Assembly (NCBI GenBank): GCA_937127125.1
Contig: CAKZLO010000034.1
Span: 267,257 to 331,256, forward strand
Origin: an uncultured Ardenticatenia bacterium
GTDB lineage: Bacteria > Chloroflexota > Anaerolineae > 4572-78 > NAK82
DNA length: 64,000 nt
Direction of reading: 5' to 3'
Part shown: piece by piece, positions 1 to 64,000 of the stretch
Layout of the letters: every line of letters begins with the position of its first letter
Numbering within the stretch: position 1 is the stretch's first letter
The notes under the pieces: model-generated
The model's input: the letters and a program-made list of their open reading frames with translations, nothing else
What the model was told of the DNA's origin: nothing
Databases searched by the model: none
Program-made: the position numbers and the translations under genes

Positions 1-518
1 GCGATGTCGTCATAATCTAACATCTCGGTACCGGGCGCAACCCCATAGTGAATGAAATGATAGAGCTGACCGGAGAAGTTGAATGGAGCACCATGGGTGA
101 GATGACCACCGTGGCTCAGGTTCATTGCTAACACCGAGTCGCCGGGTTGCAACAGTGCCATGTAAGCGGCGCCGTTCGCCTGAGAACCCGAGTGAGGCTG
201 AACGTTGACGTGTTCAGCGCCGAACAGCTGTTTGGCCCGAGCAATTGCCAATTCCTCCGCGATGTCCACGAACTCGCACCCACCATAGTAGCGGTGTCGC
301 GGGTAGCCTTCCGCGTATTTGTTGGTCAGGACGGAACCTTGGGCGGCGAGCACTGCCGGGCTTACATAGTTCTCCGAGGCGATCAGCTCGATTTGCTCGA
401 TCTGACGGCGGCGCTCCCAGCGTATAACCGACAATATTTCTGGATCCACCGACCCCAGGGTGTCGTCACACGCAGTAACGTAGAGTTCCTCAGTCATTCG
501 ACGATCGGGCTGGCTCAT
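1..518 (-). CDS. glyA: Serine hydroxymethyltransferase (N-terminal part, cut by window edge)
   Basis: The reverse strand reads without a stop from an ATG at 518 to the window edge, giving about 172 residues. It has the N-terminal hallmarks of PLP-dependent serine hydroxymethyltransferase, which interconverts serine and glycine while charging tetrahydrofolate with a one-carbon unit: the segment [11 protein letters not shown], then [15 protein letters not shown], then the QPHSGSQAN and [12 protein letters not shown] segments, all in the expected order. The catalytic lysine region lies outside the window. An AAGGA ribosome site sits 8 nt before the start, and an extended -10 promoter lies at 551-556. 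The gene is divergent from the LacI regulator. Identification is secure; the C-terminus cannot be judged. Confidence 0.96.
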
Positions 519-550
519 AACAGGTATCCTTCTCGACGAGTGATGTACGC

Positions 551-556
551 ATTATA
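551..556 (-). promoter_or_regulatory. Extended -10 promoter of glyA
   Basis: On the reverse strand this is TATAAT preceded by TGG, an extended -10 element. The -35 hexamer at 16-18 nt upstream is poor, as is common for extended -10 promoters. Predicted transcription start is near 544, leaving a leader of about 26 nt with a good ribosome site. Confidence 0.6.
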
Positions 557-663
557 CCACATCAGCATACAAGAAGGTTCTGTGCGCCTGCAAAGCACCG
601 TGAACAGAACATCTCTGGTAGGGTTCCATAGGTTGCGACGCACGTGAGGCGTAGGATAGGGAC

Positions 664-692
664 TTGACACCCAAAACGTTTTGGGCTATAAT
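664..692 (+). promoter_or_regulatory. Consensus sigma-70-type promoter of the LacI-family gene
   Basis: TTGACA at 664-669 and TATAAT at 687-692 are separated by exactly 17 nt, a perfect consensus promoter. The spacer is almost entirely occupied by a palindrome (671-684), which suggests tight repression. Confidence 0.85.
671..684 (+). promoter_or_regulatory. LacI-type operator inside the promoter spacer
   Basis: CCAAAACGTTTTGG is a perfect 14-bp palindrome with a central CG, the usual layout of LacI-family operators. It lies between the -35 and -10 boxes. A second copy follows at 705-716, its centre 32 bp away (about three helical turns). Assignment to the adjacent regulator is inferred from position. 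Confidence 0.7.
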
Positions 693-704
693 AAAAGATG
701 AATG

Positions 705-716
705 CAAACGTTTTGG
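705..716 (+). promoter_or_regulatory. Second LacI-type operator
   Basis: CAAACGTTTTGG repeats eleven of the twelve inner bases of the upstream operator and lies between the predicted transcription start (about 699) and the GTG start at 733. Two same-face sites fit cooperative autorepression. Confidence 0.6.
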
Positions 717-732
717 ATCTGGTAGTCAAAGG

Positions 733-1755
733 GTGACTGTTACACTGAAGGATATTGCGCGCCAAGTTAATCGTTCCGTCACCACCGTGTCGCGGGCGCT
801 CCACGATTATACAGACGTGAGTCCCGAGACTCGTGCTTTAGTGAGACGCACGGCAGAAGAGTTGGGTTATGTTCCCAACGTAGTCGCGCGGCGCCTTCAG
901 AAACAGCGCGCTGATGCAGTTGGGCTGATCTTGCCGAGTTATGGCCCTCGTCTTTCCGACCCTCTTTTCGGCGACATGCTTTCAGCTGCAGTAGAAGAAA
1001 TCACACGTGCCGGGTTGGATTTGTTGGTCAGCATTGCTCATTGCCCAGAGGACGAGGTGGAACCCTACTACCAGCGCGTTGGTGAACGACGTGTGGACAG
1101 TGTATGGATCGTGCATACGCGGTGTCACGACGCACGGATTGCCTATCTTTTGGAGCGACGAGTGCCGTTTGTCGCAAGCGGTCGTGTATTGGAAGATTGG
1201 GTTTTTCCTTGTGTAGACGTGGATTACGTGCGCGGTATGCATAGCCTGGTGTCGCATCTTGCCCAGCTGGGACATCGCCGCATAGCTTTTGCGAGCGACT
1301 CGGCTGAGCTGACATTTGTACATTATCAGCGCGAAGGCTTTCGTCGTGCTGTACGTGACTGTGCTCTGGAGGTCATAGAAGACTTGATTGTTGAGGGCAG
1401 CCCAACCCAAAGAGGAGGTTATGACGCGGCTCAGACCCTGCTCAGCCGAAGAAATCCCCCTACCGCGATTATCGCCGGCAATGACTTGATGGCGCTGGGG
1501 GTTATGAGTGCAATTCAGGACCAAGGTCTTGAGGTGGGGAGCGATGTAGCTGTTGCCGGATTTGGGGATATCCCGCTGGCTGAGACATCTCATCCCTCCC
1601 TGACGACCGTGCGGTTACCGACGCAGCAAATGGGCAAGTTGGTAGGACAGATGTTGGTTATGAGCGCCTGCGGGCAGGAGATCCCGAATCCTTACAAATT
1701 GCTGAAACCAGCGCTTATTATTCGCCAATCTACTAACTTGGACTTGTGGTTATAA
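733..1755 (+). CDS. LacI/GalR-family transcriptional regulator
   Basis: This 340-residue protein has an N-terminal LacI helix-turn-helix (VTLKDIARQVNRSVTTVSRAL, residues 3-23) followed by a periplasmic-binding-protein-like sugar-sensing domain that ends with the typical GDIPLAETSHPSLTTVRLP segment. The GTG at 733 is chosen because the longer reading frame would start inside the -35 box. The promoter carries two palindromic sites, so it probably represses itself. It precedes a sugar ABC ATPase gene by 49 nt and may control it. The ligand cannot be read from the sequence. Confidence 0.9.
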   Translation: MTVTLKDIARQVNRSVTTVSRALHDYTDVSPETRALVRRTAEELGYVPNVVARRLQKQRADAVGLILPSYGPRLSDPLFGDMLSAAVEEITRAGLDLLVSIAHCPEDEVEPYYQRVGERRVDSVWIVHTRCHDARIAYLLERRVPFVASGRVLEDWVFPCVDVDYVRGMHSLVSHLAQLGHRRIAFASDSAELTFVHYQREGFRRAVRDCALEVIEDLIVEGSPTQRGGYDAAQTLLSRRNPPTAIIAGNDLMALGVMSAIQDQGLEVGSDVAVAGFGDIPLAETSHPSLTTVRLPTQQMGKLVGQMLVMSACGQEIPNPYKLLKPALIIRQSTNLDLWL

Positions 1756-1804
1756 GTTCAGAAATGAGCTCTAAAAAATAATTTTTTAAGGAGGAAATAG
1801 TACA

Positions 1805-2923
1805 ATGGCAGAAGTCGTGTACGAAGGCGTGACAAAGAGGTTCGGAGATGTGGTAGCGCTCAACAATCTGACCCTCGAAGTCCAAGACAAAGAGTTTCTA
1901 GTATTGGTGGGCCCTTCAGGTTGTGGCAAGAGCACCGCGCTACGCTGTTTGGCAGGCCTGGAGGAGGTCACGGAAGGGCGCATTCTAATCGGTGACCGTG
2001 TTGTGAATGACGTCCCGCCTAAAGATCGTAACATCGCAATGGTGTTCCAGAGCTACGCGTTGTACCCCCATATGTCGGTCTATGACAACATGGCGTTCGG
2101 TCTCAAGCTCCGTCGGACACCCAAGGACGAGATCAATCGCCGCGTGCAGGAGGCCGCTAAGATCTTGGGTATTGAGAATTTGCTGGACCGCAAGCCCAAG
2201 CAACTCTCTGGCGGTCAGCGACAGCGTGTGGCCCTGGGTCGTGCTATCGTGCGTGAGCCGTCCGTCTTCCTGCTTGATGAGCCACTGTCTAACCTGGATG
2301 CCAAGCTGCGTGTGCAGACGCGTGCCGAGCTGATCAAGTTGCATCAGCGCTTGGGCACCACCTTTATCTACGTGACGCACGACCAGATGGAAGCCATGAC
2401 GATGGCAGACCGCATCGCAGTGCTTAAGGATGGTGTGCTGCAGCAGGTAGATACACCCCAGAATCTTTACGACTACCCGGGCAACCTCTTTGTAGCTGGG
2501 TTTATCGGCTCGCCTAGCATGAACTTCTTCAATGCCACCATCACTGGCGAGGGTGACCAGCTCTTTGTGGATGCCGGCTCATTCCGAATTCCTGTCACTC
2601 CATCTATTAAAGCGCGCCTCAAGGATGGAGCTGGCAAGAGGGTGATCCTTGGTATCCGACCGGAGGATATTTACTTCCCTGGCTTCGTCTCGCCTGGTGT
2701 CTCAGCAGTGGATGTTGATTCGGTAGTGGACGTCACAGAGTTGATGGGCAATGAAATCTTCCTGTATATGGTGACAGGGAATTCTCCCTACATTGCCCGT
2801 GTAGATCCACGCGTGCGCGCTCATGTTGGAGACAAGGTCAAAATGGCCTTCAACGCTGATAAGATCCACCTCTTTGATGCAGACATTGAGGGTCAGCTAG
2901 CTCTGTTGAAAGCGGGGGCGTAA
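1805..2923 (+). CDS. Sugar ABC transporter ATP-binding protein, MsmX/UgpC type
   Basis: This 372-residue ATPase powers carbohydrate uptake at the cytoplasmic face of the membrane. It shows Walker [10 protein letters not shown] (near residue 37), the Q-loop, signature LSGGQRQR, Walker B VFLLDEP, the H-loop (THDQMEAM) and a C-terminal TOBE region with the typical GIRPEDI motif, the full length of the MsmX/MalK/UgpC group. AAGGAGG lies 9 nt before the ATG. No permease or binding protein is adjacent. Orphan MsmX-type ATPases often serve several sugar importers, so that role is likely but inferred. The preceding LacI gene may regulate it. Confidence 0.93.
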
Positions 2924-2955
2924 TCGCGCATCACCCAATCTAAACACTAGTGGAG

Positions 2956-2988
2956 CAGGGGCACGTGAAATTGTGCCCCTGTTTGCAT
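2956..2988 (+). terminator. Rho-independent terminator after the ABC ATPase
   Basis: A perfect 9-bp stem (CAGGGGCAC, 2956-2964, with GTGCCCCTG, 2973-2981) and an 8-nt loop are followed by a T-rich stretch (GTTTGCATCTTTCG). It separates the ATPase from the Rrf2 gene, which has its own promoter. Confidence 0.75.
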
Positions 2989-3019
2989 CTTTCGTTTCAG
3001 GGGAGGTGTGCAAAAATTA

Positions 3020-3048
3020 TTGACATTTCAACTCAACTATGCTATACT
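3020..3048 (+). promoter_or_regulatory. Promoter of the Rrf2-cysK unit
   Basis: TTGACA (3020-3025), a 17-nt spacer and TATACT (3043-3048) with an upstream TGC form a near-consensus extended -10 promoter. Transcription should begin near 3055, which rules out upstream start codons for the Rrf2 gene. Confidence 0.82.
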
Positions 3049-3089
3049 CTCCTGAAGAGGTTCATGAGGCGGGTGTTGGAGGCATGGCT

Positions 3090-3599
3090 ATGCGCATTTC
3101 GACACGAGGACGATACGCACTGCGGGCATTGCTAGATGTGGCGTTACATCAAAATGAAGGTCCGGTATCGCGCCAGGATATTGCGGCACGTCAGGGAATC
3201 TCGGCAGAATATCTGGCCCAGCTCTTTCGATCTTTAGCATCTGCCGGGCTGGTCAGAGGCGTGAAAGGTCCCGGGGGGGGTTATACGCTGGGTCGCGACG
3301 CGGCGACTATCCGAGTAAGTGACGTGCTACGCGCGGTGGAAGGTCCGCTTGTTGCAGTTAATTGTGTCATGTCTGATGTAGGTAGCAGGCGACGTTGTCG
3401 CCGCATGGACAGCTGCGTAACCCACTTAGTGTGGGAACAGATGAGCGCAGCAATCAACAGCTTGCTCGATTCTGTTACACTCAGGGATTTGTGTCTCAAA
3501 GCGCGCGAGCTGGTCGGACGAAACACGTCTGAACGCAATGGGAGCGTTAGCTCACGGGAAGAAGCCAACTCCGAAGCAGGTTATATGTACGTCATTTAG
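3090..3599 (+). CDS. Rrf2-family transcriptional regulator (CymR/IscR-like)
   Basis: This 169-residue protein begins MRISTRGRYALRALLDVA, the standard Rrf2 opening, followed by a winged helix and the GVKGPGGGYTLGR wing. Three cysteines follow the DNA-binding region (VNC, 10 residues, RRRC, 5 residues, MDSC), placed like the cluster ligands of IscR although the first gap is longer. Start 3090 is preferred over 3084 because GGAGG lies 7 nt upstream of it. The gene is followed 100 nt later by cysteine synthase, which suggests control of cysteine or Fe-S metabolism, as CymR and IscR do in other bacteria. The C-terminal 25 residues look unstructured. Confidence 0.88.
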   Translation: MRISTRGRYALRALLDVALHQNEGPVSRQDIAARQGISAEYLAQLFRSLASAGLVRGVKGPGGGYTLGRDAATIRVSDVLRAVEGPLVAVNCVMSDVGSRRRCRRMDSCVTHLVWEQMSAAINSLLDSVTLRDLCLKARELVGRNTSERNGSVSSREEANSEAGYMYVI

Positions 3600-3699
3600 C
3601 ACTTTTGTCTGACAATGCAGATCTGAGTGGCTCGACGGATCCCATTACATACTTTCGTCAGTATTCACACCTTTATAGCAGGGAGGTAGGCACACTGTT

Positions 3700-4653
3700 A
3701 TGAAGATCGCAAATGATGTAACAGAGCTGATAGGAAATACACCTTTAGTGCGCATTCGACGTATGAGTAAGGGGTGCGTGGCGGATGTAGTGGCCAAGTT
3801 GGAGTTTTACAACCCGGCGCATAGTGTCAAAGATCGCATCGGGGTCTCTATGATTGAAGCTGCTGAAAAAGCCGGGTTGATCAAAGAAGATACCATAATC
3901 CTGGAACCCACCAGCGGTAACACAGGTATTGCGTTGGCCTTTGTTTGTGCGGCACGTGGGTATAAGTGTACCTTGGTGATGCCTGAGACGATGAGCATAG
4001 AGCGTCGTATGCTGCTGCGCGCCTATGGCGCTGAGATTGTGCTCACTCCCGGTTCCGAGGGCATGCCAGGCGCGGTGCGACGCGCCGAGGAGATGGCAGC
4101 AGCAGATCCTCGCTACTTCATTCCTAACCAGTTCAAGAACCCAGCTAATCCAGAGATCCATCGCAGGACAACTGCCGAGGAGATCTGGCGCGATACAGAT
4201 GGCAAGGCAGACATTCTTGTAGCAGGTGTGGGTACTGGGGGCACCATCACAGGTGTAGGAGAGGTAATCAAGGCACGCAAGCCCTCTTTCCAATGCATCG
4301 TTGTCGAGCCGGATGCATCACCAGTTCTTTCTGGCGGACAAAGGGGGCCGCATCCTATTCAGGGTATTGGCGCTGGATTCATTCCAGAGGTGCTGAATAC
4401 AAAGATCTACGATGAGGTCATTCGGGTGAAAAATGAGGATGCATTCCAAACGGCGCGACGTATGGCACGTGAGGAAGGGCTGTTGGTGGGCATCTCGTCG
4501 GGGGCAGCTATGTGGGCAGCGCTACAAGTAGCTCAGCGACCAGAGAACGCCGGAAAAATGATTGTGGTGATCATCCCGTCATTCGGGGAGCGATATCTGA
4601 GCACAGCTTTGTTTGCCGACTTGGCGAATGAGGTTACCTCGGTAGGCTTATGA
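3700..4653 (+). CDS. cysK: Cysteine synthase (O-acetylserine sulfhydrylase)
   Basis: This 317-residue fold-type II PLP enzyme makes L-cysteine from O-acetylserine and sulfide. It has the PLP lysine in HSVKDRIG (near residue 45), the substrate loop [11 protein letters not shown], the phosphate-binding [11 protein letters not shown], the [12 protein letters not shown] segment and the C-terminal [10 protein letters not shown], all at normal spacing. GGGAGG lies upstream of the ATG. It follows an Rrf2 regulator and overlaps the end of the convergent degV gene by 6 nt. Cystathionine beta-synthase or O-phosphoserine sulfhydrylase are close relatives that cannot be fully excluded. Confidence 0.94.
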
Positions 4654-5541
4654 GTCTCTTGGCTCTTTCGCTGGTGCGAATAATAGACTATGGACAGGGA
4701 AGTAGTTTACCCCGACGCAACCTGGACCAGCATGCACACCCAGCGCGGGTGACAGTTGGGTAACAAGTGCCTCGATGCATTCGAATGCCTCGAGCACCAA
4801 TTCTAAGAACGCTGCTGCCCGCTCAGGGGCAGCAGCGTGTGTCACAGCAACCTTGATAGGTGTCTTATCTGCGCCTTGTTCTGCCATCAATTCGATTATC
4901 TTCCTCATAGCATGGGGAATGCTCCGCGCAGTGCCCATCGGCACAATGACTCCTTCTTCCATGCTGATGATAGGCTTTACGTTGAGCAATGTTCCTAACA
5001 GGTGCTTAGCTCGTCCAATGCGTCCGCCTAAATACAGATAACGCAGCGTGTCGGCTGTTTTAAGCATATGGCCGTTCTGGCTGACCCATCGCACTATCGC
5101 AAGCACTTCTTCCATTTTTGCACCGCGCTGTGCGGCTCGTGCTGCCTCAATAGCAGCCCATCCATGCACCATCGCCACCTGCAGGGTATCCACTACTTCA
5201 ACGCGCAAATGTGGTAGCTGGATCGCGGCAATATCACGTGCAATGCACGCCGATTGGTACGCACCGCTACCCTTCGACGTCATCGTCACCACAACAGCTT
5301 GAGAGGCCCATCTTGCAACACGTTCGAATGCTGCCAGGTAATCGCCTGGCCCTGGATTAGCAGTTGTTGGCAATTGCGTCGCGGAGCGCAGCCACTCGTA
5401 AAACTCTTCAGCCGTGATGTCTACTTCATCGCGCAGTGTTTTATGTCCGCGATGCAGATAATAAGGTACCACTTCTATACGGAGGCTGTCCACTAACGCG
5501 CGAGGAATACTGGCGCATGTATCTGCCACAATTGCGATCAT
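4648..5541 (-). CDS. DegV family fatty-acid-binding protein (copy 1)
   Basis: This 297-residue protein opens [16 protein letters not shown], the DegV signature, and carries the [11 protein letters not shown] and [10 protein letters not shown] segments that contact the lipid head group, plus a C-terminal HAGPGCVGV. DegV (FakB-type) proteins bind fatty acids and can deliver them to a fatty acid kinase. The ATG at 5541 is chosen because the longer frame would overlap the upstream paralog. It lies 4 nt after that gene's stop, so the two are surely co-transcribed. No FakA gene is present in the window. Confidence 0.9.
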
Positions 5542-5545
5542 TGCG

Positions 5546-6412
5546 TCACGAACCTGTTGTTCGAAGCGGGAAGTAGCTGACCCCAATCATACCGGGGCCG
5601 GTGTGTACGCCCAAAGCTGGTGAGGTCTGGGTAACAAATGCTTCACGGCAGTCAAATGTCTTGGTGACCAGCTCAAGCAGCGCCGCAGCCCGGTCAGGAG
5701 CCGCGTTGTGAGTAATTATCACCTTTATGGGTCCTCTGCTGGCACCCTTGTCAGCCATCATTTCCACCATCTTGTGATAGGCTTGCTGGATGCTACGTGC
5801 TTGGCCCATTGGCACAACGATGCCATCCTCCATACTGACTATAGGTTTGATGTTAAGCAAGGTGCTCACTAGGTGTTTTGCCTTGCCGATGCGGCCTCCA
5901 AGGTAGAGGTACCTGAGCGTGTCGAACGCCTGGAGCATCAGTCCTGAACGTGCTACATAACGAGCGGTCTCGGCAACCTCTTCCAGAGCGGCCCCCTGTA
6001 GCGCGGCACGTGCTGCCTCGATGGTCGCCAAGGCGTGCACGCCAGAGACTTGCAGAGTATCGATTACCTCGATCCTGATACCGGGCAGACGCGTCTCTGC
6101 CATTTCCCGTGCCACACATCCTGCTTGATAGGCACCACTTCCTTTAGAAGTCATATGGATAGAGACGATCCCGGAAGCACGTTGCGCGGCGCGTTCAAAA
6201 GCCTGTAGATAGTCTCCTGGTCCTGGGTTGGCCGTCGTAGGAAGCCTCTGCACTGAAGGGAGCCAACGATAGAACTCCTCAGGGGAGATGTCGATCATGT
6301 CGCGCAATGTCTCGCCTTCTCGGTGGATGTAATATGGCACAACCTCGATCTGGAGCATATCTACCAGGTGCTGCGGAACACTGGCGCATGTGTCTGTGAC
6401 AACTGCTATCAT
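5546..6412 (-). CDS. DegV family fatty-acid-binding protein (copy 2)
   Basis: The 288-residue paralog of the next gene downstream, matching it along the whole length: MIAVVTDTCASVPQHL opening, [37 protein letters not shown] and HTGPGMIGVSYF. GAGGCGAGGG before the ATG supports start 6412. A TTGACA-like -35 box on the reverse strand lies at 6493-6498, but its -10 box is unclear. The pair probably arose by tandem duplication; they may bind different acyl chains, as FakB1/FakB2 do. Confidence 0.9.
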   Translation of the reverse strand: MIAVVTDTCASVPQHLVDMLQIEVVPYYIHREGETLRDMIDISPEEFYRWLPSVQRLPTTANPGPGDYLQAFERAAQRASGIVSIHMTSKGSGAYQAGCVAREMAETRLPGIRIEVIDTLQVSGVHALATIEAARAALQGAALEEVAETARYVARSGLMLQAFDTLRYLYLGGRIGKAKHLVSTLLNIKPIVSMEDGIVVPMGQARSIQQAYHKMVEMMADKGASRGPIKVIITHNAAPDRAAALLELVTKTFDCREAFVTQTSPALGVHTGPGMIGVSYFPLRTTGS

Positions 6413-6537
6413 TGCTTGTTCCCTCGCCTCTACTTGATATGATTCTGCGCAGTGATGCAACCCATTTTATTCCGTGAAGTGGATTCGGCAATTGTCAATG
6501 TGTGTTGTGTTATTTCCATGGTGGGGTTAACAATGGG

Positions 6538-6566
6538 TTGCAATTTGTCAAGAATTGTGATATACT
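6538..6566 (+). promoter_or_regulatory. Promoter of the nine-gene membrane operon
   Basis: TTGCAA (6538-6543), a 17-nt spacer and TATACT (6561-6566) preceded by TGA make a good extended -10 promoter. The first start codon (6582) is only 15 nt beyond the -10 box, leaving a leader of roughly 9 nt with no ribosome site. Confidence 0.75.
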
Positions 6567-6581
6567 TACATTACGTAAACT

Positions 6582-7424
6582 ATGAAGCATTCTGGTGATG
6601 TCAAGGATCTTATACGTGCCCTGACAGCGCGGCAACCTGCTTTGCGCTGGCAGGCTGCTGCACGCCTTGCCCTTGCAGCACGTCAGGCGCACGCTGGCGC
6701 GCTTGCCGCACTTGGTGATGCACTAGGGGATGAACACCCCTTCGTACGTTGGCAAGCTGCTAGGGCGCTGGTGTATGCCCGTAGTCCAGCTGCCTTGGCT
6801 ATTCTTCAGCGTGCTCTGACCGAGGGAATCCCACCTGCGCAAGCTGCCGCTATAGATGCACTGAGTGAGGTGCGGAAGCCAGATATCTCCCTTCTGCTGC
6901 ATGCGCTTGAAAGTAATGATGCAACGGTGCGCCAGAGCGCTGTCGAAACCCTTGTCCGCCATCGTGTACGCGCTGCGGTGCCGCGTCTAATAGATTTGTT
7001 GAGTGACCCAGCTCCTGGTGTGCGTAAAGCTGTTGCCAGTGCTCTTGCGTTTTTGTGGGATGAGCGTGCTGTTATACCACTCATCGAGCGTCTTAAGGAC
7101 GAGTCCCCGCTGGTGCGGCGCAGCGCGGCATACACGTTAGGGGCGCACCGCGCGCGTGCGGCTCTCTCTGCATTGTTAGATGCTCTAGGAGATCCTCAGC
7201 CTGAGGTGCGTTACACAGCTGCATGGGCTATTGGCCGCCTGAAAGCACGTGTGGCTCTGTCCCATCTTGAGAGATTGCTCGATGATGCTGCTTTGGACGG
7301 CATGGTAGCGAATGAAGCGGCCCGCGCAATAGCTGCAATTAATCGTCGAGGTTGGCGACAAATAGGTTCTTTGCTGAGGCGAACCGATGCGCCATTGCCA
7401 TCACGGATAGAAGGAACAAAATGA
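6582..7424 (+). CDS. HEAT-repeat (PBS-lyase-like) protein
   Basis: This 280-residue protein is built of about eight 31-residue helical repeats with the pattern D-x-x-x-x-VR-x-x-A-A-x-A-L (for example DEHPFVRWQAARAL, DESPLVRRSAAYTLG, DPQPEVRYTAAWAIG). Such HEAT/EZ_HEAT scaffolds mediate protein contacts and have no catalytic residues. It is soluble, has no signal peptide, and opens a nine-gene operon. Its last four bases (ATGA) overlap the start of the next gene. The function is probably as an assembly or regulatory scaffold for the membrane proteins downstream, which is an inference from position. Confidence 0.88.
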   Translation: MKHSGDVKDLIRALTARQPALRWQAAARLALAARQAHAGALAALGDALGDEHPFVRWQAARALVYARSPAALAILQRALTEGIPPAQAAAIDALSEVRKPDISLLLHALESNDATVRQSAVETLVRHRVRAAVPRLIDLLSDPAPGVRKAVASALAFLWDERAVIPLIERLKDESPLVRRSAAYTLGAHRARAALSALLDALGDPQPEVRYTAAWAIGRLKARVALSHLERLLDDAALDGMVANEAARAIAAINRRGWRQIGSLLRRTDAPLPSRIEGTK

Positions 7425-7723
7425 ACACTTCGAGCGATAGTGTGTTGGACCGAGTGGCACAGCAATTGATCCGTTGGCGTCTGACTGTGCCGGCTATTGT
7501 CTTCCTACAAGCGCATAAGCCACTTAGCTTTGTGGGTGCCCAGTTGTTGCTGGTCCTGGAACCAGTCCTAGTGGTCTTTCTGCCGCATCGCTGGATTGTT
7601 GATGGGGTGACATTGTTGACAGATTCTAGAGGGTGGGATGTTCTGCTGCATAAGCTGGAGACTTTACAGAGGAAACAGCTGGAGCCAGCCAAGACGTCGG
7701 CGATCTCTAGTGGTGAGACGTGA
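7421..7723 (+). CDS. Small hypothetical protein (100 aa)
   Basis: A 100-residue protein with an amphipathic N-terminus and a hydrophobic central stretch (about residues 22-50, VPAIVFLQAHKP to VLVVFLPH) that could be a membrane-associated hairpin. AAGGA lies 5 nt before the ATG, and both ends overlap neighbours (ATGA with the HEAT gene, GTGA with the next), so it is translated as part of the operon. I do not recognise the family. Confidence 0.75.
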   Translation: MNTSSDSVLDRVAQQLIRWRLTVPAIVFLQAHKPLSFVGAQLLLVLEPVLVVFLPHRWIVDGVTLLTDSRGWDVLLHKLETLQRKQLEPAKTSAISSGET

Positions 7724-8463
7724 GCGAGATACAACACATTCTGCTCAGTTTGTTGCTCATTTTTGTTATGGCATTGATTATCGGCAGGTGGCGAGTTGGC
7801 AAGTGGATGCCTGCTGAATGGCGTGTCATTCCCGCCTTTGATCGATTAAGTCATGCCGTGCAACGCGCTATCGAGCGAGGGCGAGCTTTGCATCTAGCAT
7901 TGGGAAGAGGGGCTCTTTGGAGCAGCACTGCAACTGACAGCTTGGCGGGTGTAGAAGCACTGAGGTCCATTGCAGAGCATTTGAGCCTAGTTGGTCAGAT
8001 GCCACTTGTCACCACAGGAGATGCGACGTTGCAGCTGCTGGCCGAGGATAGCGTACATCGCATCGGGTGCCGCAACAAAGCCGGTTTCTCGCAGGCAAAG
8101 CCGGATGTTCGTTGGCTGACGGCAACGCCGGCGGCATATGCCGCTGGTGTGATGGACATCTTGAAAGATGATACCGTTGAAGCAAATGCGATGATCGGTT
8201 TCTTTGGCACCGAATACCTCCTAATGGGTGAGCCAGGAGCACAACGAGCGGCGGTACAGGTGGGTGGCGCCAGTGAGCCTACAGTATTGCCTTTTGTACT
8301 GGCCACGTCCCGGGCGGCTCTCCTCGGTGAGGAGTTGTATGCAGTGGGAGCTTATCTTGCGCATAACCCATGGCATGCGGGCAGCTTGTGGGCACAAGAT
8401 GTCGTGCGCTGGCTTATCGTGTTGCTGGTGCTCGTTGCTGTGATGGTAAATACACTGGTGTAA
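7720..8463 (+). CDS. Membrane-anchored hypothetical protein, possibly DUF6754-like
   Basis: A 247-residue protein with a GTG start overlapping the previous stop. It has one N-terminal membrane segment (IQHILLSLLLIFVMALIIG), a conserved-looking cytosolic or extracytoplasmic domain with the segments ERGRALHLALG and TTGDATLQLLAEDS, GFFGTEYLLMGEPG in the middle, and a C-terminal membrane segment (WLIVLLVLVAVMVNTLV). The core resembles what I recall of the DUF6754 family of Chloroflexota, but I cannot confirm that. No catalytic motif is apparent. Confidence 0.8.
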   Translation: MSEIQHILLSLLLIFVMALIIGRWRVGKWMPAEWRVIPAFDRLSHAVQRAIERGRALHLALGRGALWSSTATDSLAGVEALRSIAEHLSLVGQMPLVTTGDATLQLLAEDSVHRIGCRNKAGFSQAKPDVRWLTATPAAYAAGVMDILKDDTVEANAMIGFFGTEYLLMGEPGAQRAAVQVGGASEPTVLPFVLATSRAALLGEELYAVGAYLAHNPWHAGSLWAQDVVRWLIVLLVLVAVMVNTLV

Positions 8464-8526
8464 GACGCAACAGACCGTTTTTCTATAGATGCTTGCTTTA
8501 GGCTGATCACAGCAAGGAGGTGGTTT

Positions 8527-9144
8527 TTGTTGGGTCGTCTGGTCTCAGTGCCGGTGGCGATGGGAGTGGGATTACTGGTGCTAGCCAGCTATTTCGTCAC
8601 GGATGTCCAGCTGGACGCACTCGTCAGCGGCTTAGTGTACAGCGCATCGGTTGTGGCAGCTTTTGCGTTGCTTCTGGGTTTGGTTAATTTGGCCCGTTTT
8701 CACCTTGCCAGGGTCCGTACCCGCAGTCCTGAGAGCATATACAGCATAGTTTTGATAGGAGCACTGGCAGCCACTTTGGCATTGGGCTTTATCAGCGGTG
8801 GGCCTAATTCCCAGTGGATGCAGCATCTTTTTGATAGTGTGTTGTTCCCTTTACAAGCAGCGATTTATTCATTGTTGGCATTCTTCATCGTGACGGCCAC
8901 GTATCGTACCTTTCGGGTTCGCAGTGTTGAAACCGCTTTGTTTGTGATCTTTGCCGTTGTAGTGTTGCTCGGTCAGACGCCAGCAGGAATTTTGCTATGG
9001 GATGCGTTGCCCATGATCAAGGATTGGATATTTGATGTGCCCGTTCTGGCGGGCACGCGTGGCATCCTCATGGGTGTGGCGTTGGGTTCCTTGGCCACCG
9101 GGATGCGTGTGTTGGTGGGTGTTGGTCGGCCATATGCCGATTGA
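8527..9144 (+). CDS. Polytopic membrane protein of unknown function (205 aa)
   Basis: This 205-residue protein has about six hydrophobic segments separated by short loops (for example PVAMGVGLLVLASYF, AASVV-type helix near 40, IVLIGALAATLALGF near 80, LFVIFAVVVLLG near 140, and a last helix near 185). The TTG at 8527 (or the next TTG at 8530) is supported by AAGGAGG 6-9 nt upstream. The cytosolic loop RVRTRSPES is positively charged. It may form a complex with the second polytopic protein of the operon (11735-12394), which is similar in size and helix count. Confidence 0.78.
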   Translation: MLGRLVSVPVAMGVGLLVLASYFVTDVQLDALVSGLVYSASVVAAFALLLGLVNLARFHLARVRTRSPESIYSIVLIGALAATLALGFISGGPNSQWMQHLFDSVLFPLQAAIYSLLAFFIVTATYRTFRVRSVETALFVIFAVVVLLGQTPAGILLWDALPMIKDWIFDVPVLAGTRGILMGVALGSLATGMRVLVGVGRPYAD

Positions 9145-9161
9145 GTGGGGAGAGACAAGAA

Positions 9162-11738
9162 ATGTCCATCTGTCCTAATTGTGGTGCACCGAACCAGATA
9201 GGTATCGCCAATTGCGTTCGCTGTGGCGTTTCCTTAAGCGAAACGAAGGAAAGTGGCTCAGCTGTTCGCGGACAGCAGCCCACATCGATCTCCATTCCAT
9301 CCGGTGTCTCTCAGAAGCCCACAACTTTCCCACAGGAAGAGATACCGGATTGGTTGGAAATTTTGCTCGCACGCTATGGCGAGCCGATACCCACCTTTGA
9401 GGATGTCTCTGTTGAAGTCGTATCCTCCGCTGCCCCAACGGAGCCATTGGCTACACCGCACTTGGCTTCCGGAGCCCCTGAGCCGCCGAGGTCCGAATCT
9501 GAGGATGCTGAGCTGTTAGGGGAAGTCGAACGGCTTAAGCGGTCACTCGTCGAGGAGCAACCTGCTACTAAAGAGATCTCTGGAGCAGCTGATCTCCCAA
9601 TCAAGACGCCTGCCGCTTCCAGAGAGGTGGACGACTGGTTGGCAGAGCTGCGAGCTCTGCAGGCAAACGTTGCCTCAGAGTCTGTGTCAGGCTCCATTCC
9701 GGTGGGTCCGTCGGCAGAGGAAGCCTTACAAGGAGTTCTGCCTTCTGAGCCAGTTGACAACGCAGCACAGCTGGAACGTCCCGAAGCTGCAACAGAGGAG
9801 ACCCCTTCTATACCAACAGAAGCATCCCTTGGCCCAACAGAGCTATCTGAAAGCGTGACTACAAGCACTTCAGAGGAGGAATCCGTACCGGAATGGCTGC
9901 GCGAGCTAGGGCTGGTGTCATCGGAGCAATTGGTTTCCCCTCCGAGCGTTGAGCCGGGCCAGACCAGTGAGACACTCGGTACCTTGCCTATGGCAGAAAA
10001 GGGGATATCCGAGGTGTCAGGCGCGACACCATCGGATGAGGAGATACCCGATTGGCTGAAACGGTTGATCGCCATCTCGTCTCAGGTGCCGGAGGCGGCG
10101 TCAACGGGCGAAGCTGCAAGGTCTGAGGAATCCGGAACTGGAGGTGAACTTGAGGAGCTCAGTTCTGCTGAGGGGGCGACCTCGGGTGAGTCGCTGCCAG
10201 ATTGGCTACGAGAGCTGCAAACGATGGAGACAACTCAATTGGATGCAGCTGCGCCTCCCGAGGAACGAAAGGCTGCTGAACGAGTGCCGGAAGAGCGAGA
10301 ACTTCCGAGTGCGCCGGAAGCAGCTACCTCAGTGCCAACAATTGTTGAAGGGATATCTTCTGTTGCTGCAGCGGAGGCCAAGATACCAACCAGTGAAGAG
10401 GGACCTCCGGCCGAATGGCTGGCTGAGCTGGAGGAGTTGATAGAACATCCACCTGCCGAACAGATGAGCCCACCTCCTGCCGAGGAGGAAGTACCTGACT
10501 GGCTCCGTGAGCTCGCAGCGGAGAGACCTGAGGAGGAGCCTGAAGTGCAGGTGCCTGTAGAACAACAAAAGACCCCTCCACTGGAGCCAGCGGAACTCCC
10601 CGAGTGGCTGGCACAGCTGCACCCGGGGGAGGGAGGCAGCGAAGCGGTGCCTGCTCAGACTGCTGCTGTGTTCCCTGAAAGCCAACACTTGGCAAGCGGC
10701 GAGGATGTGATCGGGACGTTGCGTGCACGACTCGGTGTTCCTCAGGTGCCTGATGTCGAAGGTGCCACCCTTTTCCGTGAGATTGTGAGTGAGCCGCCAG
10801 AAATGACAGCTGTCCCTGTCCCGGAGGAGGTAGAAGCAGCACCACGACGCAACATTTTAACAACTGTCATCTGGGCGTTGGTCTTTGTGGCTATCCTTCT
10901 GGGGATTGCCATTTTGTCCTTAGCTCTCCTGGATTACGTCCGAGACTTGTTGGGGGAGACTGCATTCCAACGTTTCCTGAACACTCCGGCGGCGGCCGGA
11001 CTGGTTGCCTCTCTGGAAGAATTTCGCGAGCCTATTGTGGCTGTGCAGCAGAACGATATTGTGTTGCTCAGCATCGAGTACACCCCCGCTACTGAGGCAG
11101 AGATGCAACCACTGGCTAGGGTTGTGCTACACGATCTCCTAGGGCACGGAGCGCGGGTGTTAACGGTGAGTCAACAACCCGAGGGACCTGCCTTGGCACA
11201 GCGCCTGCTCGACGAGGCAAGTGCGACATACCCGTATGGTGAACGCACTCTGAATTTGGGGTATCTCCCGGGTGAAGCAGTAGGGGTGCGCAGCCTGGAA
11301 CGATTGCAAGGCCGACAGGTTTACGCATCACCGAATAGGATGTGTCACACGTTAGGTGAGTGCCCCACTTGGCGTGACGTGCGGGGAATCGAGGACGTGA
11401 AGCTCTTTGTTATAGTAGCGGATTGTGCTGAGCCAGTGCGCTGGTGGATAGAGCAACTTCCCACTATGTTCCTTGGCAATCGTCCTATGATAGCTGCAGT
11501 GAGTGCTGTGGCGTTGCCTACCTTGCGTCCTTATCTTATTTCTGCCTCTGCAGCGCGAACACGACTGGAAGGGTTGATCGGTGGAGTTACAGCTGCAGCT
11601 GCCTATGAAATTTATACTGGCGAACCGGGTCGTGCATTGGGTATGATGGCGGCACAATCCGCTGCGCACCTGGGACTGTTCGTCGTTGCCTTGGCAGGGA
11701 TCTTCGCAGGAATCCGGGCAGGGACAGGTCGTCAGTGA
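9162..11738 (+). CDS. Zinc-ribbon membrane protein with eight W-L linear motifs
   Basis: An 858-residue protein. It begins with a zinc ribbon (CPNCG and CVRCG). A long acidic, Ser/Glu/Pro-rich and probably disordered region (about residues 40-560) contains eight short repeats of the form [VIL]-P-[DE]-W-L-x-x-L at nucleotides near 9342, 9630, 9885, 10045, 10193, 10407, 10492 and 10599. One transmembrane helix follows (ILTTVIWALVFVAILLGIA) and then a folded C-terminal domain of about 270 residues ending in two hydrophobic segments. ATG 9162 is favoured over TTG 9141 by GGGGAG 7 nt upstream. The motifs look like docking peptides for a partner protein. Not a family I can name. Confidence 0.82.
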   Translation: MSICPNCGAPNQIGIANCVRCGVSLSETKESGSAVRGQQPTSISIPSGVSQKPTTFPQEEIPDWLEILLARYGEPIPTFEDVSVEVVSSAAPTEPLATPHLASGAPEPPRSESEDAELLGEVERLKRSLVEEQPATKEISGAADLPIKTPAASREVDDWLAELRALQANVASESVSGSIPVGPSAEEALQGVLPSEPVDNAAQLERPEAATEETPSIPTEASLGPTELSESVTTSTSEEESVPEWLRELGLVSSEQLVSPPSVEPGQTSETLGTLPMAEKGISEVSGATPSDEEIPDWLKRLIAISSQVPEAASTGEAARSEESGTGGELEELSSAEGATSGESLPDWLRELQTMETTQLDAAAPPEERKAAERVPEERELPSAPEAATSVPTIVEGISSVAAAEAKIPTSEEGPPAEWLAELEELIEHPPAEQMSPPPAEEEVPDWLRELAAERPEEEPEVQVPVEQQKTPPLEPAELPEWLAQLHPGEGGSEAVPAQTAAVFPESQHLASGEDVIGTLRARLGVPQVPDVEGATLFREIVSEPPEMTAVPVPEEVEAAPRRNILTTVIWALVFVAILLGIAILSLALLDYVRDLLGETAFQRFLNTPAAAGLVASLEEFREPIVAVQQNDIVLLSIEYTPATEAEMQPLARVVLHDLLGHGARVLTVSQQPEGPALAQRLLDEASATYPYGERTLNLGYLPGEAVGVRSLERLQGRQVYASPNRMCHTLGECPTWRDVRGIEDVKLFVIVADCAEPVRWWIEQLPTMFLGNRPMIAAVSAVALPTLRPYLISASAARTRLEGLIGGVTAAAAYEIYTGEPGRALGMMAAQSAAHLGLFVVALAGIFAGIRAGTGRQ

Positions 11739-12394
11739 GTACAGAAACGATTATTGCTGCCATTTTGACGTTTATGATATGGTCATACGTTTTGGGTGAT
11801 AATCCAGCTTTCCGAATTGCTGCGCACCTGCTGATTGGCACTGCTGCAGGTTATGCTGCCATTGTCGCTTGGTTCAACGTGGTGCAGCCAGCAGTACGCG
11901 ATGTTCTGCTGCGGCCTACTCCTGTGGCAGCTCTGCCACTTGTTCTGTGCGCCCTATTGGTAGCACGTGCATGGCCGCCTATAAGACATTTAGCTGCCAT
12001 CCCGTTGGCTTTTCTGCTTGGTGTGGGTAGTGCATTAGCCGTGGGAGGTGCTTTGTTTGGCACTTTGTGGTCACAGGTGCTGGCAACTGCTAGCCTTTCG
12101 CTGAATCCAATCGACGCTCACGAATCCCAACCGTTCTTGACCAGCAGCTTCTTTTGGCAAAACTTAGCCATTCTGATCGGGACGTTGGGTACATTCTGTT
12201 ATTTTACGTTTCACGTTCGTCCACGTGGCCCACTGAGCGGTCTGCGCGCTACTTTTGTCCGTTTCTGGAGCGGAGTAGGACTTTGGTTGATTATGATAAC
12301 CTTAGGTGCTCTTTTCGCCAACGCTGCCATGTCGCGCTTTACACTTCTCATCGGTCGTGTACAGTGGCTGATTGAGGCATTTGGGTTGAGGTAG
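11735..12394 (+). CDS. Polytopic membrane protein of unknown function (219 aa)
   Basis: A 219-residue protein with a GTG start overlapping the previous stop (GTGA). About six hydrophobic stretches are visible, including IIAAILTFMIWSYVLG, LPLVLCALLVARAW, LAFLLGVGSALAVGGALFG and WLIMITLGALFANAA. No catalytic motif. Its size and helix number mirror the 205-residue protein two genes upstream. Three nucleotides separate it from the MutL-like gene. Confidence 0.78.
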   Translation: MSTETIIAAILTFMIWSYVLGDNPAFRIAAHLLIGTAAGYAAIVAWFNVVQPAVRDVLLRPTPVAALPLVLCALLVARAWPPIRHLAAIPLAFLLGVGSALAVGGALFGTLWSQVLATASLSLNPIDAHESQPFLTSSFFWQNLAILIGTLGTFCYFTFHVRPRGPLSGLRATFVRFWSGVGLWLIMITLGALFANAAMSRFTLLIGRVQWLIEAFGLR

Positions 12395-12397
12395 CCG

Positions 12398-14215
12398 TTG
12401 AAAAACCTGAACAATCGCCTGCTGGTTTCCGACATCGGAAGCACAATGACCACTGTGGCGCTTATTGATCGCGTTAATGGGCGGTATCGTTTTGTGGCGC
12501 GTGGGGAGTCACTTAGCACATATGGGTGGCCGTGGTCGGATGTGACAGTGGGCATTCGCGCAGCGGCGCGTCAGATCGAACAGCTGCTGGGATGTACTTG
12601 CTTTCGAGACGATGGAACGCTTATCTGGCCGCGCACGGCTGATGGCGATGGTGTGGATAATTTTGTAGCAGTGAGCAGCATTACGTCCCCAGTCCGCACT
12701 GTGTTGGTCGGCCTGACACGCGATATGAGTCTACGTAGTGGATATCGTGCGCTCGCTTCCGTGGCAGGCTTGCAACTAATGGCCAGTTTGGCCTTTGACG
12801 ATGGATTGGAACGTCGTGACCCTAATGCTTGGCTGGCCGCTCTGCAGCGTGCGCGTCCCGAGCTTGTGCTCATCGTGGGCGGATGTGATGACGGCGCCGT
12901 CCAACCTATGATTGACATAATCCAAACAGTCGCGCTCTACAATCGGTTGCAGCCGCCCGCTGAGCGTGCACTGGTGTGTTATGCAGGCAATGCCCAGCTT
13001 GCGGAGGCAGCTGCACAGGCATTTGCTGGGCTGGGAGAGTTGCGCATTCTCCCCAACGTGCGTCCCTCACCGGAAACTGAGAACATCGGCCAGGCAGCGT
13101 TAAGTATCGAGACGTTATGCTGGGAACGCCGTCTGATGCAGGTGCCGGGGATGCTGCACGTAGCCGAATGGACCGGGGGAGTGGTAGTGCCCACCGCGCG
13201 TTCATTTGGCCAACTGATCCACTACGTGGGTCAACGCTATGCGCTTAATGTGATCGGCTTTGATGTAGGTAGCAGTCAAACAACTATGGCATATTACTAC
13301 GGGCGGGCGCTCGATGCAGTTCATGGCCACTGGAGCATCGACGATACGATACACCTAACTGTGCGTGCTGATTTAGGAATCGGGTGGGCTATCCCTGTTG
13401 CCTTACAGCATGTCGAACTGGAGCGTATCGCACGTTGGCTGCCCGAGGAGGTGAATGCTGAGAGGATACAGGAGATACTGCTTAACAAGAGCCTGTATCC
13501 TCAGAGTGTACCGGCTGAGCCGACGGAATTGTTTGTTGAACATGCTCTGGCACGTGAAGTAATGCGTGAGACATTGGGAGACCGTAGCAACCTCGCGCCC
13601 ACGGCGATGTGGGATCTGATCATTGGCAGCGGACGGACACTGACGCGCACCCCTATGCCTGGATATGCCGCCCTCTTATTATTGGACGCGCTGGAACCTG
13701 TTGGCATCACCAAGTTGGCACTTGACGTAGGCAATATCGGTGCGGCCCTGGGTGCAGTGGCGATGCGTAACCCTTTAGCCGCTGCAGATCTTGTTGAACA
13801 CGATGCTTTCCTGACGTTGGGCACTCTGGTGGCGACCTCAGGGTATGTTTCGCCCGAGGAAATCGCTGTTCGCGTGAGGTTAGAGTGTCGTGATGGGCGT
13901 GCCGTACAGGGGGAGGTGCCGGGTGGAACTGTGCGCGTGATCCCATTGCCTGCTTACCAGTCAGGGACATTGATGCTGTATCCGATTCGGAAGGTCGACG
14001 TAGGCGTCGGCCGAGCTGGCACCAGTGCCGTCGTAGAAGCGGAAGGAGGCACGCTGGGCATCCTGGTGGACACGCGCGGACGCCCTCTTGCTCTCCCTAC
14101 AGAGGTACTGGCGCGATGTCAGTTGATACAGAGATGGTTGGACAATGTCTCACATAAAGGAGACAGCCCCGTCCGCTCGCAAATAGCATCGGAGAAGATA
14201 TTGCGCGCCGCATAG
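12398..14215 (+). CDS. MutL/GlmL-like ASKHA ATPase
   Basis: A 605-residue protein matching the glutamate-mutase accessory MutL group. The actin-like ATPase motifs are visible: phosphate-1 DIGSTMTTVALID (near residue 12) and a second GFDVGSSQTTMAYYYG (near residue 287). GGCDDGAVQPMID follows the first subdomain. In amino-acid fermenters the family member sits beside glutamate mutase subunits (mutS/mutE) and is thought to protect or reactivate the B12 enzyme, but no mutase gene is present here. The TTG start is 3 nt after the preceding gene. In this operon it more likely energises assembly of the membrane proteins, which is inference. Confidence 0.85.
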   Translation: MKNLNNRLLVSDIGSTMTTVALIDRVNGRYRFVARGESLSTYGWPWSDVTVGIRAAARQIEQLLGCTCFRDDGTLIWPRTADGDGVDNFVAVSSITSPVRTVLVGLTRDMSLRSGYRALASVAGLQLMASLAFDDGLERRDPNAWLAALQRARPELVLIVGGCDDGAVQPMIDIIQTVALYNRLQPPAERALVCYAGNAQLAEAAAQAFAGLGELRILPNVRPSPETENIGQAALSIETLCWERRLMQVPGMLHVAEWTGGVVVPTARSFGQLIHYVGQRYALNVIGFDVGSSQTTMAYYYGRALDAVHGHWSIDDTIHLTVRADLGIGWAIPVALQHVELERIARWLPEEVNAERIQEILLNKSLYPQSVPAEPTELFVEHALAREVMRETLGDRSNLAPTAMWDLIIGSGRTLTRTPMPGYAALLLLDALEPVGITKLALDVGNIGAALGAVAMRNPLAAADLVEHDAFLTLGTLVATSGYVSPEEIAVRVRLECRDGRAVQGEVPGGTVRVIPLPAYQSGTLMLYPIRKVDVGVGRAGTSAVVEAEGGTLGILVDTRGRPLALPTEVLARCQLIQRWLDNVSHKGDSPVRSQIASEKILRAA

Positions 14216-14239
14216 GATCCAGAGGATAGGAGAGGCACC

Positions 14240-15358
14240 TTGGAGGTTGAGGTAGGCGAACAGCATGGAGGTCCATTATTGCCTGTCGTCCAGTGTGCTA
14301 AATCGAGACGCCTTCGCGTCGAACGCGTTCTACCCACAGCAGCAGAGGTGCTGGTGGAAGAGGACGAGCAAGTGACGCCAACGCGGATAATTGCACACGT
14401 TGCCAGTGGCGCACGCCGTCAGGTGCGCATTGTGGATGTGGCAGGAACATTGAACTTATCGGAACGTGATGTATCATCGGCTATGGTGAAGAAGCGGGGT
14501 GAGAAGATACAGGCTGGCGAACTACTCGCTGCGCGGCGCAGCTTCCTGCCATTTGCATACCACGCGTGCCGTTCGCCAGTTGATGGGCGCTTGGTGGCGG
14601 TCTCATACGGTTGGGCAGTGATTGAAATAGCTGCCGAGGAGTTAAGTATTCCTGCACTGGTGGGTGGTCGCGTCGCTGGCGTGGTACCCGGGCGCAGCGT
14701 AATCATAGAAACCGATGCTGCCTGCATCGAGGGAGCTTGTGGCATCGCTGGAGAGGCTTATGGTGTGATACGACTGCTCGGTAAAAGTTCCTCGGACTAC
14801 TTGGTGCCGGAGCAGCTGCCTAAGGATGCAGTGGATGCCATCCTGGTCACCGATGTCGCCGTTTCATGCAAAACACTGGAACGAGCTGCTGAAATTGGTG
14901 TCAAAGGGCTGATCGCAGCTGGCATACCAGTGATGCCTCCAAAGGCCACAATGCTACCTGTAATGGCAACTGAGGGATACGGAGGACGTCGTATGGCGTC
15001 GGAGCGTCTTCGCTTGCTTCGGGAGCTAGACGGATGTCACGGAGCACTCATTGTGCCGCCGAGAGATATGCCATTGTGGATGCGCCGGCGGCCCGCTTTG
15101 ATTGTCACGGAACCGCAGCATATGCACGCCGGAGGAAACTTGGAAGGAGATGAGCAGGTGCGACGTCCAGTATCAAAAGGGGATCGTGTGAGGTCGGTGC
15201 GTGCACCGATGGCTGACCGGTGGGGAAGGATTTCTGGAGAGAATTGGGACAGGCAGATCGAGACCCCTTCCGGGTTAACTGCGGCCGGTGTGGAGGTGCA
15301 TTTCTCTACAGGTGCCACTGCCTGGTTACCATGGCTCAATCTGGAACGCGTCCTGTAA
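14240..15358 (+). CDS. Hypothetical protein with barrel-sandwich-like segments
   Basis: A 372-residue soluble protein. Two stretches resemble biotinyl/lipoyl or barrel-sandwich folds: KKRGEKIQAGELLAARR with SPVDGRLVAVS (about residues 82-125), and a second beta-rich region around GVVPGRSVIIETDAACIEG (150-180). The C-terminus contains a KOW-like patch rich in basic residues and a beta-strand end (TGATAWLPWLNLERVL). The start is a TTG with AGGAGAGG upstream. It follows the MutL-like gene by 24 nt and is probably its functional partner. Family not recognised with certainty. Confidence 0.78.
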   Translation: MEVEVGEQHGGPLLPVVQCAKSRRLRVERVLPTAAEVLVEEDEQVTPTRIIAHVASGARRQVRIVDVAGTLNLSERDVSSAMVKKRGEKIQAGELLAARRSFLPFAYHACRSPVDGRLVAVSYGWAVIEIAAEELSIPALVGGRVAGVVPGRSVIIETDAACIEGACGIAGEAYGVIRLLGKSSSDYLVPEQLPKDAVDAILVTDVAVSCKTLERAAEIGVKGLIAAGIPVMPPKATMLPVMATEGYGGRRMASERLRLLRELDGCHGALIVPPRDMPLWMRRRPALIVTEPQHMHAGGNLEGDEQVRRPVSKGDRVRSVRAPMADRWGRISGENWDRQIETPSGLTAAGVEVHFSTGATAWLPWLNLERVL

Positions 15359-15407
15359 GTGACTCGAAAAGGTTCTTCGACAGATCAGAGAGGAGCAAAA
15401 CACAACT

Positions 15408-15875
15408 ATGGCAAACAACAAGCTATTCGTGATGATTGCCATCTTCCTGGTGGGCATGTTGGTTCTCGGATTGTTCGCCATTGGTGGTGTGGTTATCTTT
15501 GGCACCATCAACAGACAGGCAGCACGTCCTACACCGACCGCTACGCTGGCAGTGGTCAAGCTGCCTGCCACACCAACAACAACTTCCACGCCCACTGCCA
15601 CGCCGTTGCCAACGAATACACCGCTGCCTACACCGACGAATACCCCGGTGGTGCAGGCAACAGCGACGCCAAGCACGGTCGAGGGCGCGCCGGAGCTGAG
15701 TGGACAAGCCGAAGAACCGATCCCTGCCCCTACGTGGACGCAGGCACCTGAGGCTTCGGTTGCAGCAGAGGAGAGCACACCCGACACGGGCATCGGCGGC
15801 ATCGAGATGATTCTGATTGCTGTGGGGTTGGTGGGCGTGTTGTTCATTGCGCGACGTCTGCGAACCAACAGCTGA
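15408..15875 (+). CDS. Pro/Thr-rich protein with two membrane segments and PDTG tail
   Basis: A 155-residue protein: N-terminal membrane helix (LFVMIAIFLVGMLVLGLFAIGG), a Thr/Pro-rich spacer of about 45 residues typical of Chloroflexota cell-surface linkers, an acidic stretch, and a C-terminal TPDTG motif, hydrophobic helix and RRLRTNS tail. That tripartite tail resembles a sorting signal (motif, helix, basic end), although PDTG is not the classical LPXTG. GAGGAG precedes the ATG. It lies 49 nt after the barrel-sandwich gene and is probably the last gene of the operon. Confidence 0.75.
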   Translation: MANNKLFVMIAIFLVGMLVLGLFAIGGVVIFGTINRQAARPTPTATLAVVKLPATPTTTSTPTATPLPTNTPLPTPTNTPVVQATATPSTVEGAPELSGQAEEPIPAPTWTQAPEASVAAEESTPDTGIGGIEMILIAVGLVGVLFIARRLRTNS

Positions 15876-15912
15876 GAGCATCTCCTGGCGCAACCAGCCG
15901 GCTCAAGAATAA

Positions 15913-15957
15913 GAGACCATGCAGCAAAGGGATGACAATCATCTCTGCTGTATGCTC
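15913..15957 (+). terminator. Possible operon-end hairpin
   Basis: GAG-AC-CATGCAGCA and TGCTGTATGCTC can pair (one G-T pair and a 2-nt bulge) around a loop of about 19 nt, in the gap between the membrane operon and sdhC. No strong T-run follows, so termination is only possible. Confidence 0.3.
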
Positions 15958-16082
15958 TTCATCGGGGGCATGCTGGATCGGAGGCGAGATTTAGCCGGTT
16001 TTGATTAATGGGTGGGGTGTGACAGTGAGTGCGATCCATCCCTGTGCGTTTTTGACGTAAGACTTGGTAGGAGCTTGGTGAA

Positions 16083-16472
16083 GTGAGAGGGTATCGTGTA
16101 GGGTTATGGGAGGCGTTGCGCTACCGAGGCGGGATCGGTGTGTTGGTGTGGATACTCCATCGCATTACTGGGCTGGGTATCCTTCTGTTTGTAAGTATAC
16201 ACGTAGTGGCCGCGTTTTTCATGAACGCCTTGAACGATTCGATCTCTACAGCAGTCACACACTGGTATGAGTCACACCCTGTTCAGGTGTTCGTTTACTT
16301 CTGCGTTCTATACCACGCTCTCAACGGATTGCGCGTCTTGTTAGAGGATTTCTATCCCCCGCTGTTGCGTTACCATCGTGAGTTGATATGGCTGCAGTGG
16401 GCAATATTTGTACCCGTTTTCGGACTCCCGGCTTTTTTCATAGCACAGGGCATCGTACTAGGCACCCCTTGA
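16083..16472 (+). CDS. sdhC: Succinate dehydrogenase cytochrome b556 subunit
   Basis: A 129-residue membrane anchor of respiratory complex II with three helices. HRITGLGILLFVSIHVVAAF contains the heme-ligand histidine of SdhC, and FCVLYHALNGLRVLLEDF is the family's second signature. It helps bind heme b and quinone and holds the SdhAB head on the membrane. GTG start with AGGAG 8 nt upstream. First gene of sdhCDAB. Confidence 0.92.
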   Translation: MRGYRVGLWEALRYRGGIGVLVWILHRITGLGILLFVSIHVVAAFFMNALNDSISTAVTHWYESHPVQVFVYFCVLYHALNGLRVLLEDFYPPLLRYHRELIWLQWAIFVPVFGLPAFFIAQGIVLGTP

Positions 16473-16532
16473 AAATGCGAAGCCGCTCATAGGATCTGCT
16501 CATTATTTTGGGAAGAGAGGTGATGGGCGAGT

Positions 16533-16946
16533 ATGAGACGCTCTGTTGAATGCAACGGACTTGAATACTATTTGTGGCTTTTCACTCGTCTGAGTGCCAT
16601 TATGATGTTATTCGCTGGTGCTGCCGGTATCGTTTATGCCAATCTATTGGGACGCACCGTCATGGACGCGCCGGCCCAGTATCGTTGGGCCTTCTTCCCT
16701 ATTTACTGGCACGTACAGAATACTGGCGTACCGGACGTTTTTCCATTGTGGTCTAACGCTTTCTGGCGTGTCTGTTGTACTATTCTGCTTTTTATTGCAT
16801 CGTTGCATGGCTTTAATGGATTGCGTGTCGTGGTCGAAGACTACGTTCATCGTTCTACACTCCTGGTTCTGCTCAAGGGTCTCATTGTTTTGCTGTTTAT
16901 GTTCGTGTTCGGTGCCGGCACAGTGATCATCTTCGAATGGTTCTGA
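16533..16946 (+). CDS. sdhD: Succinate dehydrogenase hydrophobic membrane anchor subunit
   Basis: A 137-residue three-helix protein. The opening [15 protein letters not shown] and the central [16 protein letters not shown] place a histidine where SdhD carries a heme ligand. The segment between the first and second helices ([19 protein letters not shown]) is longer than in proteobacterial SdhD. AGAGAGGTGAT precedes the ATG. It pairs with SdhC to bind heme and quinone. Confidence 0.85.
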
Positions 16947-16968
16947 TCTCATTGACAAGGGTCGTGTT

Positions 16969-18774
16969 GTGGAAGGTGATGTAGTACTACACAAATATGA
17001 TGTGGTGATTGTAGGTGCCGGTGGCGCAGGGCTAATGGCGGCTCTGTATGCGTCGCGCAGCGTGCGTGTGGCAGTGCTCTCCAAGATGTGGCCAGTGCGT
17101 TCCCATACTGGTACTGCGCAAGGAGGTATCGGTGCCGCGTTGGGCAACCATGAGGAAGATCATCCAGAATGGCATGTGTTCGACACCATCAAGGGCAGTG
17201 ACTACTTGGCTGATCAAGACGCTGTACGCGTTCTATGCTACGAGGCAGTCGAGCTGGTCTACGAGCTGGAACATATGGGATTGCCGTTCGACCGTACCCC
17301 TTCGGGGCGCATTGCGCAGCGACCTTTTGGTGGCCACACCAATAATGTGACAAAACAGCCAGTACGACGTGCCTGTCACGCCGCTGATCGCACCGGTCAC
17401 ATGATCCTCCAAACACTCTATCAGCAGTGCATTAAACAACGGGTCACCTTCTTTGACGAATTTCAGGTATTGGATGTAATCCTGAATGAGGGTATTGCTT
17501 GTGGTTTGGTAGCACTGGAGATCACCACTGGTCAGCTGCACATCTTCCAGGCGCGTGCGGTGGTCTTCGCAACCGGTGGCTGGGGGAAGATTTGGCAGAT
17601 TACCAGCAATGCTCACAGTTTTACCGGCGATGGTGCTGCAATAGTGCTGCGGCGTGGCATTCCACTCGAGGATATGGAGTTCTTCCAGTTTCATCCCACT
17701 GGCATCTATAAAATGGGCATCCTCATTACAGAAGGAGCACGTGGTGAGGGTGGGGTCTTGATCAACGGGCGTGGTGATCGTTTCATGGAAAGATATGCGC
17801 CCACGATGAAAGATTTGGCCTCGCGTGATGTCATCTCGCGTGCGATCTATCTTGAGATTCGCGAGGGTCGCGGTGTGGAGGGCAAGGACTATGTCTATCT
17901 AGACATTCGCCCCGAGACAATCAATCGTTACTTTGAGCTGGACGGGAAGAAAAGTCCCGATGGCACACCGCGTCGCATCACGGCAGATGAGATCAAGACG
18001 CGTCTGCCCGACATCACCGACTTTGTACGCACCTACTTGGGTATAGACCCACTTAACCAACCAATTCCTGTGCAGCCCACGGCGCATTATGCGATGGGGG
18101 GCATTCCTACCGACCTTGATGGGCGCGCATTGAAAAATGAAAACAACGAAGCCTTGCCCGGCCTCTATGCTGCAGGGGAAGTCGCCTGTGTATCGGTGCA
18201 TGGTGCTAATCGCTTGGGCACCAACTCGCTGGTAGACATTCTGGTCTTCGGCAGACGTAGCGGTTTGGACGCTGTGCGCTACTGTCGCCAGACCGATTTT
18301 ACCAAGTTGCCGGCCCGTGCGGATGAACCAGTTCGTGAGACATTAGAGTCGTTGCGCTCACGGCCCCTTGGAGACGAACGCATCGCCGACATTCGCGCTG
18401 AAATGCAGCGTGTTATGATGGACTATGTGGGTGTCTTCCGCGAGGCGACAGGCATAGAGAAAGCAATCCGCGCCCTCCGTGAGCTACAAGAACGTTATCA
18501 GCGTGTGGGCATCCAGGACAAGAGTATGTGTTACAACACTGATTTGCTGGAAGCTTGGGAGCTCGGGTGCCTTTTGGAACTGGCCGAAGTAACCGCCGTC
18601 GCCGCGTTGGCACGTACCGAGAGCCGAGGATGCCACACGCGCGAAGACCATCCTCAGCGCGATGATAAGAACTGGCTGAAGCATAGCTTGGCCTTTCGCA
18701 CCGAGCAAGGGATCGAACTGCGTTACAAGCCAGTGACGATCCTGAATTATCCTCCTCAGGAACGGGTGTACTGA
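16969..18774 (+). CDS. sdhA: Succinate dehydrogenase flavoprotein subunit
   Basis: A 601-residue FAD subunit that oxidises succinate to fumarate on the cytoplasmic side. Visible features are the dinucleotide motif [14 protein letters not shown] (near residue 14), the [15 protein letters not shown] segment holding the histidine that covalently binds [24 protein letters not shown], the active-site R in [12 protein letters not shown], and the C-terminal [13 protein letters not shown] and ANRLGTNSL. Length is normal. GTG start 22 nt after sdhD. The fumarate reductase direction cannot be excluded from sequence alone. Confidence 0.96.
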
Positions 18775-18811
18775 TCAACCGCTGCGCTCGATAGGAGAAG
18801 GTGCAGAGCAC

Positions 18812-19510
18812 ATGAAAGTCATTCTTAAGATTCGCCGATTTAACCCGGAGAGAGACCGTGCTCCCTGGTGGGGCTATTATCAGGTGGAATGTGAGCCCAC
18901 TGATCGGGTGTTGGACGCTTTAAACTGGGTCAAGTGGTATCAGGATGGGTCGCTGGCCTATCGGCGTTCCTGTGCCCATGGCATCTGTGGCTCCGATGCT
19001 ATGCGCATCAACGGGCGTAACCGCCTGGCATGCAAAACTTTGATCAAAGAACTAGGAAACCGCATCACAATTGAGCCATTGCTAGGCTTGCCAGTGATCA
19101 AGGACTTGGTGGTGGATTTGGAACCCTTTATGAAGCACTATCGCTCTATTATGCCTTATCTGGTCAACGATGACCCGCCTCCAGCAACCGAACGCTTGCA
19201 AAGCATTGCTCAACGTGAGCGCTTCGACGACACAACCAAGTGCATTCTGTGTGCTGCCTGCACCACCTCATGCCCCGCTTTTTGGGCGCGACCGGATTAT
19301 ATTGGCCCGGCAGCAATTGTGCAGGCGCATCGCTTCATTTTCGACAGCCGTGACCATGGCGCCGAGGAACGCCTCCGGATCCTGGATGCTCCTTCTGGAG
19401 TGTGGCGCTGCCGCGACATATACAATTGCACGGAGGCGTGTCCACGCGAAATTCAAGTAACACAGGCGATCGCTGAAGTGAAACGCGAAATCTTGAGGCG
19501 TCGTGGATGA
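18812..19510 (+). CDS. sdhB: Succinate dehydrogenase iron-sulfur subunit
   Basis: A 232-residue electron-transfer subunit carrying three clusters: the 2Fe-2S ligands in RRSCAHGICGSDAMRI and LAC (about residues 50-75, with the aspartate seen also in E. coli), the 4Fe-4S set CILCAACTTSCP (about 148-160), and the last cysteine set CRDIYNCTEACP near the C-terminus. It passes electrons from SdhA to quinone. Last gene of sdhCDAB; convergent with the glycosyltransferase gene. Confidence 0.96.
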   Translation: MKVILKIRRFNPERDRAPWWGYYQVECEPTDRVLDALNWVKWYQDGSLAYRRSCAHGICGSDAMRINGRNRLACKTLIKELGNRITIEPLLGLPVIKDLVVDLEPFMKHYRSIMPYLVNDDPPPATERLQSIAQRERFDDTTKCILCAACTTSCPAFWARPDYIGPAAIVQAHRFIFDSRDHGAEERLRILDAPSGVWRCRDIYNCTEACPREIQVTQAIAEVKREILRRRG

Positions 19511-19571
19511 GCCCTAATCGGTTGTTTCTCGCTAGTAGGCGAACTTGCCAGTTGCCCGCATTCGTTGGCTG

Positions 19572-21047
19572 CTACCGGGCAACCCCTGCTTCTGTCGCGC
19601 TGCGCCTTGCCAATGTGGCCCAGCGTTGCAACTGGTAGGCCTGGTAAAGGCTAAGTCCACCGACATAGCTGAATCCCCCTGCATAAAGCAACAACCAGGG
19701 GATGAAAGTCCACCTTACACCTGGGAGAAAGATGGCCGCCACGGCCAGGAGAGCTAATACTATTTCTCCCCATACCATAGCGTCACGTCTGAGCGCATAA
19801 ATGCTGCTCACCCAATTGTCACCAGCCCGACGCAGATCGAACTTTGGGGTACGCTGAAAGCTGGTTTGCACTCCCAATAATGCACGTATAACCGCCACTG
19901 TGTTGTTAAGGCACATTCCTGTACCCAACATAACCAGCATAGGTAACAGGCGCAACCTATAACTCCAATTTCCTCCATCTGAGATCTGGGCCACGGTGTA
20001 CATAAGGGGTGGGCCTACCGCAGCGATCATCAACCATGGTGCCCCCATCACCACCCAGCTGCGTGAGAAGCTCATCGGAAAAGTTAGCAGAATCACTGCC
20101 AGCATCAACGGATGCACCAGGTAGCCTGTGAGATGCAACACACCTTCCAGCTTGATACGCAGTGGCTGGTTAGAAGAAAGTAAGGGCCGAATAAGCTTGA
20201 TTGCGGTTTGAATGCTACCCTGTGCCCAACGTGCCTGCTGGCGTTTGAATGCGCTGATTTGCGCCGGTAGCTCAGCTGGGGCGATCAGCTGGGGCAAGTA
20301 AACCATACGCCAACCGCGCAGCTGCGCCCGGTAGCTCAGGTCCAGATCCTCGGTGAGTGTGTCGCCATGCCAACCACCTGCGTCCTCAATACAGGCACGT
20401 CGCCAAATACCAGCGGTCCCATTGAAGTTAATGAAATAGTTGCCTCGGTTGCGTGCAAATTGTTCCACAACAAAGTGCCCATCCACGCCCAGGGCCTGAA
20501 GCTCAGTCAATAGCGAGTAATACCGATTAACATGGCCCCAACGCGTTTGAACACACCCTACCTGTGCGTCAGAAAAGTAGGGCACCGTGCGCCGCAAGAA
20601 ATCAGGGGGAGGTAGAAAGTCAGCGTCAAAGATAGCAATCAGCTCACTGTCGGTCTGCGTCAGGCCGAAAGACAAGGCACCTGCCTTAAAGCCTGTGCGC
20701 TTTGCGCGTGTTACCTGGACAATATCCAGTCCCTGTTGCTGCAAGCGGCTCACAAGACTCGCTACAACTTGGCGCGTTGTATCAGTGGAATCATCCAGAA
20801 CCTGGATTTTTAACTTATCTCGTGGGTAGTCCAGCATTGCCACAGCACCCAGCAAGCGCTCGACCATATGCACTTCGTTGTAGATGGGGAGCTGAACGGT
20901 CACGTGTGGCCATTCTGCCGGCGGGGGAGGTTGTGGAGGAATACAACGTCGCTGGCGCAAGTACATCCAGGTCAACAGTAAACTGTTCAGCCCGTAAGCG
21001 CCCAACAGTGTCACACAGATGGCATATAGCAATTCGATGACAGGCAT
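19572..21047 (-). CDS. Membrane family 2 glycosyltransferase (cellulose-synthase-like)
   Basis: A 491-residue processive-type glycosyltransferase. One N-terminal helix is followed by a GT-A domain with all four signature elements: DDS (about residue 85), DAD (141), TED (232) and Q-x-x-RW within KRQQARWAQGS (270), then about four C-terminal helices. Such enzymes polymerise beta-linked sugars or make glycolipids at the membrane; substrate unknown. Start ATG 21047 is chosen over the TTG at 21083, which lies next to a strong leader hairpin. It has its own promoter and no polysaccharide neighbours. Confidence 0.9.
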   Translation of the reverse strand: MPVIELLYAICVTLLGAYGLNSLLLTWMYLRQRRCIPPQPPPPAEWPHVTVQLPIYNEVHMVERLLGAVAMLDYPRDKLKIQVLDDSTDTTRQVVASLVSRLQQQGLDIVQVTRAKRTGFKAGALSFGLTQTDSELIAIFDADFLPPPDFLRRTVPYFSDAQVGCVQTRWGHVNRYYSLLTELQALGVDGHFVVEQFARNRGNYFINFNGTAGIWRRACIEDAGGWHGDTLTEDLDLSYRAQLRGWRMVYLPQLIAPAELPAQISAFKRQQARWAQGSIQTAIKLIRPLLSSNQPLRIKLEGVLHLTGYLVHPLMLAVILLTFPMSFSRSWVVMGAPWLMIAAVGPPLMYTVAQISDGGNWSYRLRLLPMLVMLGTGMCLNNTVAVIRALLGVQTSFQRTPKFDLRRAGDNWVSSIYALRRDAMVWGEIVLALLAVAAIFLPGVRWTFIPWLLLYAGGFSYVGGLSLYQAYQLQRWATLARRSATEAGVAR

Positions 21048-21090
21048 CGGTGAAGCTCGCACTTCGTTGAAGTTAGACAACAAGGCAATT

Positions 21091-21135
21091 GCGCCGACGC
21101 TCAGCTATCTTTCAGACAATAGCTGGCGTCGGCGC
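21091..21135 (-). promoter_or_regulatory. Strong hairpin in the glycosyltransferase leader
   Basis: GCGCCGACGC(T)CAGCTAT (21091-21108) pairs with ATAGCTGGCGTCGGCGC (21119-21135) through 17 bp with one bulged base, closing a 10-nt loop. No T-run follows on either strand, so it is not a simple terminator. It lies within the roughly 110-nt leader predicted for the glycosyltransferase mRNA and may regulate stability or translation. Confidence 0.55.
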
Positions 21136-21166
21136 CATAACGCTCGCCATATGCGTTGAGACTTTA

Positions 21167-21195
21167 TCTATACACTCTTTCCATGCAGGTGGCAA
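21167..21195 (-). promoter_or_regulatory. Promoter of the glycosyltransferase gene
   Basis: On the reverse strand TTGCCA (21195-21190), a 17-nt spacer and TATAGA (21172-21167) form a plausible promoter, with transcription starting near 21160. Confidence 0.55.
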
Positions 21196-21219
21196 ATCTG
21201 GAGTGGCGGGCCGATTGTT

Positions 21220-21248
21220 TTGACAGTCTGAGCTGGGGGGCTTATAAT
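21220..21248 (+). promoter_or_regulatory. Consensus promoter of the DUF177-rpmF unit, apparently leaderless
   Basis: TTGACA (21220-21225), 17 nt, TATAAT (21243-21248): perfect consensus. The expected transcription start (21255-21256) coincides with an in-frame ATG at 21256, which suggests a leaderless mRNA. Confidence 0.85.
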
Positions 21249-21255
21249 GAACTGT

Positions 21256-21825
21256 ATGTCGCATGAAATGCTATCTAAATCCCTGAGTGCTCTGCAGTTC
21301 AACGTAGCCCAGCTGCTCAAACAAGCGACAGGGGCCAGCCGCAGCTATGAGGTTGATATTCCCTTCCCGGAGCTGGATGAGCATCTCGTTGTGGTGGCGC
21401 CACTGCGAGGTCATGTACATTTCCTGCGGATCGGCGCCGGTGTGCTGGTAAATGGCACGTTTTCGACCGCGGTGGAGTTGACATGTGTACGTTGTCTAAG
21501 CGAGTTTCGCTTGCCCATAGAGTTCGAGGTTGAGGAGGAGTTCACCCCTACGATTGATATTGTGACAGGACTCAAGGTGACACTCCCGTTGGACCAAGAC
21601 TCAGCAACACTTATTGACGAACATCATATTCTTGATTTGACAGAGGTAGTGCGTCAGGACGTCTGGCTTAGCTTGCCGACTTCACCGATATGTCATCCTG
21701 ACTGCAAGGGTTTGTGCCCCTATTGCGGCCAGAACCGCAATCTGGGAGAATGCGACTGCCAAACCGAAGATATTGATGTGCGTTGGATGTCGCTGCTAAG
21801 AAAACGGAATATTCTGGGAGAGTGA
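21256..21825 (+). CDS. DUF177 / YceD family protein
   Basis: A 189-residue protein of the YceD/DUF177 family, almost always encoded just before rpmF as here. It has the internal LTCVRCLSEFRLPIEFEVEEEF segment and a C-terminal cysteine cluster (CHPDCKGLCPYCG and CDC) that may bind zinc. The family is linked to 23S rRNA or ribosomal precursor maturation in plants and bacteria, but its biochemistry is unsettled. The longer frame starting at 21247 begins inside the -10 box and cannot be used. ATG 21268 is an alternative start. Confidence 0.9.
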   Translation: MSHEMLSKSLSALQFNVAQLLKQATGASRSYEVDIPFPELDEHLVVVAPLRGHVHFLRIGAGVLVNGTFSTAVELTCVRCLSEFRLPIEFEVEEEFTPTIDIVTGLKVTLPLDQDSATLIDEHHILDLTEVVRQDVWLSLPTSPICHPDCKGLCPYCGQNRNLGECDCQTEDIDVRWMSLLRKRNILGE

Positions 21826-21841
21826 AAGGAGTTGTTTGTAC

Positions 21842-22030
21842 GTGGGTGCTTTACCAAAGCGGAAAGTATCATCGTTACGACGTGACCGCCGACGGGCACA
21901 TTATTTGCGCATAAAAGTGAACAATGTGATAGCGTGCCCGCAATGCCATACGATGAAGCTGGCCTATCACGTGTGTCCCAATTGTGGAACGTACCGCGGT
22001 GTAGAGGTGGTGAAGAAAGAAGCGGACTAA
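21842..22030 (+). CDS. rpmF: 50S ribosomal protein L32
   Basis: A 62-residue ribosomal protein with the L32 opening (LPKRKVSSLRRDRRRAHY) and the zinc-type C-terminus (CPQCHTMKLAYHVCPNCG). The GTG at 21842 is preferred to the TTG at 21836 because AAAGGAG lies 9 nt upstream of it. It follows DUF177 by 16 nt, the classical pairing. Confidence 0.95.
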   Translation: MGALPKRKVSSLRRDRRRAHYLRIKVNNVIACPQCHTMKLAYHVCPNCGTYRGVEVVKKEAD

Positions 22031-22144
22031 TCTTGCTGAGAGAGTGTGCTTTATTGACAACTTCGCTTTCTTTTGATTGTTGTGCTGGGCGGGGTGGATC
22101 GTCTTATTTGCGGTGTATCCCTTGCTTGATGTCGGGAAGAAACT

Positions 22145-23086
22145 ATGCAGGCGGCTGACAAATTAGCACTGGTCTTTCCCGGACAGGGTTCTCAGGTGGT
22201 TGGTATGGGGCGAGATGTTGCCCAAGCCTACTCGGCAGCGCGAGACACCTTCGCCGAAGCGGATGAGGTTCTAGGCTTTCCCCTCTCTCAGCTGTGCTTT
22301 GAAGGTCCTGATGAGGTGTTACAGGATACCTACAACACCCAGCCAGCCATCTTCACTGCCAGCATCGCGATTTTGCGCGCACTGCAGAGTGCTGGTTTTG
22401 CTGCTCAGCCTGCTTTCCTTGCCGGGCACAGCCTCGGCGAGTACAGCGCACTAGTAGCGAGTGGTGCACTAACCTTTGCTGCGGGATTGCGACTGGTGCG
22501 TGAGCGTGGACGACTGATGAAGCTAGCTGGTGAACGAAACCCCGGTGGAATGGCAGCGGTGCTGAAGTTAGATGATAAGGCCGTTGAAGAGATATGCCGT
22601 CAGGCCAGCGCAGAAACTGGGTGTGTTGTTCAGATCGCCAACTACAACTCGCCTGGTCAAGTGGTGATTTCGGGTCACAATGAAGCTCTCGAGCGTGCCA
22701 TCCAGTTGGCCGAAACAGCCGGTGCACGTCGTATAGTCCGTCTTGCCGTTAGTATTGCTTCTCACTCACCTTTGATGGCCAGCATCACGGATGAGTTCCG
22801 TCAAGCTGTGGTTGACGCACCGATCCAGAAACCACAGGTGGCCGTAGTGGGTAACGTTACCGCTCGTCCTCTGACGAGTGTTGAAGAAATACGCGAGGAG
22901 ATGGTGCGCCAGCTCACTTCGTCTGTCCGTTGGGTGGAGTCGGTTGCCTACATGGCCGCGCAGGGAGTGCGTCATTGCATTGAAATCGGCCCGAAAGACG
23001 TGCTGACAGGCCTGATCCCTCGCATTCATCCTGAGATGAAAGCTACAGCGTGTGGAACGCTGGCAGCCATCCAGGCACTGGTCTGA
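22145..23086 (+). CDS. fabD: Malonyl-CoA:ACP S-malonyltransferase
   Basis: A 313-residue enzyme that loads malonate onto acyl carrier protein for fatty acid synthesis. FPGQGSQ near the N-terminus, the nucleophile serine in AGHSLGEYSAL (near residue 97), the malonate-binding arginine in LVRERGRLM, and the catalytic histidine in SIASHSPLM are all present. Usual position next to fabG and rpmF. Confidence 0.96.
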   Translation: MQAADKLALVFPGQGSQVVGMGRDVAQAYSAARDTFAEADEVLGFPLSQLCFEGPDEVLQDTYNTQPAIFTASIAILRALQSAGFAAQPAFLAGHSLGEYSALVASGALTFAAGLRLVRERGRLMKLAGERNPGGMAAVLKLDDKAVEEICRQASAETGCVVQIANYNSPGQVVISGHNEALERAIQLAETAGARRIVRLAVSIASHSPLMASITDEFRQAVVDAPIQKPQVAVVGNVTARPLTSVEEIREEMVRQLTSSVRWVESVAYMAAQGVRHCIEIGPKDVLTGLIPRIHPEMKATACGTLAAIQALV

Positions 23087-23175
23087 CGCGACCGCGCCCG
23101 TTTGCTCGTCATCAACGACATGTTTACCAGACCATTCAGCCTGGGCTATTAAAGGAAGGAGGATAGAGATTTTCG

Positions 23176-23919
23176 ATGCGCTTTGAGGGGAAAGTCGCCT
23201 TGATCACTGGTGCCGGTCGGGGCATTGGCCAGGCTATCGCGCTGCGGCTGGCACGGGAAGGGGCCAATGTGTCTGTTGTGGATATCAATGGTGACAACGC
23301 GCGCGACACAGCAGATATGCTGCGTAATCTGGGACGTCAGGCGTTGGCTATCCAGGCGGATGTTTCAAACCCAGATGATGTGCAGCGCGCTGTGAACCAG
23401 ACTATCGAACAGCTGGGTGACCTGCATATTCTGGTCAACAATGCAGGTATCACCCGTGACACTCTGATCATTAAGATGAAAGATGAGGATTGGAAAAAGG
23501 TTATTGATGTCAACTTGACCAGCGCCTTTCTCTGCTCCCGTGCTGCGGTGAAACACATGGTGCGCAAACGCTACGGCCGTATTGTGAACATCTCATCCGT
23601 GGTAGGTTTGGCAGGTCAGGCAGGCCAGACCAACTATGCTGCGTCTAAAGCTGGACTCATTGGTTTCACCAAGTCGCTCGCCAAAGAGGTGGGTTCGCGT
23701 GGCATTACCGTCAATGCTGTGGCACCCGGCTTCATTCCAACCGCCCTGACTGAAGTGCTTCCCGATGAGCAACGCACGGCTGCCATTGCAGCAACACCTT
23801 TAGGGCGTCTGGGTACAGTAGACGATGTAGCGAACGCAGTGGCTTTCTTGGCCTCGGACGAAGCGAGCTTCATAACCGGGCAAGTGCTTTCTGTCGATGG
23901 CGGTCTGGTGATGCAATAG
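23176..23919 (+). CDS. fabG: 3-oxoacyl-ACP reductase
   Basis: A 247-residue short-chain dehydrogenase using NADPH to reduce 3-oxoacyl-ACP. The cofactor motif TGAGRGIGQAIA, NNAGI, catalytic serine in VNISSVVG, the Y-x-x-x-K pair in NYAASKAGL and the C-terminal ITGQVLSVDGG are visible. AAGGAGG lies before the ATG. No acpP or fabF follows in this window. Confidence 0.95.
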   Translation: MRFEGKVALITGAGRGIGQAIALRLAREGANVSVVDINGDNARDTADMLRNLGRQALAIQADVSNPDDVQRAVNQTIEQLGDLHILVNNAGITRDTLIIKMKDEDWKKVIDVNLTSAFLCSRAAVKHMVRKRYGRIVNISSVVGLAGQAGQTNYAASKAGLIGFTKSLAKEVGSRGITVNAVAPGFIPTALTEVLPDEQRTAAIAATPLGRLGTVDDVANAVAFLASDEASFITGQVLSVDGGLVMQ

Positions 23920-24090
23920 ATGGATGCTATAGAGCTTTTTGACCAGAGTTCGTGGGATCGACAAACTCTAAGATATTATGCGCTAAATTGCATGATTAGG
24001 GTGAGTGATACGTAGGGATGGCAATTAGCACGCTCTTGCAACAAGCTCACGTTATAGGACAGATTTTCGGAAATCGGGGTTGCTAGGGTC

Positions 24091-24119
24091 TTGCAAATTG
24101 GGCTGAGATGTAGTATGAT
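24091..24119 (+). promoter_or_regulatory. Promoter of the Asp23-nusB-tatBC unit
   Basis: TTGCAA (24091-24096), 17 nt, TATGAT (24114-24119). Transcription would start near 24126, about 210 nt before the first start codon. Confidence 0.6.
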
Positions 24120-24236
24120 AAAAGTACAATATTATGTCGTGTCCTTAAGGGATGGCAAGAGCAAGAGATTTATACTTCTTACCTCGTGCTTGAAGAGGAT
24201 GTGGCAAGTCGCTTCATTAGCAAGCGGGACATGATT

Positions 24237-24288
24237 GGGCTATGAAGACAAATGGCCCTTGCTCTCCTCTTGACTAAGCAAAAGAGGG
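24237..24288 (+). promoter_or_regulatory. Tandem hairpins in the long 5' leader
   Basis: GGGCTAT (24237-24243) pairs with ATGGCCC (24252-24258). TCCTCTT (24265-24271) pairs with AAGAGGG (24282-24288), with one G-T pair in each. They could form a processing or attenuation element; no known riboswitch signature is recognised. Confidence 0.35.
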
Positions 24289-24337
24289 GACCAAATCTAA
24301 TGTTGACTCTCTTTACGATGGCTCTTAGGGTTACAGC

Positions 24338-24694
24338 GTGGCGGAACGCGTGTTAGGAACAGTAACTATCCATCCATCCGTGGTTGCTACAGTTGCTCGC
24401 TTGACTGCGTTGGCCACGCCTGGTGTAGCCCGTTTGGGTGGTGAGCGACGGTATGGAGTTGGGCGTATGTTGCCGCGGCCAAGCGCAGGACGTGGCGTGG
24501 ACGTTAGATTTGACGATGGAACAATCACGGTTGATCTGTATGTCGTGGCCGAAGCACAAACTAGCCTTATGGGATTAGGTGAGCTATTACAGAGTGAAGT
24601 AAGTCGTGCGATCCGTAATCTGGTTGGCATGGAAGTGCGGGCAGTCAACGTCTTCATTCAGGACGTTGATGTCCCACTGGCGCGAGTTTCTTGA
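24338..24694 (+). CDS. Asp23/Gls24 family envelope stress response protein
   Basis: A 118-residue Asp23-type protein (VTIHPSVVATVARLTALATPGVARL opening, DLYVVAEAQTSLMGLGELLQSEV middle, VNVFIQDVDV end). GTG start. Members are small alkaline-shock or envelope-associated proteins in Gram-positives and, as here, are often found just before nusB. Function in this lineage is not established. Confidence 0.87.
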   Translation: MAERVLGTVTIHPSVVATVARLTALATPGVARLGGERRYGVGRMLPRPSAGRGVDVRFDDGTITVDLYVVAEAQTSLMGLGELLQSEVSRAIRNLVGMEVRAVNVFIQDVDVPLARVS

Positions 24695-24736
24695 GCCTTA
24701 CAAATTCTTGCAGCTCATAACTTAGAGGAGGCAACG

Positions 24737-25192
24737 ATGATAAAAGGACGGCGTCATGCACGTATGGTTGCGCTCCAGGCTCTTTATGAGCTGGACATGA
24801 CCCGGCACACCCCTGAGTATGCGCTGGGATGCCGCCTTAAGGAGCATCCTCTGCCGCGAGCGGGGGTCGCATTTGCCTTCTACCTGGTCGAGGGAGTGCT
24901 TGACAACAAGCAGCGCATTGATCAACTGATCGGCGAGCTGGCGCCTGAGTGGCTAGTGGAGCAGATTGCCGTGATCGATCGCAATATCCTGCGTATTGCC
25001 ATCTTCGAAATCCTCTACGCGCCAGATACTCCTCCAAAGGTAGCTATTAACGAGGCAGTTGAGCTGGCAAAGCTATTCGGCAGTGACAGCTCGCCTCGTT
25101 TTGTGAATGGTGTACTGGGCACTCTTGTCAACCGACATTTGGAGCTGGTCGCGCCGGTGCATCTCGTCAGAAGTAGAAACTGGCAAAACTAG
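24737..25192 (+). CDS. nusB: Transcription antitermination factor NusB
   Basis: A 151-residue all-helical protein with the NusB opening [17 protein letters not shown], the [17 protein letters not shown] helix and the [26 protein letters not shown] signature. It joins NusE on boxA RNA during rRNA transcription. GGAGG 7 nt before the ATG. Confidence 0.95.
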
Positions 25193-25205
25193 GTAATTTT
25201 TCACG

Positions 25206-25811
25206 ATGGACATTCTGGGCGTTGGCCCACTTGAACTTCTCGTTATTCTGGTGTTTATTTTGATCTTTGTCGGGCCGGAGCGACTGCCGCAAGTAGCACG
25301 CCAGATAGGCAAGGTGTACCGCCAGCTACAGGAGATGTCCCGTACGGTCGCCGCTCAATGGCAAGAGGAACTAAGCGCAGCCGCAGAGCTAGAGGGAGAG
25401 AAAAAGGGACTCCGCGAGATCCTGTCTGAACCCTTGCAAGCTGCTAAGGCAGATGCCGAGCGAGTATTGACTACGTCACTGAGCACTCCACCCTACGAGC
25501 AGCCAGGCGATACGAAACCACTCGTTGCCAGCAGCTCGGTGGTCTCCTCGCCGGCCACGGCTACCGCGCCGGATGGTCGCACTTCGGACAATCTCACGGC
25601 TTCTGTTATCGTATCCGAAGTGGCTCAAGATCAAGAAACCCACCCCAGTCAGGAGATGGAAGAAGGCATTGTCTCGCCATCTGGACTCACTGCGCCAAAC
25701 GCTGAAGTGGCGGGTGAGGACACAACTTCGGCTCCACCTGAAGATGTTCCTGACGCAACGCCCCAACTGATCCCACCCTCGGACAGTGATTCCGAACATG
25801 GCAACCAGTGA
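25206..25811 (+). CDS. tatB: Twin-arginine translocase subunit TatB-like
   Basis: A 201-residue protein with an N-terminal membrane helix and the Tat amphipathic motif (LLVILVFILIFVGPERLPQVARQIGKV). A glutamate early in the membrane helix is the mark of TatB rather than TatA. After a charged helix comes a Pro/Ser/Glu-rich tail of more than 100 residues that is unusually long. It overlaps tatC by 14 nt, and the two should form the substrate-receptor complex. Confidence 0.88.
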   Translation: MDILGVGPLELLVILVFILIFVGPERLPQVARQIGKVYRQLQEMSRTVAAQWQEELSAAAELEGEKKGLREILSEPLQAAKADAERVLTTSLSTPPYEQPGDTKPLVASSSVVSSPATATAPDGRTSDNLTASVIVSEVAQDQETHPSQEMEEGIVSPSGLTAPNAEVAGEDTTSAPPEDVPDATPQLIPPSDSDSEHGNQ

Positions 25812-26583
25812 GGACCTGATTACTTCGGAGAATGTGGAGCTCGCGGAGTCTGAGGAAGAGCTCGGCCCGCGCATGACGTTGCTGGAGCACCTGAGGGAGC
25901 TACGCGACCGCCTTATTCGCATTGTTATATCGTTAGCGGTTGCCACTGCCATCGGGTTTATCTTCTCGGACTATCTGATCGACATTCTGGCAATTCCCAT
26001 TGGCGGTCGTATGGCGTTGGAAGCGATCGATGTTACCGAGAATATGGGCGTGTTTATGCGCGTATCCCTTCTGGCTGGTGTGACACTGGCAATGCCTTTC
26101 ATTCTGTATCAGGTGCTCGCGTTCATTGTCCCTGGTTTGACCAAGAGCGAACGCCGCCTATTGTGGTTTGTATTGCCCGGCGCCACAGTGCTTTTCATCT
26201 GCGGGGTGCTCTTCTGCTATTTCCTGATGTTGCCGGTGGCGGTGCCCTTCTTGATCAACTTTCTAGGTATTCCCACCAAGCCGCGTCCCAGCACCTATTT
26301 TGGCTTCGTTACACGGATGATGCTTTGGATCGGTGGCTCCTTCGAGATGCCGCTTATTATTGCCTTCTTGTCGCGCATCGGCATCATCACTCCCCAGATG
26401 CTCAGCAAGTTTCGGCGCTATGCAATTGTCTTGATTGCTGTTATCGCGGCTGTGATCACACCTACAGTGGACCCAGTGAATATGACTCTGGTGATGGCGC
26501 CACTTCTGGTGCTCTATGAAACGGGCGTTTTTCTCTCCCGCATTATGTACCGCAAGCGACAGCCTCGGCCGATGACCGCGTGA
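25798..26583 (+). CDS. tatC: Sec-independent protein translocase TatC
   Basis: A 261-residue, six-helix membrane protein. MTLLEHLRELRDRL is the cytosolic signature that contacts twin-arginine signals, and the FYQ-like PFILYQVLAFIVPGL, KSERR and F-E-M-P segment GGSFEMPLII are in place. The ATG at 25798 lies within the end of tatB. A Tat-type signal is carried by the radical-SAM protein at 41201-42391. Confidence 0.95.
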   Translation: MATSEDLITSENVELAESEEELGPRMTLLEHLRELRDRLIRIVISLAVATAIGFIFSDYLIDILAIPIGGRMALEAIDVTENMGVFMRVSLLAGVTLAMPFILYQVLAFIVPGLTKSERRLLWFVLPGATVLFICGVLFCYFLMLPVAVPFLINFLGIPTKPRPSTYFGFVTRMMLWIGGSFEMPLIIAFLSRIGIITPQMLSKFRRYAIVLIAVIAAVITPTVDPVNMTLVMAPLLVLYETGVFLSRIMYRKRQPRPMTA

Positions 26584-26721
26584 GTACAGCCAGACGCCTC
26601 TTGCCCCTTGTATTCTTATGCTTCGCGCTACTATGGACATGGTGGATTTCACAATGTAGCTCGAACAGGGCAGACGGCCATAACGAGATCACTTCATCTC
26701 AGAGCTCTAAAGGAACTTGAT

Positions 26722-28068
26722 ATGACACAACGTACGCGCGTCATTATTATGGGCGCAGCAGGGCGCGACTTTCACAACTTCAACATGGTCTTCCGGGACA
26801 ATGCACAGTACGAAGTGGTCGCTTTTACGGCTACTCAGATCCCCAACATTGAATGTCGCATCTATCCCCCGGAATTGGCCGGCCCGCTTTACCCGCAGGG
26901 CATTCCCATCTATCCGGAAGAGGAGCTGGCGCAGCTGGTACTCAAGCTACATGCCCATCAGGTGGTGTTCGCCTATTCAGACGTCTCTCACGAGTATGTC
27001 ATGCACAAGGCATCTTTGGTGCTGGCACTTGGCGCCGACTTTCGTCTGCTGGGCCCGCGCGCCACAATGTTGCGAAGCAGCCGTCCAGTGGTGGCAGTAG
27101 GCGCTGTGCGCACCGGCAGCGGCAAAAGCCAAACTACCCGCCGCGTGTGTGACATTCTGCGCAATCTTGGCTGGCGCATTGTGGTAGTACGTCATCCTAT
27201 GCCCTATGGCGATCTGGCGCGTCAAGCGGTGCAACGTTTTGCCGACTTCGCTGATCTGGAGCGACACCAATGTACGATTGAAGAACGGGAGGAATATGAG
27301 CCACATCTAGAACGTGGCAGCGTCGTGTATGCAGGAGTGGATTACGCAGCGATCTTACGCCAGGCAGAACAAGAGGCAGAGATCATCGTTTGGGATGGTG
27401 GCAACAATGACTGGCCGTTTTTCAAGCCCGATTTGAGCATTGTGGTCACTGATCCACATCGAGCTGGACATGAATTGAGCTACTATCCTGGCGAAACTAA
27501 TCTGCGCATGGCGGATGTGGTGATCATCAACAAAATCGACACGGCAGACTTGGCGCAGACGGCCAAGGTACGTGCCAACATTGAGCTGCTTGCTCCTCAT
27601 GCCGTCGTGATTGATGCCGCCTCGCCTATCTATGTTGCCGACCCGGCGGCGATACGAGGCAAGCGTGCGTTAGTGGTCGAAGACGGCCCGACACTGACGC
27701 ACGGCGAGATGAGCTATGGTGCCGGCGTGGTGGCTGCCAGGCGATTCGGCGCTGCAGAGCTGGTCGATCCACGTCCTTACGCCGTGGGTAGTATTGCCGA
27801 GACATTTCGGAAATATCCCCATACTGGTCCGCTGTTGCCCGCGATGGGTTACGGGGAGCATCAGATCAGGGATTTGGAAGCAACCATCAACGCTACGCCC
27901 TGTGATGTAGTGATCGCAGCCACACCGGTTGACCTGTGTCGTGTTCTGCGCCACGTGAGGCATCCGATGCAGCGGGTGCGTTACGAACTTCAGGAGATCG
28001 GGCGTCCTACTTTGCTCGACGTGCTGAGCGAGCGTTTTGCGCCCAAAACTACTCAGTCCAAAGGCTAG
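26722..28068 (+). CDS. Cyclic 2,3-diphosphoglycerate synthetase-like GTPase
   Basis: A 448-residue P-loop protein. An N-terminal Rossmann-like region (RVIIMGAAGRDFHNFNMVFRD) precedes a P-loop (GAVRTGSGKSQTTRRV, about residue 131-146) and VIINKID for guanine specificity. The overall layout matches the cyclic-2,3-diphosphoglycerate synthetase family of hyperthermophilic archaea and its bacterial homologs, where the product is a thermoprotective solute; activity of bacterial members is largely untested. The ATG at 26722 is chosen for AAAGGA 8 nt upstream. Its end overlaps the convergent larC by 4 nt. Confidence 0.8.
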   Translation: MTQRTRVIIMGAAGRDFHNFNMVFRDNAQYEVVAFTATQIPNIECRIYPPELAGPLYPQGIPIYPEEELAQLVLKLHAHQVVFAYSDVSHEYVMHKASLVLALGADFRLLGPRATMLRSSRPVVAVGAVRTGSGKSQTTRRVCDILRNLGWRIVVVRHPMPYGDLARQAVQRFADFADLERHQCTIEEREEYEPHLERGSVVYAGVDYAAILRQAEQEAEIIVWDGGNNDWPFFKPDLSIVVTDPHRAGHELSYYPGETNLRMADVVIINKIDTADLAQTAKVRANIELLAPHAVVIDAASPIYVADPAAIRGKRALVVEDGPTLTHGEMSYGAGVVAARRFGAAELVDPRPYAVGSIAETFRKYPHTGPLLPAMGYGEHQIRDLEATINATPCDVVIAATPVDLCRVLRHVRHPMQRVRYELQEIGRPTLLDVLSERFAPKTTQSKG

Positions 28069-29240
28069 CGCACCAAGTGCTGTGCAGCTATCTCGGCGGC
28101 GCGATAGACTTCACGCAATGGTACGTCGTGTTGTTCGGCCAATCGGCGACAATCTTCATACTCCGGCTTGATACGTGTCTTCCCGTTATCCCAAAGAGCG
28201 ACTTTCACACGCACAATCCCGTAGGGCGTTTCCACCGGTTCTGTAGAACGCGGCAGACAGTGGCGCGTGACAAGGCTCTGACGGACACCCAACGTTGTGC
28301 TCTCGGCGAACAGAATATGGGTTAGACGGCTCGCGTCGTCCGGCCGACATAGTACGTGCACAATGTTGCCAGGGCGCCCCTTTTTCATTTGCACATGGGT
28401 CAGAAATACATCTAGTGCACCCGCATCCAGCAGGGATTCTACTAGATATTCGTAGAACTCTGGGTTCATATCGTCGATGCTGGTCTCCAACATAGCCAGA
28501 GTTTCGGTTGTGGCGCGTAGGACATCTGAGGCTTCACCGATAAGAACACGCAGCAAGTTGGGAATCGGGAGCTCAAGTGTGCCGGCGCCATAGCCAACAC
28601 GACGCAACGTCATCGCTGGAATTGGCCCAAAGGATACTGCCAGTGTGGACAGAAGTGCTGCTGCAGTGGGTGTGACAAGCTCAGCTTCCAGTGGGCTGCC
28701 CACTATAGGCACATCAGTGAGCAGTCCAAGCGTAGCTGGCGCTGGCAGGGGGATCTTCCCGTGAGCACCTTGCACCCATCCGCGCCCCAGAGGCAAGGGA
28801 GAGACAACCACTTGGTTAACACCTAGGGCGTCCAGACCAATCAAGGTGCCCACAACATCGACAATAGTGTCTACTCCGCCCAGCTCATGCAGGTGAACTT
28901 GCTCCAGCGGCACATTATGGATGGCAGCTTCCACACTCCCTATGCGTCGGAAGATTTCCACTGCTCGTTCCTTTATGGAAGGTGCCAATGTGCTTTGCAT
29001 CACAACCTTCTCGATGTCGGGTAGACAGCGTGCAGGGACGTCGTCTGCTACCTGCACTTCTACCCTAGTGGCACTGAAGCCATGCTTGACCACCCGCTGG
29101 CTCGCAACTCTCAGCTCGTCCAACTGGAGTGCTGCTAACTGCGTTTGCAGAAGATCCATGGAGAGGCCGGCGTCTACCAGCGCACCCAGTATCATGTCGC
29201 CACTGGCACCGGCTATGCAGTCAAAGTAAGCGATTTGCAT
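28065..29240 (-). CDS. larC: Nickel-pincer cofactor nickel-insertion protein LarC
   Basis: A 391-residue protein opening MQIAYFDCIAGASGDMILGAL, the LarC (DUF111) signature, with HLHELGGVDTIVDVVG and the metal-rich-like C-terminal region (ETSIDDMNPEFYEYLVE, KKGRPGNIVHVLC). It inserts nickel into the pyridinium dithiocarboxylate mononucleotide cofactor made by LarB and LarE. In Lactobacillus the gene is split and needs a programmed frameshift; here it is one continuous frame. It follows larE with a 20-nt overlap. No larA or larB is in the window. Confidence 0.92.
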   Translation of the reverse strand: MQIAYFDCIAGASGDMILGALVDAGLSMDLLQTQLAALQLDELRVASQRVVKHGFSATRVEVQVADDVPARCLPDIEKVVMQSTLAPSIKERAVEIFRRIGSVEAAIHNVPLEQVHLHELGGVDTIVDVVGTLIGLDALGVNQVVVSPLPLGRGWVQGAHGKIPLPAPATLGLLTDVPIVGSPLEAELVTPTAAALLSTLAVSFGPIPAMTLRRVGYGAGTLELPIPNLLRVLIGEASDVLRATTETLAMLETSIDDMNPEFYEYLVESLLDAGALDVFLTHVQMKKGRPGNIVHVLCRPDDASRLTHILFAESTTLGVRQSLVTRHCLPRSTEPVETPYGIVRVKVALWDNGKTRIKPEYEDCRRLAEQHDVPLREVYRAAEIAAQHLVR

Positions 29241-30033
29241 CGTTCATACTCCCTGATCGGAATCCAGCTAAATCAAGTGTCACGTAAATGTAACCCAGAG
29301 ATTGCAATCTCTGAATGATCTCGGTGCGATGGTCCATAATCATGAGGAAATCGTTCGGTTCCACCTCGATGCGTGCGAGTACACCGTGGTGGCGAACACG
29401 CAACTGGCGCACGCCAATCTGGCGCAAGAACGCTTCTGCTTGCTCGATGCGCTGGAGCAGTTCAACTGTGATGGGCGTTCCGTAGGGCACGCGCGATGCC
29501 AGGCATGCGGCCGAAGGTTTGTCCCAGTTCGGCAATCCCAGCGTGCGGGCTATGGTACGAATCTCAGATTTGGAGAGGCCAATCTCCTGTAAGGGGCTGC
29601 GTACTCCCCATTCGCGTGCCGCACGAGTGCCTGGACGATGATCATGCAGGTCATCTGCGTTAGCACCATCCACGACAACAGCAAAGCCTTCGCGCTGTGC
29701 GTAGCGTGTCAACGATTCCAAGATAACCCTTTTGCAGAAGTAACAGCGTTCTGGCGTGTTCTCAATATAGTGTGCGTCTTCCATCTCATGTGTCTCTATC
29801 AGCACGTGGCGCACGCCTATCTCCCGGGCAAGGTTACATGCCTCTTCTCGTTCGACGGCCGGCTGGCTGGGCGAAACAGCAGTCAATGCTACAACGCGTT
29901 CCCTGCCGAGCACATCATAAGCCACCTTGAGCAGCAGCGTACTGTCTGTGCCACCGGAATACGCAACTGCGACGCTGTCCATAGTGCGCAATAGCCGTTT
30001 CAAATGTTCTAGCTTGTGGGATACCGTCTCCAA
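29221..30033 (-). CDS. larE: Sulfur transferase LarE of nickel-pincer cofactor synthesis
   Basis: A 270-residue PP-loop ATPase (AYSGGTDSTLLLKVA, near residue 24) with the LarE segments TPERCYFCKR and KPSAACLASRVPYGTPI. LarE adenylates the pyridinium cofactor precursor and gives it sulfur. Some LarE enzymes sacrifice one cysteine; those with an extra C-x-x-C, as here, are thought to hold an Fe-S cluster and act catalytically. First gene of a two-gene leftward unit with larC. Confidence 0.92.
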   Translation of the reverse strand: METVSHKLEHLKRLLRTMDSVAVAYSGGTDSTLLLKVAYDVLGRERVVALTAVSPSQPAVEREEACNLAREIGVRHVLIETHEMEDAHYIENTPERCYFCKRVILESLTRYAQREGFAVVVDGANADDLHDHRPGTRAAREWGVRSPLQEIGLSKSEIRTIARTLGLPNWDKPSAACLASRVPYGTPITVELLQRIEQAEAFLRQIGVRQLRVRHHGVLARIEVEPNDFLMIMDHRTEIIQRLQSLGYIYVTLDLAGFRSGSMNDANRLL

Positions 30034-30139
30034 CCTCTTCTCTCCAAAGATAGGGTGCTCGCTCGTTGAGCAGTCCCTGACATGCTGTGAAGGGGATTAT
30101 GCCTTAGGTGAACACTCCTGACAACACGCAATGCGCGAT

Positions 30140-30167
30140 TTGACAATCCTGTGCTCCGGGCTATAAT
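30140..30167 (+). promoter_or_regulatory. Promoter of the MarR-RND operon
   Basis: TTGACA (30140-30145), a 16-nt spacer and TATAAT (30162-30167). Predicted transcription start is near 30174, upstream of the palindrome at 30187-30202. Confidence 0.8.
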
Positions 30168-30186
30168 TTAGTTTGCGTCATTAATT

Positions 30187-30202
30187 ATTTACAGTAGTAA
30201 AT
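30187..30202 (+). promoter_or_regulatory. Likely MarR operator
   Basis: ATTTAC-AGTA-GTAAAT is a perfect inverted repeat with a 4-nt centre, located about 13 nt after the predicted transcription start. Size and AT-rich arms fit a MarR-family site; the regulator is the next gene. Confidence 0.55.
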
Positions 30203-30265
30203 GTTCGCGTCGAAAATTATTAATCTCTGTCTGTCCACAGATATAAAAACTGAGGTTTCTTCTCC

Positions 30266-30835
30266 ATGAGCGAGACTCCGATTTCAAGGACGGAGCGCCT
30301 ACGTAGAATCAGCACCAAGTTCGTACTTCTCATGTGGATCGCGATGAGGCGCTTCTGGCAGTTGCTTCAGGCATTTGGGCTGACACCGCCACAGTTTATG
30401 GTGCTTTTTGCTCTGGCAAAGGCGGGTGCACCGCGCTCGATGAACGATCTTACGGATATCACGTTTCAGGATGCGCCCACGATGACTGGTATTATCGATC
30501 GTCTTGAGAAAGCTGGTCTGGTGGAACGCACGCGCAGCACCACCGATCGCCGTGTGGTATTAGTACAGGCCACACCAGCGGGTGTAGCCCTGCTCAAGCA
30601 GGTGAGTGAGAAGTTGTTGGATGACGATGTAGCCGGCTGCTCAGTGCTCACCGATAGAGAGCTGGCCGAAACTGAGGCACTTTTTCAAGAGATCTTCCGC
30701 ATCCACCTAAGGCGATTTCGAATGGCTGTTGAGAACGCGGAAGACATTATTAACTCGTGGGATCTACCGCTAAGCGGTCTGATCACGCTGGACGATAGTT
30801 CCGAAGCGACCCGCTACGAAAGTGATCCGGTATGA
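30266..30835 (+). CDS. MarR-family transcriptional regulator
   Basis: A 189-residue winged-helix regulator: LTPPQFMVLFALAKAG, the recognition region APTMTGIIDRLEKAGLVER and the beta-wing TRSTTDRRVVLVQATPAG are typical of MarR. GAGG lies 10 nt before the ATG. It precedes an efflux pump and has a palindrome between promoter and gene, so it is probably an autorepressor relieved by the pump's substrate. The C-terminus extends about 40 residues beyond the usual domain. Confidence 0.92.
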   Translation: MSETPISRTERLRRISTKFVLLMWIAMRRFWQLLQAFGLTPPQFMVLFALAKAGAPRSMNDLTDITFQDAPTMTGIIDRLEKAGLVERTRSTTDRRVVLVQATPAGVALLKQVSEKLLDDDVAGCSVLTDRELAETEALFQEIFRIHLRRFRMAVENAEDIINSWDLPLSGLITLDDSSEATRYESDPV

Positions 30836-30896
30836 AGCACCAGCCATCAAACTCTGCATCCAGAGATCTGATAAGGCTAGGGAGGGATAAGGTATT

Positions 30897-32300
30897 ATGA
30901 AGAAGAGATGGTTTCTTGCTATCCTTTTGGTATTGTTGGCATTAGCCGCTTTACTGACCACTAGCTGTACTCCGACTACACAGCGCGTGGCACGTGCGGC
31001 AGAGCCAGCAAGGATTTCTGCGGTATCCGTGCTGGTAGCACCCGCCCGCACAGGTACGATTTCACGAGTGTACAACTATTCAGGCGACCTGCGTCCCAAG
31101 CACAGTGTTAACGTTCTGCCTGTGGCAGCGGGCCGCGTTCAGTCCCTTATGGTTGAGGTAGGTGACCAGATAAAGGCAGGTGATCCGATTGCCATTGTTG
31201 AGAGCAAAACCTATGCTGCTCAGCTGAAGCAGGCAGAGGCCAACTTGGAGCTGGCTCGGCTGAGCTTGGCCAAAATGGAAGAGGGTACGCGACCTGAACA
31301 GATTGCTGCAGCTGAGGCTGCTGTGCGGTTCGCGCGCAGTGCGGTTAACGATTTGCTCAACGTGAACGAGGATGAACGTACCGCCGCGGCGGCAACGCTG
31401 GCGCAGGCAGAAGCTGCGTTGAAACTGGCACAGGCAGAGTATGACAAGGTGGCGTGGGCTGGCCAGGTGGGAATGTTGCCACAATCTCTAAAGCTAGAGC
31501 AGGCTACGATTGCGTACGAGGTGGCGCGGGCTGCCTACAATATGCAGACTCACCCCAGCGATGTGCAGCTGTCGCCGTTGATGGTGCAACTGGCACAAGC
31601 AGAGCTGGCGCTGGCACTGGCCAAGCAACCTTACACCCAGACCGACTTTGAGCTTGCGCGTGTCAAGATCAAACAGGCGGAGGCGGCCGTGGAGCTTGCG
31701 CGCATCCAGCTAGATGAGACAACCATCCGTGCTCCATTTGATGGTATTGTGGCTGAGCTGTATGTCAGTGAAGGGAGCATAGTTGGACCAAGTACTCCCG
31801 TTGCCCTGTTTGTCTCGCGTGAACTGGAGGCGGTCATCGATGTCGAAGAGAACCGTATCCAGGAGGTGAGACCCGGTCAGCACGCTGCCATCAAAGTGAG
31901 CGCCTACCCTGACGAGGACTTTCCGGCTGTAGTCACCAGTGTGGCACCGGTCGCAGATCCTGCTACCCATACTTTCACAGTGAAAGTTACGCCAGTTGAC
32001 GAAGCTGGTAAGTTGCGCAGTGGCATGTATGCCAACCTGGCGCTCTTGGTTGAAGAAAAGCAAGCTGCTTTGCTTGTGCCGCGCGCCGCGGTGACATTGA
32101 TCAACAATAAGGAATCCGTGTATGTAGTGCAGGATGACATAGCCCAGCTGCGTCCGGTGGTCACTGGCCTCACGGATGGCGACAACGTCGAGATCCTGAG
32201 CGGATTGCGACCCGGTGAGATGGTTGTCACTGCTGGTCAATCTAGCCTGAACGATGGCATGCGCGTGCGAATCGCTTCCGAAGCGGGGCAGATAGACTGA
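30897..32300 (+). CDS. RND efflux adaptor subunit (lipoprotein, HlyD/MFP family)
   Basis: A 467-residue periplasmic-adaptor-type protein. The signal peptide ends at a lipobox (LTTSC, cysteine near residue 23), so it should be lipid-anchored. It has the biotinyl-lipoyl half-motifs (VAAGRVQSLMVEVGDQIKAGDPIAIVES and IRAPFDGIVAELYVSEGSIVG), separated by a long Ala/Glu-rich coiled coil of about 170 residues, then beta-barrel and membrane-proximal domains. It links the RND transporter encoded next to an exit path. No outer-membrane factor is encoded. Confidence 0.93.
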   Translation: MKKRWFLAILLVLLALAALLTTSCTPTTQRVARAAEPARISAVSVLVAPARTGTISRVYNYSGDLRPKHSVNVLPVAAGRVQSLMVEVGDQIKAGDPIAIVESKTYAAQLKQAEANLELARLSLAKMEEGTRPEQIAAAEAAVRFARSAVNDLLNVNEDERTAAAATLAQAEAALKLAQAEYDKVAWAGQVGMLPQSLKLEQATIAYEVARAAYNMQTHPSDVQLSPLMVQLAQAELALALAKQPYTQTDFELARVKIKQAEAAVELARIQLDETTIRAPFDGIVAELYVSEGSIVGPSTPVALFVSRELEAVIDVEENRIQEVRPGQHAAIKVSAYPDEDFPAVVTSVAPVADPATHTFTVKVTPVDEAGKLRSGMYANLALLVEEKQAALLVPRAAVTLINNKESVYVVQDDIAQLRPVVTGLTDGDNVEILSGLRPGEMVVTAGQSSLNDGMRVRIASEAGQID

Positions 32301-32324
32301 AGTAGTGGCTAAGGATAGAAGCAT

Positions 32325-35300
32325 ATGGGACTGACACGCCTTGCTATTCGCAGACCACTGACTATGTTGATGATCATCCTGGCACTGGTGGTGTTGGGCT
32401 ATCGCTCGCTCACCTTGATGCAGGTTGATCGTTATCCCCAGGTGGACTTTCCTTATGTCAGCATTGTGACTGTTTTTCCTGGCGCCGGCCCGGAAGATGT
32501 GGAGGACCTGATTGTCAAGCCCATTGAGGACGCTGTAGCCGGTATCTCAGGCATTGATCAAATCATGTCTACCGCGACAGAAGGGGTAGGCGTTGTGATC
32601 ATAGGGTTTGTCGAAGGTACCGACGGGAACCAGGCTGCTATTGACGTGGAACGCCAGGTTGCTACAGTGCGGGGCACTCTGCCAACGGAGGCGTACGATC
32701 CTACCATCATCAAGGCAGATATCAATGCCATCCCCATTATGGAAATTGTGCTCAGCGGTCCCCAGGGCCAAGATGAGCTGTTTGATATTGCTAAGAACGA
32801 TATCAAGCCACGTCTACAAGCTATCAAAGGTGTAGCTTCGGTGAACATTTCTGGTGGGCGCGAACGAGAGATCCAAGTAGAACCCGACCCAGCCAAGCTG
32901 GCCGCGTATCGCATCCCGCTGGAAAACATACAACGTGCGTTGCAGGCTAACAACCTCACCTTCCCAGTGGGCTCAATTGATGTGGGGCGTCAGAGAACTG
33001 CTGTGCGCTCAGTAGGAGAGTTCACATCGCTCGAGCAAATCGGGAATGTAGTTGTATCAACTGGCGGAGGCCAGAGCGGTGTACCGGTCAGACCTGGTCA
33101 GGACGTCGGTGGATACGTCTATCTGCGTGATGTCGCCACGGTCAAAGAAGGTTACAAGGACAAGACGCAGATTCTGCGCTACAACGGTGTCGAAGCGGTC
33201 AGCATCAGCGTGCTCAAGACATCCGACGCGAACACTATTCAGGTGGCTGACTCGATCCGGGAGGTGATCGAAACGCTAAACAGCGAGCTGCCTGCTGGTG
33301 CACAAACGACCGTCGTGATTGACGACTCAAAGTTCACGCGGCAGGCAGTGGAGGCAGTGCAGGAAGAGCTGATCCTAGCCATCTTGATCACCGGATTGGT
33401 GATGCTTCTCTTCCTACATACCATCCGCAGCACGTTCATAGTGGTGCTAGCTATCCCGACTTCGATCATGTCCACCTTCATTGTAATGTGGGCGCTCGGT
33501 TTCACGCTCAACACGCTCACTCTGTTGGCGTTGACTCTGACGATCGGTATCCTAGTGGATGACTCGATCGTGGTGCTAGAGAATATTGAACGCCACCTCA
33601 AAATGGGCAAAAACCCGCGTCAGGCAGCATTGGACGGACGTTCTGAGATCGGATTGGCTGCCATTACCATTACCTTGGTGGACGTGGTGGTATATGTGCC
33701 GGTGGCATTCTCAAGTGGCATCGTGGGGCAATTCTTCCGTTCCTACGGTATCACTATCGCTACTACCACTCTCTTCTCGCTATTTGTGTCCTTCACTCTG
33801 ACACCTATGCTGGCAGCATTATGGATGCGTGACGAGAGTCAGCCTCAGCCTAAACCACGTGGGATACGTCGTGTTTTCAACATTTTGTTCTGGCCAGCCA
33901 GCATTGTATGGAGAGGCTTCGTGTACGTGTGGGATGGTGCCTTCAACGGCCTAGCACACCTGTATGCAGCGACGTTGCGCTTCTTTCTGCGCAACTGGGG
34001 CACCTCTTTTCTGGCGGTCTTCATCGCCGGGCTGTCGCTAGTTGCCGGGGCGTGGCTCGTACTAAGTGGCGTGGTGGGTTCTGAGTTCATCCCGCAGGAA
34101 GATGATGCCCAGTTCACCGTGAACATTCAGATGCCACCTGGCACCAATCTGGCAGCTACCGATCAAGCAGCTCGTCAGGTTGAACAGATCATTTTGCAGA
34201 AAGTGCCGGAAACTGTCGCCGTTTTGACCAGCGTTGGGTCAGGCGGAAATGTTTTTGGGATCAGCACCGGCAGCGCGGTGAATAGTGCTAGGATTCGTGT
34301 GCGTGTGGTGGACAAGACGCAACGTCAGCGCAGCACGGTGCAGATCGTCGAGGCATTGCGTCCTCTGGTGCAGCAGATCCCTGAAGCTACCATATCGCTC
34401 AACCTGAGCTCGTCGCTGGGCGGTGCAGGAGGGATGGGAGGTACCGTTCAGATTCAGGTATACGGGGAAGATCCTGACCGCCTGATCGAGCTAGCGAGTC
34501 AGGTCGAAGCAGTGATGCGCTCTGTTCCCGGGACCACCGACATCCAGAATCTGGACGCAGCGCGTGCACCTGAAGCGCGCCTGGTAGTGGACCGAGAGCG
34601 GGCGCTCAACCTCGGACTAACACCTGCTCAGGTAGCTGGCACACTGCGCACGGCGCTCAGTGGCACAAAGGTGGGCACCTTCAAACAGCCAAGCAAACCC
34701 GATGTGGACATTACATTGCGCATCAACGAGACAGTGCGCACCAATCTGGAGAGGCTCTCCGATCTGCCGCTGGGATATCGGGCCGGTAAGGAGATACGAC
34801 TCGCTCAGGTTACCGCGATCGAGCGGGACCTCGCGCCAGCTGTCATTAAACGTACCGACCGTCAACGCCAGCTCACTGTGAGCAGTGGTGTTACTGGGCG
34901 CGCTTCTGGGGATGTCACAGATGATATCGAGGCAGCTATCAGGGAGAGTGTCGCCTTTCCGGAAGGCTACGGATTTCGCCTGGCTGGTCAGGCTGAGGCA
35001 CAGCGTCAGTCGTTCGCCGAGCTGGGTTCGGCACTGCTTCTCTCTATCGGGCTGATTTACATGCTGCTGGTTGCTCTCTTCCAGAGCTGGATGAACCCGC
35101 TGGCGATCATGTTCTCGTTGCCTGTTTCCGTGGTGGGCGCTTTTGGTGGTCTGCTGATCACGAACAACACGCTCAACCTGGTCTCACTGTTGGGGATCAT
35201 CCTGCTTACGGGGATCGTCACTAAGAATGCGATCCTACTGGTGGACTTTACCAACGTCTTACGGCGTGAGCGTGGTTACAGCCGTCGTGATGCGTTGGTT

Positions 35301-35720
35301 GAAGCGGGGCGGCTGCGTCTGCGACCAATTCTAATGACCACAGCAGCGTTGGTCTTTGCCCTTTTACCCCTTCTGTTCAGTCTGGGTGCCGGCTCAGAGA
35401 TTCGTGCACCGCTGGCAGCAGTGGTCGTTGGTGGCAACATTACCTCGACGCTGTTAACGCTTATTTTGGTGCCAGTGGTATACACTTTCCTCGACGGTGG
35501 CAGCAATCTGGCACGGCGTATTGTTCGCCGCATTCTGGGCGGCGAACCAGAGGTCAAGGAAACACCGGAGGAACCTCGGCCAGCTGGACCCACTCCTGTG
35601 CCTCCTACGCCGCCTGCGCCACCGCGTCCACCACGTCCACGACGGCCAGAGCCGCAACCACAGCCCGGTACGACATCGTTCAACCCGTCGTTGCCGCAGA
35701 GCGGGCCTGACAAAGGTTAA
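32325..35720 (+). CDS. RND family efflux transporter, AcrB/HAE1 type
   Basis: A 1131-residue proton-driven exporter with two six-helix halves and two large extracytoplasmic loops. Characteristic segments include FPGAGPEDVEDLIVKPIE near the N-terminus, the transmembrane charged pair in IGILVDDSIVVLENIERH, and GIVTKNAILLVDFTN in the second half. About 80 C-terminal residues form a proline- and arginine-rich tail absent from AcrB. It lies 24 nt after its adaptor in a MarR-headed operon. Substrate unknown. Confidence 0.95.
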   Translation: MGLTRLAIRRPLTMLMIILALVVLGYRSLTLMQVDRYPQVDFPYVSIVTVFPGAGPEDVEDLIVKPIEDAVAGISGIDQIMSTATEGVGVVIIGFVEGTDGNQAAIDVERQVATVRGTLPTEAYDPTIIKADINAIPIMEIVLSGPQGQDELFDIAKNDIKPRLQAIKGVASVNISGGREREIQVEPDPAKLAAYRIPLENIQRALQANNLTFPVGSIDVGRQRTAVRSVGEFTSLEQIGNVVVSTGGGQSGVPVRPGQDVGGYVYLRDVATVKEGYKDKTQILRYNGVEAVSISVLKTSDANTIQVADSIREVIETLNSELPAGAQTTVVIDDSKFTRQAVEAVQEELILAILITGLVMLLFLHTIRSTFIVVLAIPTSIMSTFIVMWALGFTLNTLTLLALTLTIGILVDDSIVVLENIERHLKMGKNPRQAALDGRSEIGLAAITITLVDVVVYVPVAFSSGIVGQFFRSYGITIATTTLFSLFVSFTLTPMLAALWMRDESQPQPKPRGIRRVFNILFWPASIVWRGFVYVWDGAFNGLAHLYAATLRFFLRNWGTSFLAVFIAGLSLVAGAWLVLSGVVGSEFIPQEDDAQFTVNIQMPPGTNLAATDQAARQVEQIILQKVPETVAVLTSVGSGGNVFGISTGSAVNSARIRVRVVDKTQRQRSTVQIVEALRPLVQQIPEATISLNLSSSLGGAGGMGGTVQIQVYGEDPDRLIELASQVEAVMRSVPGTTDIQNLDAARAPEARLVVDRERALNLGLTPAQVAGTLRTALSGTKVGTFKQPSKPDVDITLRINETVRTNLERLSDLPLGYRAGKEIRLAQVTAIERDLAPAVIKRTDRQRQLTVSSGVTGRASGDVTDDIEAAIRESVAFPEGYGFRLAGQAEAQRQSFAELGSALLLSIGLIYMLLVALFQSWMNPLAIMFSLPVSVVGAFGGLLITNNTLNLVSLLGIILLTGIVTKNAILLVDFTNVLRRERGYSRRDALVEAGRLRLRPILMTTAALVFALLPLLFSLGAGSEIRAPLAAVVVGGNITSTLLTLILVPVVYTFLDGGSNLARRIVRRILGGEPEVKETPEEPRPAGPTPVPPTPPAPPRPPRPRRPEPQPQPGTTSFNPSLPQSGPDKG

Positions 35721-35742
35721 TGCGCAGGGAGATGCTGTTATA

Positions 35743-38595
35743 ATGAGCAAACGTTCCTGGCTGTCCATTATCCTCGTCCTCTTGGTATGCGTCGTGGCTG
35801 GCTGTCGTGCATTACCTGGTCTGTCAGGGCACGAGTCGGCTATTACTCCCGAGCAACGTCTCAGCCTTTCCACTTGGCCAACACCACCACCTAGCTCTCC
35901 AACAGCAACCCCTACACCCTTTCCTAAAGTGACACTGCCACCTACGCCGACACGTATGCCGTTGCCGCGAGCTACTGCAACTGCCGCAGTGAGCACAGGT
36001 GAACAACTCTCCTTTTCAGGTAATCCACAGGAGCTGATAGCACAGGTGGTGGCGCGCAGTGGTGGTTTCACACCCACTGGTGCTGCCGTAGTGGTCAGCA
36101 GCGATGTGCCCGTGCGCGAAGGTCCAGCTGACTCCTACCCAGCGGTAGGCCTACCCCAGACAGGTGAGATGGTTGCCGTGTTGGGCAAGAATCGTGGTGG
36201 GGACTGGATATACGTGTTGACACAACGTTCGCTGCAGGGATGGATACCCGCCACAGCGTTGCGCGTGACCTTCTCGTTGGGAGAACCTCCCGTCTTGGAT
36301 GACCAACCACAACCCCCCAAGACACCTCAATCTGCACTGAGTGAGCTGGTGAGCAAATTGTCGCCAGTCGCATCGGGCGTGGTTATCGCAGATGGGGTGG
36401 TTGCTCGCCAAGGGCCGGGCGATAACTACGCTCGCGCCGCAGAGATCGGCAAGGGAGAACTGCTGGGTATTTTCGGCGTCAACACCGGTAGGGATTGGGT
36501 GTACATTGTGACCATCTCAGGTGCTCTTGGGTGGGTGCCAGTAGATAGGTTGCGTGTGATTGGTTCGCTGGACGGAGCACCTGTGTTGCCAGCCAACCCG
36601 ATTATGCGCCCTCCGGTGAAGCCCCAAGCAACGGCGGCACCTCAGCCAGCAGCAAGTTCACTTTCCGTTGCCCAGCTCCCTGAGGTTGCGCAAGCCGCTG
36701 TCAAAAGTGAACAGCTGAATATGCGCCAGGGGCCAGGACCAGATTACCGTGTGCTAAAGGTGTTGCAGCGTGGGGACACTGTCTCGGTGCGAGCGCTCAA
36801 CAAAGCGCAAGACTGGGCACTGGTGGTAACGAGTGATGGTAAGCCGGGCTGGGTTTATCTGGAATATCTAGAAGTTGCCGGTTCCTTGGAGCGTGCACCG
36901 GTGGTGCGGTCCGCTGCTCCGTCGGATGATCTGCCGGCGGACGAGGTCGTTCCATTTTCAGGCACGATATCTTCGATTGCCACTGCAGTGTCTACCCGAC
37001 CGACGCCTACACCTACAGCTGCGGATGCTGCTAACACAACTTCTGCCTCACGTAATGTCCTGCCGCTGGCGCTCCCTTTGAAACCTATCGCCACTGCTCG
37101 TCCGGCGCACGGGGAGGCAGCCCTCTACCGCGGCCCAGGGACCGACTTCGATCCTATTGTTACTCTATCTCAGGATGACACTGCAGCAGTGCTGGCGACC
37201 AGCTATAGGTCGCGTGATTGGCTGCTGGTGTTGCCCTCCAACAAAAGTCCCGGTTGGGCTATGCGCAGTGAACTGACAGTGGAAGGTGCATTGGAAAATG
37301 CTCCGCAGGTTATGACAGCATGGGTGCAGAGCAATGAGATAGCGCTGCGCGAAAGGCCTGGTATTGCCTACCCACGCACCGGCTTGTTGTCCATTAACAC
37401 ATTGGTTGTCGTGCTGGGTCTCGACAAGGGACGTGGCTGGGCGCTAGTGACCCCGCTGCAGGGAAGCGCAGCGGGTTGGGTGCCGCTCAACTTTCTGACC
37501 CCGAGTGGTAGCTGGGGCAGCTTACCTGAGATCTCGTCCGATGTGCTTCTCTCGACACCGGATACCACATCACAAGCTCAGACAGTCGCTCCACCTCCGC
37601 GGCCTACTGGCAGTGGGCGTGGCCTGCTTGCCATCCAGCTTTCTAGCGGTGGCGATATTGTGCTCATCAACGCTGACGGCAGTGGACTGCGTCGCCTAAC
37701 CAGTGGTATCGACCCTGTTCTGTCGCCGGACGGTACTCGGGTAGCCTTTACGCGTTGGAATGGTGAGGATGGCTCGATATGGGTGATTAACACCGATGGC
37801 TCTGGGGAGCGTGCTGTTTTGGGCGCCACCAAACAAGCCAAGCACCCTGCCTGGTCACCTGATGGTAGTCGTATAGTGGTAAACTTTCAGCATGGTGGCC
37901 GCCTTGAGGAACAAGAAGTGTGTAAGAACCTGATCGAGCTCAAGATGCGTGACAAGATGCCCAACATTCCATGGAATGTGGATCCGGATAGCGTTAAGGT
38001 GAAAATCCGCAACCGGATGCCCTATCTGTGTTGGATTCTTCCACCTGATCCCTATTGGGGGCTGCGCGTGGTGAATCTGGCAGATGGCAGTTACCAAGAT
38101 CTTCCCAGCGATAACTACGCATTTGCACCGGAGTGGGACCCGGTCAACAATTGGCGCATTGTGAGCAGTGGGCAAGGTGGGTTAGTTCAGCTGGATATTA
38201 ACCGCTTGAAGCAGTGGGCGCTTACCGACCGACGTGAGGACCGCACGCCAGCCTTCTCGCCCGATGGGCGCTATGTAGCAGTTGCGTATCGACAGAATGG
38301 GGGCTATGACATCTACCGCATCAATGCTGACGGTAGCGGGCGAGTGCGCTTGACGCAAACACCATTGTGGGTTACCGCGATGCCAGAAGGGGGCCGACAA
38401 TGGAACAATGTTGCTCCGGCCTGGTCACCTGATGGAAGCCAGATCGCCTTTCTCACTGATCGTACTGGGCGTTGGGAAGTCTGGGTAATGAAATGGGATG
38501 GGTCTGATCCGCACCCAATGTTTCCTCCAGAGATCAACGATCAGCTGCCCATTCGTTATGACTTCGTAGACGAGCGTGTCATCAGCTGGCGTTAA
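35743..38595 (+). CDS. Lipoprotein with five SH3b domains and a PD40 beta-propeller
   Basis: A 950-residue surface lipoprotein. The signal peptide ends VCVVAGC (cysteine near residue 21) and is followed by a Pro/Thr-rich linker. Five bacterial SH3 domains follow at about residues 115-178, 210-270, 318-378, 452-515 and 525-588; each has a R-x-G-P-like motif and a terminal G-W-x turn. From residue 625 come TolB-like PD40 propeller blades (FSPDGRYVAVAY, AWSPDGSQIAFLTDR). ATG 35743 is chosen because an upstream extension would overlap the RND gene and remove the signal peptide. SH3b domains usually bind cell-wall peptides. It is the last gene of the efflux operon. Confidence 0.88.
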   Translation: MSKRSWLSIILVLLVCVVAGCRALPGLSGHESAITPEQRLSLSTWPTPPPSSPTATPTPFPKVTLPPTPTRMPLPRATATAAVSTGEQLSFSGNPQELIAQVVARSGGFTPTGAAVVVSSDVPVREGPADSYPAVGLPQTGEMVAVLGKNRGGDWIYVLTQRSLQGWIPATALRVTFSLGEPPVLDDQPQPPKTPQSALSELVSKLSPVASGVVIADGVVARQGPGDNYARAAEIGKGELLGIFGVNTGRDWVYIVTISGALGWVPVDRLRVIGSLDGAPVLPANPIMRPPVKPQATAAPQPAASSLSVAQLPEVAQAAVKSEQLNMRQGPGPDYRVLKVLQRGDTVSVRALNKAQDWALVVTSDGKPGWVYLEYLEVAGSLERAPVVRSAAPSDDLPADEVVPFSGTISSIATAVSTRPTPTPTAADAANTTSASRNVLPLALPLKPIATARPAHGEAALYRGPGTDFDPIVTLSQDDTAAVLATSYRSRDWLLVLPSNKSPGWAMRSELTVEGALENAPQVMTAWVQSNEIALRERPGIAYPRTGLLSINTLVVVLGLDKGRGWALVTPLQGSAAGWVPLNFLTPSGSWGSLPEISSDVLLSTPDTTSQAQTVAPPPRPTGSGRGLLAIQLSSGGDIVLINADGSGLRRLTSGIDPVLSPDGTRVAFTRWNGEDGSIWVINTDGSGERAVLGATKQAKHPAWSPDGSRIVVNFQHGGRLEEQEVCKNLIELKMRDKMPNIPWNVDPDSVKVKIRNRMPYLCWILPPDPYWGLRVVNLADGSYQDLPSDNYAFAPEWDPVNNWRIVSSGQGGLVQLDINRLKQWALTDRREDRTPAFSPDGRYVAVAYRQNGGYDIYRINADGSGRVRLTQTPLWVTAMPEGGRQWNNVAPAWSPDGSQIAFLTDRTGRWEVWVMKWDGSDPHPMFPPEINDQLPIRYDFVDERVISWR

Positions 38596-38597
38596 AT

Positions 38598-38645
38598 ACG
38601 CACAGGGCGTATGATCAGACATGCATACGCCCCGTGCGTCTTCTT
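38598..38645 (+). terminator. Terminator of the RND efflux operon
   Basis: A 16-bp stem (38598-38613 with 38624-38639, one G-T pair) with a 10-nt loop is followed by a pyrimidine-rich CTTCTTCC. It begins 3 nt after the stop codon. Confidence 0.75.
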
Positions 38646-38817
38646 CCTAGGCGGTGGGTCCGAGCTCATGAAGCGACAATAGCTATAGCAGTCCTGTGCG
38701 GCATCTTCGCCACTTCCATCTCCATACGTTGTACTTCACTCTCGGGTGACTCCAATGGGTTAGCCGCGTGGGCTCCCCTATCCCTCACGGATGGATGGTC
38801 ACACAGGAGGGTGCAAG

Positions 38818-41184
38818 TTGAGCAGAACGACAGCGCTCAGAGGAGCTCTGAACTTTGGGTTCCTGCTAATGGGCTTCAGCTGCACCGCCGTGCAGACACT
38901 CCTCATCCGTGAGCTGTTGGTAGCCTTCTTCGGCAATGAGCTGGTGATTGGCCTGATTCTGGGTTGTTGGTTTGTCGCGGAGGCTATTGGCAGTGGGGTG
39001 TTGGGTCAGCTGGCTGGCCGGTGGCAAGGTAGGATCTTCTGCTTCGCCGGCTTACAGGTTCTCCTTGCCCTCTTCCTGCCTATATGCCTGTATGCAGCGA
39101 ATGTGAGCCGGGGAATCGCCGGCGCCATACCTGGAGAGGGTGTCGGCCTTGTACCAGTTGGATATACCTCGCTACTCATTCTCACCCCCTTGGCATTGGT
39201 CGACGGGGCCTTGTTTTCCTTTGGTTGTGCGGCATACAGCTACATTGTTAACGAACATCTCCCGGGAAAGCGGGCATATCTTCTCCCGGCTGGTCATGTG
39301 TACGTTTGCGAGGCAGTGGGAGCAATAGCTGGTGGAGTTGCTTTCACCTACCTCTTTATCCCTTCGCTGAACTCGCTGGGTATCACTCTGGTTCTTTCTA
39401 GTCTGAACCTTTTTGCGGCCGCTTTGCTGCTGGTGTTGAGGTCTCCTCTCACAGCACGACAACCTTTCCACCAATTCCCCGCGGTCGCCATCGCGATTCT
39501 CTTGGTTCTCGAGATTGCCTGTCTTCTTTCACCTTGGGCGGAGGCGTTACAACACTGGTTGCTTGACCAACAATGGGCAGGTCACAACCTGGTCTATTCC
39601 CAAAATTCGGTCTACGGGAACGTGGCAGTCACTCGTGCCGAGACACAGTACACCTTTTACGCTAATGGGATACCCATAATGAGCGCTCCGGTGCCTGATA
39701 TAGTCAAAGGCGAGGAGATGGTTCATCTTCCTTTACTGTTTGTCAACCGGGTGCAGCGCGTTCTGGTATTGGGTGGCGGGCTTGGCGGGGTGCTAAGCGA
39801 GTTGCTCAAGTATCCCTTGGAACGGATCGACTACGCCGAGCTGGATCCCTTGTTGATCGAGGCGGTGCGTCGCTTTCCCACTTCCTTGACCGAGGGCGAG
39901 TTGAGCGACTCACGCGTCCGGGTCGAGACGGTAGACGGTCGTTTCCTGGTCAGACGGATGATTTGGGAATCCACCTCGCGAGCTGAAGCCGGCTACGATG
40001 TGGTCCTTATCCATATGCCTTATCCTTCGACCCTGCAGATCAATCGCTTATACACTATGGAATTCTTCGAGATGAGTCGCAAGGTATTGAGCAAAGGGGG
40101 GATCATTGTCATCGGCTGCCCGGGGAGTCCCGGTTACCTTACTCCTGAGATGCGATCTCTTAACTTGATGATCTCTGACACCCTACGACAGGTTTTTCCA
40201 CATATCAGGCCCGTCCCAGGTGATCAGACGCTCTGGCTCGCCTCGTATTCGTTGGACTTGCTGGCGGTTCCTCTCGAGACGTTGGTCGCAAGATGGGAAA
40301 GTCGTGCGCTCGAGACACGCCTTATAAGTCCAGCGCACATTCGTTACAAATTGGATCACAGCCGCCTGAGATGGTTCCAGGGGATATTGGAGCAAGCGCG
40401 GGAAGATGACAGATGGATCAATCGAGATATGCGTCCCATTGGCTTGCTCTATGGGCTCTTATATTGGAATGTGCTCTTCTCTCCGCAAACGGGTAAGCTA
40501 CTTGCTGCTAGCTCTCAGCTCAAAGTGTGGGAGATGATTCTGCCGATCGCAATGGGTGTTCTGCTTTTCTGGGGGACAATCAGGCTTGTGGGCAAGTGGA
40601 AGAAGGCAGTTGTTCCCATCGTTGTTATCACCACGGGCTTTGCTGGGATGACAGCAGATCTGATCATCGTCTTTGCTTTTCAAACTCTTTATGGATACGT
40701 TTTTTCCTGGGTGGGGCTGTTGATCAGTACTTTCATGGCGGGGGCAGGCCTGGGAGGACTGATCATGACCACCCGATTGCCTGTTATAGCGGATCAGCAT
40801 CGTATGCTCCTGAGGCTCGAGGCTGCCCTTTTGTTCTACTGGATAGCGTTGCCCTTCGCCTTGAGCTTTCTGCATTCTCAGGCCTCTGATCCTCTGGTGT
40901 TCAGTTCGACTCGGTGGCTGCTTCTCTTATTGAATGCAATGGCAGGCTTTCTGGTGGGATGCCAATTTCCGCTGGCCAATGCTATCTGGTCAAAAGGCTA
41001 TCATAGGGAAGGGAAAGTAGCAGGGTTCTTGTACGCGTGTGACTTGGTAGGGGCTTTTTTCGGGACGGTGGTTATCCCGGTGATTGCGATGCCAGTGTTC
41101 GGCGTCCTGCAAACCTGCCTGCTGATGGCCATAGTAAAGGCAGGTACCTTGATGCTGGTTTCCGTGCGTTCCGCTCACATATGA
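38818..41184 (+). CDS. Membrane-embedded spermidine-synthase-like protein
   Basis: A 788-residue protein. About eight N-terminal helices (residues 10-240) and five C-terminal helices (about 570-780) flank a soluble methyltransferase-fold domain (about 265-510) that resembles spermidine synthase: VLVLGGGLGGVLSELLKYPLERIDYAELDP binds an S-adenosyl ligand. The catalytic Asp-containing loop of true spermidine synthases is replaced by HMPYPSTLQINRLYT, so polyamine synthesis is doubtful. TTG 38818 is chosen for AGGAGG 7 nt upstream. Convergent with the radical-SAM gene. Confidence 0.8.
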   Translation: MSRTTALRGALNFGFLLMGFSCTAVQTLLIRELLVAFFGNELVIGLILGCWFVAEAIGSGVLGQLAGRWQGRIFCFAGLQVLLALFLPICLYAANVSRGIAGAIPGEGVGLVPVGYTSLLILTPLALVDGALFSFGCAAYSYIVNEHLPGKRAYLLPAGHVYVCEAVGAIAGGVAFTYLFIPSLNSLGITLVLSSLNLFAAALLLVLRSPLTARQPFHQFPAVAIAILLVLEIACLLSPWAEALQHWLLDQQWAGHNLVYSQNSVYGNVAVTRAETQYTFYANGIPIMSAPVPDIVKGEEMVHLPLLFVNRVQRVLVLGGGLGGVLSELLKYPLERIDYAELDPLLIEAVRRFPTSLTEGELSDSRVRVETVDGRFLVRRMIWESTSRAEAGYDVVLIHMPYPSTLQINRLYTMEFFEMSRKVLSKGGIIVIGCPGSPGYLTPEMRSLNLMISDTLRQVFPHIRPVPGDQTLWLASYSLDLLAVPLETLVARWESRALETRLISPAHIRYKLDHSRLRWFQGILEQAREDDRWINRDMRPIGLLYGLLYWNVLFSPQTGKLLAASSQLKVWEMILPIAMGVLLFWGTIRLVGKWKKAVVPIVVITTGFAGMTADLIIVFAFQTLYGYVFSWVGLLISTFMAGAGLGGLIMTTRLPVIADQHRMLLRLEAALLFYWIALPFALSFLHSQASDPLVFSSTRWLLLLLNAMAGFLVGCQFPLANAIWSKGYHREGKVAGFLYACDLVGAFFGTVVIPVIAMPVFGVLQTCLLMAIVKAGTLMLVSVRSAHI

Positions 41185-41200
41185 ATAGGGGTGGCAGAAG

Positions 41201-42391
41201 CTATACATCCCACCATATGCCCGGTATCGGGTGGCCGCAAAAGCCACATCGTCCTTTCTCAACATCGAGTGAGATGAGATGGAAGTGTGCTCGCTTGATA
41301 ATCACCTTGCCGCAGGCTGGACAAAAGGTGCTGTTGCGTTCATGTCCAGGACAATTGCCTATATAGACATACTCCAATCCTTCCTTGTCGGCAATGGCAG
41401 CAGCTGCTTCTAGAGTTTCGACGGGTGTTGGAGGCAAGCTGGTCAGTTTGTAGTCGGGAAAGAAACGATTGAAATGGATGGGAACTTGGTTGCTAATCTT
41501 ATCGCAAATCCAGCGACACATCTGCTGAATCTCGTTCATATTATCGTTCAGCGTAGGGATAACAAGATTCACGATCTCCAGGTGCACGCCACTGCGATAG
41601 ATCTGCTGTAGAGTACGTAGTACCGGTTCCAACTCAGCGCTGGAAATCTCACGATAGAATTTTGGTGAGAAGCTTTTAAGGTCGACGGTGACAGCGTCCA
41701 TATGCTCGAGCAATGCAGCCAAGGGTTCCTCGCTTATTCCCCCATTGGTGTGGCACAGGGTGCGCAGGCCGGCTGCCTTGGCTGCCTTGGCCACGTCAAA
41801 CATGTGTTCGTAGAAAACGGTTGGTTCGTTGTAGGTAAAGGATACAGCATCACACGCCGCTTCCAAGGCCATCTTGACGGTTTCGTCTGGCGTGGTGGGA
41901 TAGTGGTCCATCTCGTTGAAGTGCCTTTGAGAGAGGTGCCAGTTCTGACAGAACTTGCAGCGGAAGTTGCAGCTGGCTGTACCAGTGCAGAAGATAGTGC
42001 CACCCGGTAACATGTGAAATGCTGGTTCCTTCTCAATAGGGTCGACCTGCAATGCACTGGGCCGACCATACACCAGTGTGAAATAGCGACCACCGATGTT
42101 GACCTTGTTGCGGCAGAAGCCCCATCCGCCCTCCAGGACGACACAGCTGCGGAAGCACATCTGGCATTGCACAGTGTTTCCTGTCAGCTGGCGGTAGTGA
42201 CGCGCCTCGTGAAGGCCTTTGGGATCGGGTAACTCAAATGTTGGTGTGGCGTGCGCCTCTGACGTGAAGGATCCATCAGAGGCGGTGCAGGCAGCCAGAG
42301 CCGCGGTCAATGAGGCGAGCAACCCTTCTCCCAGGAATTCTCGTCTGGTTAGTCGTTTTCTCATCGCCACACTGGAACTAAGTGCCTTCAT
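41201..42391 (-). CDS. amrS: AmmeMemoRadiSam-system radical SAM protein with Tat-lipoprotein signal
   Basis: A 396-residue radical-SAM protein of the AmrS/PflX-like group. The cluster motif is CNFRCKFC (about residue 140-147), and GGWGFCRNK, QCQMCFRSC and the C-terminal zinc-like CPACG and CGFCG pairs are visible. Its N-terminus carries a twin-arginine signal (RLTRREFLG) with a hydrophobic core and lipobox (LAAC, near residue 35). Export would be unusual for a SAM enzyme with reducing requirements. The substrate of the AmrS family is unknown. An alternative start is ATG at 42364. Confidence 0.85.
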   Translation of the reverse strand: MKALSSSVAMRKRLTRREFLGEGLLASLTAALAACTASDGSFTSEAHATPTFELPDPKGLHEARHYRQLTGNTVQCQMCFRSCVVLEGGWGFCRNKVNIGGRYFTLVYGRPSALQVDPIEKEPAFHMLPGGTIFCTGTASCNFRCKFCQNWHLSQRHFNEMDHYPTTPDETVKMALEAACDAVSFTYNEPTVFYEHMFDVAKAAKAAGLRTLCHTNGGISEEPLAALLEHMDAVTVDLKSFSPKFYREISSAELEPVLRTLQQIYRSGVHLEIVNLVIPTLNDNMNEIQQMCRWICDKISNQVPIHFNRFFPDYKLTSLPPTPVETLEAAAAIADKEGLEYVYIGNCPGHERNSTFCPACGKVIIKRAHFHLISLDVEKGRCGFCGHPIPGIWWDV

Positions 42392-42442
42392 TCAGGCGAC
42401 TCAACCCTAGAACGAGCGTTACGCCAAGAACCCGAGATAACG

Positions 42443-42448
42443 ATAATA
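42443..42448 (-). promoter_or_regulatory. Extended -10 box for amrS
   Basis: On the reverse strand TATTAT preceded by TGC. The -35 region is weak and overlaps a CGAACGTTTTGG element that could bind a LacI-type regulator. Confidence 0.4.
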
Positions 42449-42633
42449 GCACAACGAATGCTTTAATGATACGAACGTTTTGGCAGCCGTGTCAATAAGG
42501 GGGTAACTGGGTGGCTGAACCGCTTTGAGCGCGCAGAAAAATGGCAGTGTCCAGATTCAGCTGTCCAACGCTAAATGAGAAGGGAGTGGAGGCGGTATCG
42601 AGGGGGGTCTCAAAACTCTTCCCAGAAAATCTC

Positions 42634-42662
42634 TTGACACTAGGCGATTTTCATGCTATAGT
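42634..42662 (+). promoter_or_regulatory. Promoter of importer operon 1 (inositol locus)
   Basis: TTGACA (42634-42639), 17 nt, TATAGT (42657-42662) preceded by TGC. The operator core (42672-42685) starts 9 nt after the -10 box, covering the expected transcription start. Confidence 0.8.
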
Positions 42663-42671
42663 TATTCATGT

Positions 42672-42685
42672 ACACGTGTGCAATA
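42672..42685 (+). promoter_or_regulatory. Shared operator, copy 1
   Basis: ACACGTGTGCAATA, containing the palindrome ACACGTGT, is identical to bases 47502-47515 in front of iolN. Its position over the transcription start suggests repression, most simply by the LacI protein encoded at 49596-50666. Confidence 0.65.
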
Positions 42686-42955
42686 CCGCCCATACTGCTA
42701 GATGAGCTACAGCAGGGGGTGGTTGTGGCGATGGTCGATCCGTCACGTCATCGTGTACAGTGTTACTTTATTCTGTGCGGCCTCTCTTCGTCAAGGTATA
42801 TGGCAGCATCGAGGCTGAGAGCAACCTTCTATCGGGGACAAGGAGGTGCCTATGGTGTGAACGCGATGGATGAATTTCCCCTATTCTTGAGAACTTTCAC
42901 CACTATATGTTGATCATCTTATGCAGCACCAAGACAAGAAAAGGAGGGGTAACTT

Positions 42956-43987
42956 ATGAGAGGCGCTTACCGTCTTGTCTCGTTTTTGGTCGCAATTAGT
43001 CTGTTAGTCAGCATGTTAGTGGTTGGCGCTGTCGCACCGGCCACGACAATCGCCCAGGGACCGAAGTATACCTTTTATTTCGTATCCCATATTGGACCGG
43101 CTGACCCTAACATGAAGTGGTTGACCCAGTCCATCGAGGATGCTTCCAAGCTCTTCCCTGTCAAGGTTAACTACGTGGCGCCTGAGCAGTTCTCTGTCGA
43201 ACAGCAGGTGAACATGCTCCAGACTGCCATCGCAGCCAACCCTGACGGGCTGATTGTCCCTATCACCGACCCCGCAGCGTTGGATGCTCCTCTTCGGGAG
43301 GCGATTAAGGCTGGTATCCCAGTGATCGCCTCAAACATCGCCGATCCGCGGCCGGCTCCTGAGAAAATCCCCTACCTGACCTATGTCGGCGGTGATGAGT
43401 ACAAGACGGGTGTCCAGATGGCGGAGCGCATTCTCAAGGAATTCGAGCCCAATCTGCCCAAGCGCGTTGCCTGCGGCATCGGCCACATCGGGCACGTGGG
43501 CGCTGAGATGCGCTGTAAGGGTTTGATCGACACCCTGCAGCCCAAGGGCGTGACAGTGGAGAAGGTTGCTTTGACGGAGGAACCGGCCAAGATTGCCGAC
43601 ACGTGGCGCAGCTACCTGCAGGCCAATCCGGACACGGACGCGATCTGGATCGTGACCATGCTAGCCACTCCGTACGTGTACAATGTGACGAAGGAGTTGG
43701 GGTTGACGGACAAGGTCAAGATCGCCACGGTGGACGAGAGTCCGATGTCTGTGGAGGGCATCCTGCGCGGTTATGTCATTGCCACCCATAGCCAGCAGTT
43801 CTACTTGCAAGGCTATCTGCCAGTTGTGTGGCTGTACATTTATAAAGAATACGGCTACGTGCCACCCCCTGAGGAGATCATTGGCCCGGTGATCATCGAC
43901 AAGAGCACTGCAGCAGACTGGAAGACACGGCTGGTGAATCTCTTCGGTGAGCAAACCTACAACGAGCTGGCCGGATGGGGGCAGTGA
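42956..43987 (+). CDS. Sugar (probably inositol) ABC transporter substrate-binding protein 1
   Basis: A 343-residue RbsB-like periplasmic-binding protein. An N-terminal signal (about 30 residues, ending near TIAQG) has no lipobox cysteine. The two-domain fold is apparent in NMLQTAIAANPDGLIVPITD and GIPVIASNIADPRP, then YVGGDEYKTGVQMAERIL. AAAGGAGG precedes the ATG. It heads an importer operon with a permease, an ATPase and iolI, so inositol or an inositol isomer is the likely ligand. A 13-bp hairpin follows the gene. Confidence 0.88.
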   Translation: MRGAYRLVSFLVAISLLVSMLVVGAVAPATTIAQGPKYTFYFVSHIGPADPNMKWLTQSIEDASKLFPVKVNYVAPEQFSVEQQVNMLQTAIAANPDGLIVPITDPAALDAPLREAIKAGIPVIASNIADPRPAPEKIPYLTYVGGDEYKTGVQMAERILKEFEPNLPKRVACGIGHIGHVGAEMRCKGLIDTLQPKGVTVEKVALTEEPAKIADTWRSYLQANPDTDAIWIVTMLATPYVYNVTKELGLTDKVKIATVDESPMSVEGILRGYVIATHSQQFYLQGYLPVVWLYIYKEYGYVPPPEEIIGPVIIDKSTAADWKTRLVNLFGEQTYNELAGWGQ

Positions 43988-44120
43988 CGCGAACACGCGG
44001 CGGGTTCATCGGAAACGTGTAGCAGGATGCTGCTGACAGAAAAGCTTGCAAACTGCGGGTGATCCTTGTCTGTTTTGCGGTCAGGGACTTGGGATTGCCT
44101 TCCATCACGTAGGCAAAGTG

Positions 44121-44153
44121 GACAGGCCACCTCCGCAAAAGAGGTGGCCTGTC
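44121..44153 (+). terminator. Intra-operon hairpin after binding protein 1
   Basis: A perfect 13-bp stem (GACAGGCCACCTC with its complement) and a 7-nt loop are followed by TTTGATA. Located between binding-protein and permease genes; it may act as a partial terminator or 3' stabiliser giving more binding protein than permease. Confidence 0.65.
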
Positions 44154-44219
44154 TTTGATAGAATCTCTTGAGATCTTGTTTCCCCACTACCCAATTCACA
44201 GAGCGGAGGGTTACTGGGC

Positions 44220-45176
44220 ATGAACTTCATTCGAACAATGGGCAAGCGGCCAGAGCTCGGCGTGTTGATCAGCTTAGGAGTGGTATGGCTGGCGTTCGTG
44301 TTTCTTTCGGGAGGCAAATTCGCTGGACTCGGAAATATTGCTGCTTTGCTGGCACAGAGTGCTGAACTGGGCATTGTGACGGTAGGAGTGGCCTTCACCC
44401 TGATTTGTGGCGAAATCGACCTCTCGGTTGGCTCAGTGTACGGATTAAGTGGCTTGCTCTTCGTGCTACTTTCAAGCAAGCTGGGCAGTGTGCCTGCTTT
44501 CTTGATCGCCTTGGGGATCGCTTGTCTGGCTGGTCTGATAAATGGCTTGGTAACCGTCCGCACAATGGTGCCTTCCTTGATTGTCACGCTGGGCATGTCG
44601 ATGTTTCTCAGAGGTCTCATCTACTTCACCACTGGCGGTTTTACCAGGACCTTTACCGAGATGGATTTTCTGATCGATGCTTTGGGTGGCCAGCTGGGGG
44701 GAGGCTTCTATATCTCTGTCGTTTGGTTCCTCCTAATTGTAGGAATTTTCACTGTCATCCTTCGAATGACTCGATACGGCAACTTCGTAATGGCAGTTGG
44801 GGGCAACAAAGAAGTGGCCAAGGCGATGGGTATTGAGGTAGACCAGGTAAAGTTGATCACCTTTGTGCTGTGTGCTGGTCTAGCTGGCCTGGCAGGGATG
44901 ATCTCGGCCAGCCGCTTTCACTCTGTTGCCGCGACGACGGGAACGACCACCGCGCTTGAGGCGATCGCTGCAGCAGTGATGGGAGGCTGTCTGGTAACAG
45001 GCGGCTATGGCACCATTCCTGGTGCTGCCTTGGGTGCAGTTCTCATCCCGGCGGTTGGTGCAGGATTGGTGATGTCTGGTGCGCCGGCGTATTGGTATCA
45101 AGCATTTATCGGTGTGGTGTTAGTGGGCGCGGCAGTCCTCAATCTGGTGGTGCACAGGAGGGCAGTAGGACAATGA
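44220..45176 (+). CDS. ABC sugar permease 1 (RbsC-like)
   Basis: A 318-residue integral membrane permease of the ribose/xylose class with eight to ten helices. The conserved coupling segment is VAKAMGIEVDQVKLITFVLCAG, preceded by FTLICGEIDLSVGSVYGL, and the C-terminal GGCLVTGGYGTIPGA is typical. Its last bases overlap the ATPase start (ATGA). Confidence 0.93.
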   Translation: MNFIRTMGKRPELGVLISLGVVWLAFVFLSGGKFAGLGNIAALLAQSAELGIVTVGVAFTLICGEIDLSVGSVYGLSGLLFVLLSSKLGSVPAFLIALGIACLAGLINGLVTVRTMVPSLIVTLGMSMFLRGLIYFTTGGFTRTFTEMDFLIDALGGQLGGGFYISVVWFLLIVGIFTVILRMTRYGNFVMAVGGNKEVAKAMGIEVDQVKLITFVLCAGLAGLAGMISASRFHSVAATTGTTTALEAIAAAVMGGCLVTGGYGTIPGAALGAVLIPAVGAGLVMSGAPAYWYQAFIGVVLVGAAVLNLVVHRRAVGQ

Positions 45177-45979
45177 GCTCTGGTCAACCTTTGGTGAAGA
45201 TGATCAACATCTCGAAGAAGTTCGGTGAGGTGCAAGCACTCAAACGGGTCTCCTTTGAAGTGTACCCTGGCGAGGTGGTAGGGTTATTGGGGGACAACGG
45301 CGCGGGGAAGTCAACACTGATCAAGGTGTTGACCGGCCTGTACCGGCCGGATGAAGGTGAGATCCATTTCGAGGGGAGGAGGGTATGCTTCTCTTCGCCA
45401 CGCGAGTCCCGCGACGCTGGTATCGAGACTGTGTATCAGGGGCTCGGCTTGGTTGATCTGATGACCATCTCGCGCAACTTTTTCCTGGGGCGAGAACTGA
45501 CCAGAAAAGTGGGGCCATTGCGTTTTCTTGATATGAAACGGATGAATCAGGAATGTGAGAAGGTTCTACATCAAATCGGGGTCCGAAGGAGATCGCCGGA
45601 CACAGTAACAGCGGTCCTGTCAGGGGGTGAGAGGCAGTCCATCAATATTGGGCGTGCCATGTACTTTGAGGCCAAGCTAGTTATCATGGACGAACCCACC
45701 AATGCTCTTTCGGTACGGGAGACCGAAATGGTGTTGGAGTTTATCCAACGACTGAAAGAACATGGATTGCCGGTGGTGTTCATTACCCACAACATATACC
45801 ATGTCTACCAGGTTGCGGATCGTTTTACCATACTCGACCGCGGAGAGAAGACAGGAGACTTCGCCAAAAAGGATGTGAGTGCAGAGGACATCATTGAGGT
45901 GATACGACTAGGCTGCTGCCCTGAGCGGCTACAGCACAAGAGGAGAGACATTGCTGCGGTCCAGACGGTTTTGGCTTAA
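45173..45979 (+). CDS. ABC sugar transporter ATP-binding protein 1 (single domain)
   Basis: A 268-residue ATPase with Walker [10 protein letters not shown], signature LSGGERQS, Walker B LVIMDEPT and H-loop VVFITHN. Ribose-class ATPases are normally two fused domains of about 500 residues; this is a single-domain form that must act as a homodimer. ATG 45173 overlaps the permease stop. The C-terminus has an extra CC pair (LGCCPERL) of unknown meaning. Confidence 0.92.
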   Translation: MSSGQPLVKMINISKKFGEVQALKRVSFEVYPGEVVGLLGDNGAGKSTLIKVLTGLYRPDEGEIHFEGRRVCFSSPRESRDAGIETVYQGLGLVDLMTISRNFFLGRELTRKVGPLRFLDMKRMNQECEKVLHQIGVRRRSPDTVTAVLSGGERQSINIGRAMYFEAKLVIMDEPTNALSVRETEMVLEFIQRLKEHGLPVVFITHNIYHVYQVADRFTILDRGEKTGDFAKKDVSAEDIIEVIRLGCCPERLQHKRRDIAAVQTVLA

Positions 45980-46035
45980 GTGTCCTTTGTCAGGATCTTG
46001 CAAAAACACCACAGTAGATGAGAGGAGTGCTCCCA

Positions 46036-46875
46036 ATGTTACTGGCGATCAACGGTGCGACTACAATGAAGGCTTCGTTGCCCCAAGACATTGCCGTGGC
46101 TGGCTCTGCTGGCTTCAAAGCTCTAGAAATCTGGGCAGCCAAGCTGGACGCATATCTCGCTTCTCCCCCAAACTCGGTGGGGACCTTAAAAGCCTTGTTC
46201 AACCAAGCTGGTGTACGACCAGCTAGCTTCAATTCTATCGAGTTTATCACATTCCGCCAGGCAGCCGAGTATGAACAGATTAAAGCACGCTGCCAGCAGC
46301 TGTGTGAGATAGGTCAGGCGCTGGATTGCCGAAAAATAGTGGTTGTTCCCAGTCCGAAACCGGAGGGTGTCAGCTGGAACGAAATCAAAGAGGAATCGGT
46401 GCGCGTCCTGCGCGAGTTGTCACAGCTGGCTGCTCCTTACGGAGTGCAACTGGCATTCGAGTTTCTCGGTTTTGGCTGGTGCTCTGTGCGTACCCTGAGC
46501 CAATGCTGGGAGATCGTGCAAGAAGCGGATTGTGCCAACGTCGGGCTGGTCTTGGACACCTGCCACTTCTACGCTGGTGGTTCTGATTTGGAAAGTATCG
46601 CTGCCGTGGACGCCGCGAAGATCTTCATTTTCCACATCAACGATGTCGAAGCGCGTCCTAAGGAAACCATTGAGGACGCACACCGGCTGTTGCCTGGAGA
46701 AGGGGTCATCCCATTGGATGACATACTGACGCGACTGAAACGCGCCGGCTATGATGGGCTGTGTTCCATTGAATTATTCCGTCCGGAATACTGGGAGCGT
46801 GATCCAGCAGAGTTAGCCGCTGCGGCGCGAGCGGCTACGCTGAAAGTACTGAGGAAACACTTCCGAATTGAGTGA
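46036..46875 (+). CDS. iolI: 2-keto-myo-inositol isomerase
   Basis: A 279-residue xylose-isomerase-like TIM barrel that matches IolI: NGATTMKASL opening, AFEFLGFGWC, GLVLDTCHFYAGGSDLES, KIFIFHINDVE and SIELFRPEYWERD supply the metal ligands (Glu, Asp, His, Glu) in order, and the tail is the same length as in Bacillus IolI. IolI interconverts scyllo-inosose and 1-keto-D-chiro-inositol, so D-chiro-inositol use is likely. Start 46036 is chosen for GAGGAG 9 nt upstream. Last gene of importer operon 1. Confidence 0.88.
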   Translation: MLLAINGATTMKASLPQDIAVAGSAGFKALEIWAAKLDAYLASPPNSVGTLKALFNQAGVRPASFNSIEFITFRQAAEYEQIKARCQQLCEIGQALDCRKIVVVPSPKPEGVSWNEIKEESVRVLRELSQLAAPYGVQLAFEFLGFGWCSVRTLSQCWEIVQEADCANVGLVLDTCHFYAGGSDLESIAAVDAAKIFIFHINDVEARPKETIEDAHRLLPGEGVIPLDDILTRLKRAGYDGLCSIELFRPEYWERDPAELAAAARAATLKVLRKHFRIE

Positions 46876-47051
46876 TGCAGCTGCTGGTAGATAAACCTGA
46901 ACACTCACTATCGAGCCTGCGGAAAGTTCCTTTGTCCCTATTATCTGAGCTGTAGATGTAGAGTCCAATTTGTGATTGCGCTAGCCTGGGATTAGGGGCT
47001 AACACCACAGTGCTTGGGTCCAAGGGGATTGTGTGGCTTCCACCAAAAAAC

Positions 47052-47083
47052 CCGCAGAGGTGCAAGGCCTTGCACCTCTGCGG
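47052..47083 (-). terminator. Perfect palindrome, terminator-like on the reverse strand
   Basis: CCGCAGAGGTGCAAGG is followed directly by its exact complement. Six A residues lie just to the left (47045-47050), so the reverse-strand transcript would end in a U-run, the form of an intrinsic terminator. In the forward direction it could still stop importer operon 1, with a weaker tail. Confidence 0.5.
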
Positions 47084-47461
47084 CTACTTGCGCTGCGCTC
47101 TGTAAAACCCTCTGTTGCTTACTCTTCGGTTAAGGTTCTGGCGCGGGGTGTTCAGTGCCACAGTTTCAGAGTGTGTGATTAGGGGTCTCTGCAGAGTTCA
47201 CTTTTCATCGAATTTTCCCGTGAAAACTGCTTTTAGCCACAGCAGGTGATATTGCGGTCAGCGACTTCGGTATCCCTTTGCGCAACTGGCTGCTTTAGCA
47301 GAGTAAGTGGTAGTTGCTGAAGCTCGCATTGTCTGTTGACGATTTCGGCCATTACCATCTGATTCAGTCATGTGAGCAGAGAGGGCGGAACAATCGATGA
47401 CGATCTGACCATGCAGAAGCCATCTTTGGAAGAAAAGAGTGCCAACATCAGCACTTGCCTC

Positions 47462-47490
47462 TTGACTCTGTCGTGTTTTTATGCAATAAT
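47462..47490 (+). promoter_or_regulatory. Promoter of the iolN operon
   Basis: TTGACT (47462-47467), 17 nt, AATAAT (47485-47490) preceded by TGC. It is built like the importer promoter at 42634-42662, including the spacing to the shared operator. Confidence 0.65.
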
Positions 47491-47501
47491 AGATTCAGCG
47501 C

Positions 47502-47515
47502 ACACGTGTGCAATA
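47502..47515 (+). promoter_or_regulatory. Shared operator, copy 2
   Basis: The 14 bases are identical to 42672-42685. Here the palindrome is longer, GCACACGTGTGC (47500-47511). Confidence 0.65.
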
Positions 47516-47613
47516 GAAGATTGCTCCTCAGGATTTAGAATGTTTCAAAAGGTCGCTTTTGCAATGGTTGTTTCTAGAACACACTCTGTACATCACCAGG
47601 AGAATGATTGAGT

Positions 47614-48744
47614 ATGTCTACGGTAAGTGTAACCCTGCCAGGTCTTATCCCCACCGAACAACCTGATCTATTCTTCGAGGACAACGCTGTGGGGCGTCTG
47701 AAGAAGGAAATCTGGGACATGACAGAAGAGCAGCTGGACGCCGTGTTGGCGGAATATGGTATCCCCTCGCCATGTGAATGGGGCAAGGAGGGTGCCTATA
47801 TCCAGACTACCCCGCGTCATAAGCTGATCGAGAATCGTCGTAAGAATGATATTGTATTCATCCCAGTAGGCTGCACTGAGAACCACGGCATGCACCTTCC
47901 CAGTGCCACAGACACGCTTTTCGTCAGCATGATCTGCGAAGGGGTGCGCCGTTACACGGAGAAACATCGTCCAGGACACGTGAACCTGGCACTTCCGCCG
48001 TTGAATTACGGAGCGCACCCTTACCACCATGTGGGTATGCCCGGTACAGTGATCGTGCGCGAACATATCGTGCGCGAGCTGCTGATGGATGTGATGTTGG
48101 GCCTGTGGAACGACGGTTTCCGCAAACAGATAATCGTCAATAATCACGGTCAGCTGTGGGTGCTCGAGTCGGCCATTCAGGAGTTCCAGAAGCGTTACCA
48201 GCTGCCGGGCATCTTTCGTGTCATCGACTGGCATCGTGCTGTACGTGAGATGTTCCGAACGAAGGAGCGTGGAGGCGGTTGGGACACAAACTTCGTCCAC
48301 GCGGATGAATCTGAGACATCACTGGCGTTGTTGCTCTTCCCAGAAATGGTCAATATGCAGTACGCAGTAGATACTGAAGGCAAGTCATATTTGCCGGATG
48401 GTCATTTCGACAAGGCGGTTGATCCCTTTAGTCGACCCAGCCGCTGGAGCGAGGGCGAGGGACATTTTGCCATTGAAATTGCAGCTACACCGGAGGGGGT
48501 GGTGGGCAAAGCAACACACGGAGACGCCCGCAAGGCCAAACGACCACTCGCAGCCATCTTGCGGTATCTTACTTTGGTCAACGATGAGATCTTAGCAGCA
48601 TTTCCGCCGGGCACCGTGCCCCCTGTTGAGGAGGTCACGTTGCGCACAGCTGCGGAGATGGAACCTTTCCTGCGCGAGCCGCAAAGCCCGGGCTGGCGAC
48701 CAGTTTATGCATTGCCGCGTATTGGCCAAGACAACCACGTTTAG
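47614..48744 (+). CDS. iolN: 3-dehydro-scyllo-inosose hydrolase, creatininase family
   Basis: A 376-residue creatininase-family protein. Metal-ligand and fold segments are visible: GCTENHGMHLPSATDTLF, HHVGMPGTVIV, VNNHGQLWVLESA and HADESETSLALLL. Longer than plain creatininases and matching in context the Thermotoga IolN enzyme, which opens the ring of the diketo-inositol to 5-keto-L-gluconate. ATG 47614 is chosen over TTG 47608 on ribosome-site spacing (AGGAGA, 10 nt). First gene of the second inositol operon; iolO begins immediately after. Confidence 0.85.
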   Translation: MSTVSVTLPGLIPTEQPDLFFEDNAVGRLKKEIWDMTEEQLDAVLAEYGIPSPCEWGKEGAYIQTTPRHKLIENRRKNDIVFIPVGCTENHGMHLPSATDTLFVSMICEGVRRYTEKHRPGHVNLALPPLNYGAHPYHHVGMPGTVIVREHIVRELLMDVMLGLWNDGFRKQIIVNNHGQLWVLESAIQEFQKRYQLPGIFRVIDWHRAVREMFRTKERGGGWDTNFVHADESETSLALLLFPEMVNMQYAVDTEGKSYLPDGHFDKAVDPFSRPSRWSEGEGHFAIEIAATPEGVVGKATHGDARKAKRPLAAILRYLTLVNDEILAAFPPGTVPPVEEVTLRTAAEMEPFLREPQSPGWRPVYALPRIGQDNHV

Positions 48745-49563
48745 ATGAAGCTAAGTATCGTCCTGTCCACACACGCGGCCCGTTTTGAGGCAGTGACCTT
48801 CAAAGGGGACTTTGAAGCAAATGTGATGCGCATCGCCTCATACGGCTACGATGGGGTGGAGCTGGCTGTGCGAGATCCACGTCTGGTGAATGTGGAAGAG
48901 TTGGAGACGATAATTAGACAGCACAATCTCAAGGTGCCGGCAATCGGCACTGGCCAGGCATGGGGAGAAGAAAACCTGTCTTTTACCAGCAATGATCCTG
49001 CAGTGCGCCGTGCTGCGATCGAGCGTGTGAAGAGTCATATCCCGCTGGCGCGGCGCCTGGGGGCGCTGGTTATTCTGGGGTTAATACGAGGTGTCACCCC
49101 ACCCGGCCAGAGTCACACGCAGTCTATGGCATATCTGGTGGAAGCATTACAAGAATGTGCAGCAGCTGCTGCGATAGATGGAGTGCGCTTTGCGCTCGAG
49201 CCGCTCAACCGCTATGAAACCGATCTGATTCACACGGTGGAAGAGGGACTCAGATTGATTGAGCGTGTCGGTGCGGCTAACTTTGGTCTGTTGTTGGACA
49301 CTTTTCATATGAACATTGAGGAGCCATCCCTCGAGGAAAGTATTCGTATCGCGGGCAAACATATCTTCCACTTCCATGTGGCCGATTCGAATCGTTGGTA
49401 TCCCGGCGCCGGGCATTTAGACTTCGTAAGCATTCTAAGTGCCCTGTGCGAAACAGGTTATACAGGTTATGTTTCAGGCGAGTTTATGCCTTATCCAGAT
49501 GCTGATAGCAGCGCTCAACGTGCTCTGAAGCATCTGCGGGCAGTGTTGAATCAGGTGTGTTAG
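48745..49563 (+). CDS. iolO: 5-keto-L-gluconate epimerase
   Basis: A 272-residue TIM-barrel epimerase strongly resembling Thermotoga IolO: opening MKLSIVLSTHAARFEAVTFK, AVRDPRLV, AIGTGQAW, ALEPLNRYETD, LLDTFHMNIEE and HFHVADSNRW. The Glu-Asp-His-Glu metal site is complete (final Glu in SGEFMPYP). It turns 5-keto-L-gluconate into D-tagaturonate. The start codon follows directly on the iolN stop, and the end is close to the LacI gene. Confidence 0.88.
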   Translation: MKLSIVLSTHAARFEAVTFKGDFEANVMRIASYGYDGVELAVRDPRLVNVEELETIIRQHNLKVPAIGTGQAWGEENLSFTSNDPAVRRAAIERVKSHIPLARRLGALVILGLIRGVTPPGQSHTQSMAYLVEALQECAAAAAIDGVRFALEPLNRYETDLIHTVEEGLRLIERVGAANFGLLLDTFHMNIEEPSLEESIRIAGKHIFHFHVADSNRWYPGAGHLDFVSILSALCETGYTGYVSGEFMPYPDADSSAQRALKHLRAVLNQVC

Positions 49564-49595
49564 CCAGAGAGGACCGACGATCGTCTGAGAGTGCT

Positions 49596-50666
49596 ATGCG
49601 TGTGTCGATCAAGGACATTGCCAAAGCGGCAGGGGTCTCGCACCCGACGGTATCGCGGGCGCTGAGTGACAGCCCGCTCATTAGTAAGGCAACCAAGGCG
49701 CGCATTCAGCGCCTGGCACAGGAAATGGGTTACTCACCTAATGCTCTGGCTCGCGGCCTTGTCACGCGCCAGACCTATTCGGTAGGAGTGGTGGTCACTA
49801 CTATCGCTGATCCGTTTGTGGCTGAAATCGTACAGGGCATTGAGACCACTGCTCACGACCATGGCTACACAGTGATTCTGTGCAACTCGGGAGCAGAGCC
49901 GCAGCGCGAGATCGCAGCAGTGGAAATGTTGCGCTCCAAACGTGTAGATGGGGTTATTGTGACGTCCTCGCGTGTGGGGGCCCTGTATCTCGAGTATCTG
50001 GAACGCATTGGTGCGCCGGTGGTGCTGATCAACAATCACAACGAGCAAAGTGGTCACTACACCTTTAGCGTGGAGGTGGATAATCAACACGGCGGCTGGC
50101 TGGCCACTGGACATCTCATCCAGCTGGGCCACCGGCGCATCAGCTACGTGACTGGGCCCGCGAACAGCAGCTCTGATCTTGACCGTCAGGCCGGCTACCG
50201 TCACGCGTTGACCGAGGCAGGCATCGAACCGGATGCAACGCTGATTATTCCGGGCAATGGGCGTCCAGATGGAGGTGAGAGAGCTCTGGATACTATGCTC
50301 TCTCTGGCCGACCCACCCACTGCAGTCTTCTGCTACAATGATATGACCGCTATTGGTCTGATCGCAGCAGCGCGGCGCAGGGGTATTGCTATCCCCAGAG
50401 AGCTAAGCGTAGTAGGCTTCGATGACATTGTGTTTGCTTCCTATCTTGATCCACCGCTTACCACCGTTGCCCAGCCAAAGGTGGAGATGGGACAGCTGGC
50501 GATGCATATGCTCCTGTCGTTGATCACAGCGCGTGAGGACAATGGAGAGGAGATTTCCAATAAGGTTCTGCAGGGCAATTTGGTCGTGCGTGCTTCGACC
50601 CGCAAATTGGGCAGACGGGCCGATAATGTCGCGCGGGAACGGATAGCTTTGCGGCAAGATAAGTGA
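49596..50666 (+). CDS. LacI-family regulator of the inositol locus
   Basis: A 356-residue LacI protein (RVSIKDIAKAAGVSHPTVSRALSD, residues 2-25, then YSPNALARGLVTRQTYSVGV) with a sugar-sensing domain ending FDDIVFASYLDPPLTTVAQP. ATG 49596 is used because the longer frame adds residues before the helix-turn-helix. Lying in the middle of the catabolic operon, it is the likely reader of the CACGTG operators at 42672 and 47502. Inducer presumably an inositol derivative (inference). Confidence 0.9.
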   Translation: MRVSIKDIAKAAGVSHPTVSRALSDSPLISKATKARIQRLAQEMGYSPNALARGLVTRQTYSVGVVVTTIADPFVAEIVQGIETTAHDHGYTVILCNSGAEPQREIAAVEMLRSKRVDGVIVTSSRVGALYLEYLERIGAPVVLINNHNEQSGHYTFSVEVDNQHGGWLATGHLIQLGHRRISYVTGPANSSSDLDRQAGYRHALTEAGIEPDATLIIPGNGRPDGGERALDTMLSLADPPTAVFCYNDMTAIGLIAAARRRGIAIPRELSVVGFDDIVFASYLDPPLTTVAQPKVEMGQLAMHMLLSLITAREDNGEEISNKVLQGNLVVRASTRKLGRRADNVARERIALRQDK

Positions 50667-50735
50667 AGGTACAGTCATTGATATGTGTTCTCACATAGCC
50701 GTTGTTGACCCAGTTACCTACACAGGAGGCTTTCG

Positions 50736-51752
50736 ATGACCAGACGCGTCAACATCGGGGTGATCGGCGCTGGCCGCATTGGTCGCGTGCACGCGGAGCA
50801 CTTAGCACATCGCATCCCGGAAGCTCAGGTAGTGGCCATTGCGGATGTGGTGCTTGCTGCTGCACAACAATGCGCTGCAGAGCTGCATATCCCTTTTGTC
50901 TCGGCGGATTATCGCGAAGTGCTCTATCATCGGGATGTAGAGGCGGTAGTAATCTGTTCCAGTACAGACACCCACGCACAGTTCATTGAGGAGGCAGCAC
51001 AAGCAGGCAAGCACATCTTTTGTGAGAAACCAATCGATTTTGACTTGTGCAAGATCGACCGCGCACTCGATGCGGTGGCGCGTGCTGGCGTCAAGCTCCA
51101 GATCGGTTTCAACCGACGCTTTGACCCCAGTTTCAAGCGAGCTCGCGATATGGTGGCGGAAGGCAAGATCGGCCAACCGCACATCGTGCGTATTACCAGC
51201 CGCGATCCTGCTCCACCCCCGCTGGAGTACATAAGAGTTTCAGGTGGCATCTTTCTCGATATGACTATCCACGACTTCGATATGGCCCGCTACTTGGTCG
51301 CAAGTGAGGTGGAGGAGATCTATGCAGCGGGCGGCGTGCTGGTGGATCCACGCATCGGCGAGGCGGGTGATATCGACACGGCTCTAGTCACGCTGCACTA
51401 CACCAACGGCGCGCTTGGTTGTATTGACAACAGTCGGCGGGCGGTGTATGGTTATGACCAGCGCATTGAGATCTTCGGCTCGGCAGGTGGGATTGTAGTC
51501 ACCAATCATACCCCTCATAATGCAGTCTACAGTGATGCGAACGGTGTACACTCTGCCCTGCCACTGTACTTCTTTATGGAACGTTATACGGAAGCTTTCA
51601 TTGCCGAGATGAAGGAATTCGTCAGCTGTATCCTGGAAGACAGACCACCCACCGTGACTGGTGTCGATGGTCGTGTTCCAGTGGTTATGGGACTGGCGGC
51701 CTGGAAGTCTTACCGCGAAAAACGTCCGGTCAAGCTCAGCGAGATCAGCTGA
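50736..51752 (+). CDS. iolG: Inositol 2-dehydrogenase (Gfo/Idh/MocA family)
   Basis: A 338-residue NAD-dependent dehydrogenase: Rossmann motif GVIGAGRIGRVHAEHL, the family EKP motif in CEKPIDFDL, QIGFNRRFDPSF and the catalytic region FLDMTIHDFDMARYL, with the D-x-x-x-H pair of IolG. It would oxidise myo-inositol to scyllo-inosose (and perhaps D-chiro-inositol with IolI). CAGGAGG precedes the ATG. Other Gfo/Idh sugar dehydrogenases share these motifs; the context decides. Confidence 0.87.
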   Translation: MTRRVNIGVIGAGRIGRVHAEHLAHRIPEAQVVAIADVVLAAAQQCAAELHIPFVSADYREVLYHRDVEAVVICSSTDTHAQFIEEAAQAGKHIFCEKPIDFDLCKIDRALDAVARAGVKLQIGFNRRFDPSFKRARDMVAEGKIGQPHIVRITSRDPAPPPLEYIRVSGGIFLDMTIHDFDMARYLVASEVEEIYAAGGVLVDPRIGEAGDIDTALVTLHYTNGALGCIDNSRRAVYGYDQRIEIFGSAGGIVVTNHTPHNAVYSDANGVHSALPLYFFMERYTEAFIAEMKEFVSCILEDRPPTVTGVDGRVPVVMGLAAWKSYREKRPVKLSEIS

Positions 51753-51827
51753 GTAACCCGGGGACAATCCGTCCTAGGGAGACAATCTAGCATCTCACCA
51801 TGATTATACGAAAACGGAGGTAATCAC

Positions 51828-52985
51828 ATGAAGGGATTGGTACTGGAGGCACAGTGGGATCCGCGGCCCGATTATGCCCTTTCAGAGTGGGAGAAGCAGA
51901 CGGGCAAGGTGATTAGCGGCAACATGGTTTGGCGGCATCCCAAGTTAGGTGTGCGCCAATGGGAGGACCCCAAGCTCGGCCCGAACGATGTCCTGATCGC
52001 TGTGCAGGCTTGTGGGGTATGTGGCTCGGACATGCACTTCTACGAGACTGATACAGACGGTTACATCCTCTACCCTGGCCTGACGAAGTTCCCTACCATT
52101 CTAGGGCATGAGTTCTCCGGCAAGGTGGTGGAGGTAGGCAAGAATGTAACCTCACTCAAGGTCGGGGACATGGTCACTGTGGAGGAGATGATCTGGTGTG
52201 GGCGCTGCATCCCCTGCCGCAATGGCTTCTTCAACCACTGCGCCAACCTGGAGGAGATTGGCTTTACCATCCCGGGCGCCTTCGCTGAATACATTGCTGT
52301 AGACGAAAAGTTTTGTTGGAAGATTGACGCGATCGCAGAGCGCTTCGGCGATGAGAAAAAGGCATATGAAGTGGGTGCCCTGACGGAGCCTAGCGCAGTG
52401 TCTTACAATGCTATGTTTAACCGAGCAGGTGGATTCAAGCCAGGGCACTATGTAAGCGTCTTTGGCGCTGGGCCGATTGGCCTCGCCGCTATTGGACTTG
52501 CTAAAGCAGCAGGTGCTGGTATGATTGTAGCATTCGAGGTTTCCCCACAGCGACGCGAGCTGGCCAAGAAAGTCGGCGCTGAGTACGTCTACGACCCACG
52601 TGAGGTAAAGCCGAGCGAGGTGATGATGGAGTTGAGCAAAGGCGAGGGTTTCAACTTCCATGTCGAGGCGTCTGGCGCGCCAGAACACGTACTCCCTGAA
52701 GTGGAAAAGGCGCTGGCAATCAACGCTAAGGTCACCTTAATCGGCCGCGCAGCGCAGAAGGTACCGATGTATTTTGAGCTGTTTCAGGTTCGCCGTTCCC
52801 AGATCTTCGGCTCACAAGGACATTCCGGAGATGAGAACTTTCCCAATGTCATTCGGCTAGTGGCAGCTGGTCGGATGGACCTGAGCCCTATTATCACAGC
52901 GCGCTACAAGCTGGATGACGTGGTTCAGGCAATTGACAAGTCGCGTGATCGTTCCGACGGCAAGATTATGGTCTCTCCTCGTTAA
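51828..52985 (+). CDS. iolM: Scyllo-inosose 3-dehydrogenase (zinc alcohol dehydrogenase family)
   Basis: A 385-residue medium-chain dehydrogenase. Catalytic zinc ligands lie in ACGVCGSDMHF and GHEFSG; the structural zinc site is CGRCIPCRNGFFNHC; the cofactor motif is VFGAGPIGLAAIGLA. The stretch DGYILYPGLTKFPTILGHEFSG and the end FQVRRSQIFGSQGHSG are shared, as far as I recall, with Thermotoga IolM. It oxidises scyllo-inosose to the diketo compound that IolN hydrolyses. Confidence 0.9.
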   Translation: MKGLVLEAQWDPRPDYALSEWEKQTGKVISGNMVWRHPKLGVRQWEDPKLGPNDVLIAVQACGVCGSDMHFYETDTDGYILYPGLTKFPTILGHEFSGKVVEVGKNVTSLKVGDMVTVEEMIWCGRCIPCRNGFFNHCANLEEIGFTIPGAFAEYIAVDEKFCWKIDAIAERFGDEKKAYEVGALTEPSAVSYNAMFNRAGGFKPGHYVSVFGAGPIGLAAIGLAKAAGAGMIVAFEVSPQRRELAKKVGAEYVYDPREVKPSEVMMELSKGEGFNFHVEASGAPEHVLPEVEKALAINAKVTLIGRAAQKVPMYFELFQVRRSQIFGSQGHSGDENFPNVIRLVAAGRMDLSPIITARYKLDDVVQAIDKSRDRSDGKIMVSPR

Positions 52986-53171
52986 AGTCATTGTCGGATA
53001 CGGTCTGAGTTCGGTGGTCTGTGGAGCGTTTGAGTTTTCAGATTCTGGATTGGGGATATTGGAAAGGAGGTGATGTGATCGCTAGGTGAGTAGAGCTTGT
53101 ATAGCGTTTCTGCTAAAGCCGGAAAAGTCTATTCAGTCCAGTTCAGAACACAAAGAAGGAGGAGATAACCA

Positions 53172-54137
53172 ATGATGCGCTCCAAAGTATTCTCGATACT
53201 GGTTGTGGCTGTACTTCTGAGTCTGGTGGCCGTGTGGGCGCCGACGCCTGCTCCGGTGGCAGCGGCAGGTCCTGTGTTTGGCATGGCTGTGCACGCCAAT
53301 CCGGCTGAGGACGCCTTCTGGGCAGTGGTCGAGAAAGGTGCTAAGGATGCTGCAGCTGCTCTCGGTGTTGAACTGAAATCCGGTGGCAGTGGTGATCCAG
53401 TCGAGCAATCGCAGCTGGTGGAGAACTACATTGCTGCCAAGGTGGACGGCATCATCGTCTCACTGGCCAATCCCGATGCACTGAGGGACGCTGTCAAGAA
53501 GGCCGTTGATGCTGGCATCCCGGTGATCACCATCAACTCGGGTGTGGATGTCTACAAGGAGCTGGGGGCACTGACCCACATCGGCCAGACCGAGTTCGTT
53601 GCCGGCCAAGGCGCTGGTGAGAAGTTCAATGCGGCGGGCGCCAAGAAGGTGCTCTGCGTCATCCACGAAGAGGCCAATATTGGCCTGGAGCAGCGTTGCG
53701 ACGGTCTGAAGGACACCTTCAAGGGTGAGGTAGAGCGTTTCAACGTGGCCACCACCGGTGTACGCGATGTGGCCGGCACTGTGTCCGCCATTCAGAATAA
53801 GCTAATTGCAGATTCCAGCATCGACGCGGTTATGTCGTTGAATCCGGTTATTGCTATGGCGGCACGCGATGCCATCAAGGCTGCCGGCGGTAAGCAGATG
53901 CTGGCCACCTTCGACCTGAGCCCTGACGTGCTGGCCGCTATCGAGGCGGATGAGATGCTCTTCGCCATCGATCAGCAGCAGTATCTGCAAGGCTATCTGC
54001 CTGTTGTCTTCCTCTATCTCTACAAGACCAACCTCAATACGGTGGGTGGTGGCCTGCCGGTGCTCACCGGGCCTGGCTTTGTGGACAAGAGCAATGCGGC
54101 CCAGGTGAAGGACCTGGCTGCCAAGGGCACGCGCTAA
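53172..54137 (+). CDS. Sugar ABC transporter substrate-binding protein 2
   Basis: A 321-residue RbsB-like binding protein. The signal peptide (about 30 residues, ending PVAAAG) has no lipobox. FGMAVHANPAEDAFWAVVEKGAKDAA opens domain 1; VDGIIVSLANPDALRDAVKKAVDAGIPVITINSG completes the hinge side. GGAGGAG precedes the ATG. It heads a second importer operon, and a 13-bp hairpin follows it just as after binding protein 1. Ligand probably another inositol isomer, but not readable. Confidence 0.88.
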   Translation: MMRSKVFSILVVAVLLSLVAVWAPTPAPVAAAGPVFGMAVHANPAEDAFWAVVEKGAKDAAAALGVELKSGGSGDPVEQSQLVENYIAAKVDGIIVSLANPDALRDAVKKAVDAGIPVITINSGVDVYKELGALTHIGQTEFVAGQGAGEKFNAAGAKKVLCVIHEEANIGLEQRCDGLKDTFKGEVERFNVATTGVRDVAGTVSAIQNKLIADSSIDAVMSLNPVIAMAARDAIKAAGGKQMLATFDLSPDVLAAIEADEMLFAIDQQQYLQGYLPVVFLYLYKTNLNTVGGGLPVLTGPGFVDKSNAAQVKDLAAKGTR

Positions 54138-54161
54138 GCGAGTGTAGCCAGGCATAACAAC

Positions 54162-54190
54162 GTGCGGGACGGAACCTTTCCGTCCCGCAC
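54162..54190 (+). terminator. Intra-operon hairpin after binding protein 2
   Basis: A perfect 13-bp stem (GTGCGGGACGGAA with its complement) around a 3-nt loop sits between the binding-protein and permease genes. No T-run follows, so it is more likely a stabiliser of the upstream message or partial attenuator. Confidence 0.6.
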
Positions 54191-54216
54191 CTGTAATGCA
54201 GTCAGGAGGGGAGTGT

Positions 54217-55299
54217 ATGCCGGCTGATAGTGTAAGGATCGCTCCTGTCCCAGAGGAGCAACTGGTTCGGGTTGGGTTTGTACGAAGTGCTTTCAGACGG
54301 GTAGAGATCGGTGCACTCATCGGTGCCGTAGCCGTGTGGCTGTTGTTCGCTGCGGTTGCGCCGGGCAACTGGCTTTCAGTGACCGGAGTTGCCCGCATTC
54401 TGGACCCGGCTTCCACATTAGGTATTATGGCCATCGCTGTGGCTTTATTGATGATTGGAGGCGAGTTCGACCTTTCCACAGGTGTTATGACAGGCACGAC
54501 GGGATTGGTGGCCGGGTTGCTATCCACGCGGATGGGTTGGAATCTGTGGCCTGCTATGTTTGTGGCGTTGCTCTTCGCGTTGGGCATTGGCTACGTCAAC
54601 GGGATGATGGTAACGCGCACTGGGTTGCCCAGCTTCATCGTGACATTAGCTACCTTCTTCGTGTTGCGCGGCGCCAATGTCGGCGTTACCCGTTTGGTTA
54701 CCGAACAAGTCTACGTAGGGGGCATTGACAAGACCGCAGGATTCGATCTCGCCCGTGCGATCTTCAACACTGGGATTGACGTTTTCGGCGTTGAGTTCAG
54801 GAGTTCGATCATATGGTGGGTAGTGATCGCCGTCTTGGCCAGCTGGGTGCTGCTGCGCACTAAGTACGGCAGCTGGATTTTTGCTGCGGGGGGCGATGCC
54901 AATGCAGCGCGCAACCTGGGTGTACCAGCCACCCAGGTCAAAGTAGCATTGTTTATGACTACGGCCACGGCAGGCTGGTTAGTAGGCATGATGAACATTG
55001 TGCGGCTGCGCTCGGCGGTGGCTAGCCAAGGCATCGGCCAGGAGTTCGTGTACATCATTGCGGCGACGATCGGCGGGTGCCTTCTGACGGGCGGCTATGG
55101 CTCGGTGATTGGGGCGTCCGTTGGTGCGATCATCTTTGGGATGGCGCAAGTAGGTATCGTGTTTGCCGGTTGGGACACCGACTGGTTCTACAGCTTTCTG
55201 GGGGTCATGTTGCTCGCCGCAGTATTGGTGAATAACTACACACGCAGACGGGCGCAGGAAATCAGTCTGGCTGCGGCGAAGGCTCGCACAGAGGGATAG
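54217..55299 (+). CDS. ABC sugar permease 2 (RbsC-like)
   Basis: A 360-residue permease with about nine to ten membrane segments. [20 protein letters not shown] and [25 protein letters not shown] are the family marks, and [20 protein letters not shown] follows. It is about 40 residues longer than permease 1. ATG 54217 is preferred to 54196 because AGGAGGGG lies 5 nt upstream of it. Confidence 0.92.
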
Positions 55300-55304
55300 G
55301 GCGA

Positions 55305-56150
55305 ATGGCACAAAAACAACCTCTGCTGGAAGTGCGTCACGTTTCCAAGATGTTCGGCAGCGTAATAGCGCTCAGCGATGTATCTGCACAGTTCTATGCC
55401 GGCGAGGTCACCTGCCTGTTAGGTGATAACGGTGCAGGCAAGTCCACGCTTATCAAGATCCTGTCAGGAGTTTATCAACCGACTGAAGGGGATTACATCT
55501 TTGAAGGCAAGAAGGTGGTCCTCAACTCGCCGCGCGAAGCGCTAGCTATGGGCATCGCGACAGTGTATCAGGACCTGTCCCTCATCCCGTTGATGTCAGT
55601 ATGGCGTAACTTCTTCCTGGGAGAGGAGCCGGAAAAACGCTTCGGACCTATCAAGGGTTACGATATAAAGTTTGCCAAGGAGACTGTGCGTAGTGTGCTC
55701 GGGCAAATGGGTATCCTCATCCGCGATCCCGACCAGCCGGTAGGAACAATGTCAGGTGGCGAGCGTCAGTCTATAGCGATCAGCCGCGCTATCTATTTTG
55801 GAGCCAAGGTGCTCATTTTGGATGAACCCACCGCCGCGCTGGGCGTGAAACAGGCTGGCTTGGTACTTCATCACATTGTGCAGGCCAAGCGGCGTGGGCT
55901 GGCTGTTATCTTCATCACTCACAATCCCAATCACGCTTGGCCAGTCGGCGACCATTTTATCATCCTGAGGCGCGGTCGGGTGCTAGGCGACTACCGCCGC
56001 GATGAGCTCACTCAGGCAGACCTGATGAATCTGATGGCTGGCGGAGAGGATCTCGTTAAATTGCAGCAGGAGCTGGCGGCATTGCTAGAGGCACCGTTAG
56101 GAGTGGCAGGAGAGTCCCCCAATGTTCAAGAAGTTATTAGTGCCAGTTGA
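55305..56150 (+). CDS. ABC sugar transporter ATP-binding protein 2 (single domain)
   Basis: A 281-residue single-domain ATPase closely resembling ATPase 1: Walker [10 protein letters not shown], signature MSGGERQS, Walker B VLILDEPT and [11 protein letters not shown]. It starts 5 nt after the permease stop and overlaps the universal stress protein gene by 29 nt. Confidence 0.92.
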
Positions 56151-56562
56151 CGGTTCACCTTATGCCAATCGCGCGGTAGATATGGCGATCGAGCTGGCCA
56201 AGTGCTGTGGCGCTTCGATCCTGCTGGTGCACGTGATCCGGGATCTCTCCCTGCCGCGCGAGATCCTCGAGATGATCGCTTCCGGGGAGATCACAGCAGG
56301 ACGACTGCAGCTGCTCAAGGATTCGGCAGAGATCATACTGGACAACGCTGCAAAAAGATGTCGGCAAGGTGGTGTCACCGATGTAACCAGTGAGTGCTTG
56401 ATGGGTGACCCAGCTGGCAAGATTCTGGAATTCGCCACTCAAAACGGGGTGGATCTAATTGTGCTTGGACAGCGCGGGCTGCAGCCGCACGGTGACTTGC
56501 TGGGCAGCGTCGCACGTAAGCTGGTCAATACAACCAGCATCCCCTGTCTGTTAGTAACCTGA
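56122..56562 (+). CDS. Universal stress protein (UspA family)
   Basis: A 146-residue Usp protein: opening [26 protein letters not shown] and the nucleotide-binding C-terminal part [24 protein letters not shown], close to the G-x2-G-x9-G-S pattern of ATP-binding Usps. GGAGAG precedes the ATG, which lies inside the end of the ABC ATPase gene, so the two are translated together. Its role in importer operon 2 is unknown. Confidence 0.9.
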
Positions 56563-56630
56563 GTGCAGCGTGCGACTGGCCGGTAGTCCCCGCTTGTAAT
56601 AACTGTGTTCCGCTGGTAACCTCAGGAACA

Positions 56631-57431
56631 ATGATCACCAGTCGCCGTAATCCCCGCGTTGTCGCGATTCGCAAGCTGGACCTGCGCAAATATCGATGGC
56701 AGCAAAGACGCTTTCGCGTAGAGGGATTGCAGCTGCTGCACATGGCCCTCGACGCTGGTGCGCGCCCTCTAGAGGTCTTCTATTGTCAAGAACAGTTTGC
56801 CGGGCAAGAGGCGCCTAAGCTGCTGCGCCGCTTTGCTCAAGCTGGTGCTGAGCTGATCGAGGTCTCACCCGAGGTGATGCAATCGGTATGCGAGCGTGAG
56901 GTGGGCCAGGGATTAGTTGCCGCCTTTGCCTTAGGTGATACTGCTTTGCGTCCTCTCCCTGTCCAGCCGCACGACTTGGTGATCGTATTAGATCGGCTGC
57001 AAGATCCAGGCAACGTGGGCACGTTGATTCGTACCGCTGACGCAGTCGGGGCTGCTGCAGTTGTCTTGATTGAGCCATGTGTGGATCCCTACGAACCTAA
57101 GGCAGTGCGCGGTAGTATGGGATCCCTGTTCAATGTGCCACTAGTGCTCACGGCGGACCTGCCTGGTCTCTTTTCGTGGTTAACTGGACGGGGACTGCGC
57201 ATCGTAGGCGCTGACGCACGGATCGGTGAGCTGTGGGGCGACACCACCTTGCGAGGAGGTGTCGCCTTGGTACTGGGTAACGAAGCACGAGGCATCTCCG
57301 CCGACGTGCGCCCCTATATGCAGGAGTGGACACGTCTACCCATTGTGGGCAAAGCCGAGTCACTTAATGTAGCAGTGGCTGGGGGTGTGCTTATGTACAC
57401 CTGGCTGCGCAACAATTCACGGAGTATTTAG
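56631..57431 (+). CDS. SpoU/TrmH-family RNA 2'-O-methyltransferase
   Basis: A 266-residue SPOUT enzyme. An N-terminal substrate-binding part (ITSRRNPRVVAIRKLDL, FRVEGLQLLHMAL) precedes the knotted catalytic domain with DRLQDPGNVGTLIRTADAVGA, LVLGNEARGIS and LPIVGKAESLNVAVAGGVLMY, the three family motifs. It methylates rRNA or tRNA with S-adenosylmethionine; the target base is not predictable. Confidence 0.92.
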   Translation: MITSRRNPRVVAIRKLDLRKYRWQQRRFRVEGLQLLHMALDAGARPLEVFYCQEQFAGQEAPKLLRRFAQAGAELIEVSPEVMQSVCEREVGQGLVAAFALGDTALRPLPVQPHDLVIVLDRLQDPGNVGTLIRTADAVGAAAVVLIEPCVDPYEPKAVRGSMGSLFNVPLVLTADLPGLFSWLTGRGLRIVGADARIGELWGDTTLRGGVALVLGNEARGISADVRPYMQEWTRLPIVGKAESLNVAVAGGVLMYTWLRNNSRSI

Positions 57432-57511
57432 TAGCGTGCGAAGAATCGGACGGCCCCTGAGAGTGCCGGGGAGGAACTGACAAGCGAAATCGACTGGACG
57501 ACTGAAATTTC

Positions 57512-58447
57512 TTGAGTCTCATTCCCAGAAAAGGCGATGTCATAGGCCTTAGATGTATTGCAGGTAGACATAAATTGCCAGCCAGTGTCTATTTCTCTGC
57601 TAGCAGTTTGCAAGACTACGTAATCTGTCCGCGCCGCTTCCAATTGCGCTATGTGCTGCGATTGGCCTGGCCATCTTCTGAGACGGCCAAGCCAGCTGAG
57701 CAGGAAGAGCATGTTCAACTCGGCCGCGACTTGCATCGCCTGATCCATCAGCATCTTCTTGGGATGCCAGTTGAGCGATTATCCGTCATGATCCATCACT
57801 CTCGCCTTCAACGCTGGTGGCAGGCTTATCTGACCTTTGCGTCCCACCTGTGTTCTATGCGCTTGCTACCCGAGCTCACTCTTTCGGTGCCGCTGGCAGG
57901 GCAAAGAGTCGTCGCCCGTTTTGACGCCGTCGCGGTTGCGGATCAACTGAATGTTTCCCTTGCACGCGTGCTCATCCTGGACTGGAAGACATATCACCGT
58001 CGCCCATCGCGCGAATGGTTGGCAGCACGTTTACAGAGTCGTGTCTATCCGGTGGTGTTGCTAAAGGCGGGCGGTGCCTTGTTGGGAACCAGTAGCCCTT
58101 CTGATTTGGAGATGTGCTACTGGTTTGCTGAGCATCCTCTTAATCCTGAGCGATTCCGCTACAGTGAAACGACTTACCACGCTGATATAGCTTATTTGCA
58201 AGGGCTCATCGCGGAGATTATGCATCAAATCGAGGCCACGTCGTCCATAGATACCACGGAGCAGGGGTGGCGGCTCACCGAGGACGAAAGTGTTTGTTGC
58301 TATTGCGTGTACCGCTCGCTGTGTCGGCGTGAAGCTGCATCTACACTGGAAGATTATCTTCCGGATGACATCGCGTTGCATGATGACACGCCTTATGAGA
58401 TGGACTGGGGGCCGGAGGGGATCCAGACGCTGGAAACAGTTTTCTAA
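57512..58447 (+). CDS. PD-(D/E)XK nuclease-fold protein with Cas4-like cysteine set
   Basis: A 311-residue protein. The segment YFSASSLQDYVICPRRFQLRY opens the PDDEXK_1 fold (as in Cas4, AddB and RecB nuclease domains). The catalytic elements are an early His in LGRDLHRLIHQH, FDAVAV, ILDWKT (Asp, Lys) and RLQSRVYPVVL. One cysteine near the start and three near the end (CCYCVYRSLC) match the four-cysteine Fe-S cluster of Cas4. Start is TTG 57512, with TTG 57575 possible (AGGTAGA upstream). No CRISPR or RecB genes are nearby. Confidence 0.8.
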   Translation: MSLIPRKGDVIGLRCIAGRHKLPASVYFSASSLQDYVICPRRFQLRYVLRLAWPSSETAKPAEQEEHVQLGRDLHRLIHQHLLGMPVERLSVMIHHSRLQRWWQAYLTFASHLCSMRLLPELTLSVPLAGQRVVARFDAVAVADQLNVSLARVLILDWKTYHRRPSREWLAARLQSRVYPVVLLKAGGALLGTSSPSDLEMCYWFAEHPLNPERFRYSETTYHADIAYLQGLIAEIMHQIEATSSIDTTEQGWRLTEDESVCCYCVYRSLCRREAASTLEDYLPDDIALHDDTPYEMDWGPEGIQTLETVF

Positions 58448-58451
58448 ATGC

Positions 58452-59693
58452 TCAATCAGTTTCGCCAGTGTGGAAAATGAGCACCATCTGAGCTAATTTA
58501 ACCTGGTCTCCATCGCGCAATGGCTGCGGCTCAAAGGGACGCATCGGGGTGTCGTTCAGGCAGGTGCCGTTGGTGCTGTTCAGGTCTTCAATCGTCCATG
58601 TATTATGGGCGAATACCAGGCGCGCGTGTTGACGTGACACCCCACTGGAGACTCCTCCCACACTGGTCAGATCGACATCCACCATCGTGTTGGTCGCGGG
58701 GTCGGAGCGACCGATCACCACTTCATCCTGACGGGGGATAGGCACAGGGACCCCAGTGCCCACAATGATGAAATGTGGGCCGCGTAACAATGGTCGCAGA
58801 TCACGCAATTCAGCGGTGAAACGATCCTGCTGCTGCTCAGTAGCCTCAGCTGGTTGGGTTACAATGCTGAAAGGTCCCAACGCCTCCATATCTGCTACCA
58901 TGTCCGCCATATTCTGATAACGTTCTTCCGGTTCCTTGGCCAACGCCCGTAGGACGATGCGCTCTAATGCCTCAGGCACTTCAGGTGCCAGTGAGCGGAG
59001 GGATGGGGGTGGTTCGCTGATGTGTTTCAGCAGCATATTGAATGTCCCTGCCGCCTGGAAAGGCACCTGTCCGGTAACCATCTCGAACAGCATAACACCC
59101 AGTGCGTAGATGTCGGTGCGATGATCTACCTCTGCGCCCAATGCCTGCTCGGGGGAGATATAAGCCGGTGTACCCAAGGACATACCTGGATCGGTCAGGC
59201 TGTGCCCGGTGTGTCTAAGCTTGGCAAGGCCAAAGTCAGACAGCAATGGCCAATTCTCTGTGGGCAAAAGTACATTGCCCGGCTTGACGTCACGGTGAAC
59301 AATGCCTTGGCAATGAGCAAATGCCAAGGCTTGGCCAACGCCAATAGAGAGACTCACGGCACGTTTCCAAGGAAAAGGTGTCCCCGTAAGCCTTTCTTTC
59401 AGGGTACCGCCAGCCACATACTCCATTGCGATATACTCGAGGCCATCCTGCTCGCCGCAGTCATACACTATCAGAATGTTGGGGTGGCGCAGGGCAGCAA
59501 CTGCCTTGGCCTCGCGCCTGAAGCGTGCAATGAACTGTTGGTCCTGACCGACATACACCGGGTCAAGCACCTTGACCGCAACCCAGCGCTCCAAGCTAGG
59601 CTGATAAGCCTTGTAGACCACAGATACAGCGCCCTTACCGATTTTCTCAACCAGACGGTATGAGCCAAGCGTGACACCGCTAAGGTCTTTCAT
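58452..59693 (-). CDS. Serine/threonine protein kinase with C-terminal FHA domain
   Basis: A 413-residue protein. Its kinase domain is intact: glycine loop GKGAVS (19-24), Lys in VAVKVLD (41), HRDVKPGN (133-140), DFG (153-155) and the SLGTPAYISPEQ activation-end motif. A linker leads to an FHA phosphothreonine-binding domain (about residues 310-405; GRSDP, SRQHARLVF, DLNSTNGTCLN). No transmembrane segment, unlike PknB-type kinases. Last gene of a leftward signalling operon with PP2C and FHA genes. Confidence 0.94.
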   Translation of the reverse strand: MKDLSGVTLGSYRLVEKIGKGAVSVVYKAYQPSLERWVAVKVLDPVYVGQDQQFIARFRREAKAVAALRHPNILIVYDCGEQDGLEYIAMEYVAGGTLKERLTGTPFPWKRAVSLSIGVGQALAFAHCQGIVHRDVKPGNVLLPTENWPLLSDFGLAKLRHTGHSLTDPGMSLGTPAYISPEQALGAEVDHRTDIYALGVMLFEMVTGQVPFQAAGTFNMLLKHISEPPPSLRSLAPEVPEALERIVLRALAKEPEERYQNMADMVADMEALGPFSIVTQPAEATEQQQDRFTAELRDLRPLLRGPHFIIVGTGVPVPIPRQDEVVIGRSDPATNTMVDVDLTSVGGVSSGVSRQHARLVFAHNTWTIEDLNSTNGTCLNDTPMRPFEPQPLRDGDQVKLAQMVLIFHTGETD

Positions 59694-59712
59694 TAGTCTC
59701 GTGCTCCTCTCG

Positions 59713-61317
59713 CTAATTCGCCTGCAGAATGATCACGGTGATGTTATCATTGCCTCCGCGTTCGTTAGCTGTCTCCACCAGCCGTTCACATGCTTCCTGC
59801 GGCGATGAGCTTTGCATCACAATGTCTTCGATCTTGTGATCCTCCAGCTTGGAGTTTAGCCCGTCCGAACAGAGCAGCAGCTGATCGCCCGGTTCAAGAT
59901 ATTCGATGAAGCAATCCACCTCCAAGTCAAGCGTGTCGCCCAGCGTGCGATAGATCACATTGCGCTGTGGATGGGTGCGTGCTTCCTTCTGGTCGATGTG
60001 TCCCAATGACATCAAGCGCTCCACCAGGGAATGATCTGTGGTGATCTGACGAATGCCTTCGCTACTGATCAGATAGGCACGACTGTCTCCCACATTAGCG
60101 ATGTATGCAACGTTGCCGATCACGACAGCGGCTACCAATGTTGTGCCCATGTTGTTGCCCATAGAGTAACGCTGGGTGAAAATCGCATTGTTTGCCGCCT
60201 GGACAGCCGTCTTCAGCCATTCGCGCACCTGTGCAGAATTTGTTTCACTGTGGTTGGCGAGGTGCTCGGTGAATAAGTAGGTGATCATTCTCTCTGCAAG
60301 AGTGTCGACTGCCAGTCTGCTAGCGAGATCTCCCGCTGCGTGACCTCCCATGCCATCTGCCACTGCCAGTAGACTGATAGTCTCGTTGGCGGAGCAGTGT
60401 GCCCGTTCCAAGGTGAGGGTAAGTAGGCTGTCCTCGTTAAGATCGCGGACCAAGCCAACATCGGTGTGTTTGCCAATGCGAACACACGTGCTGTCTGGCC
60501 GCTTGAGCGATTCGACCGCAGCACGCAACGCATCGGCCAGCTGCATAGCAGTGGGAATTCCTTCGCGACCGTCGAAAATGCGCTCGAGTAGTCGGTGTAG
60601 AGTGGGCGGCAGCTCAGGAACAGGGACGAATTCACTTCGACCCGTGGCTAAATAGAGAAGTATTTTCGCCAATCCAGCAACATCGTTAGCTTGCGCCCTT
60701 GCGGCAGCAGATGCATCCCTGGGAAGCAATTGCGCGTTGCTGAGATCACACCACATCGCCAGGTTTTCCGACACCAGGATGTGCCGAGCGGTGATCTCCG
60801 GCCAACAAATGCCATGGTGGTGCAGATAAGACAGACCCTCGGCTAATTGAACACCCCAATTCAGCACGCGCGCCAGCGTTTGTGGGGTTGGTAAATCCTC
60901 TGCGCTCGGCAAAACAACCTCTGGTAACATGATGTAATGGCGCTCTTCGTCGCCGTACGGTCGCTCAGAAAAGTAGGTGTGGGGCAGAAGCGCCATATGG
61001 TGCAATCCATGTGCAGCAGCTCGGACGGCTGCCTGTAGATGTGCATCCTCCCGATACTCGTGTAACTGATAGCGACGTCGCAATGGCGCTACACCACGCA
61101 ATAAGGTGCCGCATGCCCGACAGGCGACCTCACCGGTGGTATTCTCAGTATAACCACAGGCGGGGTTGGGACACGGAAAGATCGCCTTGAGATCTTCCAC
61201 AATGTAGATGTTGTGATCAGGCGACTGCGAACATAACCGCAGGATGTAGCATCTCTCCTGAGCAACGAGGGTTCCATCTGCTAGCGGTTGAAGGACATAG
61301 GGGGATGACTGCATCAT
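59713..61317 (-). CDS. PP2C-type protein phosphatase with N-terminal zinc ribbon and pseudokinase
   Basis: A 534-residue protein. It begins with a short zinc ribbon (CPNPACG and CRACG, about 47-70). A kinase-like region follows (about 80-270) in which the HRD and DFG stretches appear as WPEITARHILV and CDLSNAQ, so ATP transfer is unlikely. The C-terminal PP2C domain (about 285-530) has the metal aspartates in DLNEDS, VADGMGGHAAGD and ERGGNDNITVI, and DSRAYL and CSDGL. It should dephosphorylate substrates of the kinase encoded next. ATG 61317 is supported by GGAGAA 5 nt upstream. Confidence 0.9.
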   Translation of the reverse strand: MMQSSPYVLQPLADGTLVAQERCYILRLCSQSPDHNIYIVEDLKAIFPCPNPACGYTENTTGEVACRACGTLLRGVAPLRRRYQLHEYREDAHLQAAVRAAAHGLHHMALLPHTYFSERPYGDEERHYIMLPEVVLPSAEDLPTPQTLARVLNWGVQLAEGLSYLHHHGICWPEITARHILVSENLAMWCDLSNAQLLPRDASAAARAQANDVAGLAKILLYLATGRSEFVPVPELPPTLHRLLERIFDGREGIPTAMQLADALRAAVESLKRPDSTCVRIGKHTDVGLVRDLNEDSLLTLTLERAHCSANETISLLAVADGMGGHAAGDLASRLAVDTLAERMITYLFTEHLANHSETNSAQVREWLKTAVQAANNAIFTQRYSMGNNMGTTLVAAVVIGNVAYIANVGDSRAYLISSEGIRQITTDHSLVERLMSLGHIDQKEARTHPQRNVIYRTLGDTLDLEVDCFIEYLEPGDQLLLCSDGLNSKLEDHKIEDIVMQSSSPQEACERLVETANERGGNDNITVIILQAN

Positions 61318-61476
61318 CGATTCTCCGGGTGTTTCGGTGTCACCTCTAGTGTGCTTGTCAGATCGCTCTCCTGCTAGATTGCCGGATCCCTGTCGTTGGC
61401 ACTTTTCCACACAGTCTCATAAGCTATATATCACAGGTAGCTACGTGTTATGTAATAAACACAATAGCGCGTCACG

Positions 61477-61998
61477 TCACCGCAAGGGACCAGTGTCTGG
61501 ATTCCCATCACGGTAAATCAGAGTACAGTCACCGAACGCAATGATCCAACGATCCTTAAGCAGGTTTTTGTGTCCCGCACGACGACCGTTGATTAGCACG
61601 CCACCAGTGCTATTCAGGTCCTCGATGATCACAAAGCCACTGGCAGGATCCCGATAAATGCGCGCGTGGTGTGCAGAAACGGTCTCTGCGTGGGGCAATG
61701 TAGCCTCGATACGTACATCAGCATCTGGCGCGCGGCCGACTACGCAACCGCCAGTACTTAAATTGGATAATGGGAGCTGCACGCGACCATCTAATGTCGC
61801 GAGATACGGTTGTAATGTTGATGGCGCTGACTTTAAACTCGCGATACGGGCTGAGCGCCTGCGAATGACGCGATGTATGGTCAATCCGATCAAGACCAGC
61901 GCGGTGACCGCTGCGACGGCTAGCAACACCTGATACGGCTGTGCAAACACTCCCAAGAGAGTCTCAGCCTCCAACAAGCAATCTATTGAAACGAACAT
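61477..61998 (-). CDS. Membrane-anchored FHA-domain protein
   Basis: A 173-residue protein: one membrane segment (PYQVLLAVAAVTALVLIGLTIHRVIRRR, about 20-46) and a C-terminal FHA domain (about 70-160; [37 protein letters not shown]). It reads phosphothreonine and probably recruits the kinase or phosphatase of the same operon to the membrane. The start lies 5 nt beyond a -10-like TACACT, so the message may be leaderless. Confidence 0.9.
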   Translation of the reverse strand: MFVSIDCLLEAETLLGVFAQPYQVLLAVAAVTALVLIGLTIHRVIRRRSARIASLKSAPSTLQPYLATLDGRVQLPLSNLSTGGCVVGRAPDADVRIEATLPHAETVSAHHARIYRDPASGFVIIEDLNSTGGVLINGRRAGHKNLLKDRWIIAFGDCTLIYRDGNPDTGPLR

Positions 61999-62003
61999 GA
62001 CAT

Positions 62004-62033
62004 AGTGTACATCACGAACAGTCGCGAGGGCAA
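62004..62033 (-). promoter_or_regulatory. Possible promoter of the FHA/PP2C/kinase operon
   Basis: On the reverse strand TTGCCC (62033-62028), 18 nt and TACACT (62009-62004). The ATG follows at once, consistent with leaderless initiation. Confidence 0.4.
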
Positions 62034-62276
62034 TCCAGAGTGAAGGATTTTCTTTCTCCCGTTCTGGCTAATCATCCCTTTCCGATACTCTGAAGGGTAT
62101 CACATAACCAGCTAGGCCGCTATTGTGGGCTTGTTCCCCTGTGGAAAACTAAGGAAGGGAGGTTTTTCAGTCCCTAAGAATGTTGAGGAGATTCTGTGTC
62201 ACGGAGATTTTTGCAGGAAGATGGGCTCATAAAGCGGGTAAATTAGACGTTTTTCAACCCCCTCAACACCTGTAGG

Positions 62277-62304
62277 TTGTCTTCTCACACAGATGTGCTA
62301 TAAT
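62277..62304 (+). promoter_or_regulatory. Promoter of tRNA-Ser(CGA)
   Basis: TTGTCT (62277-62282), 16 nt and TATAAT (62299-62304) preceded by TGC, ending 7 nt before the tRNA. Confidence 0.7.
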
Positions 62305-62311
62305 ATGTACC

Positions 62312-62400
62312 GGGAAGGTGCCAGAGTGGACGATTGGGGCGGTCTCGAAAACCGCTGCGGGGCTTGGTCTCCGCCGTGGGTTCGAATCCCACCCTTCCCG
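62312..62400 (+). tRNA. tRNA-Ser (anticodon CGA)
   Basis: An 89-nt class II tRNA. The acceptor GGGAAGG pairs with CCTTCCC (62393-62399) and the discriminator is G. The anticodon stem GCGGT/ACCGC holds the loop CTCGAAA, giving CGA (reads UCG). The long variable arm and T-loop TTCGAAT are present. CCA is not encoded. Confidence 0.95.
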
Positions 62401-62514
62401 CTGCCCGTTGTCGATGTGGATGCTGGAACGTTACGGACGGATCATCGAAGAAATTGGGTCGGTGCCAAGTGTCCTCGCACCACGCAAGGCGGGCAGGATA
62501 TAACTAATAATTTT

Positions 62515-62601
62515 GGAGAGGTCGCATAGTCTGGTCTAGTGCGCACGATTGGAAATCGTGTAGGCGTAACAGCCTCGCGGGTTCAAATCCCGCCCTCTCC
62601 G
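62515..62601 (+). tRNA. tRNA-Ser (anticodon GGA)
   Basis: An 87-nt class II tRNA with acceptor GGAGAGG/CCTCTCC and discriminator G. The anticodon stem CACGA/TCGTG closes the loop TTGGAAA, giving GGA (reads UCU and UCC). The variable arm GGCGTAACAGCC and T-loop TTCAAAT are clear. It ends 3 nt before the SRP RNA, so the two are probably cut from one transcript. Confidence 0.95.
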
Positions 62602-62604
62602 CCT

Positions 62605-62873
62605 GGTCGTGCTAGATGGGGCAGTGGCGGCGCCCTGTACCCGCAGTCCGCCATAGCGGGATCGAATTCCCTCTCGAGGGCTTGCGGCTGTCTACACTGC
62701 TGACATCGTGCAGCGTTGAAGGTTGGGTCCTGCGCGGCGAGAGCCTGCGAACCTGGTCAGGTCCGGAAGGAAGCAGCCATAAGCAGTCCCTCTCGGGTGA
62801 CGCAGGGGAGCCTGGCCGGAGCTGTTCCTTGTCAGTAAGCAGGCAAGTGCAGTTCGACAGAGGGTGCACGACC
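62605..62873 (+). ncRNA. ffs: Signal recognition particle RNA, long form with Alu domain
   Basis: About 269 nt. GGTCGTGC (62605-62612) pairs with GCACGACC (62866-62873) to close the molecule. The 5' part GCTAGATGGGG...CCCTGTACCCGCAGTCCGCC follows the Alu-domain pattern of Bacillus SRP RNA. The conserved domain IV tip GGTCAGGTCCGGAAGGAAGCAGC, which binds Ffh, lies at about 62756-62778. TTTTT follows at 62874. The long, Alu-containing form differs from the short 4.5S RNA of most Gram-negative bacteria. Confidence 0.93.
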
Positions 62874-62903
62874 TTTTTCATTGATGCGCCCGGAGCAGTG
62901 ACA

Positions 62904-64000
62904 ATGAGAGCAAGGGCTTCTCTGGACCAGTATGATGCGCTTGCAGATCTCCTCAGTCGACTGCGCCGGTATTTTCCACATATGGGGCTGAACCTCTGGA
63001 CAATGCCACTATGGTTGTCACCGTTGGTGGCTCTCCTGCTGCTTGGTTATTCCAGCACTGCTATGTCAGTCACCCTGATCATTGAGCATAATGGACGTGA
63101 GTTAATCTATTACACCCATCAAACGAGTGTGCGCGCAGTGCTACGCGAAATCGGGCTCGTGTTGCAGCCGGAGGATGATGTCTTTCCCCATATCGATGCG
63201 ACGTTGCACAACAATGGCGTGGTGCGGATAAGTCTGGCACGACCAGTGATTATCGAGGTAGATGGTCGGATTATCCAGACATTTACCCGCCGGCAACGTG
63301 TGGATGAGATATTGAAAGGCGCAGGGGTTGAGTGCAAAGCGCAAGATGCAGTGCATTGGAACGAGATGGATCCTGAGATGTCAAGCGGGGCAACCCAAGC
63401 ACAACACTCGTCATCCCCAACGGCTGCGTCGCCTTTACAGCAATCGATTGTGCGTCCTCCAAGTTTTCATATCGTGGTACGCCGTGCGGTGCCGATCACG
63501 TTGCATGACGACACTACGACTGTCACGTTTTACGCGGCGGGTCCTAGCGTCGGCGAGGCGCTACGCGCGGCCGGCGTCGTTATCCGCCCAGGTGATTTAG
63601 TGGTGCCTGCACTTGACACTCCTGTATCATCCGGGTTGCACGTCTTTATCCGTCGGTCCCTCCCTGTTACTATCCGCGTGGATGGCCATCTGTTGGCGAT
63701 GCACACCCGCAGCCGTTCTGTAAGGGATCTGCTCGCCGAACAGAAAATCGTTTTAATGGGCAGCGACTACACCCTGCCTCCGCTGGATACTCCCCTTCAT
63801 CCAGGTGCTGTCGTTCAGGTTGTGCGACGGGAGGAACGCATCCGCTTCGAGCAAGAGATTATCCCCTATGAGACGGAGTGGATAGCGGATTCTGCAATGT
63901 TGCTTGACACGCAGCAGGTGGTGCAGCCTGGAACGGAAGGGGTTACCATGCGTCGTTACCGTTCAATCTACGAGGATGGCGTCGAGGTAGCAACAGTACT
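62904..64000 (+). CDS. DUF348/G5-domain surface protein (N-terminal part, cut by window edge)
   Basis: The frame from ATG 62904 is open for 365 codons to the window edge. After a basic N-terminus comes a membrane or signal segment (LWLSPLVALLLLGYSSTAMS, about 35-55). Three DUF348-type repeats follow (about 57-125, 160-235, 240-300), each with a beta-strand and an R-x-x-L-x-x-x-G/K-like helix (TSVRAVLREIGLVLQPEDD; VGEALRAAGVVIRPGD; VRDLLAEQKIVLMGSD). A G5-like region begins near residue 315 (EEIIPYETEW pattern). This layout matches YabE/resuscitation-promoting-factor proteins that remodel peptidoglycan; the catalytic domain, if any, lies outside the window. Confidence 0.85.
   Translation, partial: MRARASLDQYDALADLLSRLRRYFPHMGLNLWTMPLWLSPLVALLLLGYSSTAMSVTLIIEHNGRELIYYTHQTSVRAVLREIGLVLQPEDDVFPHIDATLHNNGVVRISLARPVIIEVDGRIIQTFTRRQRVDEILKGAGVECKAQDAVHWNEMDPEMSSGATQAQHSSSPTAASPLQQSIVRPPSFHIVVRRAVPITLHDDTTTVTFYAAGPSVGEALRAAGVVIRPGDLVVPALDTPVSSGLHVFIRRSLPVTIRVDGHLLAMHTRSRSVRDLLAEQKIVLMGSDYTLPPLDTPLHPGAVVQVVRREERIRFEQEIIPYETEWIADSAMLLDTQQVVQPGTEGVTMRRYRSIYEDGVEVATV

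Follow-up and report, generated by a model that had tools for sequence, protein, structure and literature searches.

Six of the nine genes clustered in the window (the whole 64,000-nucleotide stretch of DNA that was analysed) form a core that is well supported as one unit: the DUF6754 gene g3, g4, the part of g5 encoding its C-terminal domain (g5C), g6, the ATPase gene g7 and g8, usually accompanied by g2. These genes are proposed, with a probability of roughly 0.4, to encode an undescribed machine of two modules, namely a soluble pair (g7-g8) and a membrane quartet (g3-g6).

Layout of the gene cluster

The nine ORFs (g1 to g9) all lie on the + strand and are packed across positions 6582-15875 (Table 1), so that the tight same-strand cluster recognised in the preliminary description is recovered as claimed. 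Adjacent genes overlap by 4 bases at four junctions (g1/g2, where the overlap is ATGA, g2/g3, g4/g5 and g5/g6), and the gaps measure 3 (g6/g7), 24 (g7/g8), 49 (g8/g9) and 63 bases (g3/g4), the last being the maximum within the cluster; the neighbouring gene sdhC is separated from the cluster by 207 bases. The promoter placed immediately ahead of g1 by the same description is present as a promoter-like site, but matches of this kind are only about twice as frequent as expected from shuffles. Most of its accounts of the parts also hold: a g2 product of about 100 aa, a two-helix g3, polytopic g4 and g6, a zinc ribbon and repeats in g5, an ASKHA ATPase (g7 matches PF13941 at 182.4 bits, gathering cut-off 27), a barrel-sandwich-like g8, which is borne out by the structure model, and a Pro/Thr-rich anchored g9 with two TM helices.

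Table 1. Features of the cluster, in window coordinates
Feature	Position	Strand	Description	Match or remark
Promoter-like site	6538..6566	+	TTGCAA-17-TATACT, extended TG	consensus match alone
g1	6582..7424	+	HEAT-repeat protein, 280 aa	PF13646 1e-36
g2	7421..7723	+	small protein, ~100 aa	most loci across phyla; no known family
g3	7720..8463	+	DUF6754 protein	PF20539 4.9e-34
g4	8527..9144	+	six-TM protein	no known family
g5	9141..11738	+	zinc ribbon, ~500-aa low-complexity region, TM-Rossmann-like domain-TM	
g6	11735..12394	+	polytopic, ~6-7 TM	no known family
g7	12398..14215	+	MutL/GlmL-type ASKHA ATPase	PF13941 1.8e-53
g8	14240..15358	+	barrel-sandwich hybrid (BSH) + swivelling beta/beta/alpha + KOW domains	AF2 model pLDDT 85
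g9	15408..15875	+	Pro/Thr-rich surface protein, accessory	N-terminal TM, C-terminal hydrophobic helix

Distribution and gene order

In Chloroflexota the order g2-g3-g4-g5-g6-g7-(g8)-(g9) is collinear throughout. The g2-g8 order is more than chance, since it recurs in about 30 loci of Chloroflexota and is permuted in other phyla. A second fixed order, g2-g7-g8-g3-g4-g5C-g6, is found in Planctomycetota, Sumerlaeota, Armatimonadota, Poribacteria, Scalindua and unnamed phyla; the cross-phylum loci were retrieved through the IDARGRPL motif of g7, and this sample is therefore biased to g7-bearing loci. The g2 gene occurs in 35 of the 37 loci of the Chloroflexota set and in 34/80 other loci.

The claim that the genes work together is thus upheld by the conservation of set and order in Chloroflexota and by a co-occurrence that persists where the genes are scattered. 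Scattering is seen in Poribacteria, Calditrichota, Brocadia and several Chloroflexota, yet the genes are still jointly present in the same genome. Among these unlinked cases, PF13941 was found in 21/21 genomes, g8 in 20/21 and DUF6754 in 18 of the 20 genomes holding g7 (G210 and G211 are without a DUF6754 match), and the quartet keeps the order g3-g4-g5C-g6. For a sample of 201 Chloroflexota genomes, PF13941 was above cut-off in 43/44 genomes with DUF6754 versus 40/157 others (Fisher p 2e-19, a value that refers to one phylum and ignores shared ancestry).

The reverse situation, g7 without DUF6754, is met in about 40 of these 201 genomes, and the absence of g3 from such g7-positive genomes was upheld by a sensitive profile in 18/18. 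Since g8 adjoins g7 in 15 of the 17 examined loci that lack DUF6754, the soluble ATPase module has the wider distribution, with the membrane quartet dependent on g7-g8. Such g7-g8 loci without g3 are often preceded by a free-standing zinc-ribbon protein.

The HEAT scaffold of the preliminary description stands as regards its HEAT repeats and falls as regards core membership: g1 lies upstream of g2 in 10/27 relatives' loci (6/6 other members of the family of the window and 4 further members of the order) and is absent from the 36 wider loci. It is an accessory gene, added at the level of the family or order.

The membrane quartet

The g3 protein is a clear member of PF20539 (118.1 bits, gathering cut-off 27), and the positive-inside rule predicts a TM helix, a cytoplasmic alpha/beta domain and a second TM helix. 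Outside Chloroflexota, g3 carries an extra signal peptide or TM helix and an N-terminal extension of about 130 aa with faint FN3-type matches. DUF6754 has no function assigned in Pfam and no mention of it was found in the papers searched; the present analysis assigns it to a defined system of several genes. The polytopic g6 has a conserved segment, GDNPLFRxAxYLFVGVxxGY. Homology between g4 and g6 was rejected for want of profile support.

The low-complexity region of g5 contains six [IVL]P[DE]WL (PxWL) repeats, versus 0.02 expected in shuffles, and an ATG in frame, seven codons after the TTG at 9141, may be the true start of g5. The conserved portion of g5 is limited to the last ~290 residues and the zinc-ribbon/PxWL half is found in Chloroflexota only. 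The giant zinc-ribbon protein reported earlier is therefore real in its ribbon and repeated peptides, this half being a Chloroflexota addition and not part of the conserved core.

The C-terminal domain of g5, predicted to lie outside the cell, was modelled at pLDDT 86 as a Rossmann-like fold, in which the Y-x-P..E, GYxPG and Y-E residues, located close to strand ends, are invariant. Foldseek and VIA-align returned generic Rossmann matches for this domain (Z 8-10, with SDR, RCK and methyltransferase chains mixed) and no specific fold; that no closer match was found does not show the fold to be new. Chains resembling eIF2B and R15P isomerase recurred in the Foldseek results at E ~5e-3 but, being absent from the VIA-align matches listed, were set aside. 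Sequence searches against solved structures yielded nothing beyond KOW and barrel-sandwich fragments and weak FN3 matches. A profile-profile comparison of the g3 and g5 domains is suggestive of homology but does not establish it, being collinear over 230 columns with an E value of 0.005, yet with a probability of 7% (1% with wider alignments).

The ATPase g7 and its partner g8

The g7 protein shares the whole ASKHA domain (~450 residues) with the GlmL/MutL and Or-4 proteins (PF13941, NF040745, NF040744, TIGR01319), and the residues of the nucleotide site (D12, D289, GxGG) are conserved, the phosphate-2 Asp being replaced in a few Chloroflexota. It differs from GlmL and Or-4 by an additional C-terminal domain of about 130 aa, ending in ..IDARGRPL..LP, and by its partners, which are g8 and the membrane quartet. 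No paper was found in a literature search for PF13941.

For g8, the best matches in the PDB were RraA/UPF0107/aconitase X (Z~10), the KOW domain of NusG (Z~8) and the BSH of NqrA (Z~8). The C-terminal part has the KOW/Tudor-like fold of NusG/Spt5 proteins, whereas the rest of g8 is made of the barrel-sandwich and swivelling domains and its context is a membrane system. The N-terminal BSH and the company of polytopic membrane proteins recall RnfC and NqrA of the RNF and Na+-NQR complexes; however, g4 and g6 have no match to RnfA/E, and g8 of the window has no Pfam match to RnfC_N or NQRA_N. The Scalindua g8 scores 22.9 for RnfC_N (cut-off 25.6) and 16.5 for NQRA_N (cut-off 25). Membership of RNF/NQR was rejected on these scores below cut-off; no other RNF/NQR family was matched.

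In the glycerol/diol dehydratase reactivases (GdrA/DdrA), an Hsp70-like ATPase and a swivelling domain form one working unit and belong to the same alpha subunit (PMC7674605). The swivelling domain is here on the separate g8, together with barrel-sandwich and KOW domains, and g7-g8 have membrane partners and no dehydratase client. The analogy is weak because the two domains are on separate chains and because swivelling and Rossmann folds are common.

Searches of Pfam, NCBIfam, PADLOC, PHROGs and papers returned no described system matching the cluster, in agreement with what was first thought. A role in anti-phage defence was rejected (PADLOC gave repeat-level matches for the HEAT protein g1 and none for g2-g9), as was a phage origin (no PHROGs match).

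Proposed machine and alternative readings

The two-module machine would consist of the ATPase g7 and its partner g8, often with the small g2, on the soluble side, and of g3, the C-terminal part of g5 and the polytopic g4 and g6 in the membrane. We infer ATP hydrolysis, complex formation and the membrane topology of the set. The g7-g8 pair may act like the Hsp70-like ATPase and swivelling-domain chaperones of B12 enzymes, and its ATP-driven conformational change would assemble, remodel or switch the membrane quartet. The quartet would in turn bind a ligand or partner and convey a substrate or signal between the domains on its inner and outer sides. The zinc-ribbon/PxWL tail that g5 has in Chloroflexota could tether additional partners in a flexible, multivalent way, and HEAT g1 and surface protein g9 would be lineage add-ons. 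It is about an even bet that a reactivase-like ASKHA/swivelling chaperone pair drives the quartet g3-g6, whose effector domains would lie on either side of the membrane, and that this amounts, across about ten phyla, to an ASKHA-powered envelope system of a new class.

A six-gene set kept in many little-studied phyla, in two orders and co-occurring when dispersed, very likely has an important role, and its members, apart from the ATPase domain and a DUF, belong to no family. DUF6754 thereby gains a home in which its function can be tested. If g7 drives a membrane complex, ASKHA ATPases would extend from the chaperoning of soluble enzymes to the powering of an envelope machine.

The preliminary description saw in the cluster a secretion or envelope-assembly machine, in which g4/g6 would be a channel or flippase, g3/g5 would provide gating or coupling, g7 would act as motor, and the clients would be g9 or other surface proteins. 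A polytopic pair, bitopic proteins and a cytoplasmic ATPase are consistent with this, as are the C-terminus of g9 (PDTG, a hydrophobic helix and an RRLR tail in the window, with an LPxTG-like LPNTG in many homologues) and the three sortases (PF04203) of the genome. The proposal is nevertheless unlikely and without direct support: no secretion ATPase, secretin, pilin, channel or transporter family was above cut-off in Pfam or NCBIfam, g7 belongs to a family of chaperone/reactivase type, and g9 is present in 15/37 loci, a minority subset in Chloroflexota, and is missing from every locus with the second gene order. To our knowledge, no ASKHA proteins act as transport motors.

A membrane enzyme or redox/metabolite complex, binding a nucleotide or small ligand through the g5 and g3 domains and activated or repaired by g7-g8 in the manner of the B12-enzyme reactivases, is likewise improbable. 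It would account for the Rossmann-like g5 domain with its invariant residues, for the BSH of g8 being closest to RnfC/NqrA/BCCP, and for the location of the genes beside sdh here and nuo or atp in other lineages. However, no cofactor motif was identified in g3-g6, a Rossmann domain outside the cell is unusual for a redox enzyme, and the neighbouring genes differ among lineages, the adjacency of receiver genes and energy operons being mostly that of one lineage.

The receiver genes, which are immediate neighbours of g8 in Chloroflexia-like genomes and occur singly in others, would serve as outputs in some lineages if the set were a signalling or stress-sensing complex, in which an envelope cue would be sensed by the g5 domain and the g3 extension, both on the outside, and relayed inside by g7-g8. 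The predicted topology, with domains inside and outside, would suit such a role. Its chances are slight: receiver ORFs number 14 near versus 12 far (rate ratio 2.1, that is about twice the local background, with one lineage dominant), and no kinase partner was seen.

The reading of g7 as a mere GlmL-type B12 mutase reactivase beside incidental genes, suggested by its place in PF13941 and by the role of MutL as a chaperone of glutamate mutase (PMC4682846), is highly improbable and that identity was rejected, since g7 is far below the equivalog cut-offs (GlmL 64.6/475 bits, Or-4 72.9/600) and GlmE (PF06368) was above cut-off in 0/21 genomes, that of the window included, g7 co-occurring instead with g3-g6 and g8. 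The set also gives a testable home to a large non-mutase branch of the MutL family, whose members could readily be taken for accessory proteins of glutamate mutase. The window protein also scores 28.5/204 bits for TIGR01319, and the g7 homologue of Scalindua reaches 225/475 for GlmL, 208/600 for Or-4 and 159/204 for TIGR01319.

Layout of the gene cluster

The window comes from a 3.7-Mb assembly of a Chloroflexota bacterium (contig 34), and the nine ORFs of the cluster, g1-g9, all lie on the + strand. The tight packing claimed in the preliminary description is borne out by ORF positions, with 4-base overlaps at four junctions and gaps of 3, 24, 49 and 63 bases at the others; the promoter it proposed is present as a pattern (promoter-like site, consensus match). 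No Pfam or NCBIfam family above cut-off was found for g2, g4, g5, g6, g8 and g9. The sdhCDAB genes lie 207 bases downstream of g9. Elsewhere, nuo genes adjoin g7-g8 or g8 in loci L193 and L196, and atp genes do so in L244-L246, L250, L251 and L192; other Chloroflexota loci (L036, L038, L040, L045-L048, L067) have degV-like genes several kb or less from the cluster.

Features of the window and of three compared loci
Feature	Sequence	Positions	Strand	Length (aa)	Family or remark
g1-g9	window	6582-15875	+		
g1	window		+	280	HEAT
g2	window		+	100	
g3	window		+	247	PF20539/DUF6754
g4	window		+	205	
g5	window		+	865	
g6	window		+	219	
g7	window		+	605	PF13941
g8	window		+	372	
g9	window		+	155	
Promoter-like site	window	6538-6566			
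DegV-family genes	window	4648-6460	-		two tandem paralogues, divergent from operon
Succinate dehydrogenase/fumarate reductase genes	window	16083-19510			complete (two membrane subunits, flavoprotein, Fe-S), after operon
tRNA-Ser pair	window	62312-62603			cga, gga; adjacent
g7	L041	2326-4464			P-[DE]-WL motifs in C-terminal tail too (one Chloroflexota family)
g7	L044	15598-17772			as L041, same family
g5 C-terminal gene	L121 (Sumerlaeota)	7767-8609			second copy, directly after g6

Protein features

The PF13941 domain of g7 is entire and conserves the GxGG loop as well as the two acidic residues of the phosphate site (by group, D12 in 77-99%, usually replaced by E, and D289 in 72-100%), and its C-terminal extension carries a near-invariant D-[AT]-R-G-R-P. 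The confidently predicted structure of g8 (pLDDT 85) combines a barrel-sandwich domain (NqrA/BCCP/RnfC-like), a swivelling beta/beta/alpha domain resembling UPF0107, RraA, aconitase X and rifampin phosphotransferase (Z 9-10, 100-130 residues), and a KOW domain resembling NusG/L24 (Z about 8). The N-terminus of g5 bears a zinc ribbon and six [IVL]P[DE]WL repeats, against 0.02 expected in shuffles; its homologues have 0-15. Its conserved C-terminal part, g5C, is confidently modelled (pLDDT 86) as a Rossmann-like domain flanked by two long helices, with invariant residues close to strand ends, and no specific relative was found when this model was compared using Foldseek and VIA-align. From charge patterns, g5C is predicted to lie outside the cell and the DUF6754 domain of g3 inside.

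Conservation in Chloroflexota

Of the 201 Chloroflexota genomes sampled, 44 encode DUF6754, which is thus represented in 25 of 133 genera; among close relatives it is present in 27 of 31, including all seven genomes of the window's family. The order g2-g3-g4-g5-g6-g7, followed by g8 and g9 if present, is kept in 36 neighbourhoods wherever the contig is long enough, as the preliminary description had proposed to check. HEAT g1 immediately precedes g2 in the six other genomes of the window's family and in four more of its order, and was not found there in the wider set of loci; g9 was found in 15 loci. Because order is conserved, g1 lineage-limited and g9 restricted to those loci, the core is g3-g8, with g2 nearly always adjacent.

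Distribution and possible function

PF13941 exceeds its cut-off in 83 of the 201 genomes, namely 43/44 with DUF6754 versus 40/157 others (Fisher p 2e-19, shared ancestry uncorrected); the one DUF6754 genome without such a hit carries a fragment of g7 where a contig ends. Eighteen loci of genomes negative for DUF6754 were inspected. L197 proved to be a divergent full cluster, and g8 adjoins g7 in 15 of the remaining 17, many of which have a separate zinc-ribbon protein in front, some with P-x-WL-type repeats. A sensitive g3 profile, which recovered divergent positives, found none in 18 DUF6754-negative g7 genomes. In the genomes examined, g7-g8 occurs without the membrane quartet g3-g4-g5C-g6 and no quartet was found that lacked g7-g8, a pattern suggesting that a membrane module depends on a soluble ATPase module of more general occurrence.

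For lone g7 cases, the remainder of the genome was searched. DUF6754 was found in 18/20 g7 genomes (linked and unlinked cases mixed), and PF13941 in 21/21 quartet genomes. Quartet order is kept in the neighbourhoods examined around DUF6754; one second DUF6754 copy in Calditrichota is g3 alone. In Chloroflexia-like genomes g8 does not adjoin g7; it was found elsewhere in 20/21 genomes, the exception being an 84%-complete assembly of 320 contigs. On a Poribacteria chromosome (G204), the positions are 2.31 Mb for g7, 3.55 Mb for g8 and 3.63 Mb for the quartet. Such co-presence despite dispersal argues for a single functional unit more strongly than the operon does. In Chloroflexia-like L243-L246 and L249-L252, one or two receiver-domain genes come after the lone g8; receiver proteins also stand next to g8 in L193, L196 and L248, and after g6 in L131.

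Identity of g7 with GlmL was rejected: both belong to PF13941, but g7 misses the equivalog cut-offs by a wide margin, and GlmE is encoded in none of 21 genomes checked. An RNF/NQR subunit was likewise rejected for g8 (score under cut-off), PADLOC models (g2-g9) and PHROGs gave no defence or phage link, and a literature search found no paper discussing PF13941 or DUF6754 by name. No described system of this composition was found, in agreement with the preliminary description; the folds of its proteins are common ones.

Set membership, order, co-occurrence, ATP-site conservation and, by model, the g8 folds are shown by the analysis. The ATPase g7 would hydrolyse ATP and act together with g8, through the latter's swivelling domain, to alter the state of a partner, putatively the quartet; we give this ATP-driven change of the quartet a probability of about 0.4. 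The nearest working analogy is glycerol dehydratase reactivase, whose Hsp70-like ATPase domain with a swivelling domain exchanges subunits (PMC7674605); MutL itself has been described as a chaperone of glutamate mutase (PMC4682846). The secretion or envelope-assembly machine to which the operon had been likened is an unlikely reading of the same genes, a membrane enzyme is about as unlikely, and a sensor is improbable.

Other phyla and gene orders

Searching 85k GTDB species genomes for the g7 motif G[VL][VI]ID[AT]RGRP gave 497 relatives, of which the best 80 come from Chloroflexota, Armatimonadota, Poribacteria, Planctomycetota (including Brocadia and Scalindua), Calditrichota, Cloacimonadota, Sumerlaeota, Eisenbacteria, Zipacnadia and unnamed lineages. 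Eleven of these 80 (L079, L116, L121, L127, L131, L135, L139, L141, L146, L147, L149) hold the Chloroflexota gene set permuted as g2-g7-g8-g3-g4-g5C-g6, g2 being undetected in L131. There, g3 has an additional signal/TM and a ~130-residue N-terminal extension with faint FN3-type matches, g5 consists of the C-terminal ~280 residues only, and several loci have a ~145-aa membrane protein upstream of g2. Some Armatimonadota (L111, L126, L140) carry two additional genes between g7 and g8, in L111 for a zinc-ribbon-like protein of ~300 aa and a one-TM protein of ~230 aa. A Chthonomonas-labelled assembly (contig C158 of G212) has a third DUF6754 cluster, L185, with a long g5 and gene order as in Chloroflexota, which may be a transfer or contamination.
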